Assembly: GCF_900636965.1 (NCBI RefSeq)
Contig: NZ_LR134331.1
Span: 2,728,001-2,792,000, forward strand
DNA length: 64,000 bases
Direction: 5' to 3'
Source of the DNA: Lacticaseibacillus rhamnosus
GTDB lineage: Bacteria > Bacillota > Bacilli > Lactobacillales > Lactobacillaceae
A program made the position numbers and the translations under genes. Shown here piece by piece: positions 1 to 64,000 of the stretch (its first letter is position 1; each line of letters opens with the position of its first letter). The notes under the pieces are model-generated. The model ran no database searches and was not told the origin of the DNA. It saw nothing but the letters and a program-made list of their open reading frames with translations.

Positions 1-95
1 ATAATGACCAACCCCAGGATCAAAACTGCTAACGGCGCCATCCACTTTCTCTTAGGTGGTCGTTGACGCCGTCTGCTTTCACTAGTCTGTTTCAA
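1..95 (-). CDS. N-terminal fragment of a membrane-anchored protein
   Basis: Reverse-strand reading frame entering the window edge. It opens with a TTG codon preceded by GAGG at a spacing of about 8 bases. The 31 visible residues show a very basic cytoplasmic head (RRRQRPPKRKW) followed by the beginning of a hydrophobic helix (APLAVLILGLVI). This is the layout of single-pass or signal-anchored cell-envelope proteins such as LytR-CpsA-Psr enzymes, but no family motif is visible, so the product is not assigned. It is divergent from the alpha-glucosidase gene. Confidence 0.5.
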   Translation of the reverse strand, partial: MKQTSESRRRQRPPKRKWMAPLAVLILGLVI

Positions 96-400
96 GTTTA
101 AAAACCTCACTTAATTGTTGGCGTTACGCTGCCTTATCGACTTTGTTAGCTCATAGAAAAAGTATAACATGGCGCTTTTTAAACATTATAGTTCGGCTCG
201 TCAGTACGCTTGGCAAAACAACTAAACCTTTACAGCATTTTTACTGCACATATGGTTTGAAACTTTATACTGAAACTAATGATCATCGTCTGTTTGTCTG
301 CGCAAAAATCAGTGTGTTAGGAGCTTGGCTGCAGTGCACTGGTTCTCACCACGATGCTCAGATTCAGGCCCATGCTCACTCACAAGGAGGTTCTTTTCCC

Positions 401-2083
401 ATGCACAAAAGTTGGTGGCAAGAAGCAGTGGTTTATCAGGTTTACCCCCGCAGTTTTCAAGATAGTAACGGCGATGGTATCGGTGATTTGCAAGGTATCA
501 TCCAGCATTTGGATTACATTAAAGAACTCGGCGCTGATGTTATCTGGCTCAACCCGATTTACAAATCACCCAACGCCGACAACGGATACGACATTGCGGA
601 TTATCAACAAATCATGCCGGAGTTTGGTACCATGACCGATTTCCAACAACTGTTAAAAGCAGCCCACGCCCGCGGTCTGAAGATGATGATGGATCTGGTC
701 GTCAACCATACCTCTGACGAACATCCTTGGTTCCAAGCGGCTATGCAAAGTCGCACGGATCCCCATCATGACTGGTATATTTGGCGCGATCCTGTTGATG
801 GTCATGCACCGACTAACTGGCGCGCGGATTTTGGCGGCTCCGCTTGGACGTATGTACCGGAAGTCGGCCAGTATTATCTGCACCTTTTTGCGGTCAAACA
901 GCCTGATCTGAATTGGACAAACCCCGCCGTGCGCAAGGCCGTTTTTGACATGATGACGTGGTGGTGTGATCAAGGGATTGATGGTTTTCGAATGGATGTT
1001 ATCAATCTAATTTCAAAGCCTGAAGTTTTTGCTGATGATCCACACCTTTTGGAACAGCCAAACGGCAACTCGCTGGGCTTAATTGCCAATGGTCCGCACG
1101 TGCACGAGTACTTACGCGCGATGAACAAGGCAGTTTTGTCCAAGCACGATCTTATGACAGTTGGCGAGGCACCCGGCGTTACCCCCGCCTTGGCACTTCA
1201 ATATACTGGTTTCGATCGCCACGAGCTTGAAATGGTCTTCCAGTTTAAACATGTTGGCCTTGATAACGATCCACAATTCGGCAAGTGGTCACTCAAGCAT
1301 CCCCAGTTAATCGATCTAAAACGCGTCCTATCCGATTGGCAAACTGCACTACACGGTAAGGCTTGGAACAGTTTGTATTGGGATAATCACGATCAAGCCC
1401 GCGCTGTTTCGCGTTTCGGAGACGATCGCCAGGCTTTTCGGGTTCGCTCTGCCAAAATGCTCGCCGCCACCTTGCATTTTCTGGAAGGGACGCCTTACAT
1501 CTATCAAGGTGAAGAGCTTGGCATGACCAACGTTGCCTTTCCATCCATTCACGATTATCGCGATCTCGACACCCTAAACGCTTGGCATGAACTTGTTGAA
1601 CAGCAACACGCTCTTGCGCCAGAGGATATGTTAAAAAGAATTCACCGTCGTTCCCGCGATAACGCTCGAACCCCGATGCAATGGTCAACTGCGCCGCAAG
1701 CCGGCTTCACCGCAGGCACCCCTTGGCTAGCCGTGAACCCAAACTACCCGGACATTAACGCAACCGCTGCACTAGCAGATTCCGACTCGGTCTTCTTCTT
1801 TTATCAAAAACTCATTCGGCTGCGTAAACAATACCCCGATCTGATTGTTTACGGCGCTTACACCTTACTCGACTCAGACGACCCTGATGTGTACATGTAC
1901 CAGCGCCAGGCCGCCAATCAAGAACTGCTCGTCATCAGCAACTTCACCGACCAAACGTTGACTCGCAATATCGCCAAAAAGCTGTCACCTTCAGCCAAAC
2001 TACTCATCAGCAACTATGACGACGATGCTGAAAACACGCTCCGGCCTTATGAAACTAAAGCGTATTTAATCATTGAGCGATAG
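401..2083 (+). CDS. GH13 alpha-glucosidase (oligo-1,6-glucosidase type)
   Basis: A 560-residue cytoplasmic glycoside hydrolase family 13 enzyme. It should hydrolyse terminal alpha-glucosidic (probably alpha-1,6) bonds of imported oligosaccharides. The four GH13 regions are present: DLVVNHTSDEHPWF, GFRMDVINLISK with the nucleophile Asp, the general acid in TVGEAPG, and WDNHDQAR with the transition-state HD pair. Length fits the DexB/MalL group. The ATG at 401 is chosen because AGGAGG lies 11 bases upstream and the protein starts with the usual W-[WQ]-x-x-x-VYQVYPRSF module. The longer open frame back to base 143 lacks a ribosome binding site and is not GH13-like. No signal peptide. It stands alone, with decayed DNA downstream. 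Substrate preference between isomaltose-type and other alpha-glucosides cannot be read from the sequence. Confidence 0.9.
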   Translation: MHKSWWQEAVVYQVYPRSFQDSNGDGIGDLQGIIQHLDYIKELGADVIWLNPIYKSPNADNGYDIADYQQIMPEFGTMTDFQQLLKAAHARGLKMMMDLVVNHTSDEHPWFQAAMQSRTDPHHDWYIWRDPVDGHAPTNWRADFGGSAWTYVPEVGQYYLHLFAVKQPDLNWTNPAVRKAVFDMMTWWCDQGIDGFRMDVINLISKPEVFADDPHLLEQPNGNSLGLIANGPHVHEYLRAMNKAVLSKHDLMTVGEAPGVTPALALQYTGFDRHELEMVFQFKHVGLDNDPQFGKWSLKHPQLIDLKRVLSDWQTALHGKAWNSLYWDNHDQARAVSRFGDDRQAFRVRSAKMLAATLHFLEGTPYIYQGEELGMTNVAFPSIHDYRDLDTLNAWHELVEQQHALAPEDMLKRIHRRSRDNARTPMQWSTAPQAGFTAGTPWLAVNPNYPDINATAALADSDSVFFFYQKLIRLRKQYPDLIVYGAYTLLDSDDPDVYMYQRQAANQELLVISNFTDQTLTRNIAKKLSPSAKLLISNYDDDAENTLRPYETKAYLIIER

Positions 2084-2235
2084 TGAGTTCACTTTTGATC
2101 TTTAAAAAACGCAACGAATCTCATTTGGGGGTTGTCAAAATCCCGTCCTCACCGATTTATCTTCATGTAGAACGCGTCTACTTGCCATTACGTAACGATG
2201 CGGCCACATCAAGATAATCATCGTGATGGCACCGG

Positions 2236-2574
2236 TTGATTCGGTTCTCTTTTAACGGCCGTCAGCCAACTTGCTACTGGTTATCACTAGCCTCACCGCC
2301 AATTAGCAATAGTTGCTGGCCGTTATCGGTGACCTCTCAACCGCGCTTTACCCGTTTCTTCTCCCCCGGGGGTTCTTTATGCAACAGTGCTGTTGCGTTA
2401 CATAACATAAATCATTAAAAGAGAAACGCTAAATAGTTGCCGCAGTTCTATCCGCAGCCACCCTACAAATGCCAAACCAGTCATGGATATCATCGGCGCC
2501 AGTGGCTGATCAAGCTGAAGGCCAACGATGAAGCCTATTTAGCATGCCATCATGTTTTCACCTTGGATGAATAA
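2236..2574 (+). pseudogene. Decayed coding remnant in a 760-base gap
   Basis: The gap between the alpha-glucosidase and the beta-helix gene has no intact gene. Around 2266-2400 one frame reads like a hydrophobic membrane segment broken by stops (LLLVITSLTAN, then LLAVIGDLSTALYPFLLPRG). From about 2470 to the TAA at 2572-2574 another frame reads like an ordinary C-terminus (QWLIKLKANDEAYLACHHVF). The pieces look like a degraded membrane-protein gene, but the parent family was not recognised. Downstream, a perfect 9-bp hairpin spans 2710-2734. Confidence 0.3.
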
Positions 2575-2749
2575 CACAAATACCATATCACCGTCACAAT
2601 TTCGTCACATCTGCTCTGTAGTATTAGCAACATAGAAATGAGCCACCCACTCATTCCTATACAAACCCCAACCCAACTTTTTCATTTTTACTCCTCCAAA
2701 GTAGAAATCGTCAGCCGGCCTCCCACCGGCTGACCAATACATAAATAAA

Positions 2750-2779
2750 CCCCCGCAGTGTGAAGGCTGCGGGGGTTTT
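2750..2779. terminator. Intrinsic terminator (bidirectional)
   Basis: A perfect 9-bp GC-rich stem (CCCCCGCAG at 2750-2758 with CTGCGGGGG at 2767-2775) and an 8-base loop is followed by TTTT on the forward strand. Read in reverse it is followed by TTTATTTAT. It sits about 65 bases past the stop of the beta-helix gene, so it probably ends the reverse-strand GAG operon. Confidence 0.8.
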
Positions 2780-2844
2780 GCTTGTGTGAAGTAAATGTTA
2801 ACCTGACAGACTAGGTAATGTTCATTACGGGGGATTCAATACGG

Positions 2845-5115
2845 TCATTTTGTCTTAATAAATCGCGAGTATAGGCTCCCTGAAACAATTCCCATTACTG
2901 CCAAGATACTAACAGACGGTAAAAAAGATGCTGTTTGTTCACCAGTCTTGGGCAATCTCTGTTCTTCATCCGACTTCTTTATTCGCTTATCACCGGCAAC
3001 CGACTGCTTCTTTACCACCACTTCTGTCGGCGCATGCTTTGTTACATCTTTCCCATCTAAACCTTTCATAGTCGTTTGCAGCTCAGCAACTGAATGATCA
3101 ATCTGATTTTGATTTACATAAGGATTATTGAACACCTGTTGTGCAGTATTAAGCGCCTGATCAAACAGGTGCTTTTTTGTTGTCCCCGCCAACAAATAGC
3201 GATTAGTCCGCTTGACATCAAGCGCCTGAGCAATCAATCGTTCTAACGCCCCCTTATCAACGTTCGTAACAGATGAAGCTGCTTCAAAGGCGCCAATAGT
3301 TGGTCGGTTCGTATTAATAGGCTTTCCAGCAAAATCATGTGTAATCGGAAACTTAGCTTTCACATCATTCGGTATTAACGCATCGACATTAATACCAGCC
3401 CCTGCTGCTGGGGATCCCGCCAATGGCACAAATCCTGCTAACTTACTAAAATCAAAACTGCCATCGCCATGTTGAATCACCCCACTAGGCATGGAACCTA
3501 CATTTGGTAACTGGGGATCAGAAAAGATATTATTTGATGCATCAACTTCCCCAGTGTGACTATTATCCATCAAAGCCTCCGGGTAAAAGAGGTTGTGATC
3601 CAAGCGTCCCTCTGTAAAAAGTGGCTGCTTAGTGCCATCCTGATTTACAACAAATTTAGGCGTATTGCCGCTTGGCGCATAGACTAAATTGTTTACAAAT
3701 CGAATCCCTGTTTGTCCGTTATTTGATATCATTAAATTCTTAACATCCTGTCCAACGATAAATGTATTGTTGGCAAATAACGGGAAGCCATCAATCCCGT
3801 CTGCTTTGCCGGAAACGACAAAGATAAGATGGTTCAGAGCAGGCGAAGGTACATTCTTAACATCATTCACACTTAAGTTGTAGCGAAAGACATTATCGGT
3901 TTGATGATCTCCCATGAACAATGTAAAGCCGCCAGAATTGTCGTGCGAGTAATTATATTGATAGACACCCTTTGATGCAAAGCCATCAAAGTCAAACGCC
4001 GCTCCATCTAAGTAATGGTTTGGAATGTCAAACACTTCGTTATATTGAGCAAAATTATATTCTCCACCCATAAACCACAAGCCGGCAAAATTTTTGCTTA
4101 CGCCTGCTTCATTTTTTGAGTTTGGCATACTGTTTGCAGCTTGAACCGTATTGTATTCAGCGGTCCCATTTTCACTGGAACTAATAACGATGCCGTCCCC
4201 GGCACTATTGCGAATATAATTGTTGTGGAAATTAATCTTTGCGCTGGCTTTAAATGAATATTGATCCCATCCCCCCGGAAGTACCGAGGCGTTGGCATCA
4301 TTGCGGAGTCCTTCGTTAGAAACATCCGTTACAACATTATTCTTTGCGACTGCATCAGTATTGCCGACAATGATGATCCCCCCAGAGTTTTTCCCGGCTG
4401 GAACCATTTTGCCAGTATTGTCAGGAACCGGATCACTTTGATATGCACCTTCAACATCATGGACGTAATTATTATCCACGGTTATCCCTGTTCGGTGGGA
4501 TGCTTTGAAAATTGCCAACTTTTTCTGAATGGTTTGACTATCATTTCCCTGTGGATATGCCGTACTGATATCCGAAGCAACCAGAATACCGATACGCATA
4601 GCATCTCGCTTACCGCTACCAGCTGAATTTGTCACTTCCAGATTTGATATTGTCCAATTATTAGCATTCCAAAGCTCAATTGTACCGGTCATCAGGTTAA
4701 GGTTACTCAACTTACGCTCATGATACGAACTTTTATCGGCTGTCGTCCCCAGCCCGTTGATGATCGCTTTCTTGCCGGTATTCCCTTGATTGTAACTTCC
4801 AATTGTGATTGGATTTCCAGTCGCTCCTTGACCATTTTTAGCGCCATCCAAGATTAATTGTCCATTCCACACGCTGTTAGCATCGAATAAAATGCGATCT
4901 CCTGGCTGAAAGGTCGAACTTTCTACTTTGTCTAGTGATCGCCAAGGATGGTTAGCTGATAACCCGTCACTATGATCATCGCCAGTATTTGAAACATAAA
5001 ATGTACGTATGTCCGTTGCATTTACTACCTGCTGTGGATGGTCATTAAGAATAAAGGCTAAGCCGCAGACAAATATCATCAACAGAAATAGCTTTGTACC
5101 CTTCCAACACTTCAT
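2845..5115 (-). CDS. LPXTG-anchored parallel beta-helix protein, putative GAG-active lyase
   Basis: A secreted surface protein of 756 residues. It has an N-terminal signal peptide (KCWKG then a hydrophobic stretch). A long region of about residues 35-590 is rich in NN.I..., N.V and GI.V turns typical of a right-handed parallel beta-helix, the fold of polysaccharide lyases and mannuronan epimerases. A helical FIVAR-like module lies near 610-680, and there is an LPKTGE sortase signal with a hydrophobic helix and a basic tail. Two ATGs are adjacent (5118 and 5115); the second gives better spacing to AGGAGG. It is the last gene of the GAG operon, behind a lipoprotein and a heparinase-type lyase, so a role in attacking a GAG polymer outside the cell is inferred. 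No catalytic residues could be assigned by eye. It could also be a glycan-binding adhesin. Confidence 0.75.
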   Translation of the reverse strand: MKCWKGTKLFLLMIFVCGLAFILNDHPQQVVNATDIRTFYVSNTGDDHSDGLSANHPWRSLDKVESSTFQPGDRILFDANSVWNGQLILDGAKNGQGATGNPITIGSYNQGNTGKKAIINGLGTTADKSSYHERKLSNLNLMTGTIELWNANNWTISNLEVTNSAGSGKRDAMRIGILVASDISTAYPQGNDSQTIQKKLAIFKASHRTGITVDNNYVHDVEGAYQSDPVPDNTGKMVPAGKNSGGIIIVGNTDAVAKNNVVTDVSNEGLRNDANASVLPGGWDQYSFKASAKINFHNNYIRNSAGDGIVISSSENGTAEYNTVQAANSMPNSKNEAGVSKNFAGLWFMGGEYNFAQYNEVFDIPNHYLDGAAFDFDGFASKGVYQYNYSHDNSGGFTLFMGDHQTDNVFRYNLSVNDVKNVPSPALNHLIFVVSGKADGIDGFPLFANNTFIVGQDVKNLMISNNGQTGIRFVNNLVYAPSGNTPKFVVNQDGTKQPLFTEGRLDHNLFYPEALMDNSHTGEVDASNNIFSDPQLPNVGSMPSGVIQHGDGSFDFSKLAGFVPLAGSPAAGAGINVDALIPNDVKAKFPITHDFAGKPINTNRPTIGAFEAASSVTNVDKGALERLIAQALDVKRTNRYLLAGTTKKHLFDQALNTAQQVFNNPYVNQNQIDHSVAELQTTMKGLDGKDVTKHAPTEVVVKKQSVAGDKRIKKSDEEQRLPKTGEQTASFLPSVSILAVMGIVSGSLYSRFIKTK

Positions 5116-5129
5116 CATCGTCCTCCTGT

Positions 5130-6149
5130 TCAGCCTAACGCTTGTTTCGACAAGGCAGCTTGATCAATATGAATCTTGACTTGTTGCACTGTCTTTGAAA
5201 TTTTTCTTCGCAACTTATCGTTCAAAAGCCTAGTTACAACATCATCTTGCACGTCAGAAAATGGTTGAAATCCACCATCTTCTGTTGAAAAAATTCGCAA
5301 AAGACCCATCTTTTCTTCAGAAATCCAGACTGGGAAAATTACATCTAGCTCATTACTATGATCCGAAGCCAAGCGTGAATATACGCCGTAATATTGATTA
5401 TCATCATGTAGCGAGTCAGTTTGGTTATACTGACCTTTGAATCCAGCTTCTTCAAAATCATTTTGAATACTCTTCAGATCAATATGTTCCCCATTAATTT
5501 GCTGAACCTTCTCCGAAAATTGGTTGATATCTTTAATTTTTGCCCGATCGAACGTCAAAACTTCATAATGCACGATTGCGGGAACTGACCAGTACTTCGC
5601 TTTATATTTGGCATAAAAATCTTTTTTCTGGTTAATTGTTACCGACTTTCGATGTGATTGCACATACTGTGATTCAAGCTTTAGCATCAAACCCTGATGT
5701 TGCTTTTGTGCCGCAGCTATTCCTGAAAGATTTGCCCCAGCTTGATTTTCTTTTTGGTATCTTTCAAACTCCGCAAACGGTCTTTTTATAAGCCCTGCTT
5801 TCACCAAAGCTTTATCTTCAATCACAAAACGCTTAATCTTTTTCAATGCTTCATTTTGGGCTGCTTGTTGAGGCGTTTTGCCGTTATACTTGGTTTTCCA
5901 AAAATGCTTATCATAATTTGCATGATACTGTTTGATGTAACGATTCACAGTAGTGGCCTTCTCATCCTGCAAAAACATCTGATAGATTCTTGTCGGGACA
6001 GGCGTGTCAGCCACCTTTAAATCTGCTGCTTTGACCTTTTGCGTTTGGCAACCGACTATCAAAATCATTAAGAGACAAAGTGCAAGAAGTTTTAGACTCA
6101 CTGCTTTTTTCGTTGTGCTTTCCTCCTCTGTCGAATGAGTTATGATCAC
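5130..6149 (-). CDS. Uncharacterised lipoprotein of the GAG operon
   Basis: A 339-residue exported lipoprotein. A basic head and hydrophobic helix end in the lipobox IVGC, with the lipidated Cys at about residue 34. The mature part is strongly helical and charged. An N-terminal portion of about residues 45-130 resembles the SurA/PrsA chaperone-like N-domain in character, followed by an alpha/beta C-terminal half. No parvulin signature is evident, so a foldase role is only a suggestion. It could help fold or anchor the secreted lyases encoded beside it. The start is a GTG with GGTGGA about 8 bases upstream. Only 14 bases separate it from the beta-helix gene, and it follows the heparinase-type gene in the same direction. 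Function is not recognised with confidence. Confidence 0.6.
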   Translation of the reverse strand: MIITHSTEEESTTKKAVSLKLLALCLLMILIVGCQTQKVKAADLKVADTPVPTRIYQMFLQDEKATTVNRYIKQYHANYDKHFWKTKYNGKTPQQAAQNEALKKIKRFVIEDKALVKAGLIKRPFAEFERYQKENQAGANLSGIAAAQKQHQGLMLKLESQYVQSHRKSVTINQKKDFYAKYKAKYWSVPAIVHYEVLTFDRAKIKDINQFSEKVQQINGEHIDLKSIQNDFEEAGFKGQYNQTDSLHDDNQYYGVYSRLASDHSNELDVIFPVWISEEKMGLLRIFSTEDGGFQPFSDVQDDVVTRLLNDKLRRKISKTVQQVKIHIDQAALSKQALG

Positions 6150-6187
6150 TTATCAAGTCCACCGAAATCTATCCATAGGCACAAGCC

Positions 6188-8113
6188 CTATAACAATTGA
6201 AAATGTTCGATAACTTTGTGACCCTGTCTTGAAAAAATGTTCAAACTTCCGTATGCCTCAGTGCCATCAAACCAGTAAAGTTTACGTCCTAGAATGGTAT
6301 TTTCGGGTTGTAAAGTGATTAGGTAGTCACGGTTTTCACCCAAATCCAGTCGAAAGCCCAATGCCAACTTTTGTGGAACTTCTTCCTCAACTTCACCAGA
6401 ATGCTTGGCTGAGACTGGCGTAATCTTAACGACTTTATCTCCGGCTGAAAATACAGCTACTTGGGCTGTGAAATCCTGAAAAAGGGTCTCACTTTCTAGT
6501 CGCGTCAAATGCTGAAGCTCGTTATATCGTGGCGAAAAAAGTTGTTTGCTTTGCCTAATCTGGCTTTCTGTTGTAGTAAAACGGGCACTATCTCCCAAAA
6601 TATACCCATCACCATTTCTTGCCACTTCAAGGTGTGGGGATATTTGCCAAAATCGCTGTAGGGAGTGTTGGCCTGGATAACTGATTAAGTCAAGAGCAAG
6701 CCACAGCCTTTCTTCGCTCAAACCGATGAGAAAACGTGTGATTATGGCCGAATCCTCTTGGGACTGGTCGAGAAAAACCGCCTTGACTACCTGTCCTCTA
6801 GCAAATTTCACACTTTGATTAGCTATGGGATTGGAGACGTATTGGTACTTCCATGAATCCTTCGGTAAGCTGAACGCTTTGTGATCCAACATCACTGTGT
6901 TATGTGCGGTAACCCCTTTCAAATAACGGCGTTCGGTTCCATCAACGTATGTGTATCGACCCGGATCAACAAGTACATCCTGACCACCGATCGTTAAATC
7001 AAGATGTCCCAGTGCTGCATGACCATGCCCGCTGCCTAAGTTACCATTGAAAAGGTGCCAATAATCTGCTTGCTTATCCCAACCGGAGCGCCAAAAGTAA
7101 TTACCGCTAATTGGTGCATCGAATTGTTTAGGTAAAACTGCTTCACTAGTAGTTAATTGCCATTGCTCATGAGCCAACTCTAACAACCCAAAGTCAAACA
7201 CAGGATCAAGTTGTTTCGACAATGCTGATGGCAGTTTCAGGATTGCTACTGAAGCTTGATACAAACTATCAATTCTAATTGCATCAGTATCCCCTTGCTG
7301 CAACAACTTCAAGTTCGGTTTGATATACTGCGCCATCATGTTGTGCATCGCTTTCGTTTTGGCTAATACGATTGGCGACACTGATAAGTCTGCCCGCTGC
7401 TGTGCCGCAATAACAGCAAGTGAACTTCGCCAAACTTCAAGCAAATATAATGGCGACTGCTCCCACTGCATGCCTTGGGCGTCTACTTGAAGATCCAGTT
7501 CTACTTCAAACCGCTTTTGAGCCCAATGAAGAATATCTGACTCAATCACGTTTGGAAATTGAGCAGCATAGGTTAAAATACCCGTAGTGATCAAGATCCC
7601 CCAGTTACTGATGTCAAACTTTTCTGTATAGTTTTGCTTTAAATAGGCGGCTTGAGTATTCACCGCGCTTTCAACGTTCACCCGCTCCTTCGCAGTCAGT
7701 AACTGACTCTCCAGAAGATTGGCAATCACGGGGGTCCAGTTCAACAATCGTATTCCTGTGTCGATCGTCCGCCAAGTATCAGGAAATGCCAAGTTTTCTT
7801 CAATCCAGCTAAAGAGCAGCGCCTTCATTTTCTTCTGATATACCATGTCGCCGGTTTCATAGAAAGCTTCTAAAAGATCAAGCAAATATTCTTGTCGTTT
7901 CAACATATAAAGCCATTCCGGATCACCATTGGGCGTTTTCTGCCACTGAATCGGATCCATCGTATAGCTGATTTGCGTAGGCTCCATTGCATAGGGGTTA
8001 TCAAATAAATAGACATTCTTCAATAATCGATCAGCATTTTTTTGCGCATGATCAGTGAGGTGTTGATGCTGACGCAACTGTTGAATGTACGTGGTCCAAG
8101 TCATTTTCGCCAT
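6188..8113 (-). CDS. Heparinase II/III family lyase, intracellular
   Basis: A 641-residue protein with the two-part build of the heparinase II/III family: an N-terminal (alpha/alpha) toroid to about residue 330, then a beta-sandwich domain starting near SGNYFWRSGWDK. The conserved block GSGHGHAALGHLDLTIGG with VDPGRYTYVDG and AHNTVMLD is typical of the family. There is no signal peptide, so it should act in the cytoplasm on oligosaccharides brought in by the neighbouring PTS. The ATG at 8113 has GGAGG nine bases upstream and lies inside the end of yajC, giving a 62-base overlap and likely translational coupling. Streptococcal hyaluronan-utilisation loci carry a homologous gene next to yajC. 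Exact substrate (heparin-type or other uronate linkage) is not readable. Confidence 0.88.
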   Translation of the reverse strand: MAKMTWTTYIQQLRQHQHLTDHAQKNADRLLKNVYLFDNPYAMEPTQISYTMDPIQWQKTPNGDPEWLYMLKRQEYLLDLLEAFYETGDMVYQKKMKALLFSWIEENLAFPDTWRTIDTGIRLLNWTPVIANLLESQLLTAKERVNVESAVNTQAAYLKQNYTEKFDISNWGILITTGILTYAAQFPNVIESDILHWAQKRFEVELDLQVDAQGMQWEQSPLYLLEVWRSSLAVIAAQQRADLSVSPIVLAKTKAMHNMMAQYIKPNLKLLQQGDTDAIRIDSLYQASVAILKLPSALSKQLDPVFDFGLLELAHEQWQLTTSEAVLPKQFDAPISGNYFWRSGWDKQADYWHLFNGNLGSGHGHAALGHLDLTIGGQDVLVDPGRYTYVDGTERRYLKGVTAHNTVMLDHKAFSLPKDSWKYQYVSNPIANQSVKFARGQVVKAVFLDQSQEDSAIITRFLIGLSEERLWLALDLISYPGQHSLQRFWQISPHLEVARNGDGYILGDSARFTTTESQIRQSKQLFSPRYNELQHLTRLESETLFQDFTAQVAVFSAGDKVVKITPVSAKHSGEVEEEVPQKLALGFRLDLGENRDYLITLQPENTILGRKLYWFDGTEAYGSLNIFSRQGHKVIEHFQLL

Positions 8114-8399
8114 CCGTTTTGGCCTCCTTTGTCACGCCAGCAATCCCCATACGTTTAACATTAATGATGGTGTTGACAGCAATTTCAACGCGCACGTTTT
8201 CTTGATCCAATCCCCTAATTGTGCCCACGATGCCATCAATAAGCACAATCTGATCACCTAACTTTAAATTAGCATGCATTTGATCAACAATTGCTGCCTG
8301 TTTTTTCATGGCACGCTGCTTAGCAAGTGGAATTGCAACGAGATACAGCAGAAAGACTACGACAACTAATATTGCCAGAACGATTTGCCACAAAGTCAT
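8052..8399 (-). CDS. yajC: YajC-like protein in a PTS operon
   Basis: A 115-residue protein with one N-terminal membrane helix (LWQIVLAILVVVVFLLYLVA). A basic stretch and the YajC core (MHANLKLGDQIVLIDGIVGT, then EIAVNTIINVKR) follow. YajC normally associates with the SecDF translocase. A copy inside a mannose-family PTS operon also occurs in streptococcal GAG loci, where its role is unknown. The ATG overlaps the stop of the IIA gene as TGATG, and the 3' end overlaps the heparinase-type gene by 62 bases, so translation of all three is likely coupled. The acidic tail after about residue 90 is not part of the core fold. It may assist export of the secreted lyases or stabilise the PTS membrane subunits; both are guesses. 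Confidence 0.88.
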   Translation of the reverse strand: MTLWQIVLAILVVVVFLLYLVAIPLAKQRAMKKQAAIVDQMHANLKLGDQIVLIDGIVGTIRGLDQENVRVEIAVNTIINVKRMGIAGVTKEAKTDGENDLDHVHSTVASASTPH

Positions 8400-8866
8400 C
8401 AAATACCATCCCCTTCATCTGGGGCGGCATTCGGAATCGGTACCTTCGTGGAATTGGTCTTCATTCTGTCAGGCAAAATCTCAATCAGCTGCTTTGAGAG
8501 TTCTACAGTGTGCCGCAGTGTCTCCTCAATTGCATTATCCTCAAATCCACTCATATTCTTTGCATATAGATCAAGTATTAAATTTAAAGGCGCACTTGAA
8601 ATGATATATTGATGTGGCTGATTTTTCTCAATGATTAGCCGGGAGACAATCTGATGCGGTGCACCCCCAGTCATATCTGCAAATATAATTGCGTGCTTAT
8701 TTTCTTTAAGGAAGTCATTCAAGCATTGCTCAAATCGTTCATGGGTTGTGTTTTCGTCTAGGTTAAAGGCAGTCATTCCCTCTGTCGTTCCAATCAATAA
8801 TTTCAGTGCCGAGAGAACCCCCTCTGGGTACCGACCGTGCCCGACAATTGCCATTGCATAATTCAT
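8399..8866 (-). CDS. PTS mannose-family EIIA component (GAG disaccharide)
   Basis: A cytoplasmic phosphocarrier of about 155 residues. The phosphorylated histidine is in AMAIVGHGRYPEGV (His10 from the chosen start). FADMTGGAPHQIVSRLI is the second family motif. ATG at 8866 is chosen because the protein then starts at the usual position before the first beta strand and GGAGG lies 11 bases upstream; the longer frame upstream is not conserved in character. It accepts phosphate from HPr and passes it to the IIB encoded at 10598-11098. Gene order here is IIB-IIC-IID-IIA-yajC-lyase in transcription order, as in hyaluronan PTS loci of streptococci. Confidence 0.9.
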   Translation of the reverse strand: MNYAMAIVGHGRYPEGVLSALKLLIGTTEGMTAFNLDENTTHERFEQCLNDFLKENKHAIIFADMTGGAPHQIVSRLIIEKNQPHQYIISSAPLNLILDLYAKNMSGFEDNAIEETLRHTVELSKQLIEILPDRMKTNSTKVPIPNAAPDEGDGI

Positions 8867-8951
8867 TTGTTCAACATCCTCCATCTTCATTTGGCTAGAC
8901 CCAACGTTTCTAAAACAGCCGTCCACAATTGACGGCTGAAAAATGCATAAA

Positions 8952-9767
8952 CTACTTTAAGATTCCCAGAACCGAAAGTAAGACACCTGCAACAAAGAGC
9001 AGAATAACAATCTTGTAGATAGTCCATTTTTTCTTTGTAATCAACCAATAAACAAAGTATGTCAACGCAATCGGCAACATAAATGGCATAATCTTGTCGA
9101 GAATTGTCTGGACTGCAACTACTTGTGTCTTTCCCTTAATAACCTGTGTATATTGCCAAGCCAAGTTAACCTTTACAAAAGAAACTGACAAGCCTGCAAT
9201 AACCGTTAACCCTAACATGCTTGCAACATCGGCAATGGCAGCCATCCGATCTGATAAGGTATCAATAATGCTGGTACCTACTTTCCATCCCAGATAGCCC
9301 ATCAACATCCGGACTCCGAAAGTGATACCAAACAAACACAGAATGAACGGAATCGGTGCCCATGTCATGCCTTGAAGCGCCAGCGATGCAAAGATTGAAC
9401 TAAACAAAGGTGCTAATCCAAACTGAGAAAGTGCATCTCCAATACCAGCCAAGGGTCCCATTAAAGCGAACTTAATCGCTCGTACATCATTTTCATCTTG
9501 GCCACTATCATACATAGCCAACATAATACTGGTCACAAATGGATAAGGTTGTGGATTTGTGTTATAAAATTCCAAATTTGAGGTTGTAACTCGTTTAAAC
9601 TCAGCGTCATCATCTTTATAAATTTTCCGAAGTTGTGGCATAATGCTATTTGCCATTCCGGTTCCCTGCATCGTGCCGTAATTTTGAGCGTTTTGTAACA
9701 CATAGGACCGGAGAATGGAATTTAAGTAATCTTTTTTGGTTAAAACCGGTTTTCGACTAGATGCCAT
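8952..9767 (-). CDS. PTS mannose-family EIID component
   Basis: About 271 residues. It carries the EIID signatures: LRSYVLQNAQNYGTMQGTG, PYPFVTSIMLAMYD and GPLAGIGDALSQFGL. C-terminal hydrophobic helices follow. The ATG at 9767 lies 11 bases inside the end of the IIC gene and gives the usual EIID start (SSRKPVLTKKDY); a longer upstream frame is a shadow of the IIC tail. With IIC it forms the membrane channel of the transporter. An 85-base gap separates it from the IIA gene. Confidence 0.9.
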   Translation of the reverse strand: MASSRKPVLTKKDYLNSILRSYVLQNAQNYGTMQGTGMANSIMPQLRKIYKDDDAEFKRVTTSNLEFYNTNPQPYPFVTSIMLAMYDSGQDENDVRAIKFALMGPLAGIGDALSQFGLAPLFSSIFASLALQGMTWAPIPFILCLFGITFGVRMLMGYLGWKVGTSIIDTLSDRMAAIADVASMLGLTVIAGLSVSFVKVNLAWQYTQVIKGKTQVVAVQTILDKIMPFMLPIALTYFVYWLITKKKWTIYKIVILLFVAGVLLSVLGILK

Positions 9768-10569
9768 CTTCAATACCCCCATCGTCACTGTTGTTACTGT
9801 CATTATTTGTGTTTGATCCTTGGTCTTGGTTTTTGTTAGCGCGATGTCCATTATAGTAATTATTAAAGGCGAGAACCGCACCCGCAAATGCCAATCCGAT
9901 TACCGGCATCTTCAGGTAAGCAACACAAACGTAACCAAGGATTAAAGCCGGAATATATTCCTTCTTGACCATCGTGCTCATAATAAGTGCAAATCCAACG
10001 GCAGGAAGCAGACCACCTGCAACAGTCAAGCCACTAATCAGCCACTGAGGAATTGCTTGAACAAAAACCTTCAATGCACTTGTGCTTAACGTAGCAGCAA
10101 AGCCAAAACAGAAAGCGAACAGAATAAACCCTAACAAGGTCGTGTTGGCAAGAAAGTGAAACTTGCGATACTTGCCTTCTTCAATAGCCTTTCGTGACCA
10201 AGCAAGGTTGTTGGCATTGACAGAAAAGATGAATGTGATGACGAATGGGATTAAAATTGCAAACGGATACGAAAGTGATAAAGCAGCGGCTGGTTTTAAG
10301 CCTTGAATCGAGATCGCCATGATAGTTCCAACAACACCAGGGCCCAAAGGATTAGGCGGTGTTGAGCCACCAGGTCCTACACCAAATCCCATAAAGGCTA
10401 ATTCAGCGGTTGCACCAAAAACAACGGCCGTCTGTAAGTCACCCAAAATTAAACCAATCCCGAATGATATGAACAATGCACGATTGGTATAAATCCCCCA
10501 TTGTTGGCCAGCAAAGCAGAACGCTGCCCAAAGGCCTACCAAAAGCGCTTGCAAAATAGAATAGGTCAT
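9757..10569 (-). CDS. PTS mannose-family EIIC component
   Basis: A polytopic membrane protein of 270 residues with the EIIC pattern: LQALLVGLWAAFCFAGQQWG, then GLILGDLQTAVVFGATAELAFMG and GPGGSTPPNPLGPGVVGTI. The C-terminus is an unusual Asn/Asp-rich tail (GSNTNNDSNNSDDGG). Start ATG at 10569 is preceded by GAGGGGGAAAG. It overlaps the IID gene by 11 bases. It forms the sugar-translocating channel for unsaturated GAG disaccharides, by analogy with homologous streptococcal operons. Confidence 0.9.
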   Translation of the reverse strand: MTYSILQALLVGLWAAFCFAGQQWGIYTNRALFISFGIGLILGDLQTAVVFGATAELAFMGFGVGPGGSTPPNPLGPGVVGTIMAISIQGLKPAAALSLSYPFAILIPFVITFIFSVNANNLAWSRKAIEEGKYRKFHFLANTTLLGFILFAFCFGFAATLSTSALKVFVQAIPQWLISGLTVAGGLLPAVGFALIMSTMVKKEYIPALILGYVCVAYLKMPVIGLAFAGAVLAFNNYYNGHRANKNQDQGSNTNNDSNNSDDGGIEDGI

Positions 10570-10597
10570 GCTCTTTCCCCCTCAGTTCTCATTGACT

Positions 10598-11098
10598 TCA
10601 ATGCTTAGTTACATAATCGTTTAAATCAAAATCGGACCCAACATCGTTACCTAATGGCGTTGTACGCGTGTTTAGATTGACATGATATTTTATGTGTAGT
10701 GTCTTCAAAGCCTCAAGATCACTAGCATCTACAGAAATAAAATTCGTAAGGCGCGTTTTGCCTTCCTTCATATGAATATTGCCGACATTTAGTTCCGTGA
10801 TTGGCACACCTTTTTCTGCAAGTGTTAAAACATCCTGAGCGGTCTTAACAATAATGAAAATCGTTTGCCTCGGTGAAGCTTTGAAAATTTTATTGGCCGT
10901 TTCTTCGAGCGAAAAGAAACGGATACCGACCGATTCCGGCATTAACGACGACATTAACTGTTGCTGAATGTGGCTAGTAGCTACCTCGTCATTAGCAACT
11001 ATGACTAAATTAACGCCAAGATTAGAAATCCAGAGACGTCCTTGACCGTGAATGAGTCGCTCGTCAAGCCTTACTGCCTTAATATTTGGTTCTGTCAT
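10598..11098 (-). CDS. PTS mannose-family EIIB component
   Basis: A 166-residue cytoplasmic subunit that hands phosphate from IIA to the incoming sugar. The active-site histidine is His17 in AVRLDERLIHGQG. The middle keeps the family pattern (ANDEVATS, ELNVGNIHMKEGKT). Start ATG is preceded by AGGGGGAACTAAAG. It lies 12 bases after the UGL stop and 28 bases before IIC, so it is co-transcribed with both. Confidence 0.9.
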   Translation of the reverse strand: MTEPNIKAVRLDERLIHGQGRLWISNLGVNLVIVANDEVATSHIQQQLMSSLMPESVGIRFFSLEETANKIFKASPRQTIFIIVKTAQDVLTLAEKGVPITELNVGNIHMKEGKTRLTNFISVDASDLEALKTLHIKYHVNLNTRTTPLGNDVGSDFDLNDYVTKH

Positions 11099-11110
11099 CT
11101 TTAGTTCCCC

Positions 11111-12289
11111 CTACCAATATAATTGCCAGTCTTTATAAAATCTGATCAACGCTTCCATATAAAAGTAATCGCCCCAGAGGTTGCCTTCATCCACACCGTG
11201 CCCGGAATGCCAAGAGTAAACACCATGAAGCAGCAAAGGCTCTCCCGTTTGTCCGTCTAATGGTGCAGCATAGTTTTGAATCAAAGATTTGAGCTGAGCA
11301 TGCATTGCCATTCGATAAACGTTTTTGTCCGGGTCGGACTCAGGTATGTATTTCAACATTTCATGCATACCACACACAGCAATTGCCGCGGAAGATGAAT
11401 CCCTACTTTGATCACTTCCCTCCTGAAAGATAAGGTCCCAGTATGGTACGTGATCCGCCGGCAAACGATTAAGAAAAAAGTTTGTAACGGCCTTAAAAAC
11501 GTCAAAAGTAGTCTTGTCATGCGTGTCATAATAATGCAGCGCCGTTCCATAAATTGCCCAGGCCTGGCCTCGTGCCCAATCCGAATCATCTGAATAGCCT
11601 TGCCGAGTCGCACCGCGCAACGGATTACCGTCGTCATCGAAGAAATAAGTATGAAAAGTAGATCCATCTGATCGAAACACTGTCTTTAAAGCCGTTTGAT
11701 AGTGTCGATCCCCAATCTGTTGATACTTAACATCACGAGTAACGCGTGTTGCCCAGTACAAAAGCGGAATATTGAGTAGAGCATCAATAATCAGCCGGTT
11801 TTCATCCTTAGCACCCTTTTTCCCCCATGCTTGAATAAAGCCGCCTTTTTCATTGAAGCGAGTCAATAATTGGTCTGCTGCTTTAATGCCAGATCTTTTT
11901 GCGACCGAACTGCCTGTTAATTGATAAGCGCTGACGACTGAAGGCGAGTACAAAAACCCTAGATCATGATGATCAACAGCTATCTTCTGATTAATTCGGT
12001 TAGAAAAGCTAGTGACATTCTTTTCTGCCAGCTCTCGATAATGATTACTGCCAGTGTATTCATATGCCAGCCATAACATGCCCGTCCAAAAACCGCTTGT
12101 CCATTCAATGTTTTTCATTGGCGCATAACGATTATGAATAGTAGATGGTTCAGGAAAATTTTCACCCATTACTTTTATGTTTAAATCTAGATGTTTAATT
12201 GCATTATCTAAAGCTGTTGTTAACATGCGCTTATCCACCAATCCAGCGTTGAAAAAGCGCTGCGCATCTGTTAAGGGTTCTATTCTCAA
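11111..12289 (-). CDS. ugl: Unsaturated glucuronyl hydrolase (GH88)
   Basis: A 392-residue cytoplasmic (alpha/alpha)6-barrel enzyme. It hydrates the double bond of unsaturated uronyl disaccharides made by GAG lyases and releases the amino sugar and a 4-deoxy uronate that feeds KduI. Two conserved aspartates are visible: Asp109 in VDHHDLGF and Asp169 in ENRLIIDALLN. The spacing of 60 matches known UGLs. NIEWTSGFWTGMLWLAYEYTG and GYSDDSDWARGQAWAIYG are further family blocks. The start is TTG (not ATG), overlapping the upstream stop as TTGA, with GAGGAG 8 bases upstream. No signal peptide, consistent with action after PTS import. Confidence 0.92.
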   Translation of the reverse strand: MRIEPLTDAQRFFNAGLVDKRMLTTALDNAIKHLDLNIKVMGENFPEPSTIHNRYAPMKNIEWTSGFWTGMLWLAYEYTGSNHYRELAEKNVTSFSNRINQKIAVDHHDLGFLYSPSVVSAYQLTGSSVAKRSGIKAADQLLTRFNEKGGFIQAWGKKGAKDENRLIIDALLNIPLLYWATRVTRDVKYQQIGDRHYQTALKTVFRSDGSTFHTYFFDDDGNPLRGATRQGYSDDSDWARGQAWAIYGTALHYYDTHDKTTFDVFKAVTNFFLNRLPADHVPYWDLIFQEGSDQSRDSSSAAIAVCGMHEMLKYIPESDPDKNVYRMAMHAQLKSLIQNYAAPLDGQTGEPLLLHGVYSWHSGHGVDEGNLWGDYFYMEALIRFYKDWQLYW

Positions 12290-13116
12290 TGCTTCATCTC
12301 CTCAAAGGTTTCGCTCCCATATACTTCAAGTTCGGTTAGTGCAGGAAAAGGCGAATCATCCTCTGCTTTGACTAACTCAGAAAGTCGAATTGATCTGATA
12401 TTTGATTTATTGATTGTAAAGGTTTGCTGATTATCCGTCTTACTGAAATGGATCACCATTTGACTACCATCCGAAAACGTCATAGTTCCTTGTTTCCAGT
12501 AACTATCATGTGGAAAATCAGCTCTGAGCGTTATAACTGCGTGATCTAGATTGACATTGCGCCCAAAGTCAATTTCAAAACTGGCCTTTGGGTCTTGGTT
12601 AATTCCCCACGATTGATAGGGAAATTTTCCGTGATGATGATTCAACCGATACCCATCAATGGCATTTCGAGCTGCAAACGTTGGATCATGTCGCGTTTCA
12701 ATGTTGGCACTGGCATGAGGAAATGCGCCCATATCAGCTGCCTGATCATGACAGTTTAACGCTAGGTTGCGTTCACCCTTTAAATCAACAACATCAGGTC
12801 GCCAAATTCTTATAACATGTTCACGACCGGCAAAAGCCATTTCTGGAAAGATGCTTTCATGAGCCGGTTCTGTCACACGTAAATAATTTGTCGGAATGTG
12901 ATAACGCCAAGGAGTTTGTGTAAAATAAACCAGAGAAGGACTCAAAGCCGCATCAACCTGAATCCATCTGAAACAAGGTAACGTTTGCGGCTCAAAAGCA
13001 ATCTCAAGATAATCTCCTTTCACATATAAGTGATCCAGAATCAGCTCAGCGTCTGATTCGTCAGACCGCAAGTCACTGTCGATTCGCGATTTAGCTGAGA
13101 TCAATGAAATTAGCAA
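12286..13116 (-). CDS. Uncharacterised intracellular sugar-binding-like protein, first gene of the GAG operon
   Basis: A 276-residue protein with no signal peptide or membrane helix. The N-terminal third is beta-rich with many Trp/Tyr (FRWIQVDAALS, YFTQTPWRYHIPTNYLRV). The C-terminal half of about residues 135-270 resembles a discoidin/F5-8 type C beta-sandwich: NAIDGYRLNHHHGKFPYQSW, KASFEIDFGRNVNLDHAVI and FSDGSQMVIHF. Such folds usually bind sugars. It starts with TTG and is translationally coupled to ugl by a TTGA overlap, so it probably works with UGL on imported disaccharides. A strong promoter lies directly upstream. Enzyme activity is not recognisable. Confidence 0.65.
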   Translation of the reverse strand: MLISLISAKSRIDSDLRSDESDAELILDHLYVKGDYLEIAFEPQTLPCFRWIQVDAALSPSLVYFTQTPWRYHIPTNYLRVTEPAHESIFPEMAFAGREHVIRIWRPDVVDLKGERNLALNCHDQAADMGAFPHASANIETRHDPTFAARNAIDGYRLNHHHGKFPYQSWGINQDPKASFEIDFGRNVNLDHAVITLRADFPHDSYWKQGTMTFSDGSQMVIHFSKTDNQQTFTINKSNIRSIRLSELVKAEDDSPFPALTELEVYGSETFEEMKH

Positions 13117-13179
13117 TATCCCTGTTTTCTCCTTTCCTGTTTCTTTATAATAAACTTTGTTTCTTTACCTTACGCTTGT

Positions 13180-13208
13180 ATATTAGCGTGCACACTTTCC
13201 GCTGTCAA
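13180..13208 (-). promoter_or_regulatory. Promoter of the GAG PTS/ugl operon
   Basis: Reading the reverse strand, a perfect -35 box TTGACA (13203-13208) is followed after exactly 17 bases by TAATAT (13180-13185), 63 bases upstream of the first gene. A small dyad, ACGCT-N8-AGCGT at 13172-13189, overlaps the -10 box and could be an operator. Confidence 0.8.
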
Positions 13209-13214
13209 CGAAAA

Positions 13215-13228
13215 AGTAAACGTATTCA
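13215..13228 (-). promoter_or_regulatory. cre-like CcpA site
   Basis: Reverse-strand TGAATACGTTTACT matches the cre consensus TGWAANCGNTNWCA at 12 of 14 positions. It lies just upstream of the operon's -35 box, where CcpA binding would affect transcription. Confidence 0.5.
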
Positions 13229-13284
13229 CAATATTTTTTCCTTGGGTATTAAAAATATGTTATTGCTTTCTAGGACAGGCAGCG

Positions 13285-13309
13285 TTTAGAATGATTATAA
13301 ATTTCTAAA
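13285..13309. promoter_or_regulatory. Inverted repeat, candidate IclR operator
   Basis: TTTAGAA (13285-13291) and TTCTAAA (13303-13309) form a dyad 30 bases upstream of the IclR-type gene, in the divergent promoter region. A related short dyad, TTTCT-ATATA-AGAAA, occurs at 14308-14322 just before kduI. The shared half-site suggests that one regulator binds both, but this is inference. Confidence 0.4.
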
Positions 13310-13339
13310 TAATAAATCACTGTAATCGGAGGTTTTACT

Positions 13340-14107
13340 TTGAATACTGGTAAAGAAGCGTCTAAACCATATGGAACCGTCTTAATCAAGGCCAAGGAAA
13401 TCTTGGACTTTCTGTTGGCAGCAAATGATCCACCAACTTTATCTGATATCAGTCGTGGTTTACATTCGCCAAAACCGACAACCTTAAAAATCCTGAGCAC
13501 ACTTGAAACGCTTGGCTTTGTCTGGCGTGATACCGACTCTAAGCGTTATTTTTTAGGAACACACTTTATACCTTACGCGCAGAAAGCTCTAGCAACTTTT
13601 AACATTGTCAATGTTGCACGTCCTTTTTTGGAGGACCTTCGTGACAAAACCGAGGAGACCATTAATCTAGGTATTGAGCGAAACAATAAGATCATCCTGG
13701 TTGAAAAGCTAGAAAGCCCTCGTAGCATTAAACTACAATCAACGATCGGTGGAAGCATGAACCTTTATTCCTCAGCAATGGGTAAAGCAATCCTTGCCAC
13801 CTTTTCGTCCAAATCTTTAGACAGTTATTTCAAGTCTACTAAGATGGTCCCAATGACACCCCACACGATCACAACACCATCTAAGCTTCAAAAGGACCTT
13901 AACTCGATTAAAGAATTAGGCGTTTCTGTTGATAATGAAGAAAACGAAGAGGAGGTCTTCTGCCTCGGGGCGTCAATTGTTCGTGATGGGCAACTATACG
14001 GTGCGTTTAGTATTAGCGCTCCTAAATATCGTATGCCTCAGGAAAGACGTTCCGCCTTTGTCAGAATGTTATTAGATACAAAACATGCAATCGAAAGTGC
14101 TATTTAA
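13340..14107 (+). CDS. IclR-family transcriptional regulator of the GAG island
   Basis: A 255-residue regulator. A winged helix-turn-helix occupies about residues 12-75 (AKEILDFLLAANDPPTLSDI, then KPTTLKILSTLETLGFVWR). The IclR effector domain follows (FLEDLRDKTEETINLGI, SAMGKAILATF, FCLGASIVRDGQLYGAFSIS). IclR proteins of this type often sense uronate pathway intermediates such as KDG. It sits at the divergence point of the two halves of the GAG island, which makes it the natural local regulator; streptococcal loci use a LacI-type RegR instead. It starts with TTG, with GGAGG 8 bases upstream. Confidence 0.88.
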   Translation: MNTGKEASKPYGTVLIKAKEILDFLLAANDPPTLSDISRGLHSPKPTTLKILSTLETLGFVWRDTDSKRYFLGTHFIPYAQKALATFNIVNVARPFLEDLRDKTEETINLGIERNNKIILVEKLESPRSIKLQSTIGGSMNLYSSAMGKAILATFSSKSLDSYFKSTKMVPMTPHTITTPSKLQKDLNSIKELGVSVDNEENEEEVFCLGASIVRDGQLYGAFSISAPKYRMPQERRSAFVRMLLDTKHAIESAI

Positions 14108-14212
14108 CCATTAACGCTGTTATTTGACTGCACATTCGGTTTCCTTCACCACACTATCTCAGGTAATAGTTATCGACAAGGCTGCCAAATTCAACAGCCC
14201 TTTTATTAAGCC

Positions 14213-14262
14213 AAGAAGGCAAGCATCAAATTGAATTTTTTCAATTTGATGCTTGCCTTCTT
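14213..14262. terminator. 23-bp perfect inverted repeat after the IclR gene
   Basis: Arms 14213-14235 and 14240-14262 are perfect complements of 23 bp with a TTTT loop. Unusually for a terminator, the stem is AT-rich at the loop and there is no T tract after it. A weaker hairpin, GGCTG/CAGCC (14180-14199) followed by CTTTTATT, precedes it and may be the true iclR terminator. The long stem directly abuts a cre-like site, so it may also insulate or regulate the kduI operon. Confidence 0.5.
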
Positions 14263-14264
14263 CT

Positions 14265-14278
14265 TGAAAACGTTTTAT
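14265..14278 (+). promoter_or_regulatory. cre-like CcpA site before kduI
   Basis: TGAAAACGTTTTAT matches the cre consensus at 12 of 14 positions, about 60 bases upstream of kduI. The kduI promoter boxes themselves were not clear. Confidence 0.45.
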
Positions 14279-14338
14279 ATTGTTGTCGTAGCATAAAGGA
14301 AATCAAGTTTCTATATAAGAAATATTGGAGGGATCATT

Positions 14339-15184
14339 TTGAGTTTTAGCATGGTCACACGTTACGCACATAGTCCAGAAGATATTCAGCATTATGACAC
14401 ATCCAAGTTGCGCCACGAATTCCTGATGGAAAAGATCTTCAATCCCGGAGATATCCTACTCACTTATACGTACAATGATCGAATGATTTTCGGAGGTGTC
14501 ATGCCAACAGACGAACCACTTGAAATTAAATTATCAACAGAATTAGGTGTGGATTTCTTCCTTCAACGGCGCGAGTTAGGGATCATCAATATTGGCGGTG
14601 CTGGCGCAATTACAATTGACGGACGGAAGGATGCCATGTCCAACCAAGATGGTTACTACATTGGCATGGGAACCCAAAAAGTTGTCTTTACTTCGGAAGA
14701 CCGCGACCATCCTGCGAAGTTTTACGTAGTTTCAACGCCAGCACATAAAACCTATCCGAATAAAAAACTGCCATTTGCTACCGCACTTGCGAAACCAATG
14801 GGCGATCAGCAACATCTCAATAAAAGAACTATTTACAAATATATTGACGCTTCGCAAATGGATACTTGTCAATTACAAATGGGATATACCGTATTAGAAC
14901 CCGGCTCTTCTTGGAATACGATGCCGGCCCATACGCACGCAAGACGCATGGAAACATATATGTATTTCAATTTTGCCGATCCAGAAACGCGAGTCTTTCA
15001 CTTTTTGGGCAAGCCGGATGAAACACGGCATATTACGCTATTCAACGAACAAGCTGTTGTTAACCCAAGTTGGTCCATTCACTGTGGGGTTGGAACCACA
15101 AACTATGCCTTCATTTGGGCAATGTGTGGGGAGAATCAAACATACGATGACATGGATCAAGTAGCAATGAATGAATTACGCTAA
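14339..15184 (+). CDS. kduI: 5-dehydro-4-deoxy-D-glucuronate isomerase KduI
   Basis: A 281-residue cupin-fold isomerase converting 4-deoxy-L-threo-5-hexosulose uronate (DKI, formed from the UGL product) to 3-deoxy-D-glycero-2,5-hexodiulosonate. The zinc-site block PAHTHARRMETYMYF supplies two His and a Glu, and a later His lies in WSIHCGVGTTNYAFIW. N-terminal RYAHSPEDIQHYDTSKLRHE is typical of the family. Length is normal. It starts with TTG, with GGAGGG 6 bases upstream. It is the first gene of a forward operon with kduD, kdgA and kdgK. Confidence 0.95.
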   Translation: MSFSMVTRYAHSPEDIQHYDTSKLRHEFLMEKIFNPGDILLTYTYNDRMIFGGVMPTDEPLEIKLSTELGVDFFLQRRELGIINIGGAGAITIDGRKDAMSNQDGYYIGMGTQKVVFTSEDRDHPAKFYVVSTPAHKTYPNKKLPFATALAKPMGDQQHLNKRTIYKYIDASQMDTCQLQMGYTVLEPGSSWNTMPAHTHARRMETYMYFNFADPETRVFHFLGKPDETRHITLFNEQAVVNPSWSIHCGVGTTNYAFIWAMCGENQTYDDMDQVAMNELR

Positions 15185-15217
15185 TCAAGTGTTATCAATT
15201 TTGAAGGAGTGCTTAAA

Positions 15218-16042
15218 ATGAGTGAAATTCACCAAACTGAAGAGGAAATTCGTCAACATGAAGAAGAACTGGACCATTTTAAGATGACCCAATTTAATCT
15301 TAATGGTAAAGTCGCAATTATTACGGGTGGAAATACAGGATTAGGTCAAGGTTATGCTGTTGCAATGGCAGAAGCCGGAGCGGATATTTTCATTCCAACT
15401 TTTGGCCGAGCAGAATGGGATAACACACGGCGGTTAATCGAAAAACGTGGTCAAAAGGTTGCGTTCATGGAGGTTAATCTAACTGAGCCAGGAAGTGCTG
15501 AAAAAGTCGTTAAGGAAGCACTAAAGCAGATGGGCCATATCGATATTTTGGTCAACAATGCGGGTATGATCCGGCGTAATCCATTATTAGAATCAAAAGA
15601 CAAAGACTGGGATCAGGTTATCGCGATTAATCTCAGCGCTGTGTACCATTTGTCTCTAGAAGTTTCAAAAGTATTCGCCCAACAAAAGTCAGGAAAAATC
15701 ATCAATATTGGCTCCATGCTCTCGTTCCAAGGCGGTAAGTATATTCCCTCTTATACTGCAAGTAAGCATGGTGTTGCCGGCTTAACAAAGGCGTTTGCTT
15801 CCGAAATGGGTCCTTATAATGTGCAGATTAACGCTATTGCACCCGGCTATATTAAGACGGAAAACACAGCACCTGTGCGCGCCGATAAGAACCGCAATGA
15901 TGATATTCTTAGTCGTATTCCTGCGGGACATTGGGGTGAACCCTATGAGTTAATGGGGATTGCAGTCTTTCTGGCAAGCGATGCCGCAAATTACATTAAT
16001 GGTGCCATCATCCCTGTTGACGGTGGTTTCCTTGTTAGCTGA
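15218..16042 (+). CDS. kduD: KduD, 2-dehydro-3-deoxy-D-gluconate 5-dehydrogenase (SDR)
   Basis: A 274-residue short-chain dehydrogenase/reductase that reduces the KduI product to 2-keto-3-deoxygluconate (KDG). The Rossmann motif is GGNTGLGQGYA, followed by DILVNNAGMIRRNPLLE, the catalytic YTASK and the PGYIKTENTAPV loop. A charged N-terminal extension (EEEIRQHEEELDHF) precedes the fold. ATG at 15218 is chosen because GAAGGAG is 8 bases upstream; a GTG nine bases earlier overlaps the ribosome binding site. The gene is 33 bases from kduI. Confidence 0.92.
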   Translation: MSEIHQTEEEIRQHEEELDHFKMTQFNLNGKVAIITGGNTGLGQGYAVAMAEAGADIFIPTFGRAEWDNTRRLIEKRGQKVAFMEVNLTEPGSAEKVVKEALKQMGHIDILVNNAGMIRRNPLLESKDKDWDQVIAINLSAVYHLSLEVSKVFAQQKSGKIINIGSMLSFQGGKYIPSYTASKHGVAGLTKAFASEMGPYNVQINAIAPGYIKTENTAPVRADKNRNDDILSRIPAGHWGEPYELMGIAVFLASDAANYINGAIIPVDGGFLVS

Positions 16043-16091
16043 TCATCACTTTACTGTTTGACTCTCTATTACAAAGCTGACAATTTACGCG

Positions 16092-16125
16092 AGCTCCGAG
16101 GCGGCATATTGTCCATCTCGGAGCT
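16092..16125. terminator. Hairpin between kduD and kdgA
   Basis: A 9-bp stem AGCTCCGAG/CTCGGAGCT encloses a 16-base loop and is followed by TTCGTTGTT rather than a clean T tract. It could be a leaky terminator or an RNA-processing point that lowers kdgA-kdgK expression relative to kduID. Confidence 0.4.
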
Positions 16126-16161
16126 TTCGTTGTTATCCTATAGAAAAAAGAAGGAGGCCCC

Positions 16162-16815
16162 TTGCAAAAATACACCTTTCTAAGCCGGTTAATAAACACC
16201 GGCTGCGTTGCCGTTATCCGGGGTGAAAACCTGCAAGCTGCAATCAGAACTTGTGATGCTGTTATCGCCGGAGGTATTACCGGAATTGAGTTTACATTCA
16301 CAATCCCTCATGCAGATAAGGCACTCAAAGAACTTACCGAAAAGTACGACTCTCAGAAAAGCATCGTCATCGGTGCAGGTACTGTTCTTGATGCGGTCAC
16401 TGCACGTTTAGCCATCCTTGCTGGTGCAAAGTTCATTGTAAGTCCAAGTTTCAACCCGGATGTCGCAAAAATATGTAATCTTTATGCTATCCCCTATACA
16501 CCAGGTGTCTTCACGCCAACTGAAATTCAGCAGGCACTCGAAGCCGGCGTAGACCTAGTTAAAATCTTCCCAGGCAGTGTAGCTGGACTGCCTATGATTC
16601 AAGCTTTGAAGGGCCCATTTCCAACACTTGCTATCATGCCAACTGGCGGCGTCTCTCTCGATAATATGGAAGCTTGGTTTAGTGCTGGTGCTACGCTTGT
16701 GGGTGCTGGTTCAAATCTCGTAGAAGCCGCTGCCCATGGTAACTTTGATCAAGTCACAGCAACTGCTCTTAAATATCGCAAAAAAGTTGATCAAATCAAA
16801 CAATCTAGGAGATGA
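16162..16815 (+). CDS. kdgA: KDPG/KHG aldolase family, 2-keto-3-deoxy-6-phosphogluconate aldolase
   Basis: A 217-residue class I aldolase that cleaves KDPG to pyruvate and glyceraldehyde-3-phosphate. The Schiff-base lysine is Lys134 in LVKIFPGSVAG and the catalytic Glu is Glu43 in GIEFTFTIP. VIGAGTVLDA and MPTGGVSLDN are further family motifs. The start is TTG with AGAAGGAGG upstream. The stop overlaps the ribosome binding region of kdgK, so the two last steps of KDG breakdown are made together. Confidence 0.93.
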   Translation: MQKYTFLSRLINTGCVAVIRGENLQAAIRTCDAVIAGGITGIEFTFTIPHADKALKELTEKYDSQKSIVIGAGTVLDAVTARLAILAGAKFIVSPSFNPDVAKICNLYAIPYTPGVFTPTEIQQALEAGVDLVKIFPGSVAGLPMIQALKGPFPTLAIMPTGGVSLDNMEAWFSAGATLVGAGSNLVEAAAHGNFDQVTATALKYRKKVDQIKQSRR

Positions 16816-16819
16816 AAAA

Positions 16820-17839
16820 ATGCCAACTGTTCTAACTTTTGGAGAAACGATGCTTAGGCTCAAACCAGTTGACCATCAACGGATCTTTCAAGCATCCAAT
16901 TTTGAGGCAAACTATGGTGGCGCAGAAGCTAATGCTGCTGTATCGCTTTCTTTACTTGGCGATCAAGTGCAATACCTGACCAAGCTTCCTGACAATCCAT
17001 TAGGTTCAACTGCACGGAATACTATTCGTAGCTTTGGCGTCAATACGACCAAAATTCTTTGGGGCGGTAATCGTCTAGGAATTTACTTCTTTGAAAAGGG
17101 TACTAGTGTCCGAAATACAAATGTCGTTTACGATCGCGCGGGAAGTGCTTTTGCGACTGTCAAGGCATCTGAGTTTGACTGGCCATCTCTGCTTCAGGAT
17201 GTTGATTATTTTTATTTTTCCGGAATTACACCAGCAATCGGATCAGAACTGCAACAAGCCATTCTTGATGCATGTCGCTACTGTGCCAATCACAAGATAA
17301 CCGTCGTCTGTGACATGAACTTCCGTGGGAAAATGTGGACAGCCGAAACAGCACAAACCTATTTCAAAACGGTCATGCCTTATATTAATGTTTGTATCGC
17401 CAACGATGAAGACTTTGAGGCAACATTAGGAATTAAAGCTTTTGATGGTAACATGGCCACTGGGATTGATCAGATTGACGATTTTAAACGTGGCATGTTC
17501 GAAGTCATCAATCGCTGGCCAAACGTTCATACAGTTGCCAGTGTGGTTCGTAACATCTACTCAGTTGAAAAGAGCCAATGGACCGGACTGCTCGTTCAAA
17601 ATGACGCGGCATATCAGGGACCAATTTTTAACATGCATGTTTTTGAGGGTGTCGCCTCTGGGGATGCTTTTGGCGCAGGTCTTGTTCATGGTTTCATAGA
17701 AGATTTTAATCCGCAAAAAATGATCGACTATGCTATATCCGCCAGCGTCCTCAAGCTGACTATTAGTGGTGATTTGAATCTCGTCACTGACAAAGACATC
17801 AATGCAATCATGAATACCAGCAGTGGTGTGAATCGTTGA
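16820..17839 (+). CDS. kdgK: 2-keto-3-deoxygluconate kinase (PfkB family)
   Basis: A 339-residue ribokinase/PfkB-type kinase that phosphorylates KDG to KDPG. The N-terminal signature is TFGETMLRLKP with NYGGAEANAAVSLSLLG. The C-terminal anion-hole motif is GVASGDAFGAGLVHG with the catalytic Asp. The ATG at 16820 follows AGGAG by 6 bases and begins 4 bases after the kdgA stop; longer upstream readings are the kdgA tail. It is the last gene of the forward GAG operon, followed by a terminator. Confidence 0.93.
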   Translation: MPTVLTFGETMLRLKPVDHQRIFQASNFEANYGGAEANAAVSLSLLGDQVQYLTKLPDNPLGSTARNTIRSFGVNTTKILWGGNRLGIYFFEKGTSVRNTNVVYDRAGSAFATVKASEFDWPSLLQDVDYFYFSGITPAIGSELQQAILDACRYCANHKITVVCDMNFRGKMWTAETAQTYFKTVMPYINVCIANDEDFEATLGIKAFDGNMATGIDQIDDFKRGMFEVINRWPNVHTVASVVRNIYSVEKSQWTGLLVQNDAAYQGPIFNMHVFEGVASGDAFGAGLVHGFIEDFNPQKMIDYAISASVLKLTISGDLNLVTDKDINAIMNTSSGVNR

Positions 17840-17914
17840 AAAGATGGAGTTTCTTACGTAAAGTCGTCAGCAGTAGGTTTTATAAGTAGCGTTTAAAGGT
17901 TAAATTGGGTAGCA

Positions 17915-17950
17915 AAAAACGGTATCTACCTTTGGGGGGATACCGTTTTT
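17915..17950. terminator. Bidirectional terminator between kdgK and rpiA
   Basis: AAAAACGGTATC (17915-17926) pairs perfectly with GATACCGTTTTT (17939-17950). With T tracts on both strands it can end kdgK forward and rpiA reverse. Confidence 0.85.
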
Positions 17951-17955
17951 GAGTT

Positions 17956-18645
17956 CTATCCACGATGAGCATCCAAAATTTCCGGACCATGCGTTGTTCC
18001 GACAACCACCGTTTTAACCAGATCAAGGAACAATCCGTGCTCGACAATCCCAACCTGCTTATTGAGCCATTCTGCCAACAAATGCGGGTGTTCGATCCGG
18101 CCAAGATGCAGATCGATAATGTAATTCTTAGAATCCGTCAAAGCTTTGCTGCCATCCTCATTCAAACGATAAGCTGGTTTCAGGCCTTCATCCGCCAACC
18201 GCTGTAACAGCTTGCCACTACCAAACGGAATCACTTCTAGCGGCAACGGAAACTTTCCAAGTGTGTCCACCAGTTTGGTTTCGTCCACGATCCAAATATT
18301 ACGTGCCGAATTAATCGCAACAATTTTTTCGATCAGATGTGAGCGCCCGCCGCCTTTAATACCCTGAAAATGCTTGTCGACTTCATCGGCACCGTCAATG
18401 GTGAGGTCAATTTTGTCAACCCCGTCCAGTTCTTTCATCGGGATCCCCAACGACTCCGCCTGTTTCCGCGTCCGAATGCTTGTGGCCACACCATTCAGAC
18501 TAAGATGCTCCTCTTTAATCCGCTTTGCAATGGCTTCAACGAGATAAAAAACCGTCGAGCCCGTTCCCAAGCCAATTGTCATCCCGTCTTCAACAAACTC
18601 TGCTGCCCGTTGAGCGGCTTCTTGCTTCAACTTATTCTGGTCCAT
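17956..18645 (-). CDS. rpiA: Ribose-5-phosphate isomerase A
   Basis: A 229-residue enzyme interconverting ribose-5-phosphate and ribulose-5-phosphate in the pentose phosphate/phosphoketolase route. It carries [15 protein letters not shown] at the phosphate-binding loop, the catalytic [21 protein letters not shown], and the C-terminal [13 protein letters not shown]. Start ATG at 18645 ([20 protein letters not shown]) follows AAAGGATGG. It has its own short upstream region and is not part of the GAG operons by function; it may be a second rpiA recruited to the island. Confidence 0.93.
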
Positions 18646-18850
18646 GGTTAACCATCCTTTTCGCTTTATTATCTTCATTATAATATGAATTGTGGTGTAG
18701 ATGGCGATTTGTGAAGAAAACAACAAATTAAAGTTTTCAATTTTTCCGATAAATCTGCTAATTAGCGAAAGAAAACAGACACTACTGCGAGTTTATAAAC
18801 GGATGCTTTGCAATTCTTTTATACTCACCACTTATATTTACCCGTTGCAT

Positions 18851-21800
18851 CTAGTTCGTCTGGTTCTCCCTTTTCTCGCATACAAACATTACGATACCAG
18901 TCAGCACGATAATGGTAAAGCCGATTATGATGAAAATGAAGTTGCCTTTCTCACCGGTGTTTGGCATTTTTTCCGGATCGTGACGGCTATCTTCACTATT
19001 CTTGCCTAGTCTTGTTGTCTGGCCATGTTTGCTTGCTTCGTTAACGTCTTTTTTAATCAAAGCACGTTGCGCCTCAACTAACAATTTGGTAGCATAATCA
19101 ACCGTTTCTTGAGTTGACTCTACATTCTTGAGTGTCACTTTTCCAAATATCAAGGCATCCTGAAGCTTCTGCCAACTCTCAGATGTGTATACTTCACCCT
19201 TAAGCTTATTAATGATGGCTAAGACGGTTTTAAGTGCACTAGTATCAGCAACTTTCACTAATTTCTTTAACGCATCCTCAAGCGCTGCCTTTGCTTGATC
19301 CACAACTACTTGTTTTGCTGCTGCATTCGCATAGACTGCTTTTGCACTTGCCAGCACGGTTATCAACTTTTTATAACTGGAAGGCGTATAATCTATTGCC
19401 CTAACATTTTCCGCATGTGAGATTAACCCCTCCAAAGCAGCCTTATCAGTAGGAACATCAACCGTAACTACCACAGAACGACTAGCACCGGCCAGTCCTT
19501 TTGTCTTAAGCGTCAGCAAATCCTGATTGACAGAAAAACCATCTGCCTGCTTTTTGCGAATGTGAACAGGATATTTGAAATTGAAGTTGATTGGGTCATC
19601 AGACTGTCGTGGATCGGTAGCCGTTAATTGGTAAGTATTCTCACCGAGATCTTTTATGATAAGCGAAACCGGTTGATCAATCTCAAGTAATCCACCAAGT
19701 AAACTGGCCTTATTCCAAATATTTGCCATAATCTGGTCTTGAGTCTTAATCGCCTGTACTTCATTAGTATTGGCCAACACTTGATACTTTGGTTTTTTAG
19801 CTAAGGCGGCAATTGTTGAATCACTTGCCCCTGGAACGGTCACATATTCATACTTGCCATCCTTAACTGCGGAGCCATGTTTAGCTGCTAACGTAACATA
19901 ATGATGACGATAGACAGTGTCAGACGGAAAATAGCCATTGATGTCCTTATAGGAACCGGTTCTTGTTGCACGACTAATATCAACTTGATCATTATCTTTT
20001 GCAATAATATAACCGACATTATTGCTCGGATCGTTGGTGTTCAAATTCACCCAATTTTTAGCCGTTTCTTGATTTACATACGTGTGTCCATCTATGGTGA
20101 TCTTAGTTGTCAGTGGGTCAATTTGGCGTTGATCAAGGATTGTTTCAATATCTGCTTTCGTCGTGCCAGAGATACCCGCGCCAAGATTGACAATTTGGTC
20201 ATTAAGCAAAAACCACGATTTCATTGCTTTTAAGTTCTGACCTTCATTTGTCTTATCTAACACCATCCCTACGCTTGCCACGATCCCATCTGTTGCACCA
20301 CCGACCCATGACTGAGGACTTCTAGAAGAAGACTTGGCACCGTCTGCAAGTGGTGCCGTGTCAACAGTTGTACCAGGTAATCGATAGGGATCAACTGTCG
20401 TCCAGTAGCCCTCACCAAATTGATTGAAATCGCGATTATACAAATAGAGCATCCCATCAGCCGTATGCCAAGCATGAGCATTTTCAGTGTTACCATACTC
20501 GAAATTAGCAATTCGATTTGAATACATAGCAAGTCCAACCGCGTATTTTGACGTTTTCTGCATCACACGATCCATTGAGCCATAGACATTCAAAGAATCT
20601 TGATCATTTTCTTGTGCAGTTGCTTGACTCAGGGCTGTCTTCAGTCCATTTAAAGCCGCATAATCTCGAGGGTTATTAAAGAAGTTATAATAATCCCCCA
20701 CCTGCGCTACCCAGGTTGCCACTGCTTGGTAGATTTTTTGTTTTAATCCCGCTGGTGCGGCTTCAGCAATTAAGGTTAAGTTTGCTAAAGTTTCCTTCCC
20801 TGTCTCTAGTTCTGTAGTCTCAGGATTTGTGCCGGGTGCGCGGGAAATACTTCGGCCTGAGACCATAGACGGCATTCGCCCATTGACCATTAGTTGAAGA
20901 AAGCCTTTGTCGATCAAATTAAAAACATTAGCAAATTGAACTTCACTGATTGCCCATGGTGTTCCGACAAGAGTAGACGAAATACGTGCAATCCCCTTGA
21001 TCATCTCATTTCCATAACTACCATTGTACGGGAAAAAAGTGTGCTGTATAAATGAGCCATCTGCATAAATACCGTCCTTAGCGGTAACAAGTCCCATCGC
21101 TTTAGGTAAATTGGCTTGAACCAGTGCGACACGATGATCATCTTCCAACAATAAGCCGCTAGCAAGAACAGAAATTGAAATATCGGTCAAATTAGCCCCA
21201 GTTGCCGTATATTTTGGCCACTGAATATTTGGATCTTTTGCATAACCCAATAATGGTTGAACAAACCTCCTCAATCTTTGAGGATCCTGTTGCTGTAAAT
21301 CGTCATAGAGCAAAATCAATGTATCATCAAGTTGTTGAGCTGCTCCTATTTGCCAATCCCACCAGTTTCCAGTTGAAAAGGTTCCATTGTACTGCTTGAC
21401 GTTGATCATAAAGTCGATGGCATCAAGAATCGCTCGATAAACGGCGGGGTCTTGATACTGCTCACTCTTAGGATTGTAGTAACCAAGTGTCAGCAACTTT
21501 ATATTAGTAAAAGTCGTTGTATAATCGGCTGATGTCGTATCCGAACTCTTCTTGGCCCACAAACGCTTACGATCAGGGCGTCGATCCATCGTATTCCAAA
21601 GTGTCTTGCTTTGGCCTGCTAAATCGATTAAATACGCATTGACATTCGGATTGTTTAGGTCTGGATTCCTTGCCATTAAACGGTTGCGCCATCGTGAACG
21701 CATTAAACTGAACTGGGTCTCGTCTGCCGTTGTTCTATTGGTCCCTGTGTCAACATTTTGGTCAGATTGACCAAGAGTTCTTTGAACACTTCCACGCTGA

Positions 21801-21910
21801 ACGGTGTTAGGAACTCGTGTATCAGGGTCAATTTCTGCTTGAACCTTCAGACCAACCGCCATCCCTAATGCAAGAACAAACGCTCCAACTCCAAATAGGC
21901 AACGCTTCAT
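18851..21910 (-). CDS. Cell-wall-anchored PL8 hyaluronate lyase
   Basis: A secreted polysaccharide lyase family 8 enzyme of about 1019 residues, expected to cut hyaluronan and perhaps chondroitin to unsaturated disaccharides. A signal peptide (KRCLFGVGAFVLALGMAVG) is followed by the alpha-toroid with NWWDWQIG at about 182-189. The catalytic set is Asn240 (GANLTD), His290 (FIQHT) and Tyr299 (YNGSYG). The 50- and 9-residue spacings equal those of N349, H399 and Y408 in the pneumococcal enzyme. SGRSISR gives the arginine patch. Two FIVAR-like helical repeats (about 810-960) precede the sortase signal MPNTG, a variant of LPXTG. Adjacent ATGs at 21913 and 21910 both follow GAGGAGG. It supplies extracellular depolymerisation for the GAG PTS. 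Confidence 0.93.
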   Translation of the reverse strand: MKRCLFGVGAFVLALGMAVGLKVQAEIDPDTRVPNTVQRGSVQRTLGQSDQNVDTGTNRTTADETQFSLMRSRWRNRLMARNPDLNNPNVNAYLIDLAGQSKTLWNTMDRRPDRKRLWAKKSSDTTSADYTTTFTNIKLLTLGYYNPKSEQYQDPAVYRAILDAIDFMINVKQYNGTFSTGNWWDWQIGAAQQLDDTLILLYDDLQQQDPQRLRRFVQPLLGYAKDPNIQWPKYTATGANLTDISISVLASGLLLEDDHRVALVQANLPKAMGLVTAKDGIYADGSFIQHTFFPYNGSYGNEMIKGIARISSTLVGTPWAISEVQFANVFNLIDKGFLQLMVNGRMPSMVSGRSISRAPGTNPETTELETGKETLANLTLIAEAAPAGLKQKIYQAVATWVAQVGDYYNFFNNPRDYAALNGLKTALSQATAQENDQDSLNVYGSMDRVMQKTSKYAVGLAMYSNRIANFEYGNTENAHAWHTADGMLYLYNRDFNQFGEGYWTTVDPYRLPGTTVDTAPLADGAKSSSRSPQSWVGGATDGIVASVGMVLDKTNEGQNLKAMKSWFLLNDQIVNLGAGISGTTKADIETILDQRQIDPLTTKITIDGHTYVNQETAKNWVNLNTNDPSNNVGYIIAKDNDQVDISRATRTGSYKDINGYFPSDTVYRHHYVTLAAKHGSAVKDGKYEYVTVPGASDSTIAALAKKPKYQVLANTNEVQAIKTQDQIMANIWNKASLLGGLLEIDQPVSLIIKDLGENTYQLTATDPRQSDDPINFNFKYPVHIRKKQADGFSVNQDLLTLKTKGLAGASRSVVVTVDVPTDKAALEGLISHAENVRAIDYTPSSYKKLITVLASAKAVYANAAAKQVVVDQAKAALEDALKKLVKVADTSALKTVLAIINKLKGEVYTSESWQKLQDALIFGKVTLKNVESTQETVDYATKLLVEAQRALIKKDVNEASKHGQTTRLGKNSEDSRHDPEKMPNTGEKGNFIFIIIGFTIIVLTGIVMFVCEKRENQTN

Positions 21911-22001
21911 CATCTTCCTCCTCGTATAACTACACCCCAAAGGCTAATTACAAGCTACCATTGTTTAAGAAATAACCTTTGTGAGCTTATCACCGGTTAT
22001 A

Positions 22002-22015
22002 TGAAAGCGCAATCA
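22002..22015 (+). promoter_or_regulatory. cre-like CcpA site upstream of the PL8 lyase
   Basis: TGAAAGCGCAATCA matches the cre consensus at 13 of 14 positions, about 90 bases upstream of the lyase start. It is nearly the same word as the cre-like site of the ula operon at 63234. Confidence 0.6.
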
Positions 22016-22137
22016 AACGAAAAAGCTTGGTATCCGCCAGATGTGGCTACAAGGAGATCTATGCCTCGAAAAATAAATCCTTTTATTTTCTCATTTGCGT
22101 CATTCGCTTAGTATGGCTTTATTTCTCGACCACATAT

Positions 22138-22170
22138 AAAAAACATGCTGTCTTATAAAAGACAACATGC
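22138..22170 (-). terminator. Terminator of the GH36 operon
   Basis: Reverse-strand GCATGTTGTCTT/AAGACAGCATGT stem (11 of 12 paired) with a 4-base loop, followed by TTTTTT. It lies 20 bases beyond the alpha-galactosidase stop. Confidence 0.8.
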
Positions 22171-22189
22171 AGATATACTAACAAAAAAG

Positions 22190-24253
22190 TTAAGCTGGGA
22201 AATGTTCAATTTCTCTTTTCCGTACAAACGTAATTGCTTTAGCTGTATAACAATTTGCCGGAATTGATCCGTGCCAATTTGTTTTGTCGCTCTGCAGTCC
22301 AATTTTCTTTGCCCCAACGATGTCTTGAACCTGCCACTCATGACTCGATAAACGCAAATCAACATCTTCACTGTTTGACAAATTAAAGCCAAAGACTATT
22401 AGCAAGAGACGCCCGCTTTCATCCAATGTTTCTTTATCAGTGAAACCACAAACTTGATACCCTTGTGGATTACGATAACTTAATATTGATGAACCAAAAC
22501 GGAATGGTTGTCCATGAGCAATCAATCTTTGATTAGCGCGATAAAATGTCAACGCTTGATCTACCGCATGCCATTGATCTGTTGACAGATGCCGAATGTC
22601 ACCTGAAAGGCAGACGCGTCCTAAAAAGGTGCTAATTAGATGAAAATACATTTCTTCAAGCGTGTCATCAGCATGTAGTACGCACCAAATCAAATTTTTG
22701 GAAGCTGGAATAACAAGCCACTCGTTAGCAGCAATAATTGGAATGCTATGTGTTTCGTGGGCATCCGAAAATGAGGATAGTTCCGTTCGCTCAATAAATG
22801 CTGGGGTCAGACGATGCCCACCAGAAGAACAATTCTCAATAACAAGCCCGGGTATTTCATGATGCAACTTATCAATAAACTTCAGCGTTGCCGAAATGTT
22901 TTTTTCTAGTCCCTCTGCACCAGACTCCGCGTCATCAGTTGCTACACCCATACTGTCGTTATAGTCAATCTTTAAATAATCAAACGCATTTTGACGTAGA
23001 AGTTCCAAAACATGTCTGTTGAGATAGGCCTGTACGTTGGAATTTGTCATGTTCAAAAAGCGGCGTTTCAATGTTGTTACAACATGCCCGTTTCTTTGCA
23101 CCAAAGACTCAGTATCTTGAAATTTTTCACTCAAACGCCCGACAGTTTCCATTTCAAACCATAATCCTGCCTCCATACCCTGCTGATGAATCTCTTCCAC
23201 AACTGGCTTAAAACCGCCGGGAAAACGCATCATGTCAACTTGCCAATCACCGTGACTTTGCTCCCAATCCGATGTTTTCGACTTATACCAGCCAGCGTCA
23301 ATGATATAACCATCTATTGAATGTTGCTTAAGCAGAGGCAACGATTCACTAATCAAATGGGCATTTGGCCGCCCCCAAGTTGTCCCCCATTCATTGTAGA
23401 AGATTGGCAACGTATCCTCTTGCACAGGTGCTTGTAATCTCCTACTACATTTAAGTAATTCATCGTGTCCTACAGTAATATAGGCAAAAGGTGTTGTGTA
23501 TGTCTCTCCTACTGCAACATCTTTATACCAATGTCCGTTATCAGCGTCAGGTAATCCTCCAAAAAGAACTAACCGATTATCAAGTCTTGCGGCATTCAAC
23601 TGCCATGAAGCTTTTCCCTCTAGCATTATTAACCAAGTGACATCAAATCTATTGTCCTTTAACCCCAAATATGGGAAAAATTGACGAACGGGCATTGTTC
23701 CATATTGGGCAATTTGAACTAGCGCCAAACCAGAGGGCTTCCAACTTTCCTCCAATTCGAATGATTCAACAGGTCTTTGGTCCAGACGCCCCTCCATCGC
23801 CCACTTTGAGCGAATTCGGATAAGATCCAATACACCAGTTGGGACTTGTTCATAGAAGGGACTTATATTGCTTAGCACTATTGAAGGTAGCCACGATAAT
23901 TGCTGGTCATGCCCTGAAGTATTAGTAAATGACACTCTTACTTTTAGCCGTTTTGATCCTGGTACCCAAGACACATCATGTCGATAAGTATTTCCGTGAC
24001 TGTCTCGACAGATTGTTGTGATTTTTTCTTCGTCCTTGCTAAAGTGCTCCTCTTGTTTTACAAAGCGTATGCTCCGACTTGTTGCCGAATTGAACATAGT
24101 TAATCCATTAGAGAAGTTTTTGTCGTACGGATCCTGGACCAATTTCGCCTGAATGAGAGAAAAACCGCTATTTTGGTTCTGACGTAACACAACTTGATTC
24201 GCCATATCTTTAGGGTAGACCATCCATTCAACTACTTGAGCATCGTTAATCAA
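22190..24253 (-). CDS. GH36 alpha-galactosidase, 5' end removed by an IS insertion
   Basis: A 687-residue glycoside hydrolase family 36 reading frame. It has an N-terminal beta-sandwich, then a TIM barrel with IDAGWYKSKTSDW, the nucleophile in DYLKIDYND, CSSGGHR, and the acid/base Asp in SFSDAHETHS. The only start left is a TTG with no good ribosome binding site. An IS element begins 8 bases upstream. Joining the sequence across the IS (removing one AATGT copy) restores a continuous frame starting at ATG 25892, which overlaps the IIB stop as ATGA. So the original protein had about 706 residues and was coupled to the PTS genes. The present gene lacks the first 19 residues and its translation signal, and is probably poorly expressed or silent. 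Substrate would be an alpha-galactoside or alpha-GalNAc-containing sugar imported by the adjacent PTS. Confidence 0.88.
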   Translation of the reverse strand: MINDAQVVEWMVYPKDMANQVVLRQNQNSGFSLIQAKLVQDPYDKNFSNGLTMFNSATSRSIRFVKQEEHFSKDEEKITTICRDSHGNTYRHDVSWVPGSKRLKVRVSFTNTSGHDQQLSWLPSIVLSNISPFYEQVPTGVLDLIRIRSKWAMEGRLDQRPVESFELEESWKPSGLALVQIAQYGTMPVRQFFPYLGLKDNRFDVTWLIMLEGKASWQLNAARLDNRLVLFGGLPDADNGHWYKDVAVGETYTTPFAYITVGHDELLKCSRRLQAPVQEDTLPIFYNEWGTTWGRPNAHLISESLPLLKQHSIDGYIIDAGWYKSKTSDWEQSHGDWQVDMMRFPGGFKPVVEEIHQQGMEAGLWFEMETVGRLSEKFQDTESLVQRNGHVVTTLKRRFLNMTNSNVQAYLNRHVLELLRQNAFDYLKIDYNDSMGVATDDAESGAEGLEKNISATLKFIDKLHHEIPGLVIENCSSGGHRLTPAFIERTELSSFSDAHETHSIPIIAANEWLVIPASKNLIWCVLHADDTLEEMYFHLISTFLGRVCLSGDIRHLSTDQWHAVDQALTFYRANQRLIAHGQPFRFGSSILSYRNPQGYQVCGFTDKETLDESGRLLLIVFGFNLSNSEDVDLRLSSHEWQVQDIVGAKKIGLQSDKTNWHGSIPANCYTAKAITFVRKREIEHFPA

Positions 24254-24260
24254 GTAATGT

Positions 24261-25837
24261 AGTGGATGGTGAAAAACTATAAAAGTACTTTCATGATAGG
24301 CTTTGACAATAGTTAAGTGTATAATAAGTGTAAGCCTTATTTGCCCGAAATGCCTATGCTTTGGGATTTACCCTTGCACTTATCGCTGACCTATCGGAGG
24401 AATTGATCATGGTTTATCGTCAAAAAGCAACGCAACTATCACTTGAATCCTTTGGAAGCGCTCTGGGAACACCGCTCAGCCCGGACAACGAGTGGGTTCA
24501 ATATGCAGAATTGATCCCATGGGCCAAACTTGAAGAGGCATACCAATTACAGTTCCCTTCAAAAACCGGCCGAGCAGCGAAGCCATTTCGATTGCTTTAT
24601 GGCGCAACGTTGATCCAGTTGAAGAAAGGCCTGACCGACCGCCAAGTTGTCGACGATATCCGTGATACACCAGCCTATCAGTACTTCATCGGATTACCCG
24701 AATATCGCGCTAAGAAGCCATTTGAACACACAACGTTGGTGCACTTTCGCCAACGGCTTTCAGCCATCTCAGATTTGATCCGCAACATTACTAATGACTT
24801 CACGCGCGAGCGGTTGGAGGCCGATCTACCTGAGGGGACACATGTTTTGATTAGTGATGCGACTGCCGTTCCGGTCAAGATCAAGTATCCCCAAGATACA
24901 ACGCTGCTTAACCAGAGTCGTTTGAATCTCGAACAAATGGTCACAGATCTGGCCCACGGGTTAGGTGTGGAAATTCCGCGGACGTACAGACGTGAAGCAA
25001 AAGGTAAGTGGACCGCTTTTTCGAGGAAACCGCGGCGTCAAAACAAGGAACGCCGCAAACAGCTTCAGGCTCAGCTACAATACATCCGAAGAGATCTGCG
25101 ATATGTGGCGGAACTGCTTGCGCAAGGCGGTCAGCTCACTGATTGGCAAGCACAGCGTCTGGAAGTGATTAAACAAGTCTATGAGCAGCAGCTCTTCATG
25201 TTTGAGAACCACACTCACCATGTCGAGAATCGCATCGTTAGCCTTCAACAGCCGTATATCCGGCCAATCGTGCGAGGTAAGGCAAAGCAGTCCGTTGAGT
25301 TTGGCGCCAAGATTGACTGTTCCATGTTGGATGGCGTGATTGATGTAGAGCGTTTCGACTTCAATTCATTTAACGAAAGCACTGATCTTGAAGTAACGCT
25401 TGACCATGCTTTTGACCTAGTGGGTGAATATCCGGATGAGGTGCTGGTCGATACTCTCTATCGCACGCGAGATAACATCAATCTGTGTAAGAAGCTAGGC
25501 ATTAAACTTAATGGGCCAAAGCTGGGTCGAAAGCCCAAACATGTGGATCCGAAACAGCGCAAAGCCGATGTCAGTGCGGAAAACCGTCGCGGTGCCATTG
25601 AGCGCAAGTTTGCCTTCTTGAAAGGTTCACTTGGGCTTGACTTAGTGAACACCAGAACGGCTGAGTCCTTGGTGGTAACGGTGGATAGCGCGATTGCATT
25701 GGCAAATATCGACCTCCTCCTTAAGCTTTTTTCTGTACCAATTTCTATTGTGGTCGAACAGGGTGGCCTGCATTATCAAATCAACTATAAAGTGACTGAA
25801 ATTCGGCCAGAAACCGCAGCCTAAATCACCAGGCACT
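24261..25837 (+). mobile_element. IS element (IS5/IS1182-like, DUF772 transposase), 1577 bp
   Basis: The ends are imperfect inverted repeats: AGTGGATGGTGA at the left and the complement AGTGCCTGGTGA at the right (10 of 12 identical). The 5-bp sequence AATGT flanks both sides (24256-24260 and 25838-25842) as a target-site duplication, which shows that this is a simple insertion. It interrupts codon 19 of the GH36 gene and is oriented opposite to it. The single transposase gene is intact. Confidence 0.88.
24409..25824 (+). CDS. Transposase of the IS5/IS1182-like element
   Basis: A 471-residue transposase. The N-terminal DUF772-type domain is visible (FPSKTGRAAKPFRLLYGATL, then KKGLTDRQVVDDIRDTPAYQ). 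The DDE nuclease part includes VLISDATAVPV, the second Asp in PDEVLVDTLYRT and the final Glu in ENRRGAIERKFAFLKG. The ATG at 24409 follows CGGAGG by 9 bases. It looks intact and so potentially active. Confidence 0.88.
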   Translation: MVYRQKATQLSLESFGSALGTPLSPDNEWVQYAELIPWAKLEEAYQLQFPSKTGRAAKPFRLLYGATLIQLKKGLTDRQVVDDIRDTPAYQYFIGLPEYRAKKPFEHTTLVHFRQRLSAISDLIRNITNDFTRERLEADLPEGTHVLISDATAVPVKIKYPQDTTLLNQSRLNLEQMVTDLAHGLGVEIPRTYRREAKGKWTAFSRKPRRQNKERRKQLQAQLQYIRRDLRYVAELLAQGGQLTDWQAQRLEVIKQVYEQQLFMFENHTHHVENRIVSLQQPYIRPIVRGKAKQSVEFGAKIDCSMLDGVIDVERFDFNSFNESTDLEVTLDHAFDLVGEYPDEVLVDTLYRTRDNINLCKKLGIKLNGPKLGRKPKHVDPKQRKADVSAENRRGAIERKFAFLKGSLGLDLVNTRTAESLVVTVDSAIALANIDLLLKLFSVPISIVVEQGGLHYQINYKVTEIRPETAA

Positions 25838-25892
25838 AATGTAAGATTGTATCTCCGAAGGTATATTGCTTAAGCGTCTTAAAATTCGTCAT
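25838..25892 (-). pseudogene. Detached 5' end of the GH36 alpha-galactosidase gene
   Basis: Eighteen codons plus one base, starting ATG ACG AAT, in an ATGA overlap with the stop of the IIB gene. Reading on into the IS gives TAG at once. Joined to 24255 it continues in frame into the GH36 gene, which identifies this as that gene's original start. Confidence 0.8.
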
Positions 25893-26380
25893 TCATTTCC
25901 CCTCAACATTTTTTCGGTAACAATTAAACGCGGATCCGTTGGCGTCTTGATGGCAGTTACCGTAACTCCTTGATTAATAAGACTGTACAATGCCTCGCGT
26001 TCCCTGTCATTCAGTGCAATTCCGGGAAGTATTGTCCTCCGATCGTCTCGTTTTGACACATTTCCTAAATTGATGGTATGGATCTTCAATCCTCTATCAA
26101 ATAGTCGTTTCAGTACAAGTGGGCTCTTGACTAATACAAAAACTCGTTGACCAGCATACCTATTTGCTGAAAGATTATTAAAGGCTTTTTCCTCTGTGAT
26201 AATTGACGTATTCACACTCGCTGGGGCCACCATTCTCAGCAACTCTTTTTGAGCATTATCGTTTGCAACTTCGTCATCAATGACCATGATTCGGGTAGCC
26301 GCTAGTCGATTTGTCCAAAGTCCGGCTACTTGTCCATGAATCAAGCGATCGTCAACTCGAATATCAACAACATCATTCAA
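25889..26380 (-). CDS. PTS mannose-family EIIB component (second system)
   Basis: A 163-residue cytoplasmic subunit with the active His15 in IRVDDRLIHGQVAGLW. The body keeps the family pattern (IMVIDDEVANDNAQKELLRM, HTINLGNVSKRDDRR). The start is TTG with AAAGGAGG 9 bases upstream. It phosphorylates the sugar brought in by the IIC/IID pair encoded just upstream. It was coupled to the GH36 gene before the IS insertion. Confidence 0.9.
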   Translation of the reverse strand: MNDVVDIRVDDRLIHGQVAGLWTNRLAATRIMVIDDEVANDNAQKELLRMVAPASVNTSIITEEKAFNNLSANRYAGQRVFVLVKSPLVLKRLFDRGLKIHTINLGNVSKRDDRRTILPGIALNDREREALYSLINQGVTVTAIKTPTDPRLIVTEKMLRGNE

Positions 26381-26411
26381 TATTTGCGAACCTCCTTTTT
26401 CTACGACCGAC

Positions 26412-27251
26412 CTATAAGAATCCTATTGCCGATAATGCAATCGACAAAACAAGCACAACAAGAATAATACGTACTGGCGTCATACGCTTCTTACCAAGTA
26501 ACCAATAAACCAGTAACACCAATAGAACTGGAATCATGCCCGGCAAAATCGAATCAAGCACATGCTGTCCATTCACTACTAATTTCCCAGCAACATACTT
26601 AGCTTTGACTGTTGCATTGATCACCGTTGGAATCAATGCACCAACTACCATCAACCCAACCACAGAAATTGCATCAGTGATTGAAGTTAACTCGTCTCGC
26701 AGTGTCGTGACAAGTTTAGCGCCCGAATTATATCCCATCTTATACAACGGGATAACCAAGCACTTGATTGCAACCATAACAACCAGCCAAAGAATAACCC
26801 CAACTGGATTTCCTTTAACAGCCATGGAAGCCGCGATGCCACCAAAAATAGCTCCTGGAGTCGAAAGTAATAGCGTATCCCCTATTCCCGCGAGCGGCCC
26901 CATTAAACTGGTTTTGATCCCTGTTACTGTCGGAAGTGAATTAACGCCTTGGCTTTCTTCAATTGCAAGATCGGCTCCAATTACAAAAGGTGCCATAATC
27001 CCATTTGTATTGAAGAATGCCAACTGTGTCTGCAAAGCCTTCTGCAACCCATCTGGATTTTGACGATACAGAAACTTCATTGCCGGAAGTACGGAGTAGC
27101 AATATGCCAGTGCCATCATTTTTTCATAGTTTAATGACCCCGTTGCACCACCAAAAACAAAGCGAGTCAGCACTCGACGTTTAATGTTACTAGGCAACTT
27201 TTCAACCTGTCTCATTTCTGCATTTGTTAAATTCTGCTTTTGATCACTCAT
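26412..27251 (-). CDS. PTS mannose-family EIID component (second system)
   Basis: A 279-residue EIID. RRVLTRFVFGGATGSLNYEK, NTNGIMAPFVIG and GPLAGIGDTLLLSTPGAIFGG are the visible family blocks, followed by C-terminal membrane helices. The ATG at 27251 follows GAGGAG and overlaps the IIC stop by 8 bases; the longer frame is only the IIC tail. Together with IIC it forms the membrane domain. Confidence 0.9.
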   Translation of the reverse strand: MSDQKQNLTNAEMRQVEKLPSNIKRRVLTRFVFGGATGSLNYEKMMALAYCYSVLPAMKFLYRQNPDGLQKALQTQLAFFNTNGIMAPFVIGADLAIEESQGVNSLPTVTGIKTSLMGPLAGIGDTLLLSTPGAIFGGIAASMAVKGNPVGVILWLVVMVAIKCLVIPLYKMGYNSGAKLVTTLRDELTSITDAISVVGLMVVGALIPTVINATVKAKYVAGKLVVNGQHVLDSILPGMIPVLLVLLVYWLLGKKRMTPVRIILVVLVLSIALSAIGFL

Positions 27252-28050
27252 CACCACTAATCTCCTCTCCGTTGCCACCTTTAATTGAAGCCGTTGGTGC
27301 TTTTGTATTGTGTGTGGTCACTCGATGCTTTGATTTATAGTACACAAATGCCGCTGCAACGCCGAACAAACCTACACCTAGGACAGACACCTTTATATAT
27401 GCCACTAGTAAGAACCCAATAAGCAAAGCTGGCCACTGTTTTTTTACTGGCATCGTCCGTAACAAGATACCTAGCCCGACTGCTGGCAATAAGCCACCCG
27501 CAACTTGAAGTCCTGAAAGCAACCACTGTGGAACATATTGAAACGCAGTAACAACAAGCCCTCTACCAAAAATAACTGTCAAGAGAATAGGGATCCCTGT
27601 TTCACACATCGTCAAGATAATAGCAATCCATTGCCAAATTCCTATCATCTTATAATTACGATTTCCCACCGCTTTTTCTGCTTGATGTTGGAAATAAACA
27701 TTAACCATTTTTAGCAAAACATCTAGTTGAACCATCACAATTGCTACTGGGATGCCGATTGTAACCCCGACTTTTCCACCGATGCCCGTTGCAATTGCAA
27801 GATATGTTCCAACAATTGCCGCAGCTGGATAATCAGGAACGGAAGCGCCTCCAAAACTGCTGACTCCCAGTGTCATCAATTGTAATGTTCCGCCAACATA
27901 CAGTCCGGTCGTCACATCCCCACATAAAAGTCCGGTTATGACACCGCAAAGTAATGCTTGCCAAAGTCCAATTGCGCTAACCCAGCGTTCGTAATTCATA
28001 AAGAAGCCAAATATAATAACTAAGATTGACTGAATGATTGTTACATGCAT
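27244..28050 (-). CDS. PTS mannose-family EIIC component (second system)
   Basis: A 268-residue polytopic protein. LWQALLCGVITGLLCGDVTT, then GLYVGGTLQLMTLGVSSFGG and PDYPAAAIVGTYLAIATG are typical of the sorbose/GalNAc-like branch of mannose-family EIIC. Start ATG follows GGGGGAG by 8 bases. It is 14 bases after the IIA stop. Confidence 0.9.
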   Translation of the reverse strand: MHVTIIQSILVIIFGFFMNYERWVSAIGLWQALLCGVITGLLCGDVTTGLYVGGTLQLMTLGVSSFGGASVPDYPAAAIVGTYLAIATGIGGKVGVTIGIPVAIVMVQLDVLLKMVNVYFQHQAEKAVGNRNYKMIGIWQWIAIILTMCETGIPILLTVIFGRGLVVTAFQYVPQWLLSGLQVAGGLLPAVGLGILLRTMPVKKQWPALLIGFLLVAYIKVSVLGVGLFGVAAAFVYYKSKHRVTTHNTKAPTASIKGGNGEEISGDE

Positions 28051-28064
28051 GACAACTTCTCCCC

Positions 28065-28472
28065 CTATTCGTCGTCCGGCCTGGTATCTTGAATCAGCGC
28101 ACCAGTCGAGACTTCTTGTACTCCCGGATTGTCAAGAACTTGCTGAACCACGAAGCTCAATTCATTCTGGTGATTTAACAACGCCGTTAAAGCATCCACA
28201 AAACTTATATTGACAACAATCTTCGCGTTTTTTCTGTCTCGCAAAAGTGTATAAAAAGTTTTGAAAGGTGTGCCTTGAAACATATCAGCCATTACTAAGA
28301 CATCCCCAGTCACTGAAGCTATCAATGACTCTGCTTTGGCATTAAAGTCATAAATACTGTCATCACCCAGACAAAGCGTATGAACATTATTTAAATCCTT
28401 TGAAAAACATGCCAATGTGTCATAGATTCCTTGAGCGTATGATCCATGACTGGTTAAAATAATTGTGACCAT
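28065..28472 (-). CDS. PTS mannose-family EIIA component (second system)
   Basis: A 135-residue phosphocarrier with the active His9 in IILTSHGSYAQGI and the second motif LVMADMFQGTPFKTFYTLL. Start ATG follows AGGGAGG by 6 bases. It is the first gene of an operon IIA-IIC-IID-IIB-(GH36), driven by the strong promoter just upstream. Confidence 0.9.
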   Translation of the reverse strand: MVTIILTSHGSYAQGIYDTLACFSKDLNNVHTLCLGDDSIYDFNAKAESLIASVTGDVLVMADMFQGTPFKTFYTLLRDRKNAKIVVNISFVDALTALLNHQNELSFVVQQVLDNPGVQEVSTGALIQDTRPDDE

Positions 28473-28504
28473 AATAGCCCTCCCTTGTTTTTGAATTCGC
28501 TTTC

Positions 28505-28533
28505 ATAGTAATCTTCGATCAGACCTTTGTCAA
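28505..28533 (-). promoter_or_regulatory. Promoter of the second mannose-family PTS operon
   Basis: Reverse strand TTGACA (28528-28533), 17 bases, TACTAT (28505-28510), about 33 bases before the IIA start. A dyad, TTTGTTC (28547-28553) with GAACGAA (28564-28570), sits upstream and could bind the divergent GntR-type regulator. Confidence 0.75.
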
Positions 28534-28604
28534 TAAATTTATGGAATTTGTTCGAATAATTGTGAACGAATCTTGGGGTAGGTTTTTCTGCACCTTCTCC
28601 AACA

Positions 28605-28633
28605 TTGACCAAGTCCTTTTTTTCCGTTAATCT
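28605..28633 (+). promoter_or_regulatory. Promoter of the GntR/LacI-type regulator gene
   Basis: TTGACC (28605-28610), 17 bases, TAATCT (28628-28633), 44 bases before the regulator start. It is divergent from the PTS promoter with the candidate operator between the two. Confidence 0.65.
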
Positions 28634-28676
28634 TAGGGTGAGAATTTCCCTTTCGATAGAAATGAGCGAATAAATA

Positions 28677-29753
28677 ATGAACAACTCAAAACGTATAGCA
28701 GATGATTTGCGAGCACTCATCAGCGAAGGCGGCTTGGTGGATGATCAGTTACCGACTGAAAATAGCCTGATGGCCAAATATCGAGCCAGTCGTTATGCTG
28801 TGCGCAAAGCAACCGAGGAATTACAAAAGCAAGGTATCATTTATAAAGTCCAAGGCGGCGGTACTTTTGTAAATAAAGCGTACAAAAAAAAGACACTCTC
28901 GCATGCTGTTGGTTTAGTCACAGCTGGTGATCTCACAGAAAACGGTCTTTTAAATACTATAAGCACAGCTTTTTTTAAAAAAGGCTATACTTTGTTTACG
29001 GTTGAAACTCATAACTCACCACAATCGGAATATGAGTCGCTACGGTCTTTTTACGATCTAAATGCAGATGCTGTACTTATCGAACCCAGTCAAAGTGCTG
29101 TAAACACACAAAGCTTAAAACTATTAGGAGAAATGCAAGTGAATAAGATTTTCACATTCTTTTTATTTTCCTCCTATCCTTCAGTATCTGCCCCTTTGTT
29201 CTCTTTGACGGATGCTGACAGTGAAGCGGCTGTCACAAGTGAAGTTATTCAAATGGGCCATAAACGCTTACTAGGAATCTTTCAGGTAGACGATATGCGT
29301 AGTGTTTTAAGAATGAATGGTTTTATCCGTGCATACCAGCAACATCCTGAGGTTGCTTTAAATTCTTATATGGAAACTTACCAATCCTCAGAGTCACTAC
29401 GAGCCGTTATTGAAAGAGTGCGTATGCATTTTATTGATGTAGATAAAGAACTCCGACCAACTGCCATCGTTGTGCACGATGATCGGATGGCATTACAAGT
29501 TATGTCCATGTTGCAACGCGCGGGTATTCGTGTTCCTGAAGACGTTTCGATTGTTGGATTCGGAGATTCGATTCAATCCAGCACAGTAACACCAACGCTC
29601 GCAACTGTCTCATTTGACAAACCGGCATTTGTTTCTCATCTCGTCCAGCAGACCCTTCTTGCTATATCAGGTGAGAAACCAGTTTCTAAACAATTTCCCG
29701 CATACTTGATAAAGCGTAAAAGTCTGTCCAGATATCCTTATCGAGTTGACTAG
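28677..29753 (+). CDS. GntR-type regulator with periplasmic-binding-like sensor domain (AraR-like)
   Basis: A 358-residue two-domain regulator. The N-terminal winged helix is of GntR type (IADDLRALISEGGLVDDQLP, ENSLMAKYRASRYAVRKATE, VQGGGTFVNK). The remainder is a LacI-like sugar-binding domain (VGLVTAGDLTENGLLNTIST, MGHKRLLGIFQVDDMRS, then VPEDVSIVGFGDSIQSS). It is divergent from the PTS/GH36 operon and is likely its sugar-responsive repressor. The ATG has only a weak GAG ribosome binding site. Confidence 0.88.
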   Translation: MNNSKRIADDLRALISEGGLVDDQLPTENSLMAKYRASRYAVRKATEELQKQGIIYKVQGGGTFVNKAYKKKTLSHAVGLVTAGDLTENGLLNTISTAFFKKGYTLFTVETHNSPQSEYESLRSFYDLNADAVLIEPSQSAVNTQSLKLLGEMQVNKIFTFFLFSSYPSVSAPLFSLTDADSEAAVTSEVIQMGHKRLLGIFQVDDMRSVLRMNGFIRAYQQHPEVALNSYMETYQSSESLRAVIERVRMHFIDVDKELRPTAIVVHDDRMALQVMSMLQRAGIRVPEDVSIVGFGDSIQSSTVTPTLATVSFDKPAFVSHLVQQTLLAISGEKPVSKQFPAYLIKRKSLSRYPYRVD

Positions 29754-30001
29754 CGCTAATTCAAACCAAGTTTAAGGCTTTCGAATTTGCCCGTCACTAT
29801 TAGCACGTTAATGATATTACATGCTTTCCCCCCTTAACTCAGCATATGACACTCCTTTTAAGAGTTCTCGCTAAGCATATGAAGGCGTAATTATAACGCT
29901 TAGTGTTAACTTTTCCGCCCACTGCAAAAAATTCTTTTCACCACGACTAGGATCATGCGCATTCACTTGAAATAGCCTACTCTTACCTCATGTAAACCAA
30001 G
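29754..30001. other. Intergenic stretch without a gene
   Basis: About 250 bases after the GntR-type gene. Only small AT-rich dyads are visible, for example GCGT-N7-ACGC near 29886-29902 and two AGCATATGA words near 29842 and 29875. No coding or RNA gene was recognised. Confidence 0.4.
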
Positions 30002-30037
30002 AAAAAAGCCATGCATTTTTTCACGCATGGCTTTTTT
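30002..30037. terminator. Bidirectional terminator
   Basis: AAAAAAGCCATGC (30002-30014) pairs perfectly over 13 bp with GCATGGCTTTTTT (30025-30037). It ends the GH4 transcript on the reverse strand and can also stop the GntR-type transcript. Confidence 0.85.
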
Positions 30038-30117
30038 ACAGCTTAATGGTTTGATAACCGTATTCAGTACTTACACAGATCGCGTCATGCCACTAGCAAA
30101 AGCGCTTTGGCTCAAGA

Positions 30118-33119
<3,002 letters not shown>

Positions 33120-33197
33120 CCCTTTTCACCTCTCCGATAGGTATATTTAGTAACCTGATATCGTTGTTGGTTTAAACTTAACAAAGTATTGGTTGTA

Positions 33198-33211
33198 TGA
33201 AAACCCTTTCA
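33198..33211 (-). promoter_or_regulatory. cre-like CcpA site of the alpha-glucoside operon
   Basis: Reverse-strand TGAAAGGGTTTTCA matches the cre consensus at 13 of 14 positions, overlapping a possible -35 TTGAAA. Confidence 0.6.
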
Positions 33212-33274
33212 AAGTCATTGGGAACGCGTTACGCTCGCTTGGAACAGGTTCCATTCAGCTCACGAAAGCCAGAT

Positions 33275-33310
33275 AAAAAGCCATACGTTTTTTCGCGTAC
33301 AGCTTTCTTT
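33275..33310 (-). terminator. Terminator of the ABC transporter gene
   Basis: Reverse strand reads AAAGAAAGCTGTACGCG, a six-A loop, then CGTATGGCTTTTT: an imperfect stem with a T tract, 48 bases after the ABC gene stop. Confidence 0.65.
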
Positions 33311-33357
33311 ACATTTTAAATGTCTGATAATTCCTTAATATTACTTGTTTGCAAGCA

Positions 33358-34950
33358 CTACTTCCCCAATTCAATCACGCCGTCATACTCCGCGCGCAAC
33401 TTCGCATCAAGATGATGACTCACTTCAATCAGCGTCGTATCGGGATCATCAAGAAATGCTTTGGTAACGGCTTGGGCTGTTTCTGGATCAAGTGCAGACG
33501 TCCCTTCATCGAGTAAAGCGATTGGTTTTGGTGCATAAAAGAATCTTGCCAATGCCAGTCGCTGCTTTTGTCCACCTGACAAGTTTTCGCCGTTTTCTTT
33601 GATCAGCTGGTGGGGTGATTTCACAAAGTCAACTTGTGCTTTCTTCAGTGCTTTTTGTAGCCAGTTGTCTGCATGTTTTTTCTTTCGCCAAAGTGCAGTA
33701 TTGTTTTCAACTGAGTCGTTAAATAAGTATACGTTTTGATCAATGTACTGACCGATTCCCGTCAGCTGTGCTCTGGTTAGTGTTCGAATGTCGTGATGAT
33801 CAAGATAAACATGGCCGTGATAATCCGTAATTTGCCCATTCAAAATCTTGAGCAGGGTACTTTTACCCACCCCGCTGCGGCCAACAATGGCGTATTTGCC
33901 GCCGCGGTTAAATATCAGATTCAGGTGATCAAAAATCTTTTTGCCGTCAATAGCGTAACTCAGATTCACAATTTTTAGCGCGCGCTGAAAAGTCGGGACT
34001 GATATTGACTCGCTGGCAGCTTCATTGTTAACCGCTCTCGCAGCAATCTTGTCAAATAGTGGCCGCGTTGATTTAATCTGAACGGCATCGTTGCTTAGGC
34101 TCGACATTGAGTTGAACACGCTGGCAGCAATATTCCCAGTTGAACTAATAGCCCCAAGCGGAATCGCACCTAAGATGGCCAGTACACTGGTGACCACATC
34201 CACCATAACCTGACAAAAGATACTCAAGGCGGCAATTAGATTTGAAACTCGGGTATTAGTTTGCGTGTAAGCAACTTTAGTATGACCATATTTTTGCGCT
34301 GCGTTTTTCACAAGCCGACACAATTGCCTCAGCTGATTTGCATTGGAAAATACGTCAAACCCGTTGAGTACATTGGTTAGTTGATTCGAAAAGGCAGCGT
34401 TACCATCTGACAACTGTTTTGTAGCAGTGGTCATCGATTTTTCTAAATACGAAGGTCCTTTTAACATCAAGATGACTAGCACGAAGATGACAGGCAGGAA
34501 CAGCAAGTGGTAGGCGGCAAGTGCCAGGGTCGCAAAGAGGACGGTAGCCGCGCTGGAAATCAACGCAAAGAACTTTTTGATCGCGTTCACCTCGATGTTT
34601 CCGGCATCATTCACGTATTCTGAAAGATATTCTCCCGTTGTCTGCCGATGATATTGTTCGTAGGATTTACCGGCGATTTTCCGCGAAATGGTACTGCGAA
34701 CCGCCACCAAGATGCGCTGGGTTAGCTTTTCCTGAAAAACAGTCTGAAAGTAGTTGCTGACAAGAAACGTCATCCAGACAAGCAAGTTAACCACCGACCA
34801 TTCAACCAGTGCCAGCAGATTCTTGGAAAAAACGGCATCGGTGGTAAATGTTAATAGCACCGACGTCCCAGTATATAGCAAAACATTAACGATAATCCAG
34901 ACAATATTAAGACATGTCCGCCCACGCTGTTGCATTAAGAAGTTCTTCAT
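33358..34950 (-). CDS. ABC exporter half-transporter (permease fused to ATPase)
   Basis: A 530-residue protein. Six membrane helices occupy about residues 10-285, then a nucleotide-binding domain has Walker A GRSGVGKST, signature LSGGQKQRLALARFF, Walker B PIALLDEGTSALD and an H-loop in EVSHH. It is a B-family exporter half that should work as a homodimer. It is divergent from an Rgg-type regulator 131 bases away, a pairing often seen for peptide or bacteriocin export and its peptide-sensing control. No peptide gene was seen between them. Cargo is unknown. Confidence 0.88.
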   Translation of the reverse strand: MKNFLMQQRGRTCLNIVWIIVNVLLYTGTSVLLTFTTDAVFSKNLLALVEWSVVNLLVWMTFLVSNYFQTVFQEKLTQRILVAVRSTISRKIAGKSYEQYHRQTTGEYLSEYVNDAGNIEVNAIKKFFALISSAATVLFATLALAAYHLLFLPVIFVLVILMLKGPSYLEKSMTTATKQLSDGNAAFSNQLTNVLNGFDVFSNANQLRQLCRLVKNAAQKYGHTKVAYTQTNTRVSNLIAALSIFCQVMVDVVTSVLAILGAIPLGAISSTGNIAASVFNSMSSLSNDAVQIKSTRPLFDKIAARAVNNEAASESISVPTFQRALKIVNLSYAIDGKKIFDHLNLIFNRGGKYAIVGRSGVGKSTLLKILNGQITDYHGHVYLDHHDIRTLTRAQLTGIGQYIDQNVYLFNDSVENNTALWRKKKHADNWLQKALKKAQVDFVKSPHQLIKENGENLSGGQKQRLALARFFYAPKPIALLDEGTSALDPETAQAVTKAFLDDPDTTLIEVSHHLDAKLRAEYDGVIELGK

Positions 34951-35081
34951 AGTCTATCTCCCCTATCAAGCATCGTTATCCCGACACCACCACAACTAGG
35001 TTTTCTTGATACTGCTTACTTTAGTCGCTAAACTGGGGAGGAATCATAGTGTTTCGAAAATGAAACAGGGAGTAACTAACT

Positions 35082-35948
35082 ATGAAAAACTTTGGCGCAA
35101 CTTTTAGATATTTACGTGAGGCGCGCGGTATTAGTCTGAGCTCACTGGCAGACGATGTCGTGTCAAAAGGCATGATTTCAAAATTTGAAAACGGCACCTC
35201 TGATTTGTCCACGACCCGCTTTTTTCATTTACTGGATGCCATCTACGTCACGCCTTATGAATTTATGATCGTGATGAATCACTTCAAGCCACTTCATACC
35301 AATCGCTTTCTGAAAAAAGTTACCGCGTGCGCATTAGCTCAAAACGTGCCGGGGCTCAAGCGTTTGGCCAATGAACAATACGAACGCTGGCAACAGTCGC
35401 AATCACTTTTCGATCAACTCAATTGGATCATGGCCGCATGCATCCTCGCCGAAACCGCAAAACAACCTTTATCCGCTAAAGTCGACCTACACGTCCTCAC
35501 TGATTATCTATTCAAGTGTGAAGACTGGGGTAACTTTGAGTTGATCTTATACGGCAACACTATGACACAGTTGCCAATCGACGCCATTGTCATCTTTTCC
35601 CAGACGCTGTTAGAAAAATGCTCTCTTTACACTGGGTTAATCACGGTATACGAAACCTGTATCAATGTCCTGCTCAACACCATCGCCGTCTTGATCCGCC
35701 ACAATCGCATCCAGACGGCTTTAAAAACCGTTGCCCTTTTAGAACAAAAAGACTTACCGGAATCGTTTCTCTTGGAAAGAATTCTTTTGAAGTACTACAA
35801 AGGGATTCTGCTAGAAAAAACCGGCGAATCGAAAAAGGGACATGCGCTTATTCACGCTGCACTAAGCGCTTTAGATGCAGGTGACTGCGATACGTTCATC
35901 AGCTCGCTCCGAGAAGCGTTAGCCGATCTTGGGGTGTATCATATTTGA
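35082..35948 (+). CDS. Rgg/GadR/MutR-family transcriptional regulator
   Basis: A 288-residue protein. An N-terminal XRE-type helix-turn-helix covers about residues 5-60 (FRYLREARGISLSSLADDVV, SKFENGTSDLSTTRFFHLLD). A C-terminal array of TPR-like helices follows, the usual build of Rgg proteins that bind short hydrophobic peptides. The ATG follows ACAGGGAG. It is divergent from the ABC exporter gene and likely controls it. No cognate SHP-type peptide gene was recognised next to it. Confidence 0.85.
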   Translation: MKNFGATFRYLREARGISLSSLADDVVSKGMISKFENGTSDLSTTRFFHLLDAIYVTPYEFMIVMNHFKPLHTNRFLKKVTACALAQNVPGLKRLANEQYERWQQSQSLFDQLNWIMAACILAETAKQPLSAKVDLHVLTDYLFKCEDWGNFELILYGNTMTQLPIDAIVIFSQTLLEKCSLYTGLITVYETCINVLLNTIAVLIRHNRIQTALKTVALLEQKDLPESFLLERILLKYYKGILLEKTGESKKGHALIHAALSALDAGDCDTFISSLREALADLGVYHI

Positions 35949-35952
35949 AACT

Positions 35953-35979
35953 AAAAAGGCCGTACTTTTATACAGCCTT
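35953..35979 (-). terminator. Weak terminator of the RpiR-type gene
   Basis: Reverse strand AAGGC, a 14-base loop, GCCTTTTT. It is short and directly follows the convergent rgg gene end. Confidence 0.5.
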
Positions 35980-36013
35980 CCCGCGTCATGCATCACTTTT
36001 GTCACCGAACCCG

Positions 36014-36778
36014 CTAATTCAGTTTCTCCACCTCGCCGATCACCAGCTCAAACAAGGCCAGCATCTGCGGGTAAAACAGCGATGCCCGTTGATTTACCTC
36101 ATCCAGCGGGAAATCATCTGCGACTTTAAGCGTCCAATCAGCCATTTTAGCCAAAGTGCTGTCTGCGTTGCCTGTGAAAGCAACGACGGGAACCGGCAGA
36201 CTGCTGACTAAAGCCGCTTTATCAATCACACTCTGCGTCTCGCCAGATTTTGAAACAACGATAAACAATCCCAAATCCTCTAAATAATTCTCCAACAACG
36301 CAGCCGAATCCCCCGGAGTTGAAAAGAAACACCGCTTACCTAGAATCTGAAATTTTTTAAACATATACTGCCCAATTACGCCTGAAAAACCAGCCGCATA
36401 CAGGTACAAATATTGATTTTCAATCGCCGCGATTTGTTGAGCCACTGCGCGAATGGTCGTCACATCATTTTGGTCAAGCACCGCTGATTGCAACGGATCG
36501 TCAGCAGCCTCAACGGATTGTGAGCCGGCCTCGCCATGGCGCAACATCGTCATCAACTTATACTGCATCTCTACGAAACCGCGATAACCCATTTTGTGTG
36601 CTAACCGCATGACGGTCGCGGCCGATGTGTAATTCGCTTTCGCCACGCCGCGCACACCCAGATCTAACACACGGTCAATGTTGGCTACCAGATACTGCAA
36701 AACCGTGAACTCAGTCTCCGTCAAGCTCTTCCCCGCAACCAGCTTTTCTAGTTTCACAATTGTCAGCGATCCTTTCAT
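36014..36778 (-). CDS. MurR/RpiR-family transcriptional regulator
   Basis: A 254-residue regulator. The N-terminal RpiR helix-turn-helix covers about 1-75 (SLTETEFTVLQYLVANIDRV, SAATVMRLAHKMGYRGFVEM). A SIS sugar-phosphate-binding domain covers about 110-235 (YLYAAGFSGVIGQYMFKKF, VVSKSGETQSVIDKA, VAFTGNADSTLAKMADW). Such proteins sense sugar phosphates. It lies 47 bases after the EIIA-Glc remnant on the same strand and may once have been co-transcribed with it. Target is not known. Confidence 0.88.
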   Translation of the reverse strand: MKGSLTIVKLEKLVAGKSLTETEFTVLQYLVANIDRVLDLGVRGVAKANYTSAATVMRLAHKMGYRGFVEMQYKLMTMLRHGEAGSQSVEAADDPLQSAVLDQNDVTTIRAVAQQIAAIENQYLYLYAAGFSGVIGQYMFKKFQILGKRCFFSTPGDSAALLENYLEDLGLFIVVSKSGETQSVIDKAALVSSLPVPVVAFTGNADSTLAKMADWTLKVADDFPLDEVNQRASLFYPQMLALFELVIGEVEKLN

Positions 36779-36825
36779 TGTTCGTCATGCTGATTTGTCA
36801 ACCAATCCTGCACAAATGAAAATAT

Positions 36826-37310
36826 TCAGTCGGCATACGTCAATATCGTAACCTGATCGCCATGCGCAACCGGCCCCGCTTTAATCGCATCGAACGCTTT
36901 CACCTTCTCCATATTTGTAAACACAACCACCACAGCCGGGTCACGATTTGAGGCTTTAATCGCAGCAATATCGACTTGCGATAAAACATCACCCGCCTGA
37001 ACTTCATCCTCTGCCGCAATCTTAGTCTCAAACGGTTCCCCGTCCATCTCAACCGTATCCAATCCCATGTGGACCAACACTTCAAGTCCTGCTGCGGATG
37101 TAATTCCAATGGCATGTTTCGTCGGGAAAACCGAGCTGATGACGCCTGAAATTGGCGCATAAACTAGCCCTTCTTCAGGCGCAACTGCATACCCATCGCC
37201 CATCATCTTTTCCGAAAAACGCCATCTTTGAGCGCCTCCAACAGCATTAGCTCGCCTGTCACCGGTGCAGTGAAAACGTCACGCTTTTCTTTTTTGAACA
37301 ACCCGAACAT
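36826..37310 (-). pseudogene. PTS EIIA-Glc (crr-like) gene broken by a one-base frameshift
   Basis: Reading from ATG 37310, the first 33 codons encode a normal EIIA-Glc start (FGLFKKEKRDVFTAPVTGEL, then LEALKDGVF). The frame then hits TGA at 37203-37205. Starting at ATG 37206, 126 further codons give the rest of the domain (MGDGYAVAPEEGLVYAPISG, TKHAIGITS, and the phosphorylated His in EVLVHMGLDTVE). Adding one base in the T5 run at 37215-37219 restores the standard VFSEKMMGDG join. So this is a frameshifted EIIA-Glc, a sequencing error, or slippage-controlled expression. The 3' part alone lacks the first strands of the fold. A promoter with cre precedes it. Confidence 0.85.
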
Positions 37311-37370
37311 TAATCGCCATCCCCTTCTGAATTTGACTGAAACCCCGTAACTTCACGGGTGTTATTTTTT

Positions 37371-37408
37371 ATTGTACAGGAAAAGAGAAAGTCGTGTAAA
37401 CGGTTTCT
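37371..37408 (-). promoter_or_regulatory. Promoter and cre-like site of the EIIA-Glc gene
   Basis: Reverse strand TTTACA (37395-37400), 18 bases, TACAAT (37371-37376). The -35 overlaps a cre-like word whose forward form TGTAAACGGTTTCT (37395-37408) matches the consensus at 13 of 14 positions. A small hairpin CCCGT/ACGGG lies in the leader at about 37344-37359. Confidence 0.6.
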
Positions 37409-37478
37409 TTGCGAACGAGAAATACACCAAGCAAAAACATTGCGATGACTATCTGCGGCATGCTACCATTGTTTCAGT

Positions 37479-37834
37479 CAAAAGATTAGCGATAGTCTTT
37501 TTGATTGTCTACTATGTACTATTTCCAAAAGCTCCATGCTCAAAAGGGAGCATCGGTGGCGACCGATACTCCCCCTGACAAGACCGTTCAAGACGGTTGA
37601 CATAAGATTTGCAATCAAAAGACCGTCATCTTCTCCAAAAGATTAGCGACGGTCTTTTTGATTGTCTAGGATTGCTACCTCCAATGGCACCATGCTATAA
37701 TAAAACACGAAAGGGAGCATCGGTGGCTGCCGATACTCCCCTGACAAGACCGTTCAAGACGGTTGGCATTAAGTTGACTAATCAAAAGACCGTCATCTTC
37801 TCCAAAAGATTAGCGACGGTCTTTTTGATTGTCT
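37479..37834 (+). repeat. Tandem, partly decayed copies of a type I antitoxin unit
   Basis: The block GATTAGCGAYRGTCTTTTT plus GATTGTCT occurs three times (ending near 37510, 37668 and 37834). The last two are preceded by nearly identical units of about 125 bases (37541-37668 and 37709-37834), each with the hairpin GGGAG...CTCCC and an ACCGT/ACGGT hairpin. On the reverse strand the first two copies retain only the last codons of a toxin gene; copy two even keeps GGAGGT directly before them. They look like duplicated toxin-antitoxin loci from which the toxin body was deleted. Confidence 0.75.
37708..37834 (+). ncRNA. Putative RNA antitoxin of a type I toxin-antitoxin pair
   Basis: A promoter TTGCTA (37672-37677), 18 bases, TATAAT (37696-37701) points to a forward transcript starting near 37708. 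It would contain the hairpins GGGAG...CTCCC and ACCGT/ACGGT. It would end at a terminator whose arms are AATCAAAAGACCGTC (37780-37794) and GACGGTCTTTTTGATT (37815-37830). The 3' end is complementary to the last codons and 3' end of the convergent toxin gene, the layout of RatA/TxpA-type pairs. No transcript evidence is available here. Confidence 0.6.
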
Positions 37835-37929
37835 TGTATTATCAGCATAATGGTGATGATCAGCGCAATCAACGATAATACGAAATCACCGAAGACCAGC
37901 ATCAGCATCAACGCATCAGCAACAGACAA
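37810..37929 (-). CDS. Small holin-like type I toxin (TxpA/Hol_Tox type), 39 aa
   Basis: A 39-codon gene missed by length filters. The TTG start at 37929 follows AAGGAGG by 7 bases. The protein begins MSVADALMLMLVFGDFVLSL, the typical start of Firmicute holin-like toxins. It continues as one hydrophobic membrane helix and ends in a charged tail, QDNQKDRR. Such peptides damage the membrane when not silenced by an antisense RNA. The convergent RNA at 37708-37834 overlaps its 3' end. A possible promoter lies upstream (extended -10 TGGCATAAT near 38033-38041, reverse strand). Family assignment is by sequence resemblance only. Confidence 0.75.
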   Translation of the reverse strand: MSVADALMLMLVFGDFVLSLIALIITIMLIIQDNQKDRR

Positions 37930-38049
37930 CTAGGCACCTCCTTCCGTATAGATTTTGATCATCGCGCATAGGCGACCACCTCACAATACGTTGGATTTGC
38001 CAACCGTCATTCACTTTCTTGTCTTGTTTATTATGCCATACAAAACATG

Positions 38050-38086
38050 AAAACGCCCGTAATCTCAATGATTTCAGGCGTTTTTT
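38050..38086. terminator. Terminator after the aldolase gene
   Basis: AAAACGCC (38050-38057) pairs with GGCGTTTT (38077-38084), with T tracts on both strands. It closes the reverse-strand DUF4310-4312 cluster. Confidence 0.7.
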
Positions 38087-38153
38087 AATGCTTGGATTGT
38101 ATTTCTTGATGCGTCAGTCAGAGAGTCTCACAGTCAGAAGTAAACCTCTGTCA

Positions 38154-38918
38154 CTAATCCGCCGCAACCAACTCACTCGCATCCACCAGACGCTTGGTCA
38201 TCTCCCACAGCTTGGTCACGTCTTCCGGTCGCGTCAAGCCAGTTGCCTTGTCAATAATCGAGCTGTAAATATGCGGGATGACCTGTTTAACCCCGGCATC
38301 CAAGGCAATTTGGAGAATCGCTTCGTAATTATCCAAGTCGATGCCGCCAGTAGGTTCGAGGTTAAAGCCTTCCGCGGCACAGGCTTTGGCCACTGCGCGG
38401 AATTCAGCTTCGTGCTTCAAGCCGCCCATGGGGAAGAACTTGAAGCTGGTGCCGCCCATGTCTTGCAATAGGGCAATGGCGGTTTCAACCGGAACTTCTG
38501 CGGCCGGTTTTTGGCTGCTTTTCGGTCCAGTGGCAAGATTAACGATGCCGACTTTGCCAGTTGGTGAGACCAAGCCATTAATGACGGTCTCATTTTGGCC
38601 TAAAAGTGCGCGACTGGTACCAACGCCGGTGAAGACTTGATTAACGTGTTGGGGCTGCAAGACTTGCGAAACCCGACTCACCATGGCGCTTTGATTCGGG
38701 TCGCCTGCGCCTAAGCCAACCGATAACCCATTAGCGGTCACGGCTTGATATTTTTTCATATCTTCAATCGCCGCTTCATCGGTTGCGTAGTTCTTGGTCA
38801 AAACGCCGACTACCACATGGCCTTCCGCAGCTTCATAGATGTCTTTGGCATTGTCGACGGAACCAGCGAGCACATTTAGAGCGACACGATTTTTATAATA
38901 GTTTGGGGTTAAGTTCAT
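38154..38918 (-). CDS. dgaF: KDGP aldolase family protein (DgaF-like)
   Basis: A 254-residue TIM-barrel aldolase of the DgaF/EF_0839 type. It is expected to cleave 2-keto-3-deoxy-6-phosphogluconate to pyruvate and glyceraldehyde-3-phosphate. The Schiff-base lysine is probably in GGTSFKFFPMGGLKHEAEF. LEPTGGIDLDNYEAILQIAL and GVKQVIPHIYSSIIDKATG are other family blocks. ATG at 38918 follows GAAAGG by 9 bases; the TTG at 38927 overlaps that site. It is distinct from the kdgA aldolase at 16162, so the window has two enzymes for the same type of cleavage. Last gene of its cluster. Confidence 0.88.
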   Translation of the reverse strand: MNLTPNYYKNRVALNVLAGSVDNAKDIYEAAEGHVVVGVLTKNYATDEAAIEDMKKYQAVTANGLSVGLGAGDPNQSAMVSRVSQVLQPQHVNQVFTGVGTSRALLGQNETVINGLVSPTGKVGIVNLATGPKSSQKPAAEVPVETAIALLQDMGGTSFKFFPMGGLKHEAEFRAVAKACAAEGFNLEPTGGIDLDNYEAILQIALDAGVKQVIPHIYSSIIDKATGLTRPEDVTKLWEMTKRLVDASELVAAD

Positions 38919-38932
38919 GGAAGACAACCTTT

Positions 38933-40033
38933 CTATGCGAGAATTTCTTTGAGACGATTGACGATCAGGTCCATTTCCGCTTGATCAACGGCACGAATAT
39001 CGAATTCGATGATCCCTTCATTGGCCCGATATTCGCGCGTGTAGATAGCCGGATCCCCTGCTTTTAGTTCGGCCGTAACCTGCTTGGCATTCTTGGGACT
39101 GGAGGCTTCTACCGTCACCGCGGCCCGGAAAATCGGGCGGCCGGCGCCATCTTGGACTTCCTTCACGTTCAGGTGTGGCACCTCATTCAAAGCGGCCACG
39201 AATGGGTGTAGCCGCTTCTTCATCGCGTCACCGGATTCTGGACCCTGATCCAGATACTGGCTAAGCGCGGTGGTAAACCCGAGCAGATTTTCCTTGCCGA
39301 TTTTCATGGCGCGGCCAATTCCAAGTCCTTGCAGTTTCGTCCAACCGATATATGGTTCCTTGCCGAAAATCAAGCCAGATGCCGGGCCTTCAATCGCCTT
39401 GGCCCCAGAAAACAGCACCACGTCAACGCCCATTTCGACATACTTGTGCAAATCCTCTTCCGCCGCAGCATCGAGAATCAATGGAAGTTCGTGGCGATGA
39501 GCAACCTCCAAGGCTTCCTGAATTGTCAGCATGCTTTTTTGCACCGCATGATGACTTTTCACATAGAAAATTGCCGCAGTGTTGGCTGTAATCATCATCT
39601 CCACATGTTCCGGCGTGCACATATTGGCATACCCGGCCTCAACCACCTGGCCGCCGCCGAGTTCAATCATGACTTCTTCCGGCGTGCCGTAATCAACATT
39701 CTGTCCCTTAGGCAAAATGATTTCACGCTTGGTATACCGCGAAGAAAACGGATGATAAACATGATACTTACTACCTTCACCAATAATCCCGGCGACGGCT
39801 TCAGCGATCCCGGCTGACGCTGAGTTCACCACCACAGCGCCTTCAGTTCCCAGTTTTTTGGCAATGTACGCGCCAGTTTTATCAACCAAATCCTTCATTT
39901 CAAAAAAGTGGGTATCCCCAAACTGCTGTGCCTCAATCGCGGCCTCCGGAACTTTGGAAACGCCTAGAATGGTCATTTTGCCGCTAGCGTTGATCACGTG
40001 CTTCAAATCGTAAGTGCTGTAATAATCTGTCAT
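38933..40033 (-). CDS. dgaE: SelA-like PLP enzyme (DgaE-like, aminosugar-acid ammonia-lyase)
   Basis: A 366-residue fold-type I PLP enzyme of the selenocysteine-synthase-like family. The PLP lysine is in LFSGAKAIEGPASGLI. The cofactor Asp lies in LPLILDAAAEEDL, and the phosphate cradle near VVVNSASAGIAEAVAGI. DgaE of Salmonella removes ammonia from D-glucosaminate-6-phosphate to give KDGP, the substrate of DgaF, which is encoded 14 bases downstream here. Start ATG overlaps the amidohydrolase stop as ATGA. It needs a phosphorylated substrate, and no kinase is encoded in the cluster. Confidence 0.88.
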   Translation of the reverse strand: MTDYYSTYDLKHVINASGKMTILGVSKVPEAAIEAQQFGDTHFFEMKDLVDKTGAYIAKKLGTEGAVVVNSASAGIAEAVAGIIGEGSKYHVYHPFSSRYTKREIILPKGQNVDYGTPEEVMIELGGGQVVEAGYANMCTPEHVEMMITANTAAIFYVKSHHAVQKSMLTIQEALEVAHRHELPLILDAAAEEDLHKYVEMGVDVVLFSGAKAIEGPASGLIFGKEPYIGWTKLQGLGIGRAMKIGKENLLGFTTALSQYLDQGPESGDAMKKRLHPFVAALNEVPHLNVKEVQDGAGRPIFRAAVTVEASSPKNAKQVTAELKAGDPAIYTREYRANEGIIEFDIRAVDQAEMDLIVNRLKEILA

Positions 40034-41151
40034 GCGTGTTGTTCCTCCAAATCGTAAACCGCCCCGCCAACAACTGTGTAAATTGGCGCGATGAGTTGCT
40101 GGCCGGTTTTTGTGTTGCCATTAGAATCCGTTAATACCTTATCACCTTTTGTTAGGTTAAAAATGGTCACGTCCGCATCTTTTCCTGGTCGCAACCGGCC
40201 TTTATTCAAAAGATGGAAGGTGTCCGCCGGTGCAAAAGTCACCATCCGAATAACTTCTGGTAAGGTATAGCCGAGCAGCAACATCTTTTCCATCGTCGTC
40301 GCCATGTCATAAACAGGACCATTTTCACGATTGCGGTGGTAAATATCCGTGCTCAAGGACTTAGGATCAAGGCCATGATCGCGGGCAATCTGCATGGTTT
40401 TAAAATTAAACGAATCTGTCCCGTGGCCTACATCGAAAACAACCCCACGGTCATATGCATCATAGACGAATTCTTTGATCTCACCGTTTTCATCAATCAT
40501 CCCATTCGGCTTGCCATTATAAGCATGCGTCAGGACATCTCCTGCACCCATCGCTTGCAAAATATCTTTGAGTTCAGGCGGATTGGCCCCGACATGCACC
40601 ATAATCGGCAGATGTCCGAGCAAAGCCGCATATGATCTTGCCGCCAATAGTGGCTTGATGCCATTATCAATCACCACCGAATGGCTTTCGCGGGCCTTGA
40701 TGCCGACGATAAAATCAGGTAAGTCCGCAACCGCATCAAACAACGCCTGCTTATTGACTTTATCTAGGTCACCCAGCTCATCCTGCGCTAAAATACCGGT
40801 GCGACCGATATTGATCAGTGCGTAAACATTGGTCTTTTTAGCGCGCGTAATGTCGTAAAAACTCCGAATATTGTCCGCACCGGTTGATCCCGCATCGATC
40901 ACGGTTGTTACGCCAGCCTTGTACCCATCTTCATCGGGATCGTCATAGTACAGAGATAGCTTTTCATAGCAATGCACATGATCGTCAATCCACCCAGCCG
41001 TGACGTAGGATTGCTGGTGTAAGTCAATTTCCTGATGACCGCCTGCTCCTTCCAGCTTTGGTGCTACCGCAGCGATCCGGCCGCCATTAATGCCGACCTC
41101 GATCGGCTGTTCACGTTCTGTTTTACCGTTCTTAATTAAGACATCAAACAC
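40030..41151 (-). CDS. Amidohydrolase/deacetylase (EF_0837 type)
   Basis: A 373-residue amidohydrolase-superfamily metalloenzyme. It has GWIDDHVHCYEK (first HxH metal site), the candidate carbamylated lysine in FIVGIKARESHS, HLPIMVHVGANPP, DVLTHAYNG, and a late metal Asp in SLSTDIYHRN. It ends in the small beta domain GRLRPGKDADVTIFNL. In this cluster it probably removes an N-acyl group before DgaE acts; the exact substrate is unknown. It ends in an ATGA overlap with dgaE. A palindromic element fills the gap to the next gene upstream. Confidence 0.85.
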   Translation of the reverse strand: MFDVLIKNGKTEREQPIEVGINGGRIAAVAPKLEGAGGHQEIDLHQQSYVTAGWIDDHVHCYEKLSLYYDDPDEDGYKAGVTTVIDAGSTGADNIRSFYDITRAKKTNVYALINIGRTGILAQDELGDLDKVNKQALFDAVADLPDFIVGIKARESHSVVIDNGIKPLLAARSYAALLGHLPIMVHVGANPPELKDILQAMGAGDVLTHAYNGKPNGMIDENGEIKEFVYDAYDRGVVFDVGHGTDSFNFKTMQIARDHGLDPKSLSTDIYHRNRENGPVYDMATTMEKMLLLGYTLPEVIRMVTFAPADTFHLLNKGRLRPGKDADVTIFNLTKGDKVLTDSNGNTKTGQQLIAPIYTVVGGAVYDLEEQHA

Positions 41152-41310
41152 AAGTGATTACCTGCCTTTCGATTTGATTGTAGCCATTTTTGGATGCAAC
41201 GCTTGGAGAAATCTGAATTGCGTCAACAAGTGGGGAAAGTTGACCATGAACATGGTTACTCCTGTGTACCGGGCTCTCCAAAATCTTGCACTCCCGCCAC
41301 TCTCCGAAAC

Positions 41311-41428
41311 GCGCAAACTGGCGCAGAAACCTGCACATAAGGACCTTAGACCGCCAATGACCAAAGACCAGTCATTGGCGGTCTAAGGCCACTTATGCTC
41401 CGATTTCTAAGCGCGCCAGTTTACGCTC
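41311..41428. repeat. Palindromic intergenic element, copy A
   Basis: A nested inverted repeat within an operon gap. The inner arms CCTTAGACCGCCAATGAC (41344-41361) and their complement (41371-41388) match perfectly over 18 bp. The outer arms AAACTGGCGC (41315-41324) and GCGCCAGTTT (41413-41422) match over 10 bp. It shares the end word GAGCGTAAACTGGCGCG and the inner ATAAGGACCTT block with the element at 59595-59720. Confidence 0.75.
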
Positions 41429-42124
41429 TTAAAGTTTCACCGGGAAGAAGAATCCCATAATCATCGCGCCAATAATCGCACCGCCTGGGATTGGTTTTTT
41501 CCAAGCGTAGAACAACGCTGCGCCGACTGTGCTGCCAATGCCAATCGGAATGCTGGCAGTCACGGCACTGAGGATAATCAACGGCCCAAGGAAGCGGCCA
41601 GTTTGGTTACCGGCCCCCATCATAACGTCGGCACCAAATGTCGCATTGCTTTGGTTAATCGTGAACTTCCGCACCAGGAAAATGATCATCCCGATAATTA
41701 AGCCCAGAATCGCCCCAGTCAACAACGCCAAGGCAAAGTTTGACACCAGCGACTTGGCGCCAACCGACAGTAAGATCGCCGGAATGCCGATGCCGACCCC
41801 TGTCAAAATCGAACCGCCAAGATCCAGAATGCCGACAAGTGACCCTTCCAGAATCCGGGCAAACAGGAAACTCGCTCCAAACGCCGCCGCTGCGCCATAC
41901 GAGCCACCGGTCATACCAGCCTTCAGCATTGCCACAATTGCCACTTCATTGAAGGCCCCAACGCCATAGTTAAAATACATGGATGTTCCGGCAAAAACGC
42001 CTGCCGACATCATTGCAACAATCGCGACAAAGCCCCAATCTGCATGCCAGAAATCGCGATCCGCAGCTTCTCTCAATTCTTCTTCAATTGGCGCTTGATT
42101 TGCTGTAGCTTGTTTATCCGCCAT
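41429..42124 (-). CDS. DUF4310 membrane protein (EF_0833 type)
   Basis: A 231-residue polytopic membrane protein of unknown function. A soluble acidic head (EEELREAADRDFW) is followed by about six hydrophobic segments with many Gly/Ala (GMTGGSYGAAAAFGASFLFA, then LGGSILTGVGIGIPAIL, NQTGRFLGPLIILSAV, and IPIGIGSTVGAALFYAWKK). The small-residue-rich helices and charged loops resemble a transport channel. It is always found with DUF4311, DUF4312 and SFCGS proteins, which suggests one complex. The stop lies at the edge of palindromic element A. Confidence 0.85.
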   Translation of the reverse strand: MADKQATANQAPIEEELREAADRDFWHADWGFVAIVAMMSAGVFAGTSMYFNYGVGAFNEVAIVAMLKAGMTGGSYGAAAAFGASFLFARILEGSLVGILDLGGSILTGVGIGIPAILLSVGAKSLVSNFALALLTGAILGLIIGMIIFLVRKFTINQSNATFGADVMMGAGNQTGRFLGPLIILSAVTASIPIGIGSTVGAALFYAWKKPIPGGAIIGAMIMGFFFPVKL

Positions 42125-42138
42125 CAGTTAATCCACCT

Positions 42139-42918
42139 CTACTTTCCGCTTAACGTGTTATGAATATTCGACAACCAGTCAGGTGCATTTAAGTTAAAGG
42201 ACTTCAGCAAGTTGAGATCGAATCCGCGGAAGAACCCTGATAAGACGAAAAGCAAAATGGCCGCAACCAAAATTGATTTCGTAATTCGAGTCCATCCTAG
42301 TTCATCAACACCTTTTCCGACAAGAATGCCTAAAACGACCCCTGGTACCGCATTACCCATAATCATCGCCGATAAACCGCCAAACACGGTTCCAAACAGG
42401 CCTGACCGTCGACCGGCATCAATTGCCGCCAACCAGAATAAGATTGGCATCACGAGGTTAATCAACTGATTCGCCGCCGGAACAAGCACTTTAACCGCCG
42501 TCACTTGCAGCGATTCGGGAATCGAACTGGACGTGACATTCAAGAAAGCAACGACCACGATGCCGGCAATCGCCCCGGCAATCCCCATTTTCTTAGGATT
42601 ATGCATGGTTTGTTCAACGTTACGATTTTTAACCAGTAACCCAGCAGCCGCCCAGTTCGGAATGACACGGTGCGTAATATCCTGCGTAAAGGCGCCGGCC
42701 CCAACCGTTGACGCCCAAGCATTAAAGAAGAAACCCAACCCGAAACTAAAATGCGAAGCCGGATCGCCTTCTGCCGCGTTCATTTCGCCCAGTGTTCGAA
42801 ACGCGCCCAAAGCTTGTGTCTTTGGCGCGGTGAACATCCGTGCTGCCCCAACCCCTGCCGCAAAACCAACCAATCCGCCAATAATGATGGACTGGAATAA
42901 AATTGTGAGAATTGGCAA
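42139..42918 (-). CDS. DUF4311 membrane protein (EF_0832 type)
   Basis: A 259-residue polytopic membrane protein of unknown function with seven or so hydrophobic stretches (ILFQSIIIGGLVGFAAGVGA, GIAGAIAGIVVVAFLNVTSS, and PGVVLGILVGKGVDELGW). The conserved loop SHFSFGLGFFFNAWASTVGA lies near residues 55-75. It probably pairs with the DUF4310 protein, 14 bases downstream, as the second membrane subunit of a transporter. Start ATG abuts the DUF4312 stop. Confidence 0.85.
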   Translation of the reverse strand: MPILTILFQSIIIGGLVGFAAGVGAARMFTAPKTQALGAFRTLGEMNAAEGDPASHFSFGLGFFFNAWASTVGAGAFTQDITHRVIPNWAAAGLLVKNRNVEQTMHNPKKMGIAGAIAGIVVVAFLNVTSSSIPESLQVTAVKVLVPAANQLINLVMPILFWLAAIDAGRRSGLFGTVFGGLSAMIMGNAVPGVVLGILVGKGVDELGWTRITKSILVAAILLFVLSGFFRGFDLNLLKSFNLNAPDWLSNIHNTLSGK

Positions 42919-42919
42919 T

Positions 42920-43288
42920 TCATTTCACACCCTTCAAAATATTCTTTAGATTCGGCAATGACATGGCATCCGGCGATGGTGCCGCGACGTCTTCAAAAAC
43001 CAAAGCGTCAAGGTCAATCGCCGTAACTGCAACCGTCACTGCCAGTGTCACTGCATAAGTGGTACGCGTGCGTTTAAAAAAGAAAAACAGAAACTTTTCC
43101 GTATAACTCGACTTAACCAGTTTCAGCGGCTCGACTTTTTCGGGAACGATCCGCAAAATCGCAGTTTCGGTATCACCAATCAGCTTTTTTTGGATATTGC
43201 TAAAAGCGGCTGCAAAGGCTTGCTGCTTGGTTTCACCTTTGCCAGATACCGTGACGACTTGATGTTTGGTTTCATTGACGACTGTCAT
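42920..43288 (-). CDS. DUF4312 protein (EF_0831 type)
   Basis: A 122-residue protein of unknown function. An alpha/beta soluble part covers about 1-65 (TVSGKGETKQQAFAAAFSNI, then TAILRIVPEKVEPLKLV). A hydrophobic patch follows in YAVTLAVTVAVTAIDLDALV. It may be a peripheral or single-pass subunit of the DUF4310/4311 complex. It lies one base before the DUF4311 start and 15 bases after the SFCGS stop. Confidence 0.85.
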   Translation of the reverse strand: MTVVNETKHQVVTVSGKGETKQQAFAAAFSNIQKKLIGDTETAILRIVPEKVEPLKLVKSSYTEKFLFFFFKRTRTTYAVTLAVTVAVTAIDLDALVFEDVAAPSPDAMSLPNLKNILKGVK

Positions 43289-43303
43289 TTATAACCGCAC
43301 TCC

Positions 43304-43663
43304 TTACGCTTCGGGATACTTCTTGTTCCACGCTTCGACCAGTGCTTTACCCAACGCTTCTTGATCCATAAAGCCAAAACCGAGAACTTTAGTGCCTTCC
43401 TCGATGGCAGTCACACCTTCTTGAATCGAGCGCATGCCATGACGTTCCGGCCATCCATATTGCGTATGCGCAGTAATCGCCCCCGCACCGCCGGAACCAC
43501 AGAAGCTAATGCCCATATCGGCTTTTTCTTTATCCATCACCTGACCCAAACGCATATCCGCCCCCATACCAGGCACCACAACGGCAGTACCACCAGCGGC
43601 TTCAACTCCTTTAGCAACGTTTTGACCTTTACCCATCCGATCTGCGATAACTACTTTAACCAT
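43304..43663 (-). CDS. Glycine-rich SFCGS-family protein (EF_0830 type)
   Basis: A 119-residue soluble protein. It has a Rossmann-like start (MVKVVIADRMGKGQNVAKGV) and the family-defining GISFCGSGGAGAI block with Cys55. Size, start and a conserved Cys in a Gly-rich loop recall PTS EIIB subunits, in which a Cys near the N-terminus carries phosphate, although here the Cys is mid-sequence. A phosphocarrier or substrate-binding role in the DUF4310-4312 complex is an inference; no activity is known. Confidence 0.85.
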   Translation of the reverse strand: MVKVVIADRMGKGQNVAKGVEAAGGTAVVVPGMGADMRLGQVMDKEKADMGISFCGSGGAGAITAHTQYGWPERHGMRSIQEGVTAIEEGTKVLGFGFMDQEALGKALVEAWNKKYPEA

Positions 43664-43677
43664 GATATCTTCCTCCT

Positions 43678-43718
43678 GAGCGTGAGCTGGCGCGGTTAGA
43701 ATCCTCGCCAGTTAACAC
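43678..43718. repeat. Palindromic intergenic element, short copy C
   Basis: GAGCGTGAGCTGGCG (43678-43692) faces CGCCAGTTAACAC (43706-43718), with the same GGCGCGGTTAG core found in the elements at 41311, 57853 and 59595. It sits between the SFCGS and PRD genes. Confidence 0.65.
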
Positions 43719-43749
43719 GAGATAATTGCAATCGTAAAATATCTCCACT

Positions 43750-44106
43750 TCAAATCTTGTTCTGCGCCGCTTCAAAGTGAATCGATAACACATACTTCTC
43801 CGCATCCGCCAAATGACCGATGTGCCGAACCACTTGATCGGCTAAATCCAGCGACTTTTTCGAGACTTCCGCAAACATTTGGGGATCGACTGCCGGCAAC
43901 TTTTCGCCTGACTTTGAGCGGTTGATCATTTCAATCAGATGATTCGTTAACACTTGCAACTGAACCGCGGTAAAATGAATCTCCGCTTGTTCGGCTAACT
44001 GAATCACGTCACTGACAATCACTTGAACCGCCTGTGGATCTTGGCTTTGGGCAATCATTTTTTGCACTTCAACAGGTAGCTTAATTTCGGCTTCCAGTGG
44101 TGACAT
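43750..44106 (-). CDS. PRD-domain protein (EF_0829 type)
   Basis: A 118-residue stand-alone PTS-regulation-domain-like protein, all helical (IKLPVEVQKMIAQSQDPQAV, then LQVLTNHLIEMINRSKSGEK, and HIGHLADAEKYVLSIHFEAA). The conserved His residues lie in IHFTAVQ, VRHIGHL and LSIHFEA. PRDs are phosphorylated by PTS proteins, so a separate PRD next to an unusual transporter suggests PTS control. The ATG at 44106 lies inside the end of the PRD antiterminator gene, with a G-rich stretch directly before it. Confidence 0.8.
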   Translation of the reverse strand: MSPLEAEIKLPVEVQKMIAQSQDPQAVQVIVSDVIQLAEQAEIHFTAVQLQVLTNHLIEMINRSKSGEKLPAVDPQMFAEVSKKSLDLADQVVRHIGHLADAEKYVLSIHFEAAQNKI

Positions 44107-46027
44107 CCCCCTTCTGAGACACAGCATGACCTAAATTTAAATATTCAAGAATCGCATGGACTTCCGCGCGATTGATGGCAAGGCCATGATCGGTAAAAAT
44201 TCGTTCCACGGTGCCAGCTAATTTGGCATCGTCATGATTAGGTTTTCCTTGGTACTGCTTACCAAACATGATGCGCTGGGCAGCTAAAAAGACGTGCATC
44301 ATGAACGCATCGGCATAATACGGGTCAATCTTGGTTGGCAACTGGCGCTTGAGTTCTGAATAAAGACTGAACATGGTCAGAATTGTTTGTTGTGTCTGCT
44401 TTTCCAGATCAGGCTTAGGCTTAATCGGAACTACCGGCGGCTCTGCTTTGAGTTGTTCAAGTGGCACCTGCAAACGTTTGGCCACCGCACGCCGGATAGC
44501 GGCAATATCAGTCGCGTTTGGCAAGGGCTGGACTTCAATGACTTGCACATCCAGATGCTTCAGTGGGAAAACGCTAATCACCAGCTCAGGATGCTCGCGG
44601 GCAATCAGCGCCCGCGCATCATCAATGGAGGCAAATCCGACCAATTCAATGTTGGGTATCGCCGAAGCCACGCGCTGTTGAATCAGATTGGTGATCCCAA
44701 TACCGGTGGCACAAATATAAGCGACCCGCACCGTTTTCAGTTGGCTGTCCCGATTGAGCGATACCATGAAATGCAAGGCGATAAAGGCCACAAAGGCATC
44801 GTTCAAAATCGGGCGATAGGCGGCCAGCTCCTTATGCACCGTCTTTTCAATGGCTGCAAACAACTGCGGATATTCGTGCTTGATGTCCTGCGTAAACGGA
44901 CTGTATTGAAGCAGTTGATTCTCCTTGCCAAGCGACTGGCTGAGGTGCAGGTAGAGATTTTCCTGAAGTTGACTGTCGTGACTGAAATCGTGATCAACCA
45001 GCGCCCCAACTGCCAAGATGATTCGGTGCGTCATAGCCACAAAGTTGTCGTTCTGTGCCACCGTTAACTTCTGACCATCCGCTCCAAGGTAATAAGCAAA
45101 ATCGTCGGCCCAAACTGGCAGGTTGTAAAACGCCAGTGCTTTGAGAATCAACTGACCGGTAAACGTGGTACTGTCGCCTTGCTCCACAACCCGATGATAA
45201 CTATTCACCGGCTGATTAATCCCTTGGCGCACAATGCCGATTGCGAGCCGAATCATGGTCGTGATCAAAGCGCTGGGATCAGGCATTTTCTGATCCTGTT
45301 TTCCCAGTTGAATCGCCGCTTTCAGGATCGTATTAAACGCATGATCAAAGGTCGGCTCACTCGTCAAAACGAGCGCCCGTTTCGGTTCAACCAAGGCATT
45401 GAGGCAATCCACCAGCTCCGCCATCAACGTCTTACGATTCAACTGCTGAGCGATAATGCGTTCCAGCAACCGGCGAATATCCAGCTCCGTCCCCGTGAGT
45501 TTGTAGCCATAATAATTCTTACTCGTGAGCTTCACATTCACCTGATGCAAAAAGGCAGCCAGTTTCTTTAAATCGTTGTTCACGGTCGTTTGACTGACAT
45601 TCACCCGCGCTTGAAGCTGCTGTTGGGTCGTATAGTCACCTGTTTGCGCCAAAATCAGAATCATGCGGATAATCCGTTCATTCGGGGCCAAATAGTTATC
45701 CGCCAACTGCTCATCGATTTTCTCGCGCAATGCCATGCGATCTTCAACGCTTGCTTCAATCCAGACGCCTTTTCGTGGGGCGCTTTCGAGTTTGGAATGG
45801 TGCAATGCAAGCCATTCACGAATATCTGCCAAGTCATACTTCACGGTGCGAATACTGACCGCCACGGCTTCTGCCAACTGCTTAGATGTCACCACCCCTT
45901 CAGCATTCAGTAACTGCAACACAATTTGCCGCTGCCGAGTACTCAATTGCAACGTGTTCACCCCCTCGTAAAACCACTTGCCACAACGATGCCAGACGCC
46001 TGCCAGCACGCCATTCACACCGTCCAT
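44081..46027 (-). CDS. BglG-type PRD transcriptional antiterminator/activator
   Basis: A regulator of about 648 residues. Two N-terminal helix-turn-helices (STRQRQIVLQLLNAEGVVTS, QQQLQARVNVSQTTVNNDLK) are followed by two PRDs (about 190-400). An EIIB-like segment follows (VRVAYICATGIGITNLIQQR, with its Cys), then a C-terminal helical PRD-like part. No EIIA domain is present. It is the first gene of the DUF4310-4312 cluster and likely its activator, controlled by phosphorylation. ATG 46027 has GGAGG six bases upstream; a TTG at 45952 with GAGGGGG eight bases upstream would start the protein closer to the helix-turn-helix and is a real alternative. Confidence 0.85.
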   Translation of the reverse strand: MDGVNGVLAGVWHRCGKWFYEGVNTLQLSTRQRQIVLQLLNAEGVVTSKQLAEAVAVSIRTVKYDLADIREWLALHHSKLESAPRKGVWIEASVEDRMALREKIDEQLADNYLAPNERIIRMILILAQTGDYTTQQQLQARVNVSQTTVNNDLKKLAAFLHQVNVKLTSKNYYGYKLTGTELDIRRLLERIIAQQLNRKTLMAELVDCLNALVEPKRALVLTSEPTFDHAFNTILKAAIQLGKQDQKMPDPSALITTMIRLAIGIVRQGINQPVNSYHRVVEQGDSTTFTGQLILKALAFYNLPVWADDFAYYLGADGQKLTVAQNDNFVAMTHRIILAVGALVDHDFSHDSQLQENLYLHLSQSLGKENQLLQYSPFTQDIKHEYPQLFAAIEKTVHKELAAYRPILNDAFVAFIALHFMVSLNRDSQLKTVRVAYICATGIGITNLIQQRVASAIPNIELVGFASIDDARALIAREHPELVISVFPLKHLDVQVIEVQPLPNATDIAAIRRAVAKRLQVPLEQLKAEPPVVPIKPKPDLEKQTQQTILTMFSLYSELKRQLPTKIDPYYADAFMMHVFLAAQRIMFGKQYQGKPNHDDAKLAGTVERIFTDHGLAINRAEVHAILEYLNLGHAVSQKGDVTTGSRN

Positions 46028-46047
46028 TTCCAACCTCCACCGTCACT

Positions 46048-46061
46048 TTAAAGCGCTTTCT
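46048..46061 (-). promoter_or_regulatory. cre-like CcpA site
   Basis: Reverse-strand AGAAAGCGCTTTAA matches the cre consensus at 12 of 14 positions and has the perfect core AAAGCGCTTT, just upstream of the PRD regulator. Confidence 0.5.
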
Positions 46062-46082
46062 AAAAAGAAACAATACGCAATC

Positions 46083-46104
46083 ATTGCACGATTAATCGTG
46101 CAAT
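46083..46104. promoter_or_regulatory. Perfect 22-bp palindrome, candidate operator
   Basis: ATTGCACGATT followed at once by its exact complement AATCGTGCAAT. It lies about 55 bases upstream of the PRD regulator gene. Perfect dyads of this size without a loop are typical of dimeric repressor sites rather than terminators. The protein that binds is not known. Confidence 0.6.
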
Positions 46105-46477
46105 CGCATGTGATCGGGCAAACAATGGCAAAATGGTCTGTTCCAATTATAACGAAGACTGTATTCATGCCGCTAACTTTCACCCTTATAAAAATGCTTA
46201 TGTATAGGGATTAAAATGATAAGTAAACGCTGACTATGCCTGTATTGATATGGAACAATCGCCCAGACAGGTTCAGACACTTTTCACATTATTAAGAACT
46301 TAATCATGCAAAAATATGTTTCTCACACCCTCAAATACAACTGTTATCTGATTTTGAATTTATAAACCGCATCAAGTTTTTGAATGCTTCACATAAAATA
46401 ATAAATAGTTAGGTGGCATATCCAAGAAACGCCATAACCCACCTCATCGTCACTAATCACAGCGGCTTACGTTCATC
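46105..46477. other. Intergenic stretch without a gene
   Basis: About 370 AT-rich bases between the candidate operator and the fsa terminator. A TATAAT word occurs on the reverse strand near 46146-46151, but no convincing -35 is paired with it. No coding or RNA gene was seen. Confidence 0.4.
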
Positions 46478-46516
46478 AAAAAAACCTCCTGCTGCTCAAC
46501 TTTCGGCAACAAGAGG
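46478..46516 (-). terminator. Terminator of the sorbitol/fsa operon
   Basis: Reverse strand CCTCTTGTTGC pairs with GCAGCAGGAGG (11 bp including two G-U pairs) and is followed by TTTTTTT. It lies 29 bases after the transaldolase-like gene stop. Confidence 0.75.
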
Positions 46517-46544
46517 CATCTCTATTTTGCTAGTGCTTTTTCAC

Positions 46545-47216
46545 TCAAACTCCCGCAGTCTTATCAAGCTGGCGTCCTTCTTCATTGAACACCCGAATCG
46601 CATCGTTAGCAGCTGCGTTTGTCATCAGCTGTTTGAAGATATCATAACTGATCGTCACATTTGCGGCGCCGGCTTTGATCGCGGCCATGACTTGTGAGGC
46701 GTTTTTGAAACTTGCCCCCATGATCTTAATATGCGTATCGGTACTTTGATAAAAGCTGTGGGTCTCGGCGATCATTTTATATGGATCAATGTCGAGCTGC
46801 TCCATGCGATTCACGTATGGCGCGATATAGTCGCAATCCACAACGCAAGCCATGAAGCCTTGGCGCGTTGAATATACGGCCGTTCCCAGCAGACATTCAT
46901 CGGGCTTTTCATCCCTAATTGCAGAGATTGCCTGATAGCCCGGTTCAAACAGCGGCACTTTAAACGCCATTCGGGTATCATCCGTGTCCGGAAAACGGCG
47001 GCGCAATTCATGATAATCAGCCAACAGTTCGTCCTTGGTATCACCCACCAGCTGAACGAATAAAACGCCGGGCTTTAAGGCGCGAATCTTAGTCAGCTGT
47101 TCAAAACGCGGCTGGCCTTCCTTAAGCAACAACTTAGGATTAGTCGTAACGCCTTCAAACTGGTTAAACTGCAACATTTCCTTAATCTGGCTGAGATTGG
47201 CAGTATCAATGAACAT
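46545..47216 (-). CDS. Transaldolase-like / fructose-6-phosphate aldolase family protein
   Basis: A 223-residue small transaldolase (FSA/TalC-type). The Schiff-base lysine is Lys86 in MAFKVPLFEPG. MFIDTANLSQIKEMLQFNQF and GVTTNPKLLLKEG begin the barrel. KIMGASFKNASQVMAAIKAG and ANVTISYDIFKQLM end it. It lies 3 bases after gutA and is co-transcribed with the sorbitol operon, where it could act on fructose-6-phosphate or related ketose phosphates. True transaldolase and aldolase activities cannot be told apart here. Confidence 0.85.
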   Translation of the reverse strand: MFIDTANLSQIKEMLQFNQFEGVTTNPKLLLKEGQPRFEQLTKIRALKPGVLFVQLVGDTKDELLADYHELRRRFPDTDDTRMAFKVPLFEPGYQAISAIRDEKPDECLLGTAVYSTRQGFMACVVDCDYIAPYVNRMEQLDIDPYKMIAETHSFYQSTDTHIKIMGASFKNASQVMAAIKAGAANVTISYDIFKQLMTNAAANDAIRVFNEEGRQLDKTAGV

Positions 47217-47219
47217 CGC

Positions 47220-47603
47220 TTATTCCCCCTTCATAACCTTAATGACGGTGCCGACATCCAAATCCGGATAGGGCTTTTGCTCCAAGTACAGTGATCCGGC
47301 CAGTTCCGGTGTGGTCGCACCGTCAAAAACAATCGCGGTGTGACCTAAATTGCCTAAGTTCGTATTGACTTCGTTGCCCACCGCCGTAATGGCATAAGTC
47401 TGATCACCAAACATCATCACATCGCCGGGTTTAATCGGCTCAAGAATTTGATTCACTTTGATAATGAAGCAGGATGACCGCAACGCGTCAGGCGCCTCAT
47501 CTCCAAAAAGAATCGCCATGTTAATATCCTTAAACCCGCGCGCTTCGGAACCAACTTCAAGAATGGTGGTTTCATATTTCACTGTTGCTGCTACTGACGA
47601 CAC
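47220..47603 (-). CDS. gutA: PTS glucitol/sorbitol-specific EIIA
   Basis: A 127-residue cytoplasmic phosphocarrier with the conserved phosphorylatable His in NLGNLGHTAIVFDG. KPGDVMMFGDQTYAITAVG and LEQKPYPDLDVGTVIKVMKG are family blocks. The start is a GTG at 47603 with GAGAGG 8 bases upstream; the GTG at 47612 overlaps that site. Sixth gene of gutFRMCBA. Confidence 0.92.
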   Translation of the reverse strand: MSSVAATVKYETTILEVGSEARGFKDINMAILFGDEAPDALRSSCFIIKVNQILEPIKPGDVMMFGDQTYAITAVGNEVNTNLGNLGHTAIVFDGATTPELAGSLYLEQKPYPDLDVGTVIKVMKGE

Positions 47604-47630
47604 CGCACTCACCTCTCTAAAAATCCTGCT

Positions 47631-48746
47631 TTATTTTGCATACAAACCAAAACTTGCTAACCAAGCGACCACGACTCGGGGAACCCCGTTTAAGAATCGC
47701 GAATACAACACTGAAACCACACCGACTTCAACGGTTTTTGAGTCTGCTTCTTCAAGCCCTAAACCAACAGGAATGAAGTCAGCCGCATTTTGCGTATTAA
47801 TGGCAAACAGTGCCGGTAATGCATATTGCGGCTGAATGTTGCCGCGGCCGATTTCAACCCCGATCAGCGTCCCAATGACTTGGGCAATAACCGCTCCCGG
47901 TCCGAGAATCGGGGATAAGAATGGCAAGGAACAGATAAAACCAATCGCAATCAAGCCAAAAACATTCCCAGCCAGTGGCGTCATGAGTTTGGCAAACCAA
48001 CTGCCTAAACCCGAGCCTTGAATGATCCCGATTAGCAACGCAACAAAGGCCATAAACGGAATTACGGTGTTAAGCATGGTCTGGACAGAATCTTTTGCCG
48101 CTTGGTTAAAAGTTGCAATTACCTTCCCGGCACCAATTCCGATCCGGGCAATAAAGTTAGGCTTTTTCATTTGGGCAGTGATCGTTTTGTTCGTGTCAAA
48201 CTTGGCTTCGCGAGCTTCAGCAGCTTGCTCGTCGGTTGCTGCCGTTTGCGCTTCTGTATTCGTTGTTGCCGCTGCCCCTGCTTCTGCCAAGGCAGCATGC
48301 TGCTTGCCGGCTTCACCGCGCTGGTCAAATGGAACGCCATTTAACGCCTGATCCGGAACAGCATCATCCGGCAATGCGGTAATCTGATTCACATCAACAT
48401 TGGAAACATACAATTTAGGCACAATATATTTTGCCAGCGGTCCGGATTTTCCGGTGGGCAACACATTAATGGTTAAGATGTTTTTCTTCGGATAAATCCC
48501 GCAGCGCAGCGTTCCGCCACAGTCAATGATCGCCAATGCCGTTTCGTCTTCGGGAATGGATGTTTTAAATCCATCGACGGCTTCCATCCCGGTCAATTCC
48601 GCAATTTTGTCCACGATGGCTGGCCGGTTACCCCCTGTCACGTAGATAAACTTATGCTTCTGTTCGGTCGGTGTAATTGTCAACGGCCCGCCATAGCCGC
48701 CTGATCCTTTAACGACTTGAATGCTATGCCATTTTTTCTCAGCCAT
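47631..48746 (-). CDS. gutB: PTS glucitol/sorbitol-specific EIIBC
   Basis: A 371-residue protein. The N-terminal EIIB domain has its phosphocysteine in [17 protein letters not shown]. An Ala/Glu-rich linker covers about 155-195. A C-terminal membrane portion follows ([60 protein letters not shown]). With GutC and GutA it imports sorbitol as sorbitol-6-phosphate. Confidence 0.93.
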
Positions 48747-48798
48747 GATCCTAATCTCCTCATTTTAAAATCGCGTCAACTTCACGCTATGACCGCTG

Positions 48799-49368
48799 CT
48801 AAACTTCTTGTCCGTTACGTGCAGACAGATCAACGGTTTTGCTCAGAGTAATGCCAGTTTGCTTGGAAACATAAGCAGTTGTGAAGTCGGTAATCCAGCC
48901 ACCGATAAAGTTCATGACAATCCCGACTAACATATAGCGAATAGCCAGATCCATTTGATTCAGTCCGAGTTTTTGCACCCCTTGCGCAATCCCCAACCAG
49001 ACAAACAGTTCACCTGGATTGATATGCGGGAAGACGCCATTACTCGTATGACAAAACTGGGCTTGGGCGGCATAATAACTAGGCTTGTAGTATTCAGGCA
49101 GAAAGCGAGCCAACGTGAAACACATTGGATTGCCCAGCATGAACGCCGCAAGAAAAGGTAAAACCAGATAACGCATTAACACATTACGACTTGCTTTTTG
49201 GGCAAACCGTTCGATGCGTTCTTCCCCGATAAAGGCAATAATCGTATTCATCAGTACCAACAACAGCAGCACAACCGGCACAATGTTGGTCATCCAACTA
49301 ATAAACGTCTTGCCGCCAGTTTGAAACAGCTTCATAAAGCCAGCGGCAAAGTCAGAAATATATTGCAT
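48799..49368 (-). CDS. gutC: PTS glucitol/sorbitol-specific EIIC
   Basis: A 189-residue membrane subunit. IVPVVLLLLVLMNTIIAFIG, LPFLAAFMLGNPMCFTLARF and AQFCHTSNGVFPHINPGELF are typical of the Gut family, with a C-terminal acidic/polar tail. It follows gutM by 12 bases and precedes gutB by about 50. Confidence 0.93.
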   Translation of the reverse strand: MQYISDFAAGFMKLFQTGGKTFISWMTNIVPVVLLLLVLMNTIIAFIGEERIERFAQKASRNVLMRYLVLPFLAAFMLGNPMCFTLARFLPEYYKPSYYAAQAQFCHTSNGVFPHINPGELFVWLGIAQGVQKLGLNQMDLAIRYMLVGIVMNFIGGWITDFTTAYVSKQTGITLSKTVDLSARNGQEV

Positions 49369-49380
49369 GATGGCATCCCC

Positions 49381-49890
49381 CTAGATCGTATTTTTTCTAA
49401 AAACATGCGCCAATGCATCAGGCAATGCTTTGATGCGCTGACCGATCTCATTAAAAATCGGCAGTGCAAACATGCTGACGCGGCTCGTATCAAAATCTTC
49501 GAAACTAAGATTATTCGTTTTATAATTCACATAATTACGGTAAGCATTCAGAAAACACTCACGCTCGGTCCGACTCAGCTTCTGCAGGGCCGTATAATCA
49601 GCGCCGACTTCAGCGACTAACTCACCATCAAATTGAGCGACTTCGCGAAACCGGCTAAAAACGGTCAACCCTTTCATCACCCGAATTTCCTGAATCCGAT
49701 CATTGTGATCCAACCCAATCAACATCAGACTGCCTTGCCGAAAGCGCCGTGGATTCTTGCCGATTAAGACGCGGCCTTCCTGGCGAACAGCATGATAATT
49801 GCGGGCAAAATTACGAATTTGAAAATAACCCATTAACGCCTGCAATAAAAAGGCGGCAGCTACGAAAATACCTAGTATCAAAATGTTCAT
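49381..49890 (-). CDS. gutM: GutM, glucitol operon activator protein
   Basis: A 169-residue protein with one N-terminal membrane helix (ILGIFVAAAFLLQALMGYFQ), then a soluble GutM domain (HAVRQEGRVLIGKNPRRFRQ, IQEIRVMKGLTVFSRF). GutM is needed together with GutR for sorbitol induction in L. casei. Start abuts the gutR stop. Confidence 0.92.
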   Translation of the reverse strand: MNILILGIFVAAAFLLQALMGYFQIRNFARNYHAVRQEGRVLIGKNPRRFRQGSLMLIGLDHNDRIQEIRVMKGLTVFSRFREVAQFDGELVAEVGADYTALQKLSRTERECFLNAYRNYVNYKTNNLSFEDFDTSRVSMFALPIFNEIGQRIKALPDALAHVFRKNTI

Positions 49891-51759
49891 TCATAATCCC
49901 TCCGTTACAATGGTTAACGGATCGCGACTGTCTGTAATTTTCTGAAGATTAGCCATCGCCGTTTCATTCACCGCCAGCAAAAACAGCAAATCATACAACA
50001 TGGACAAATCTTCCAACGCCTTTTTGCCTAAGGTCCGCGGAATCCCGATGACAAAAATATAGCTAACGGACTTGCCACCAATCGTGATGGCATGTGTCAA
50101 CACGCTCAGATGCAGAAACAAGCGATTCTGATCAATATCGGCAATTGCATGCGGAATCGCCGCGCCATTATCAAGCACAAATTTGGTGGTGGCTTCATGT
50201 TGAATGAGCCGCTCGATAAAGCCTGTATCGACCAACCCTGCCTGGCAATCTGCCTGAAGCGTCGCGCGCAAGACAGCTTCATACGACTGCCCTGGTTGAT
50301 TGTCATAGATTTGCGCCCGCCAGATAATACGGCCAGCATCAATTTCATGTTGCACAGCCGAGGCGCGCACCTTCGTCTCAAGCACCCGATCCCGAAAAAT
50401 GTCGCCAATCATGACCACGGGAACTTTCAATCTGAATGCCAATGGCCGGTCTGTAAAAACCATGATGAGTTGATCCTGATGGGCAAGAATATCGGTCTCA
50501 TCCTGAAAAGTCCGAATGCTGACTTGCGATTCAAACATGGTGTTCAATTGACTTTGCAAATATTGCAACACGCTTTGCCCCATGCTTGAAAAGAATCCAA
50601 CTTGCGGCTGATCCAGCGGCGCCCGATCCGCATGTTGCAGCGCCATTTCAAAGTAAACGGTCAAATAATTAATCTCGACATCCGCAATGTGAATCCCTAA
50701 AATTTCTTCTAGCTTATCAATCATCACCATCGCCATATCGGCCGCTAACTGAAACCGCTGAAGCATCTTATCGGTTAAATAATCCGATGGCGAAATATGA
50801 AAAATGCCGCGATTGATCAGAAAAATCAAATGATACTTCGTCGTTTGATAAAACTGATCATAGTCAATTTTGGCATCAACCAAGGTTCGAATGTCAGCTG
50901 CAATTCGGTCGAAAATGACTTTATTTGCCTGTACCTTTCGGGCTAACTTTTCTGCTGATAATAATTTATTTGCGTACAGGTTAAACGGAAACGCCAAAAA
51001 GTTATATTCTTCCTGACTAAACTTGACCCGACACCGATCCTCAATGTCCGCAATGATGTTAATGAACAAAGGTGAATCTTCCATTAAGTTCGTGTAATAC
51101 TTGCTGATGCCGTTAAGTTCATAGTGATGACGCTTCAGGAAAACCACAATTTGCATCACCTTTTGGAAGATCTGGGTGGTACTCGTTTTGATCTTGGCCG
51201 CATTGAGTCGGCTAATCACCGCCGCGACTAAAGTCTTATCGTCAAAAAGCCTTGCCTGTACATAGTCGAATAAGTGGTTATAAATCAGCATCGTTAAATC
51301 GACCGTTGAGCCTACCTGCAGCTTAATGCCGCGACTCGTTGCACTTTCAATGCCAAGATCGTAATTTTTTAACCAGTGCCGACACGCGTCTAAATCTTTT
51401 AGAAGTGTGCCGCGACTCACGGTCAGCTGGTCGGCAATCTCATCCATAGGTACAAATTTCCGTTCTTTGATCAACCGAAACAGAATCTCCGCCTGCCGTT
51501 TTTGCTTGTCGTTATTATCAATGTTTTGCTTGAACACGCCTGACTGAATCAGTGAAAATTTTCGATAATTCAGAATATGCAGGAAGTACCCGCTTTTGTT
51601 AATGCGAATTTCGGCTGCATCCCCCAACGACTCGCCTAGTTCATGGATATATTTTTGCATCGTGCGTGTCGAAACATTCTCGCTTTCAGCCAATTCGTCT
51701 AGGCTGGAGGTACCATTTGCCAAAAGATAACGCAAAAGCCGATAATCCAAACTATTCAA
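49891..51759 (-). CDS. gutR: GutR, PRD-containing activator of the sorbitol operon
   Basis: A 622-residue regulator. It has helix-turn-helices at about 5-60 and 95-140 (LDELAESENVSTRTMQKYIH, MDEIADQLTVSRGTLLKDLD), two PRDs (about 180-400), an EIIB-like segment and a C-terminal EIIA-like domain with its His in NGAAIPHAIADID. Phosphorylation by the sorbitol PTS is expected to tune activity. Second gene of gutFRMCBA, 26 bases after gutF. Confidence 0.92.
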   Translation of the reverse strand: MNSLDYRLLRYLLANGTSSLDELAESENVSTRTMQKYIHELGESLGDAAEIRINKSGYFLHILNYRKFSLIQSGVFKQNIDNNDKQKRQAEILFRLIKERKFVPMDEIADQLTVSRGTLLKDLDACRHWLKNYDLGIESATSRGIKLQVGSTVDLTMLIYNHLFDYVQARLFDDKTLVAAVISRLNAAKIKTSTTQIFQKVMQIVVFLKRHHYELNGISKYYTNLMEDSPLFINIIADIEDRCRVKFSQEEYNFLAFPFNLYANKLLSAEKLARKVQANKVIFDRIAADIRTLVDAKIDYDQFYQTTKYHLIFLINRGIFHISPSDYLTDKMLQRFQLAADMAMVMIDKLEEILGIHIADVEINYLTVYFEMALQHADRAPLDQPQVGFFSSMGQSVLQYLQSQLNTMFESQVSIRTFQDETDILAHQDQLIMVFTDRPLAFRLKVPVVMIGDIFRDRVLETKVRASAVQHEIDAGRIIWRAQIYDNQPGQSYEAVLRATLQADCQAGLVDTGFIERLIQHEATTKFVLDNGAAIPHAIADIDQNRLFLHLSVLTHAITIGGKSVSYIFVIGIPRTLGKKALEDLSMLYDLLFLLAVNETAMANLQKITDSRDPLTIVTEGL

Positions 51760-51785
51760 TCAGGTGACCTCCTCCAAATTACCGA

Positions 51786-52586
51786 TTATCCGCGCGACTT
51801 GCCTCCTGCCACATTTGTTGTAACGCCTGTGATATAACTTGCTCGATTCGATAAGAAGTAGTTCACCAAATCCGCTACTTCACTGAGTTTCCCACTGCGA
51901 CCCAATGGCGTAGTCGAAGTCGAACGATAACCGGCGCGAATGGCTTCAACGGTGGTATCACGCGTGTACGCCAAGGCTTCTTCATAGCTTGGTGTTCGCA
52001 AGCCGGTTGCTTCCATAATTCCCGGGGCAACCCCGACCACGCGAATGTTGTATTTACCCAGCTCTTTGGCCCATGAACGCGTAAACCCGTTAATCGCGCC
52101 TTTACTTGCCGAATAAACACTTTGACCAACAGAGCCTTCCAAACCGGCTTCAGAAGACATATTGACCACGACACCGTGGCCTTGCTTCACCATTCGCCGC
52201 ACCACTGCCTGAGAAACCAAGAACACGCTTTTGACATTAACACTGAAAATCTGTTCAAACGTTGGCACGTTCAGTTCATACTTGCCATGTGGGTCTTTGG
52301 GGTCAACCAAAATCCGCGGTTTATTGATACCCGCATTGTTGACAACGCCCCAGATTTCACCGTTTATTTTTTCGGCTGTAACAGCTAGATTTTCAACCGC
52401 TTCCGGATCCGTGACATCGGTATGAACATAAGTCAGCTTCGGATCTTTCAAGTCGCCTTCCTTCAGATCGCCGTTAACTACATTGGCACCGTTATGAATA
52501 AGTTCTTTAACAATCGCGGCCCCAATTCCTGATGAACCACCTGTTACAACAATCGTCTTACCATCTAAGCCTAACCAATCTGACAT
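51786..52586 (-). CDS. gutF: Sorbitol-6-phosphate 2-dehydrogenase (SDR)
   Basis: A 266-residue short-chain dehydrogenase that oxidises sorbitol-6-phosphate to fructose-6-phosphate with NAD+. It has the Rossmann motif VTGGSSGIGAAIV, VVNNAGINKPR, the catalytic YSASKG and the C-terminal YITGVTTNVAGGKSRG. Start ATG follows AAAGGAG. First gene of the sorbitol operon, with a cre-like site about 35 bases upstream. Confidence 0.93.
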   Translation of the reverse strand: MSDWLGLDGKTIVVTGGSSGIGAAIVKELIHNGANVVNGDLKEGDLKDPKLTYVHTDVTDPEAVENLAVTAEKINGEIWGVVNNAGINKPRILVDPKDPHGKYELNVPTFEQIFSVNVKSVFLVSQAVVRRMVKQGHGVVVNMSSEAGLEGSVGQSVYSASKGAINGFTRSWAKELGKYNIRVVGVAPGIMEATGLRTPSYEEALAYTRDTTVEAIRAGYRSTSTTPLGRSGKLSEVADLVNYFLSNRASYITGVTTNVAGGKSRG

Positions 52587-52618
52587 ATGCTATCGCTCCT
52601 TTTCATCTTTCGTTTTTA

Positions 52619-52632
52619 TGGTAGCGTTTTCT
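52619..52632 (-). promoter_or_regulatory. cre-like CcpA site of the gut operon
   Basis: Reverse-strand AGAAAACGCTACCA matches the cre consensus at 12 of 14 positions. Glucose repression of the L. casei gut operon through CcpA is established, which supports the call. Confidence 0.55.
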
Positions 52633-52713
52633 TCGACTAGGCTTAATCCAGTGATTTTCCATCAACCCTGAAAATTCGTGAACCATGTCGTTTAGTTTCA
52701 GGATTATAAAAAA

Positions 52714-52752
52714 GCAGATGGATCTTTCGTAACTTACGAAAGATCCATCTGC
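52714..52752. terminator. 19-bp perfect inverted repeat upstream of gutF
   Basis: Arms 52714-52732 and 52734-52752 are perfect complements around a single base and are followed by TTATTTTTT on the forward strand. AAAAAA precedes on the other side. It could isolate the gut promoter from transcripts entering from the IS30 side. Confidence 0.6.
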
Positions 52753-52933
52753 CGTTATTTTTTGGTGATAGTTATGGTTTAAGCAATGGAGCAACTTGAA
52801 ACCAACACCAGCCGCGTCGTTAGTGTAAAGTTTCTCTCGGAGCATGTGGGTGTCAAACACGAGCACATTAGTTTACACGATTCCCGTAGCAGTGCAAAGC
52901 GGCACCTTGTTCGAATATCAGGATAGAAAGCAA

Positions 52934-53088
52934 GAGCTGGCGGAGCGGTGGCGGGCTCAGTGGTGAAATTGGTCTTAAGCGGAGTGGGCTTCTCCGCTTT
53001 AGACCAAGGCCGAGCTTCGAAACCGCGGTCTTTGCGGGTTCGAAGTCGTGCCCACCACGTTCCAGCCCAGCCACCGCGGAGCCAGCTC
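52934..53088. repeat. GC-rich three-way-junction palindromic element
   Basis: An outer inverted repeat (52934-52957 with 53064-53088, imperfect, closing with GAGCTGGC/GCCAGCTC) encloses two hairpins. The first is TTGGTCTTAAGCGGAG with its complement (52969-52984/52992-53007, one mismatch). The second is CTTCGAAACCGC with GCGGGTTCGAAG (53015-53026/53034-53045, one mismatch). The GC content is far above the neighbourhood. Reading frames through it are low-complexity and not gene-like. It may be a small non-autonomous element or a structured RNA. Confidence 0.6.
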
Positions 53089-53133
53089 GGAGCATCGGAA
53101 ATCACTTAATTAGAGTAGAACCGAGAAAAAGTC

Positions 53134-54309
53134 CTCAATTTTCAAGTCAAGTGCAACGATGATAACGAATTCTTGATAGTGGTCTAGGCTGTTACGCCAT
53201 GCATCGGTAGTAATCGCATGGGCGAAGATAGTTCAGAATACGTCTGGGACGATGGTTCAGTGCGGATTGGACTGCTTGAATTTCAACCAGGGTAACTGCT
53301 CTGAGAGACTTCCCTTTCGGGAAGAATTCCCTAAGCAGTCCATTGGCGTTCTCGTTTGTGCCACGCTCCCAAGGCGAGTACGGATGTGCGAAGTAAATCT
53401 GGGTTCCAACAATCTCTGATAACTTGGCAAACTCGGAACCATTGTCAAAAGTGATACTCTCAAATTCCTTGGCCCCGTAGTCGTCGATCGTGTCCTGCAA
53501 GGCTTTAAGGCAGGTGCCCGCATGATAGTCAGGAATCTTGACGATGATCTCAGTCCGGCTGTACCGTTCTGTGAGCGTCATTAATGCTGGCTCATCAGCT
53601 AAGCGAATACCTTTGACCAAGTCGCCTTCCCAATGTCCCACGCCTGTGCGGTCATTCACGGCCGCAGGACGCAACTCGATTGAGTCGCCGTATATCTTCT
53701 TATTCTTGCGCTTGTGGGCGTTCTTATAGCCTTTGATGCGGCGTCGGAGCTTCTTGGGAAGTGTCATGTTGTCTAGCTCAAGCAGCCCGGCGTCGATGTA
53801 GCGATACACAGTTGTCGTTGAAGGGCAAGCCTTGCCCTGGTCGCGATAGAAGTGTACGAAGCTATCAACGCTGTGTACGCGCGGCTTACGAGTAAGCTCC
53901 CTGGCGAGAGCCTTGAAGAACGCACGGCCGGTCTTAAGAAAGGCGTAGTGACCGGTTCTATCGCGTTTACGGTCGTGCATGGCTTGGGCAGTTTCCGCAA
54001 GATAGACTTGATGCGAGTGACGCTTCGAGTCGAGCTGAGTTACAGATCCACGCGTGATTTCTCGTGAGATTGTCGCTTTACTGCGATGAAGCTTCTGTGC
54101 AATCACGGTCGCGGTGTCACCAGCAGCCTGAAGGGCCTGAATTGTAGCACGGTCGCTAAAACTGAGTTGTTGGTAATGCTTGTGGGTGTTAGTCTGAGAG
54201 TGGGTCATGAAGATTCCTGCTTTCTTGTTTAGCTAGCACTAACAAGAATAGGTCTTCATGGCCTTTATGGTCTAGTCGTCAGGGTGTTGCACTTGAATTG
54301 TAAACTGGG
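53134..54309 (-). mobile_element. IS30-family insertion sequence
   Basis: About 1.18 kb with imperfect terminal inverted repeats sharing TCAAGTGCAAC (left CTCAATTTTCAAG..., right complement CCCAGTTTACAAT...). The 15-base word GAACCGAGAAAAAGT occurs directly on both sides (53118-53132 and 54310-54324), which is long for an IS30 target duplication. It holds one intact transposase gene. Confidence 0.85.
53192..54208 (-). CDS. IS30-family transposase
   Basis: A 338-residue transposase. The N-terminal helix-turn-helix is HYQQLSFSDRATIQALQAAG with KLHRSKATISREITRG. The DDE domain has VGHWEGDLVKG (first Asp), SITFDNGSEFAKL (second) and YSPWERGTNENANGLLREFF (Glu). It is full length and apparently intact. 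Confidence 0.92.
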   Translation of the reverse strand: MTHSQTNTHKHYQQLSFSDRATIQALQAAGDTATVIAQKLHRSKATISREITRGSVTQLDSKRHSHQVYLAETAQAMHDRKRDRTGHYAFLKTGRAFFKALARELTRKPRVHSVDSFVHFYRDQGKACPSTTTVYRYIDAGLLELDNMTLPKKLRRRIKGYKNAHKRKNKKIYGDSIELRPAAVNDRTGVGHWEGDLVKGIRLADEPALMTLTERYSRTEIIVKIPDYHAGTCLKALQDTIDDYGAKEFESITFDNGSEFAKLSEIVGTQIYFAHPYSPWERGTNENANGLLREFFPKGKSLRAVTLVEIQAVQSALNHRPRRILNYLRPCDYYRCMA

Positions 54310-54350
54310 GAACCGAGAAAAAGTTGACACTTGCCGCCGCGTCCCAATCG

Positions 54351-54379
54351 TTGCTCATACGTACAATATGTTGTACAAT
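54351..54379 (+). promoter_or_regulatory. Promoter and operator of yefM-yoeB
   Basis: TTGCTC (54351-54356), 17 bases, TACAAT (54374-54379), ending 25 bases before yefM. The -10 lies in overlapping dyads TACAA-TATG-TTGTA (54362-54375) and TTGTACAA (54371-54378). TGTACA-type hexamers are what YefM binds in E. coli, so autorepression is likely. Confidence 0.7.
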
Positions 54380-54403
54380 ATTTTCGAAAGGTAAGGTGCC
54401 GTT

Positions 54404-54673
54404 ATGGAAGCAACGAATTATAGTGATTTCCGCCGCAACCTTAAGCATTATATGAGTCAAGTCAACGAAGACGCCGAACCGCTACTGGTTACCGCTAAAG
54501 ATGATGATGACAATGTGGTGGTTATGAGCAAGCACGATTTTGACGCCATCGAAGAAACCCTGTATTTACTCAGCAATCCCAAGCTGATGGCCAAAATCAA
54601 ACGTGGTGATGCCCAAATTGCCGCTGGAAAGGCTAAACAGCACGAGTTGTTAACGGACTTCGATCATGATTAA
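54404..54673 (+). CDS. yefM: YefM-family antitoxin
   Basis: An 89-residue Phd/YefM antitoxin. The DNA-binding N-terminus is ATNYSDFRRNLKHYMSQVNE and VVVMSKHDFDAIEETLYLLS is the core. The acidic C-terminal tail neutralises YoeB. It overlaps yoeB by 8 bases. It sits directly downstream of the IS30 element, with its promoter intact. Confidence 0.92.
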   Translation: MEATNYSDFRRNLKHYMSQVNEDAEPLLVTAKDDDDNVVVMSKHDFDAIEETLYLLSNPKLMAKIKRGDAQIAAGKAKQHELLTDFDHD

Positions 54674-54926
54674 AACCTGGACCGATGATGCTTGGGCGGA
54701 CTACATGTATTGGCATGATCAAAACGACAAGCGGACAATCAAACGAATTAATCAACTCATTCAAGCCATTGACCGTGACCCTTATAAAGGCATCGGAAAA
54801 CCTGAGCCACTTAGATATGCGCTAACCGGAAAATGGTCACGTCGGATTGATCAGGAAAATCGCATCATCTACAGCATTGAAAAGAACCACATTAATATTT
54901 TCGCCTGCCGCACTCACTACAGTTAA
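54666..54926 (+). CDS. yoeB: YoeB-family mRNA interferase toxin
   Basis: An 86-residue ribosome-dependent endoribonuclease. Catalytic residues line up with E. coli YoeB: Glu47 (GKPEPLR), Arg66 (ENRIIY), His84 and Tyr85 (CRTHYS). GKWSRRID is conserved. It is translationally coupled to yefM. All key residues are present, so the pair should be active. Confidence 0.93.
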   Translation: MIKTWTDDAWADYMYWHDQNDKRTIKRINQLIQAIDRDPYKGIGKPEPLRYALTGKWSRRIDQENRIIYSIEKNHINIFACRTHYS

Positions 54927-55020
54927 CAATCATATTGAAGTTTGCGGCTCATTCACAATCTTTGAGTGCCAACCATCGTTATTTCGGTCCACCATCCAAT
55001 ATCTCTGATTCATAGCCAGC

Positions 55021-55064
55021 AAAAAATGGATTCACCACTTTTAACGGTTGCGAATCCATTTTTT
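55021..55064. terminator. Bidirectional terminator between yoeB and the ula operon
   Basis: AAAAAATGGATTC (55021-55033) pairs perfectly with GAATCCATTTTTT (55052-55064). It can end yoeB forward and the araD-type gene reverse. Confidence 0.8.
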
Positions 55065-55136
55065 GTGTCGTTCAGGGTCTACCATCTATATATTTGGTTA
55101 TCAGAATAATATAACAAAATTGCCTTCACCCAACAC

Positions 55137-55865
55137 TCACGCTTTTGTCGCATGGCTCATCGACTTTGCTCCGTCCTGACCGTAATACGCATTGGCCCCA
55201 TGCTTCCGATAATAATGTTTATCCAATAAATACTGCGGCAAGTGCACATCCTGATGCGTCAAAGTCAATGCATGATAATCCATTTCGGCGATCACTTCCA
55301 AAACTTTGGCATTATAAACCGCCTTTGCAGGAGTCGCGCCCCAGCTGAATGGCCCATGCTGGCTGACTAAAACAGCGGGGACCGCGTTGTGATCAATGCC
55401 GCGATCCTTGAAAGTTTTGACGATAACCTTGCCTGTATTTTCCTCGTAAGCTTCTTCAATCTCTTGTTGGGTCAAGGCTTCCGAAATGGGCACATCACCA
55501 TAAAACGTATCCGCCGCGGTGGTATTCAAATTCGGAATATCCATGTGCGCCGAAGCAAATGCAACGGCCCACGGTGAATGGGTATGGACAATTCCGCCAA
55601 TGTCAGGAAAGGCATTGTACAAAACGGTGTGGGTTGGCGTGTCGCTTGAAGGATTCAACTGGCCTTCGACAACTTCGCCTTGAAGATTCACCACCACCAT
55701 GTCATCAGGTGTTAAGTCCTCGTAATCGACCCCGGAAGGCTTGATGACAAACAAGCCTTGCTCGCGGTCAATTCCTGAGACGTTCCCCCAAGTAAAGGTA
55801 ACCAGATCCAACTTTGGTAACTGCATATTAGCGGCATAAACTTCTTGCTTCAATTTTTCTAACAT
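55137..55865 (-). CDS. ulaF: L-ribulose-5-phosphate 4-epimerase (UlaF/AraD)
   Basis: A 242-residue class II aldolase-fold epimerase that makes D-xylulose-5-phosphate, the last step of ascorbate breakdown. It has TFTWGNVSGIDREQGLFVIK, PSGVDYEDL, SSDTPTHTVLY, the metal site VHTHSPWA and SQHGPFSWG. ATG at 55865 follows AAGGGG by 8 bases. It is separated from ulaE by the divergent HAD phosphatase gene, so it may have its own promoter. Confidence 0.9.
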   Translation of the reverse strand: MLEKLKQEVYAANMQLPKLDLVTFTWGNVSGIDREQGLFVIKPSGVDYEDLTPDDMVVVNLQGEVVEGQLNPSSDTPTHTVLYNAFPDIGGIVHTHSPWAVAFASAHMDIPNLNTTAADTFYGDVPISEALTQQEIEEAYEENTGKVIVKTFKDRGIDHNAVPAVLVSQHGPFSWGATPAKAVYNAKVLEVIAEMDYHALTLTHQDVHLPQYLLDKHYYRKHGANAYYGQDGAKSMSHATKA

Positions 55866-56061
55866 TGTTAAAACACCCCTTCTCAATTCATCAACCACGT
55901 TACTGTGATACAGCGCGGTCCGATTTAACATGTCGCTTTAGGCACCACCGTTTAAAAGTAACGATAGGTTTTCATTTGCAAAATCTATGAAAGCGGTTTT
56001 AAAGACAAAAACTCTGATATAATGGGACATAACCACGTAAAGTCGGAAAGGAAGTTTACTT

Positions 56062-56883
56062 ATGCTCAAAGCCATTGCACTTGATATGGACAACACGTTA
56101 CTGAACAGCAATAAAGAAATCAGTGTCACCAATCGCGACGTGCTTCGTTACCTGAATCGCAAAGGCATTCGCGTTATTCTTTGTTCGGGACGCCCTTTTG
56201 CCACGCTGAAGCCCTTCTTGGACGAATTGCATGTGACCAAAAATGATGATGTGTGCGTCTGCTTCAACGGCGGTTTGGTTCGCCTAGTTCGTGATCACAC
56301 CGTCATTAAGGCAAACACCTTGAGCAAGGAACAGATCAAGCCGGTGTATGACCTCGTTAAGGAAAACGGGTTTAAGCTCGATATTGTTGCCGAAGATGAA
56401 GTGTATTCACTCACCGAATTTGGTAAATCAAGCTATCAGACGATGATTCCTAAGCAGATGCCGTTTATCGATACCACGTTCAGTAAAGTGCCGGCCAAGC
56501 TTCCGATTTTCAAAGTCGTGGTTGCAGGCGAGCCTGCCATGATTGATGCCGCATCAGACGCTGCCCAGTCACTCAAGCAGCTGACCGTCACGCGATCCCG
56601 GCGCACGCTGCTTGAAATCCTGCCGCCAAATGTCAATAAGATGAACGGTTTAAAAGCCGCACTCAACTTTTACCGCATCCCGCGCGAACAACTGGCCGCG
56701 TTTGGCGATGAGGAAAATGACAAAGACATGCTGGAGTATGCCGGCATCGGGGTGGCCATGGGTAACGCGATTCCTGAAATCAAACAAATTGCGGACATTA
56801 CCGTGGGCTCAAATGATGATGACGGGGTTGCTAACTATTTAATCGATTACTTCCAGATCAGCCCCACTGCCATTCGCCTATAG
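56062..56883 (+). CDS. HAD-superfamily Cof-type phosphatase
   Basis: A 273-residue Cof/IIB-type HAD hydrolase. Motif I is LDMDNTLLNSNKEIS with the nucleophile Asp. VILCSGRPFATLKPFLDEL carries motif II. The Lys and motif IV are in NKMNGLKAALNFY and AFGDEENDKDMLEYAG. The start follows GGAAG. It runs opposite to its neighbours, inserted between ulaF and ulaE. It probably dephosphorylates a sugar phosphate or similar small metabolite; the substrate cannot be read from sequence. Confidence 0.9.
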   Translation: MLKAIALDMDNTLLNSNKEISVTNRDVLRYLNRKGIRVILCSGRPFATLKPFLDELHVTKNDDVCVCFNGGLVRLVRDHTVIKANTLSKEQIKPVYDLVKENGFKLDIVAEDEVYSLTEFGKSSYQTMIPKQMPFIDTTFSKVPAKLPIFKVVVAGEPAMIDAASDAAQSLKQLTVTRSRRTLLEILPPNVNKMNGLKAALNFYRIPREQLAAFGDEENDKDMLEYAGIGVAMGNAIPEIKQIADITVGSNDDDGVANYLIDYFQISPTAIRL

Positions 56884-56898
56884 TTAAATGAATCGTCT

Positions 56899-56927
56899 AA
56901 AGCCGGCAAGCAATTGGCGGCTTTTTT
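56899..56927 (+). terminator. Terminator of the HAD phosphatase gene
   Basis: AAGCCG, a 12-base loop, CGGCTT, then TTTT, 20 bases after the stop. Confidence 0.7.
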
Positions 56928-56949
56928 CGTGTGCAGGTCAGCAGGTGCT

Positions 56950-57837
56950 TCATGATGGGACATTGGTTTTTGCCACCGGCTCCTGAACAAAACCAGCCTG
57001 CACAAACAGCGGATCGAAAAAGTCCTTGGCCTGCTTCACTTCTTGGATTGGATCAGCGGCCTTTTCCGTCCACATCTCGATCGTAAAGGCGCCGCTGTAA
57101 TCAAGGCGTTTTAGCGTTCGCAGACAACCGGCAAAGTCCACCACGCCAGCGCCAAACGGGACATCGCGGAATTGCCCTTTGCTTTTTGCCGTCACCGCTT
57201 GGGTATCCTTCAAATGAACCGAGACGATGTTTGCAATCCCCAGTTCAAGCTCGCGACCGACATTGTTTTCCGGCCAGGCTGACAAGTTGCCAAGATCCGG
57301 ATACGCTTGCAACCACGGACTCGGAATCTCATCTTTAATCGTCTTAATTTTGGAAAGTGAATTCAAAAACGGATCGTCCATCGTCTCAATTGCCAGCATC
57401 ACTTCTTTAGCCGCGGCATAGGCCACACCGCGCTTCAGGTTCTCGATAAAATATTCTCGTGAAGCTAAGGTTTTCGGCTCATAGTAAACGTCATAACCGG
57501 CTAGTTGAACATTGCGAACGCCCAGATCACTAGCCAAATCAATCGCCTTACATAACATCGTCAGACTTTTTTCACGGATCGCCGGGTCTGCCGAGCCTAA
57601 TGGAAACCGACGATGGCCGCTTAACATCAATGTATGGATCCGCACCCCTGTTTGCCAACAAGCATCACGCACCTTCGCCCGTTTCGCTGCCGTCCAATCC
57701 AACCGGGCCAACCGTTCGACACTTTCATCAACCGATAACTCCAAAAAGTTGAAACCCAAATCCCGAACCATTTTCAACCGTTCAACCCAAGATTCGGTCC
57801 TGGGCAGTGCTTTTTCGTAAATTCCTAGTGAAATCAC
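56950..57837 (-). CDS. ulaE: L-ribulose-5-phosphate 3-epimerase (UlaE/SgbU)
   Basis: A 295-residue xylose-isomerase-like TIM barrel converting L-xylulose-5-phosphate to L-ribulose-5-phosphate. ISLGIYEKALPRTESWVERL, NFLELSVDES, LGVRNVQLAGYDVYYE, LAIETMDDPF and GAFTIEMWTE are visible. The start is GTG 57837 with AGGAGGG 7 bases upstream; the longer frame upstream runs into the palindromic element and is not protein-like. Confidence 0.9.
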   Translation of the reverse strand: MISLGIYEKALPRTESWVERLKMVRDLGFNFLELSVDESVERLARLDWTAAKRAKVRDACWQTGVRIHTLMLSGHRRFPLGSADPAIREKSLTMLCKAIDLASDLGVRNVQLAGYDVYYEPKTLASREYFIENLKRGVAYAAAKEVMLAIETMDDPFLNSLSKIKTIKDEIPSPWLQAYPDLGNLSAWPENNVGRELELGIANIVSVHLKDTQAVTAKSKGQFRDVPFGAGVVDFAGCLRTLKRLDYSGAFTIEMWTEKAADPIQEVKQAKDFFDPLFVQAGFVQEPVAKTNVPS

Positions 57838-57852
57838 AAATGTTCCCTCCTT

Positions 57853-57876
57853 GTGAGCGCGAGCCGGCGCGGTTAG
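57853..57876. repeat. Palindromic intergenic element, partial copy D
   Basis: GTGAGCGCGAGCCGGCGCGG followed by TTAG is the exact complement of the end of element B at 59698-59721. Only the end piece is present. Confidence 0.6.
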
Positions 57877-57921
57877 CATCAAACTGCCTATATCGCCCAC
57901 TCATCCCCTATTTTTGGCAAC

Positions 57922-58006
57922 AAAAAGCTGGCGGGCGCCTTTTGTCCATGACCGATCAACCGAATTGTTAGGCTGGATCGGCTAAGCTAAGGGCCTTCGC
58001 CAGCTT
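57922..58006 (-). terminator. Terminator of the DeoR-type gene
   Basis: Reverse strand AAGCTGGCG (57998-58006) pairs with CGCCAGCTT (57925-57933) around a 64-base structured loop and is followed by TTTTTG, 16 bases after the DeoR stop. Confidence 0.55.
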
Positions 58007-58021
58007 GCTGTTTCTGAATAG

Positions 58022-58801
58022 TTAATTAGCAACCTGCACAACATCAATTCCTTGACGGCGCAAGTCACGCACTGCTTTTTCATTGGCAAAATTATCCGTG
58101 ATCAACACATCGACCGCAGCCAAATCCGCAACATGATAATTGCTGGTAACCCCGACCTTGCGATAATCAGCCACGCAAATCACTTTCTGTTTCGTCCGCC
58201 TGATCATGGTGGCATTCACCTGAGCCTCAAAAATATTCTGAGTCGTGACGCCGCCTTTTTCACTGATACCATCGCAGCCGATCAACGTGAAATCCGACTG
58301 CATCGTCTCAAGAATCTGAACCGCAACCGTCCCCACCAACGACTCTTTAGGGTAGCGAATTTCGCCACCGGTCAGGATGATTGAAGTTTCCGGATGGCGG
58401 ACACATTCGGTGGCTCGGATATTATTGGTGATGATCGTCAAAGGCATCGTTGCCAATTGATTAATCGCCCGCCAGCACAGCGAACTGGAATTCACGAATA
58501 ACGTACTGTTTTTGACAATATAGCTCGGGACCGCAGCCGCAATCGTATCCTTCAACAGTTCAATGCCGGAACGCGAGGCATGATTGGCGGGCGTTGCAAC
58601 GTTAGCCTTTTCAACCAGCCCGTGATGCCAGTGAACCTGCCCCATTTCCGCCAAAGCTTTCAAGTCGCGGCGCAAAGTGGTAATCGAAACGTCAAACTGC
58701 CGGGCCAATTGTTCTACCACCACCGGCTCGCCTTGATCCACCGCTTTTAGGATCTTCCCCCGCCGTGCTTGAACATTCACCATCGAGTTTTTCACCATCA
58801 T
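58022..58801 (-). CDS. DeoR-family regulator of the ascorbate operon (UlaR-like)
   Basis: About 259 residues. The DeoR helix-turn-helix is at about 12-60 (RRGKILKAVDQGEPVVVEQL, then ARQFDVSITTLRRDLKALAE). The sugar-phosphate-sensing domain has TIITNNIRATECV, ILTGGEIRYPKESLVG and DFTLIGCDGISEKGGVTTQN. Adjacent ATGs (58801, 58798) follow GAGG. It lies within the ula gene set between ulaD and ulaE and likely represses the operon in the absence of ascorbate-6-phosphate. Confidence 0.88.
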   Translation of the reverse strand: MMVKNSMVNVQARRGKILKAVDQGEPVVVEQLARQFDVSITTLRRDLKALAEMGQVHWHHGLVEKANVATPANHASRSGIELLKDTIAAAVPSYIVKNSTLFVNSSSLCWRAINQLATMPLTIITNNIRATECVRHPETSIILTGGEIRYPKESLVGTVAVQILETMQSDFTLIGCDGISEKGGVTTQNIFEAQVNATMIRRTKQKVICVADYRKVGVTSNYHVADLAAVDVLITDNFANEKAVRDLRRQGIDVVQVAN

Positions 58802-58868
58802 CACCTCATAAACCTAGACCGCCGCGCTTAGAAGCTAACGAACGCGTCATCATAAAAATCAGTTCGTC

Positions 58869-59510
58869 TTACTTACCCCAGATACGAATAATTTCATTCT
58901 GGAAATCTGTAGCCGCTTTGGCTGGATCAGGTGCCTGAGTGATCGCCCGGCCTGCAATGAACGTATAAACATCGACACCTGCAAATAACTTCAACGTGTC
59001 CACGCTCAAGCCACCGGTTACGGAAACCCGAAAGCCCATATCAACCAACATTTTCACCTTAGCAAGATCCTTTTCACCCCATGAGCCACCGGAAAGCAAG
59101 GCGTCGCGGCTTTGGTGATAAATTGCCTGAGTGACGCCAATGTCCAACCAGGATTGAGCATCTTCTTTGGTCCAGTTGCCATATAATTCGATCTGAATTT
59201 CTTTAACCTGCTTCTGGGCCGCCTGAATCGTTGGAATTGTTGCGGAACAGATACACGTCATCCAATCAGCACCCGCATCCGCCATGTTTTTGGCCACAGT
59301 CGATCCGGCATCGGCACATTTCGTATCGGCAATCAACACTTTATCCGGGAACAACGCCCGCAACGCACGTACCGCAATCGTTCCTTCCTGCAAGATCAAA
59401 ATGGTGCCCGCTTCCACAATGTCGACAATGTTGCCAACTGCGCGAATATCGCCTAACGCACTTTCCAACGTATTGTTATCCAAAGCCACCTGTAAATTTG
59501 GTTTAGCCAA
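58869..59510 (-). CDS. ulaD: 3-keto-L-gulonate-6-phosphate decarboxylase
   Basis: A 213-residue orotidine-decarboxylase-suprafamily enzyme giving L-xylulose-5-phosphate and CO2. NLQVALDNNTLESAL, VDIVEAGTIL, the metal/catalytic DTKCADAGSTVAKNM, and SVTGGLSVDTLKLF are diagnostic. The same fold includes hexulose-6-phosphate synthase, but the ula context decides. Palindromic element B fills the gap to ulaB. Confidence 0.92.
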   Translation of the reverse strand: MAKPNLQVALDNNTLESALGDIRAVGNIVDIVEAGTILILQEGTIAVRALRALFPDKVLIADTKCADAGSTVAKNMADAGADWMTCICSATIPTIQAAQKQVKEIQIELYGNWTKEDAQSWLDIGVTQAIYHQSRDALLSGGSWGEKDLAKVKMLVDMGFRVSVTGGLSVDTLKLFAGVDVYTFIAGRAITQAPDPAKAATDFQNEIIRIWGK

Positions 59511-59594
59511 AATCGTTCCTCCTTGTCTGCCATGTTGCTATGACTGTTCTGTTAATTTGATGATTGATAAGGCGCCAGCTCACGGCCGACTCGC

Positions 59595-59720
59595 GCCTGT
59601 CATAACGCGCTCCCCGGCGCAGGGATCTGCATGTAAGGACCTTGGTCGCAATGGCCAAACCCGGGCCATCACGTCCAAGGCCGCTTACACTCCGATCCCT
59701 AACCGCGCCGGCTCGCGCTC
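59595..59720. repeat. Palindromic intergenic element, copy B
   Basis: A long imperfect hairpin between ulaB and ulaD. It pairs ATGGCC/GGCCAT at the tip, CCTTGG/CCAAGG, TGTAAG/CTTACA and GGGATC/GATCCC outward, then GCGC ends. It shares the GTAAGGACCTT block and the GCGCCGGCTCGCGCTC end with copy A (41311) and pieces C and D. Confidence 0.75.
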
Positions 59721-59721
59721 A

Positions 59722-60015
59722 CTATTTCACTAAATCCGTATCTTCACGCACTCGTTGTTCAACTTCTTTATCTCTCATCACATTCTTAACGCCAATCACC
59801 TGAACGCCTTTTTCCTTGGCATCTTTGAACATATCGACAAAGTTTGTGGTGGTGAAGACCATGTCATATTGTTTAGCCGTGCTTTTACCTTCTGCCAAGT
59901 TGGTGTGTTCAATTTGGGTAATTGGCAGATTCAACCGCTTAAAGGCTTTCTGCACACTACGCATCATCATCAGACTGGTCCCTGAACCATTTGCACACGA
60001 TACTAAGATTTTCAT
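59722..60015 (-). CDS. ulaB: PTS ascorbate-specific EIIB
   Basis: A 97-residue phosphocarrier with the active Cys7 in KILVSCANGSGTSLMMM. FTTTNFVDMFKDAKEKGVQV is typical. It transfers phosphate to ascorbate during transport by UlaA. Confidence 0.93.
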   Translation of the reverse strand: MKILVSCANGSGTSLMMMRSVQKAFKRLNLPITQIEHTNLAEGKSTAKQYDMVFTTTNFVDMFKDAKEKGVQVIGVKNVMRDKEVEQRVREDTDLVK

Positions 60016-60087
60016 GATATTTTTCCTCCATATTTTGCGTTAGCTTGGTCTCATTCACTTTTTACGTCGAGACCCGAGTTGAAAAGA

Positions 60088-61608
60088 CTACTGAGCTTCT
60101 TTTTTCTTTGCGACATTTTCCTTATATTGCTCGTAATCCGTGACCATTAAGAAGTAGTTTTTCGGATCATGCCGATATTCGAGTTGGGGAATCAAGACGA
60201 GGATAAAGACAACCACCACGATGCCGGCAATGCCCAAGATCTTCATCAAGACCGTGAAGAATGGCCATACGGTATCCCAGTCGAACATGCCGAGGTAGCC
60301 GCCAAACTTCGATAACCCGATCCAGGTGGCAATGAGCGCTGCGCCAAAGACTTGGATCAGACCGCTGAAGAATGGCAGGATCATCGCCGCCTTTGCCCCG
60401 GCTCGCCGGTTAGCAAAGACCCCAAAGGCTGCATTATCAAAGAAGAGCGGGATAAAGCCGGCAATGATAATCGTTGGCGAATGGAACAGGAGCAAGGCGC
60501 CGATTGCGAGAAACTGGCCTAATGCCCCAAACAAAAACCCGATTGTGACGGCGTTGGGTTCGCCAAATGCGAAGGTCGCAGCCACGTCAATCCCCGGAAC
60601 CGAACCTGGCAACAGCCGGTCGGAAATGCCGGTAAAGCTTTCCGTCAGTTCACCAACGAAGGTCCGAACCCCGAGTTGCAGAATCGTGAGGTTAACCGCA
60701 AATCCAAGCGATGTGGTCATGATATAAAACAGGAAACTGCCATTTGGCGCCAAACCAGAAGCCCCTTTTGAAGCCGTAAACACGCCGATAAAATAATCCC
60801 GGCCAAGAATCAACATAATAATGCCGAAGAAAAATAGCATCAGGATCCCGGTGGCAACCATGTTTTCATTAAAGATCTTGAGAAAGCCGGGAAGTTCGAT
60901 GTCTTCCAGCCGCCGCGCCTTTTTCTTGGCCTTCACTTCATGCGCCTTAAACTTGTCTGCCAGCCACGATACGAAGGCAATCCCGAACATTTGTTGATGC
61001 GCGACCGCAAACCCGCCGCCATCGGTCAAATCCTGGGTATAACGCACGGTCATGTTCGAACCAACCGCCCAGTAAAGTCCCAAGACAACGCCCATCACGA
61101 GTAAAACTTCGATCCGGCCCATTTGCGGGAAACAAAACAGCAGAATCCAAAACGCCGTGGCTGCTTGTTGCACCTGCACATTACCTGTCGTAAACACCGC
61201 GCGCAGTTTCGTCCATTTCTGGAACCGTACCAGTAAAATATTGAAAACAAACGCAAACAATAGTAACAACATGACATCGCCAAAAGTTCGGCCAAATGTC
61301 TTGTCCAACCCTTCTGTCACGGCGTTTTGCCCGAAGTACGGGTCAATCACCGTCGCCGTTAAGTTGAACCGATCTTTTAACCCGGTCAGAATTGGTCGGA
61401 AGCTGTTGACCAAGCCGCCAGACCCAACCATTAAGATCATGTAGCCAATCACCGCTTTAAGGAAGCCGGCGATGGATTCGTATAATGGCTTACGTTCCAA
61501 GATGTACCCGAGTAAGACGATAAACCCAATCATGTAAGCAGGTTGCGTCAAAATATTTGCCGCAAAATAATCCCATACGCTCACTAAGAAATCTAGAATT
61601 TGCTGCAT
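60088..61608 (-). CDS. ulaA: PTS ascorbate-specific EIIC
   Basis: A 506-residue membrane transporter of the ascorbate family with about eleven helices. YMIGFIVLLGYILERKPLYE, YMILMVGSGGLVNSFRPIL, VDPYFGQNAV, TDGGGFAVAHQQMFGIAFV and LPGSVPGIDVAATFAFGEPN match UlaA. It has a charged C-terminal tail. It is 72 bases from ulaB. Confidence 0.94.
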   Translation of the reverse strand: MQQILDFLVSVWDYFAANILTQPAYMIGFIVLLGYILERKPLYESIAGFLKAVIGYMILMVGSGGLVNSFRPILTGLKDRFNLTATVIDPYFGQNAVTEGLDKTFGRTFGDVMLLLLFAFVFNILLVRFQKWTKLRAVFTTGNVQVQQAATAFWILLFCFPQMGRIEVLLVMGVVLGLYWAVGSNMTVRYTQDLTDGGGFAVAHQQMFGIAFVSWLADKFKAHEVKAKKKARRLEDIELPGFLKIFNENMVATGILMLFFFGIIMLILGRDYFIGVFTASKGASGLAPNGSFLFYIMTTSLGFAVNLTILQLGVRTFVGELTESFTGISDRLLPGSVPGIDVAATFAFGEPNAVTIGFLFGALGQFLAIGALLLFHSPTIIIAGFIPLFFDNAAFGVFANRRAGAKAAMILPFFSGLIQVFGAALIATWIGLSKFGGYLGMFDWDTVWPFFTVLMKILGIAGIVVVVFILVLIPQLEYRHDPKNYFLMVTDYEQYKENVAKKKEAQ

Positions 61609-61627
61609 GATGTGCTACCTTTCCCCT

Positions 61628-62086
61628 TCAGCTCCCCGCGTCAACAATCGCCTTAAAATCATCAACGCTATTGACGGCCAACAATTGGTCAATCAATCCT
61701 TCCGTCATTAACAAGTCGGAAAGATCTCCAATATTTTGCAAATGCTGCTCCGGATCCTTTGCTGCTAAGGTAAAGAACAATTGCGCCTGTTTTTCCGGAT
61801 CAGCCGGATCGAAAACAACTGGCGCCGGGAATTTGGCAAACCCGATCGCCGTCCCCAAAACATTTTCACTTTCTGCCATCGCATGCGGCATCGCAACGCC
61901 AGGCACAATCACGATATACGGTCCGTTTTTCTCAACATTGCCGATAATTTCATCCACATAACCCGGTAAAATGTATTGATGTTCAATCAGTTTACCGGCT
62001 GCTTGTTGCAAGGCATCTTGCCAATCTTTTGCCGGTTCGGGCCGAATATCGACCAAATCCTTGCCCAAAAAGTCTTTCAGTAACAT
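61628..62086 (-). CDS. ulaC: PTS ascorbate-specific EIIA
   Basis: A 152-residue EIIA of the mannitol/fructose-like fold, with the phosphorylated His in VPGVAMPHAMAESENVLG. ATG at 62086 follows GAGGTGGGG by 7-8 bases; the longer frame overlaps that ribosome binding site. It starts 23 bases after ulaG. Confidence 0.93.
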   Translation of the reverse strand: MLLKDFLGKDLVDIRPEPAKDWQDALQQAAGKLIEHQYILPGYVDEIIGNVEKNGPYIVIVPGVAMPHAMAESENVLGTAIGFAKFPAPVVFDPADPEKQAQLFFTLAAKDPEQHLQNIGDLSDLLMTEGLIDQLLAVNSVDDFKAIVDAGS

Positions 62087-62109
62087 TGTTGATCCCCACC
62101 TCACCTGTT

Positions 62110-63180
62110 TTATAGAAATGCCGGGAATGGCGTATCGTTTGGTACCGAGAATGTATCGTGGAAACCGCGGTCATACATGAATTCCATCCGATCCTTGTCA
62201 TCCGGAAAAGTGAATTCACCGCCGACTTGCCAGATAAACGGCTTGAACTTGTATTGCAGCCGGTCTTTCCGCATTTTCCATAGCGCTTCGATTTCCTTCG
62301 GGTCAGCCATAAAGTTTGTCCAGATATCGTAATGAACCGGAATAACGACTTTTGTCTTCAGTGATTCAGCCATGCGTAAAATGTCAATTGAAGTTACTTT
62401 GTCGGTAATGCCACGGGGATTTTCGCCGTATGCCCCTAACGCAACGTCAATTTTGTTTTCGTTACCATGCTTGGCAAATAGGTTGGAGTAATGCGAATCT
62501 GCGGCGTGGTATAAATTTCCGCCCGTGGTTTCAAACAGATAGTTGACGGCAATCTTGTTCATATCTTGCGGCAGTTTACCCGCAAGCTGAACATTCGGAT
62601 CGTCTTCGGTCACTAATGCGGTCCGATCAAAACTTTCAAGCACTTTGACCTTGGTTTCGCCAATTGTCACAACATCCCCCGGTTTGACAACCACCGTCTT
62701 TTCAGCCGGAACGCCCCAGCCTTGCCAAATTTCACAAACTTTTTCCGGCCCATAGAATTTTGCATCCGGGCAATTGGCATTAACTGCTGCCGCCGTGTTG
62801 ATGTCGAGATGATCGCTATGAATATGACTCACAAACAATGCGTCCACATTCTTAATGGCAAATGGGTCAATCACAAATGGCTGGTTGCGCAGGTTTGGCT
62901 GCATCTGCTGTACCCCGCTCATCCGCATCATCTGGTGACCTTTGCGCATCATCCCGCTACCATGTGACCGCTTACCAGTGCCGCACCACATATCAACTAA
63001 AATGTTGGTTGCTTCTGCCGTCTTCAACCAGATGCCGGTACATCCCAGCCACCACATTGAAAAAGTCCCTGGTTTGACCTGTTTATCCGCGATTTCTTCA
63101 TTCAACCAAGTACCCCATTCTGGAAAAGTGTTAAGAATCCAGTCTTCACGCGTCACGTTATTGATCGTCTTATCTGCCAT
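62110..63180 (-). CDS. ulaG: L-ascorbate-6-phosphate lactonase
   Basis: A 356-residue metallo-beta-lactamase-fold lactonase that opens ascorbate-6-phosphate to 3-keto-L-gulonate-6-phosphate. The metal motif is [52 protein letters not shown] and [16 protein letters not shown] match the family. Start ATG follows AAGGAGG. First gene of the ula operon (ulaG-C-A-B-D, deoR-type gene, ulaE). Confidence 0.94.
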
Positions 63181-63219
63181 GATGTTCCTCCTTAAATTCG
63201 TTTCCCGATTTCACTTTTT

Positions 63220-63248
63220 ATGTTATGGAATATTGATTGCGCTTACAA
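63220..63248 (-). promoter_or_regulatory. ula operon promoter with embedded cre-like site
   Basis: Reverse strand TTGTAA (63243-63248), 17 bases, TAACAT (63220-63225). The cre-like word TGTAAGCGCAATCA (63234-63247) matches the consensus at 13 of 14 positions and covers the -35 box, so CcpA would block RNA polymerase. Confidence 0.7.
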
Positions 63249-63254
63249 CACCGC

Positions 63255-63301
63255 TATATGCACCTTTTGCGGATTATATGACCTTTTATGAACTTTATAT
63301 G
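63255..63301. promoter_or_regulatory. Phased TATATG repeats upstream of the ula promoter
   Basis: TATATG occurs at 63255, 63275 and 63296, about two helical turns apart. The first two continue as CACCTTTT and ACCTTTT. Regular spacing just upstream of the -35 suggests a multi-site regulator, most simply the DeoR-type protein of this operon. Confidence 0.5.
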
Positions 63302-63718
63302 CATCTTAGCAAAGACGATCTGCTTCTTTTTATGAATCAAATCATATTTCATATTGGATAAATACATAAAATACATGTTGAAATAACTGCCGACCTCAAA
63401 ATCGATCCAGAATTCTCGTTGGAAAAATTTGCGACCATGTCTGTAAAAAACATCACAATTTAGTTAAACCTGATTTAATCTATAAACTTTATCTACGGAA
63501 ATTGCCTAATCAGTACCGCCATCCTACGTGCATAAATTTATCCACTTTTACTAGTAGATTTATTAAACGCTATTTGAATTTAAATTAAACAAATTATTCG
63601 GCAAAATAGGGCGCGAACCGTTTCTGAATATTTTGACGATTCTTTAAGATTTCATTACTTTCGCCACCACCCAAAAGCGCCCAGGTTGCTAGGGAACCAT
63701 CTACCGATCAAGTAAAAT
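63302..63718. other. AT-rich stretch without a recognisable gene
   Basis: About 400 bases with stops in all frames. No terminator, RNA gene or promoter pair was convincing. Confidence 0.4.
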
Positions 63719-63938
63719 ATGCGTCAGTTATATCAACTCATTTTCGCTTCACTATTTTGGGATACCTAACTTTTATTTACCTATCGCATTGGTTCTGATT
63801 GGCAGCAATGAAATGCAAACGAGAAAACGCTACTTTAGCCGCCACTATCAGGAAAAGTTTTCACTGACCGAAATTTTCATTTGGCGCTTGACACAGGCGG
63901 CAGGGGGTTATAAGCTTGCGGTTATTAAGAAGAAATGA
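63719..63938 (+). pseudogene. Decayed small membrane-protein gene
   Basis: Begins ATGCGTCAG (RQLYQLIFASLF) and is frameshifted twice. The pieces continue as GYLTFIYLSHW and then as GSNEMQTRKRYFSRHYQEKF with a basic end (AVIKKK, TGA at 63936). It looks like a short membrane protein with a basic tail. Family not recognised. Confidence 0.3.
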
Positions 63939-64000
63939 GATTATTTTGTCTAAAATGTGATTTCTTTGGGTATTTTGGTGTTTTATTTTCAGATTCATTT

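Follow-up and report, generated by a model that had tools for sequence, protein, structure and literature searches.

A locus of Lacticaseibacillus rhamnosus places DgaE- and DgaF-type enzymes beside proteins of the EF_0829 to EF_0833 families, which NCBIfam still names "hypothetical equivalogs", and so raises the question of how the substrate of these enzymes enters the cell and whether the PTS takes part. An earlier note on this DNA had proposed a PTS-like transporter in which the SFCGS protein is a IIB-like carrier. We examined the locus within a 64,000-nucleotide stretch of the chromosome (the window; NZ_LR134331.1, positions 2,728,001 to 2,792,000) and in related genomes. NCBIfam names pair these families with the loci AHA_3910 to AHA_3917, which we take to be those of Aeromonas hydrophila. 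DUF4310, DUF4311 and DUF4312 are named in no paper of the literature searched, and SFCGS occurs there only in senses that, judged by title and abstract, appear unrelated.

A conserved nine-gene operon

All nine genes lie at the place first noted, 38154..46027, and on the minus strand. Their identity and order were confirmed, with eight exceeding the threshold of a family-specific model in NCBIfam or Pfam and the ninth, the regulator, exceeding Pfam domain cut-offs only:

44081..46033, minus strand: PRD-type DNA-binding transcription regulator (Pfam HTH_11, Mga and PRD; relative in 75 of 80 loci)
43750..44127, minus strand: stand-alone PRD protein, EF_0829 family (TIGR03582 above cut-off; proposed phosphoryl-accepting partner of SFCGS)
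43304..43663, minus strand: SFCGS protein, EF_0830 family (Pfam/NCBIfam; RpiB/LacAB fold in the model, invariant Cys55)
42920..43288, minus strand: DUF4312, EF_0831 family (Pfam/NCBIfam; small putative accessory protein; 78 of 80 loci)
42139..42918, minus strand: DUF4311, EF_0832 family (Pfam/NCBIfam; multi-helix membrane protein, proposed transport subunit)
41429..42124, minus strand: DUF4310, EF_0833 family (Pfam/NCBIfam; hydrophobic, proposed second transport subunit; 80 of 80 loci)
40030..41151, minus strand: EF_0837-type amidohydrolase, proposed N-deacylase (TIGR03583 above cut-off; relative of PDB 2ics)
38933..40033, minus strand: DgaE-type PLP ammonia lyase, a SelA relative (TIGR01437 above, NF047797 below cut-off)
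38154..38927, minus strand: DgaF-type KDGP aldolase, EF_0839 family (PF07071 and NF047796 above cut-off)

The first gene had been labeled a PRD antiterminator. Because it carries HTH_11, Mga and PRD domains, with no antiterminator RNA-binding domain among its 18 listed Pfam matches, we read it instead as a DNA-binding PRD regulator.

The core gene order recurs in 80 loci of Bacillota and Proteobacteria. The PRD and SFCGS genes are at most 150 bp apart in 76 of the 77 loci that have both, as are the DUF4311 and DUF4310 genes in 79/80, spacings that show the arrangement not to be due to chance. Judged from sequence, the nine genes probably constitute one catabolic operon, kept in near-identical order in very different bacteria. 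Among 299 Bacillota genomes, SFCGS and DUF4311 exceed their cut-offs in the identical six, with zero orphans. Weak matches to DUF4311 in two genomes (G204, G275) and to YhfT in another (G142) fell in regions that appeared unrelated on reading, and the E. coli control genome gave one weak DUF4311 match. Of three scans of viral contigs, two yielded no relative and the third just a 36-residue YhfT piece.

Enzymes, phosphate site and kinases

The PLP enzyme scores above TIGR01437 (532.5 versus 385.3 bits) and below the DgaE equivalog model NF047797 (370.5 versus 600 bits), while the aldolase exceeds NF047796 (385.2 versus 300 bits). In Salmonella DgaE, the 6-phosphate was docked against R301, R332 and R346, which align with R303, R333 and R347 here. 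This trio is kept in the window copy and in 74/74 full-length relatives (those above 300 residues; two shorter pieces in one locus, L034, were dropped), including all 13 full-length copies from loci that bear a PfkB gene, as opposed to 0/4 PLP enzymes of yhf operons. Such conservation supports both the pathway that had been read from these enzymes and a 6-phosphate substrate for DgaE. The operon thus has DgaE, DgaF and the three phosphate-site arginines in common with the Salmonella D-glucosaminate (dga) pathway, although its DgaE falls below the equivalog cut-off and its importer would consist of DUF4311/DUF4310 with PRD and SFCGS proteins rather than DgaABCD. To our knowledge, the Salmonella dga system has no deacylase. 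DgaABCD is a PTS importer, placed in the mannose family by a cited title.

The earlier statement that no kinase is encoded holds inside the operon but not for the window, where a PfkB kinase lies at 16736-17839 on the plus strand beside kduI, kduD and a KDPG-type aldolase gene. It is above the Pfam cut-off and, below cut-off, resembles KDG kinases in NCBIfam. Nor does the statement hold for 14/80 loci with PfkB kinases, nine of them with the gene inside the traced run. The PfkB kinases tested are closest to KDG kinases, again below NCBIfam cut-offs. In the other 66 loci, no ORF of the fetched stretch resembled one of the four kinases used as queries, of which three were PfkB and one APH.

Predicted fold of the SFCGS protein

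The suggestion that SFCGS is IIB-like by fold did not survive structure comparison. A confident model (pLDDT 93.5) returned type-B ribose-5-phosphate isomerases (RpiB/LacAB) at Foldseek PDB ranks 1-45 and no EIIB among the best 50 of 1390 PDB matches with E ≤ 10, and an EIIB fold was rejected. In the alignment, Cys55 falls at the RpiB catalytic cysteine, with Cys55 and Ser57 matching the Cys65/Thr67 loop of RpiB/LacB, and Asp8, as read by eye, lies near the place of Asp8 in RpiB/LacB. By its model, SFCGS has the isomerase fold and catalytic-cysteine loop, but the alignment offers no counterpart of the ring-opening His96 or the C-terminal phosphate-binding Arg130/Arg134 of LacA (residues as given in PMC3755991). 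Also unlike these isomerases, it always has a membrane partner in the genomes searched. The window SFCGS does not match Pfam LacAB_rpiB; the best score seen for that model, from a PRD-SFCGS fusion, has an E of 0.0035 and 17.7 bits against a cut-off of 24.7.

Evidence for a PTS link

In the small PRD protein, H63, R70, F85, E110 and H117 are kept in 78/78 sequences despite fast evolution. One genome (G274) fuses this protein to SFCGS. It is retained in one locus (L021) whose operon has no PRD regulator and whose regulator is 88% identical to a GntR/UTRA protein of another (L020), and likewise in yhf operons of E. coli and locus L107, where the regulator is YhfZ. Enzyme I is present in 6/6 Bacillota genomes with DUF4311 and 5/5 with YhfT, thus 11/11 versus 118/299 overall (hypergeometric p 2.7e-5, with genome kinship ignored). 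In a further set of genomes it occurs in 35/37, the two misses being MAGs (L049 and L083). Together, the enzyme I co-occurrence, the two invariant PRD histidines and the single PRD-SFCGS fusion lend support to the earlier idea of PTS involvement, and the putative uptake proteins appear linked to the PTS.

A second proposed link, the nearby EIIA-Glc gene, fared differently: the gene is real (36826-37206), but a relative lies near the cluster in only 1/80 loci, and EIIA-Glc was rejected as a partner of the module. Enzyme I genes are linked to the cluster in Enterococcus ratti (L033), where ptsH-ptsI lies ~190 bp upstream of the regulator, and in genome G159 (L091). The scripted search covered 80 loci (L009-L088), and L093-L095 were only read. 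Because ~0.7 such cases are expected by chance (P of at least two = 0.16, a rough estimate), this linkage was left out as evidence.

By Pfam, the PRD protein, SFCGS, DUF4312, DUF4311 and DUF4310 have no EII family match, in contrast to classical EIIA-EIIB-EIIC permeases. The DUF4311 model shows eight long helices at moderate confidence (pLDDT 79.1; one of five models), and the claim that it has an EIIC fold was not borne out: no match with E ≤ 0.001 was obtained from the PDB or viral structure libraries, nor was EIIC among the best 50 of 81 weaker PDB matches. No homology was seen between DUF4311 and DUF4310. By sequence and model, the uptake proteins look to match no known PTS component in build, among those comparable here. 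They resemble classical permeases in a possible His to Cys relay beside a membrane part and in the presence of enzyme I.

A parallel module in yhf operons

A similar trio occurs in the yhf operon of E. coli and five Bacillota genomes, where a PRD protein accompanies an SFCGS-like DUF2620 protein and the membrane protein YhfT. The hhalign alignment of SFCGS and DUF2620 (probability 91.5) spans 116 columns and keeps the cysteine in register. E. coli yhfSTUWXYZ, whose products are annotated as putative or uncharacterised, corresponds in its stand-alone PRD (YhfY), DUF2620 (YhfU), multi-helix YhfT and fold-type I PLP enzyme (YhfS), and differs in its other enzymes, its regulator and its single membrane protein. 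In E. coli YhfY the second PRD histidine is replaced by Asn. DUF4311 and DUF4310 gave no hhalign match to YhfT, with profiles of low sequence diversity. By eye, YhfT could plausibly be a DUF4311-DUF4310 fusion; this idea was rejected, as a joined profile scored 16.2 against YhfT versus 17.3 ± 3.1 for 30 local column shuffles.

The candidate substrate

The substrate, which we infer rather than read directly from sequence or model, would be a 2-amino-2-deoxy aldonic acid bearing an N-acyl group, most likely N-acetyl-D-glucosaminate or a compound close to it. Whether it derives from chitin is a separate matter, compatible with any of the mechanisms below, and there is a considerable possibility that another acid is used, for example one that is host-glycan-derived or Amadori-type. 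Such an acid would fit the L. rhamnosus genome, which lacks LPMO_10, the hyaluronate-lyase-like and kdu genes of the window, and the order of Providencia, where LPMO shows no significant link (6/14 cluster genomes versus 32/134, p 0.11). Against it, LPMO_10 is associated with the cluster in Lactobacillales (10/15 cluster genomes versus 17/133 others, p 1.4e-5; 5/10 versus 1/38 by genus, p 8e-4). A precedent for the chemistry is the Pseudoalteromonas ong pathway, in which, according to PMC9537276, free GlcNAc1A is imported and KDG alone is phosphorylated, after deamination. Deacetylation, deamination and a KDG-6-phosphate product are common to the route proposed here, whereas ong uses an SSS transporter, a D-aminoacylase-like deacetylase, a fold-type III deaminase and last-step phosphorylation by KdgK. 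A chitin study of Aeromonas reports that confirmation of its own GlcNAc1A route was not achieved (PMC11653859).

A proposed mechanism and its alternatives

Our best reading, to which we assign not quite even chances, is a PTS-dependent uptake module, possibly phosphorylating, joined to a catabolic operon for N-acyl-glucosaminate or a similar acid. DUF4311 and DUF4310, with DUF4312, would form the membrane part, and coupling to the PTS would run through two cytoplasmic partners, the RpiB-fold SFCGS and the stand-alone PRD protein. The PRD histidines would be phosphorylated by HPr together with enzyme I, and SFCGS may act next through its Cys55 pocket. Given this arrangement, we lean towards a relay whose last acceptor is the cargo, in which case the acid would enter as a 6-phosphate. 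The amidohydrolase would then take off the acyl group, DgaE would remove ammonia to give KDGP and DgaF would cleave KDGP to pyruvate and glyceraldehyde-3-phosphate. A bolder version appears rather unlikely, namely a new phosphotransferase permease class spanning two operon types, with PRD as IIA (His), RpiB-fold SFCGS/DUF2620 as IIB (Cys55) and DUF4311/4310 or YhfT as IIC.

Enzyme I co-occurrence would also be expected from PRD regulation alone, which counts against our best reading, as do the isomerase fold of SFCGS, the want of an EIIC among the DUF4311 matches listed, the PfkB kinases, the lack of sequence homology to YhfT and the Asn in E. coli YhfY. It is conceivable, at somewhat less than even chances, that DUF4311/4310 import the free acid by a gradient, with the PRD protein only as a PTS-controlled switch, as in inducer exclusion, and a separate kinase as the source of the phosphate. 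The regulatory role that PRD domains have in known proteins, the KDG-kinase-like PfkB genes, the same absence of a listed EIIC match and the uptake of free acid by ong (PMC9537276) agree with such a transporter. However, the ong kinase acts after deamination, yet DgaE here keeps its phosphate-site arginines even where PfkB genes are present, and most loci have no PfkB- or APH-like ORF nearby. We consider it improbable that SFCGS is instead an ordinary RpiB-family enzyme, for instance one that isomerises an open-chain sugar acid or epimerises it at C2, and shares only its transcript with a transporter unrelated to it. The modeled fold, the residues in register with Cys65 and Thr67, and an Asp8 close to that of RpiB/LacB would suit this role, and the missing ring-opening His may be dispensable since an aldonic acid has no ring. 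Nevertheless, the pathway outlined above requires no isomerisation, LacA His96 and Arg130/Arg134 have no counterpart, SFCGS is never above cut-off without DUF4311 in the 299 genomes, and SFCGS/DUF2620 accompany PRD and membrane proteins across two operons whose other enzymes largely differ.

Should the PTS-dependent module phosphorylate its cargo, PRD domains would serve as phosphocarriers in transport, and an isomerase fold would have given the PTS a further class of permease. The operon is also a candidate N-acetylglucosaminate pathway in PTS bacteria, and one common module of PRD protein, RpiB-fold Cys protein and membrane protein makes EF_0829-EF_0833 and the yhf genes testable by one assay. 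An ordinary PTS EIIC gene occurs in 12/77 traced gene runs and a MupG-like enzyme also in 12/77, both together in 11, so where the EIIC is present, uptake need not run through the novel module alone.

Gene content and conservation of the cluster

All nine genes at 38154-46033 of the window lie on the minus strand, and their assignments follow the families named in the earlier note with one correction: the first gene, read there as a PRD antiterminator, encodes by its domains (HTH_11, Mga, PRD) a DNA-binding PRD regulator. The small PRD protein, SFCGS, DUF4312, DUF4311 and DUF4310 correspond to the NCBIfam 'hypothetical equivalog' families EF_0829 to EF_0833, and the amidohydrolase (EF_0837) and the KDGP aldolase DgaF (EF_0839) likewise fall into families of this kind; the amidohydrolase is close to PDB 2ics. 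PTS genes stand immediately upstream of the cluster:

46545-49368, minus strand: glucitol/sorbitol PTS genes (EII-GUT, EIIBC-GUT, PTSIIA_gutA), then a transaldolase-family gene

A pattern scan of 84,980 species genomes yielded at least 434 confirmed stretches with relatives of the cluster, and the best 80 of 434 were used. These loci derive from Bacillota (Lactobacillales, Bacillus relatives, Listeria) and Proteobacteria (Providencia, Erwinia, Xenorhabdus, Photobacterium, Chromobacterium and others). With some loci cut by contig ends, DUF4310 and DUF4311 were each present in 80/80, DUF4312 and SFCGS in 78/80, the amidohydrolase and small PRD protein in 77/80, the PLP ammonia lyase DgaE and the PRD regulator in 75/80, and DgaF in 69/80. 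Gaps of at most 150 bp separate PRD from SFCGS (76/77), SFCGS from DUF4312 (75/77), DUF4312 from DUF4311 (75/78) and DUF4311 from DUF4310 (79/80); spacing is looser for the remaining pairs, for example between DUF4310 and the amidohydrolase (52/77 within 150 bp) and between regulator and PRD (40/74). The regulator varies in position, and a GntR/UTRA protein stands in its stead in L020 and L021. Locus L042 lacks both PRD and SFCGS and has a partial DUF4312, while a stop codon interrupts the PRD gene of L020. Residues H63, R70, F85, E110 and H117 are invariant in the small PRD proteins (n=78, or 62 after grouping above 85% identity). Genome G274 (L004/L093) encodes one 249-residue fusion protein, PRD then SFCGS, and an in-frame TAG interrupts DUF4311 in its operon. 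In 4/4 distant Bacillota loci read, the gene after DgaF encodes a HAD-type hydrolase (L091 14046-14840, L093 5578-6384, L094 5480-6412, L095 12669-13469). In Enterococcus ratti (L033 3726-5719), ptsH and ptsI share the strand of the cluster and immediately precede it.

Predicted folds of SFCGS and DUF4311

The SFCGS model, built from 21 sequences (pLDDT 93.5, pTM 0.87), was compared with the PDB using Foldseek. RpiB, LacA/LacB and the related uronate isomerase 4u8f fill ranks 1-45 (best E 8.6e-5; query TM-score 0.52 to 0.73) among the best 50 of 1390 matches; no EIIB is among these 50, and the predicted fold is of RpiB/LacAB type. Of the five weak PDB profile matches, three were to RpiB or LacB, with the Cys motifs in register; the Pfam SFCGS model matched a genuine RpiB of genome G060 (E 4.8e-4) and LacAB_rpiB matched the G274 protein (E 0.0035), both under cut-off. 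Sequence evidence of this kind agrees with the predicted RpiB fold. The Cys loop (Cys55, Ser57) is retained in SFCGS, as is, matched by eye, an Asp at position 8, and D8, R9, K12 and C55 occur in 79/79 sequences. LacB has His9 where SFCGS, by the same N-terminal match by eye, has Arg9, and LacA His96, Arg130 and Arg134 (PMC3755991) are without counterpart in the alignment. With basic residues around it, such a Cys would be compatible with acid-base chemistry and with a phosphocysteine alike.

DUF4311, proposed as a membrane subunit, was modeled with eight long helices (pLDDT 79.1, pTM 0.67; other four models 62 to 69). This model of moderate quality gave no PDB fold match at E 0.001 or better, the best being a MATE protein at E 0.43, a result neither for nor against an EIIC fold.

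A parallel operon

PRD, the SFCGS-like DUF2620 (YhfU) and the membrane protein YhfT are common to E. coli yhf and five Bacillota genomes; their order is constant in the Bacillota, whereas other genes intervene between PRD and DUF2620 in E. coli. An alignment of DUF2620 and SFCGS spans 116 columns with the Cys residues matched (probability 91.5), and Pfam SFCGS matched the DUF2620 of L107 at E 0.001, under cut-off; a single E. coli YhfU sequence compared with the SFCGS profile yielded no significant match. The yhf-type PRDs keep His-x6-Arg (6/6) and the second His (5/6). No sequence homology was found between YhfT and DUF4311 or DUF4310. In L107 (4760-5770, one Bacillota genome), an APH-type kinase gene directly precedes the yhf operon.

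Proposed PTS dependence

The suggested involvement of the PTS gained support from one draw of 299 Bacillota genomes, in which DUF4311 (6/299) or YhfT (5/299) exceeded cut-off in 11 genomes, all with enzyme I (PF05524), versus 118/299 overall (p 2.7e-5, without correction for kinship). A second set, the genomes of 30 of the 80 loci plus 7 others, had enzyme I in 35/37, both misses being MAGs; here the DUF4311 matches of G204 and G275 are doubtful, and G244 and G302 are apparently identical. Such co-occurrence is predicted by a phosphorylating transporter and by a PTS-regulated one alike.

Putative DgaE phosphate site and nearby kinases

Salmonella DGL has its 6-phosphate placed at R301, R332 and R346 by manual docking (PMC9529869). 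These residues and His162/His163 align, by a mapping counted by hand, with R303, R333, R347 and His161/His162 of the window's DgaE, all kept in 74/74 relatives longer than 300 residues (two shorter pieces in L034 were left out); in the same alignment the yhf PLP enzymes keep none of them (0/4). The kept arginine trio is a good sign of the 6-phosphate substrate that had been claimed for DgaE, but not proof, because arginines stand at these positions in 8t7j, next among the PDB relatives, and partly in SelA proteins too.

The statement that no kinase is encoded does not hold for the window: 16736-17839 encodes a PfkB kinase, which exceeds its Pfam cut-off but not those of KDG-kinase models, next to kduI, kduD and an aldolase of KDPG type. 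With four query kinases, PfkB-like ORFs were found in the fetched stretches of 14/80 loci. Nine lie inside the traced gene run, and that of L025 apparently belongs to an upstream kdu-type operon; the 13 full-length DgaE copies from PfkB-bearing loci, within the 74, all keep the trio. Gene runs were traceable in 77/84 loci, and 23/77 hold no gene beyond eleven query families; in the other 54, a part of the genes was scanned. A lactose/cellobiose-family PTS EIIC occurs in 12 of the 77 runs, a MupG-like protein, a phospho-muramidase relative, in 12, and both in 11 (e.g. L014, L027, L031, L046); one representative of each protein was scanned. The pair suggests that some members also import a disaccharide.

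Candidate substrate and a possible glycan-degradation locus

LPMO_10 enzymes make oxidised chitin ends. In the window's order, LPMO_10 occurs in 10/15 cluster-bearing versus 17/133 other genomes, and is absent from the window's own genome; in the Providencia order the counts are 6/14 versus 32/134 (p 0.11). N-acetylglucosaminate is a fair guess as substrate for some members, and a candidate for the window's operon.

Earlier work has already suggested a possible role of EF0839 and EF2975 in amino-sugar metabolism (PMC7701990), noted duplicated dgaEF genes in E. faecalis (PMC7396535) and listed a promoter of ef_0839 or ef_2975 as active in urine (PMC2912369); the literature covered also included PMC9537276, PMC11653859, PMC12017989 and PMC6615313. 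DUF4310, DUF4311 and DUF4312 are named in no paper found by literature search.

Elsewhere in the window, 2845-21940 looks like a glycan-degradation locus, including:

6188-8113: heparin-lyase-like protein (under cut-off)
8399-11098: galactosamine-type PTS-like genes (under cut-off)
14339-17839: kduI, kduD, aldolase and PfkB kinase (over cut-offs)
18851-21940: LPXTG-anchored hyaluronate-lyase-like protein (under cut-off)
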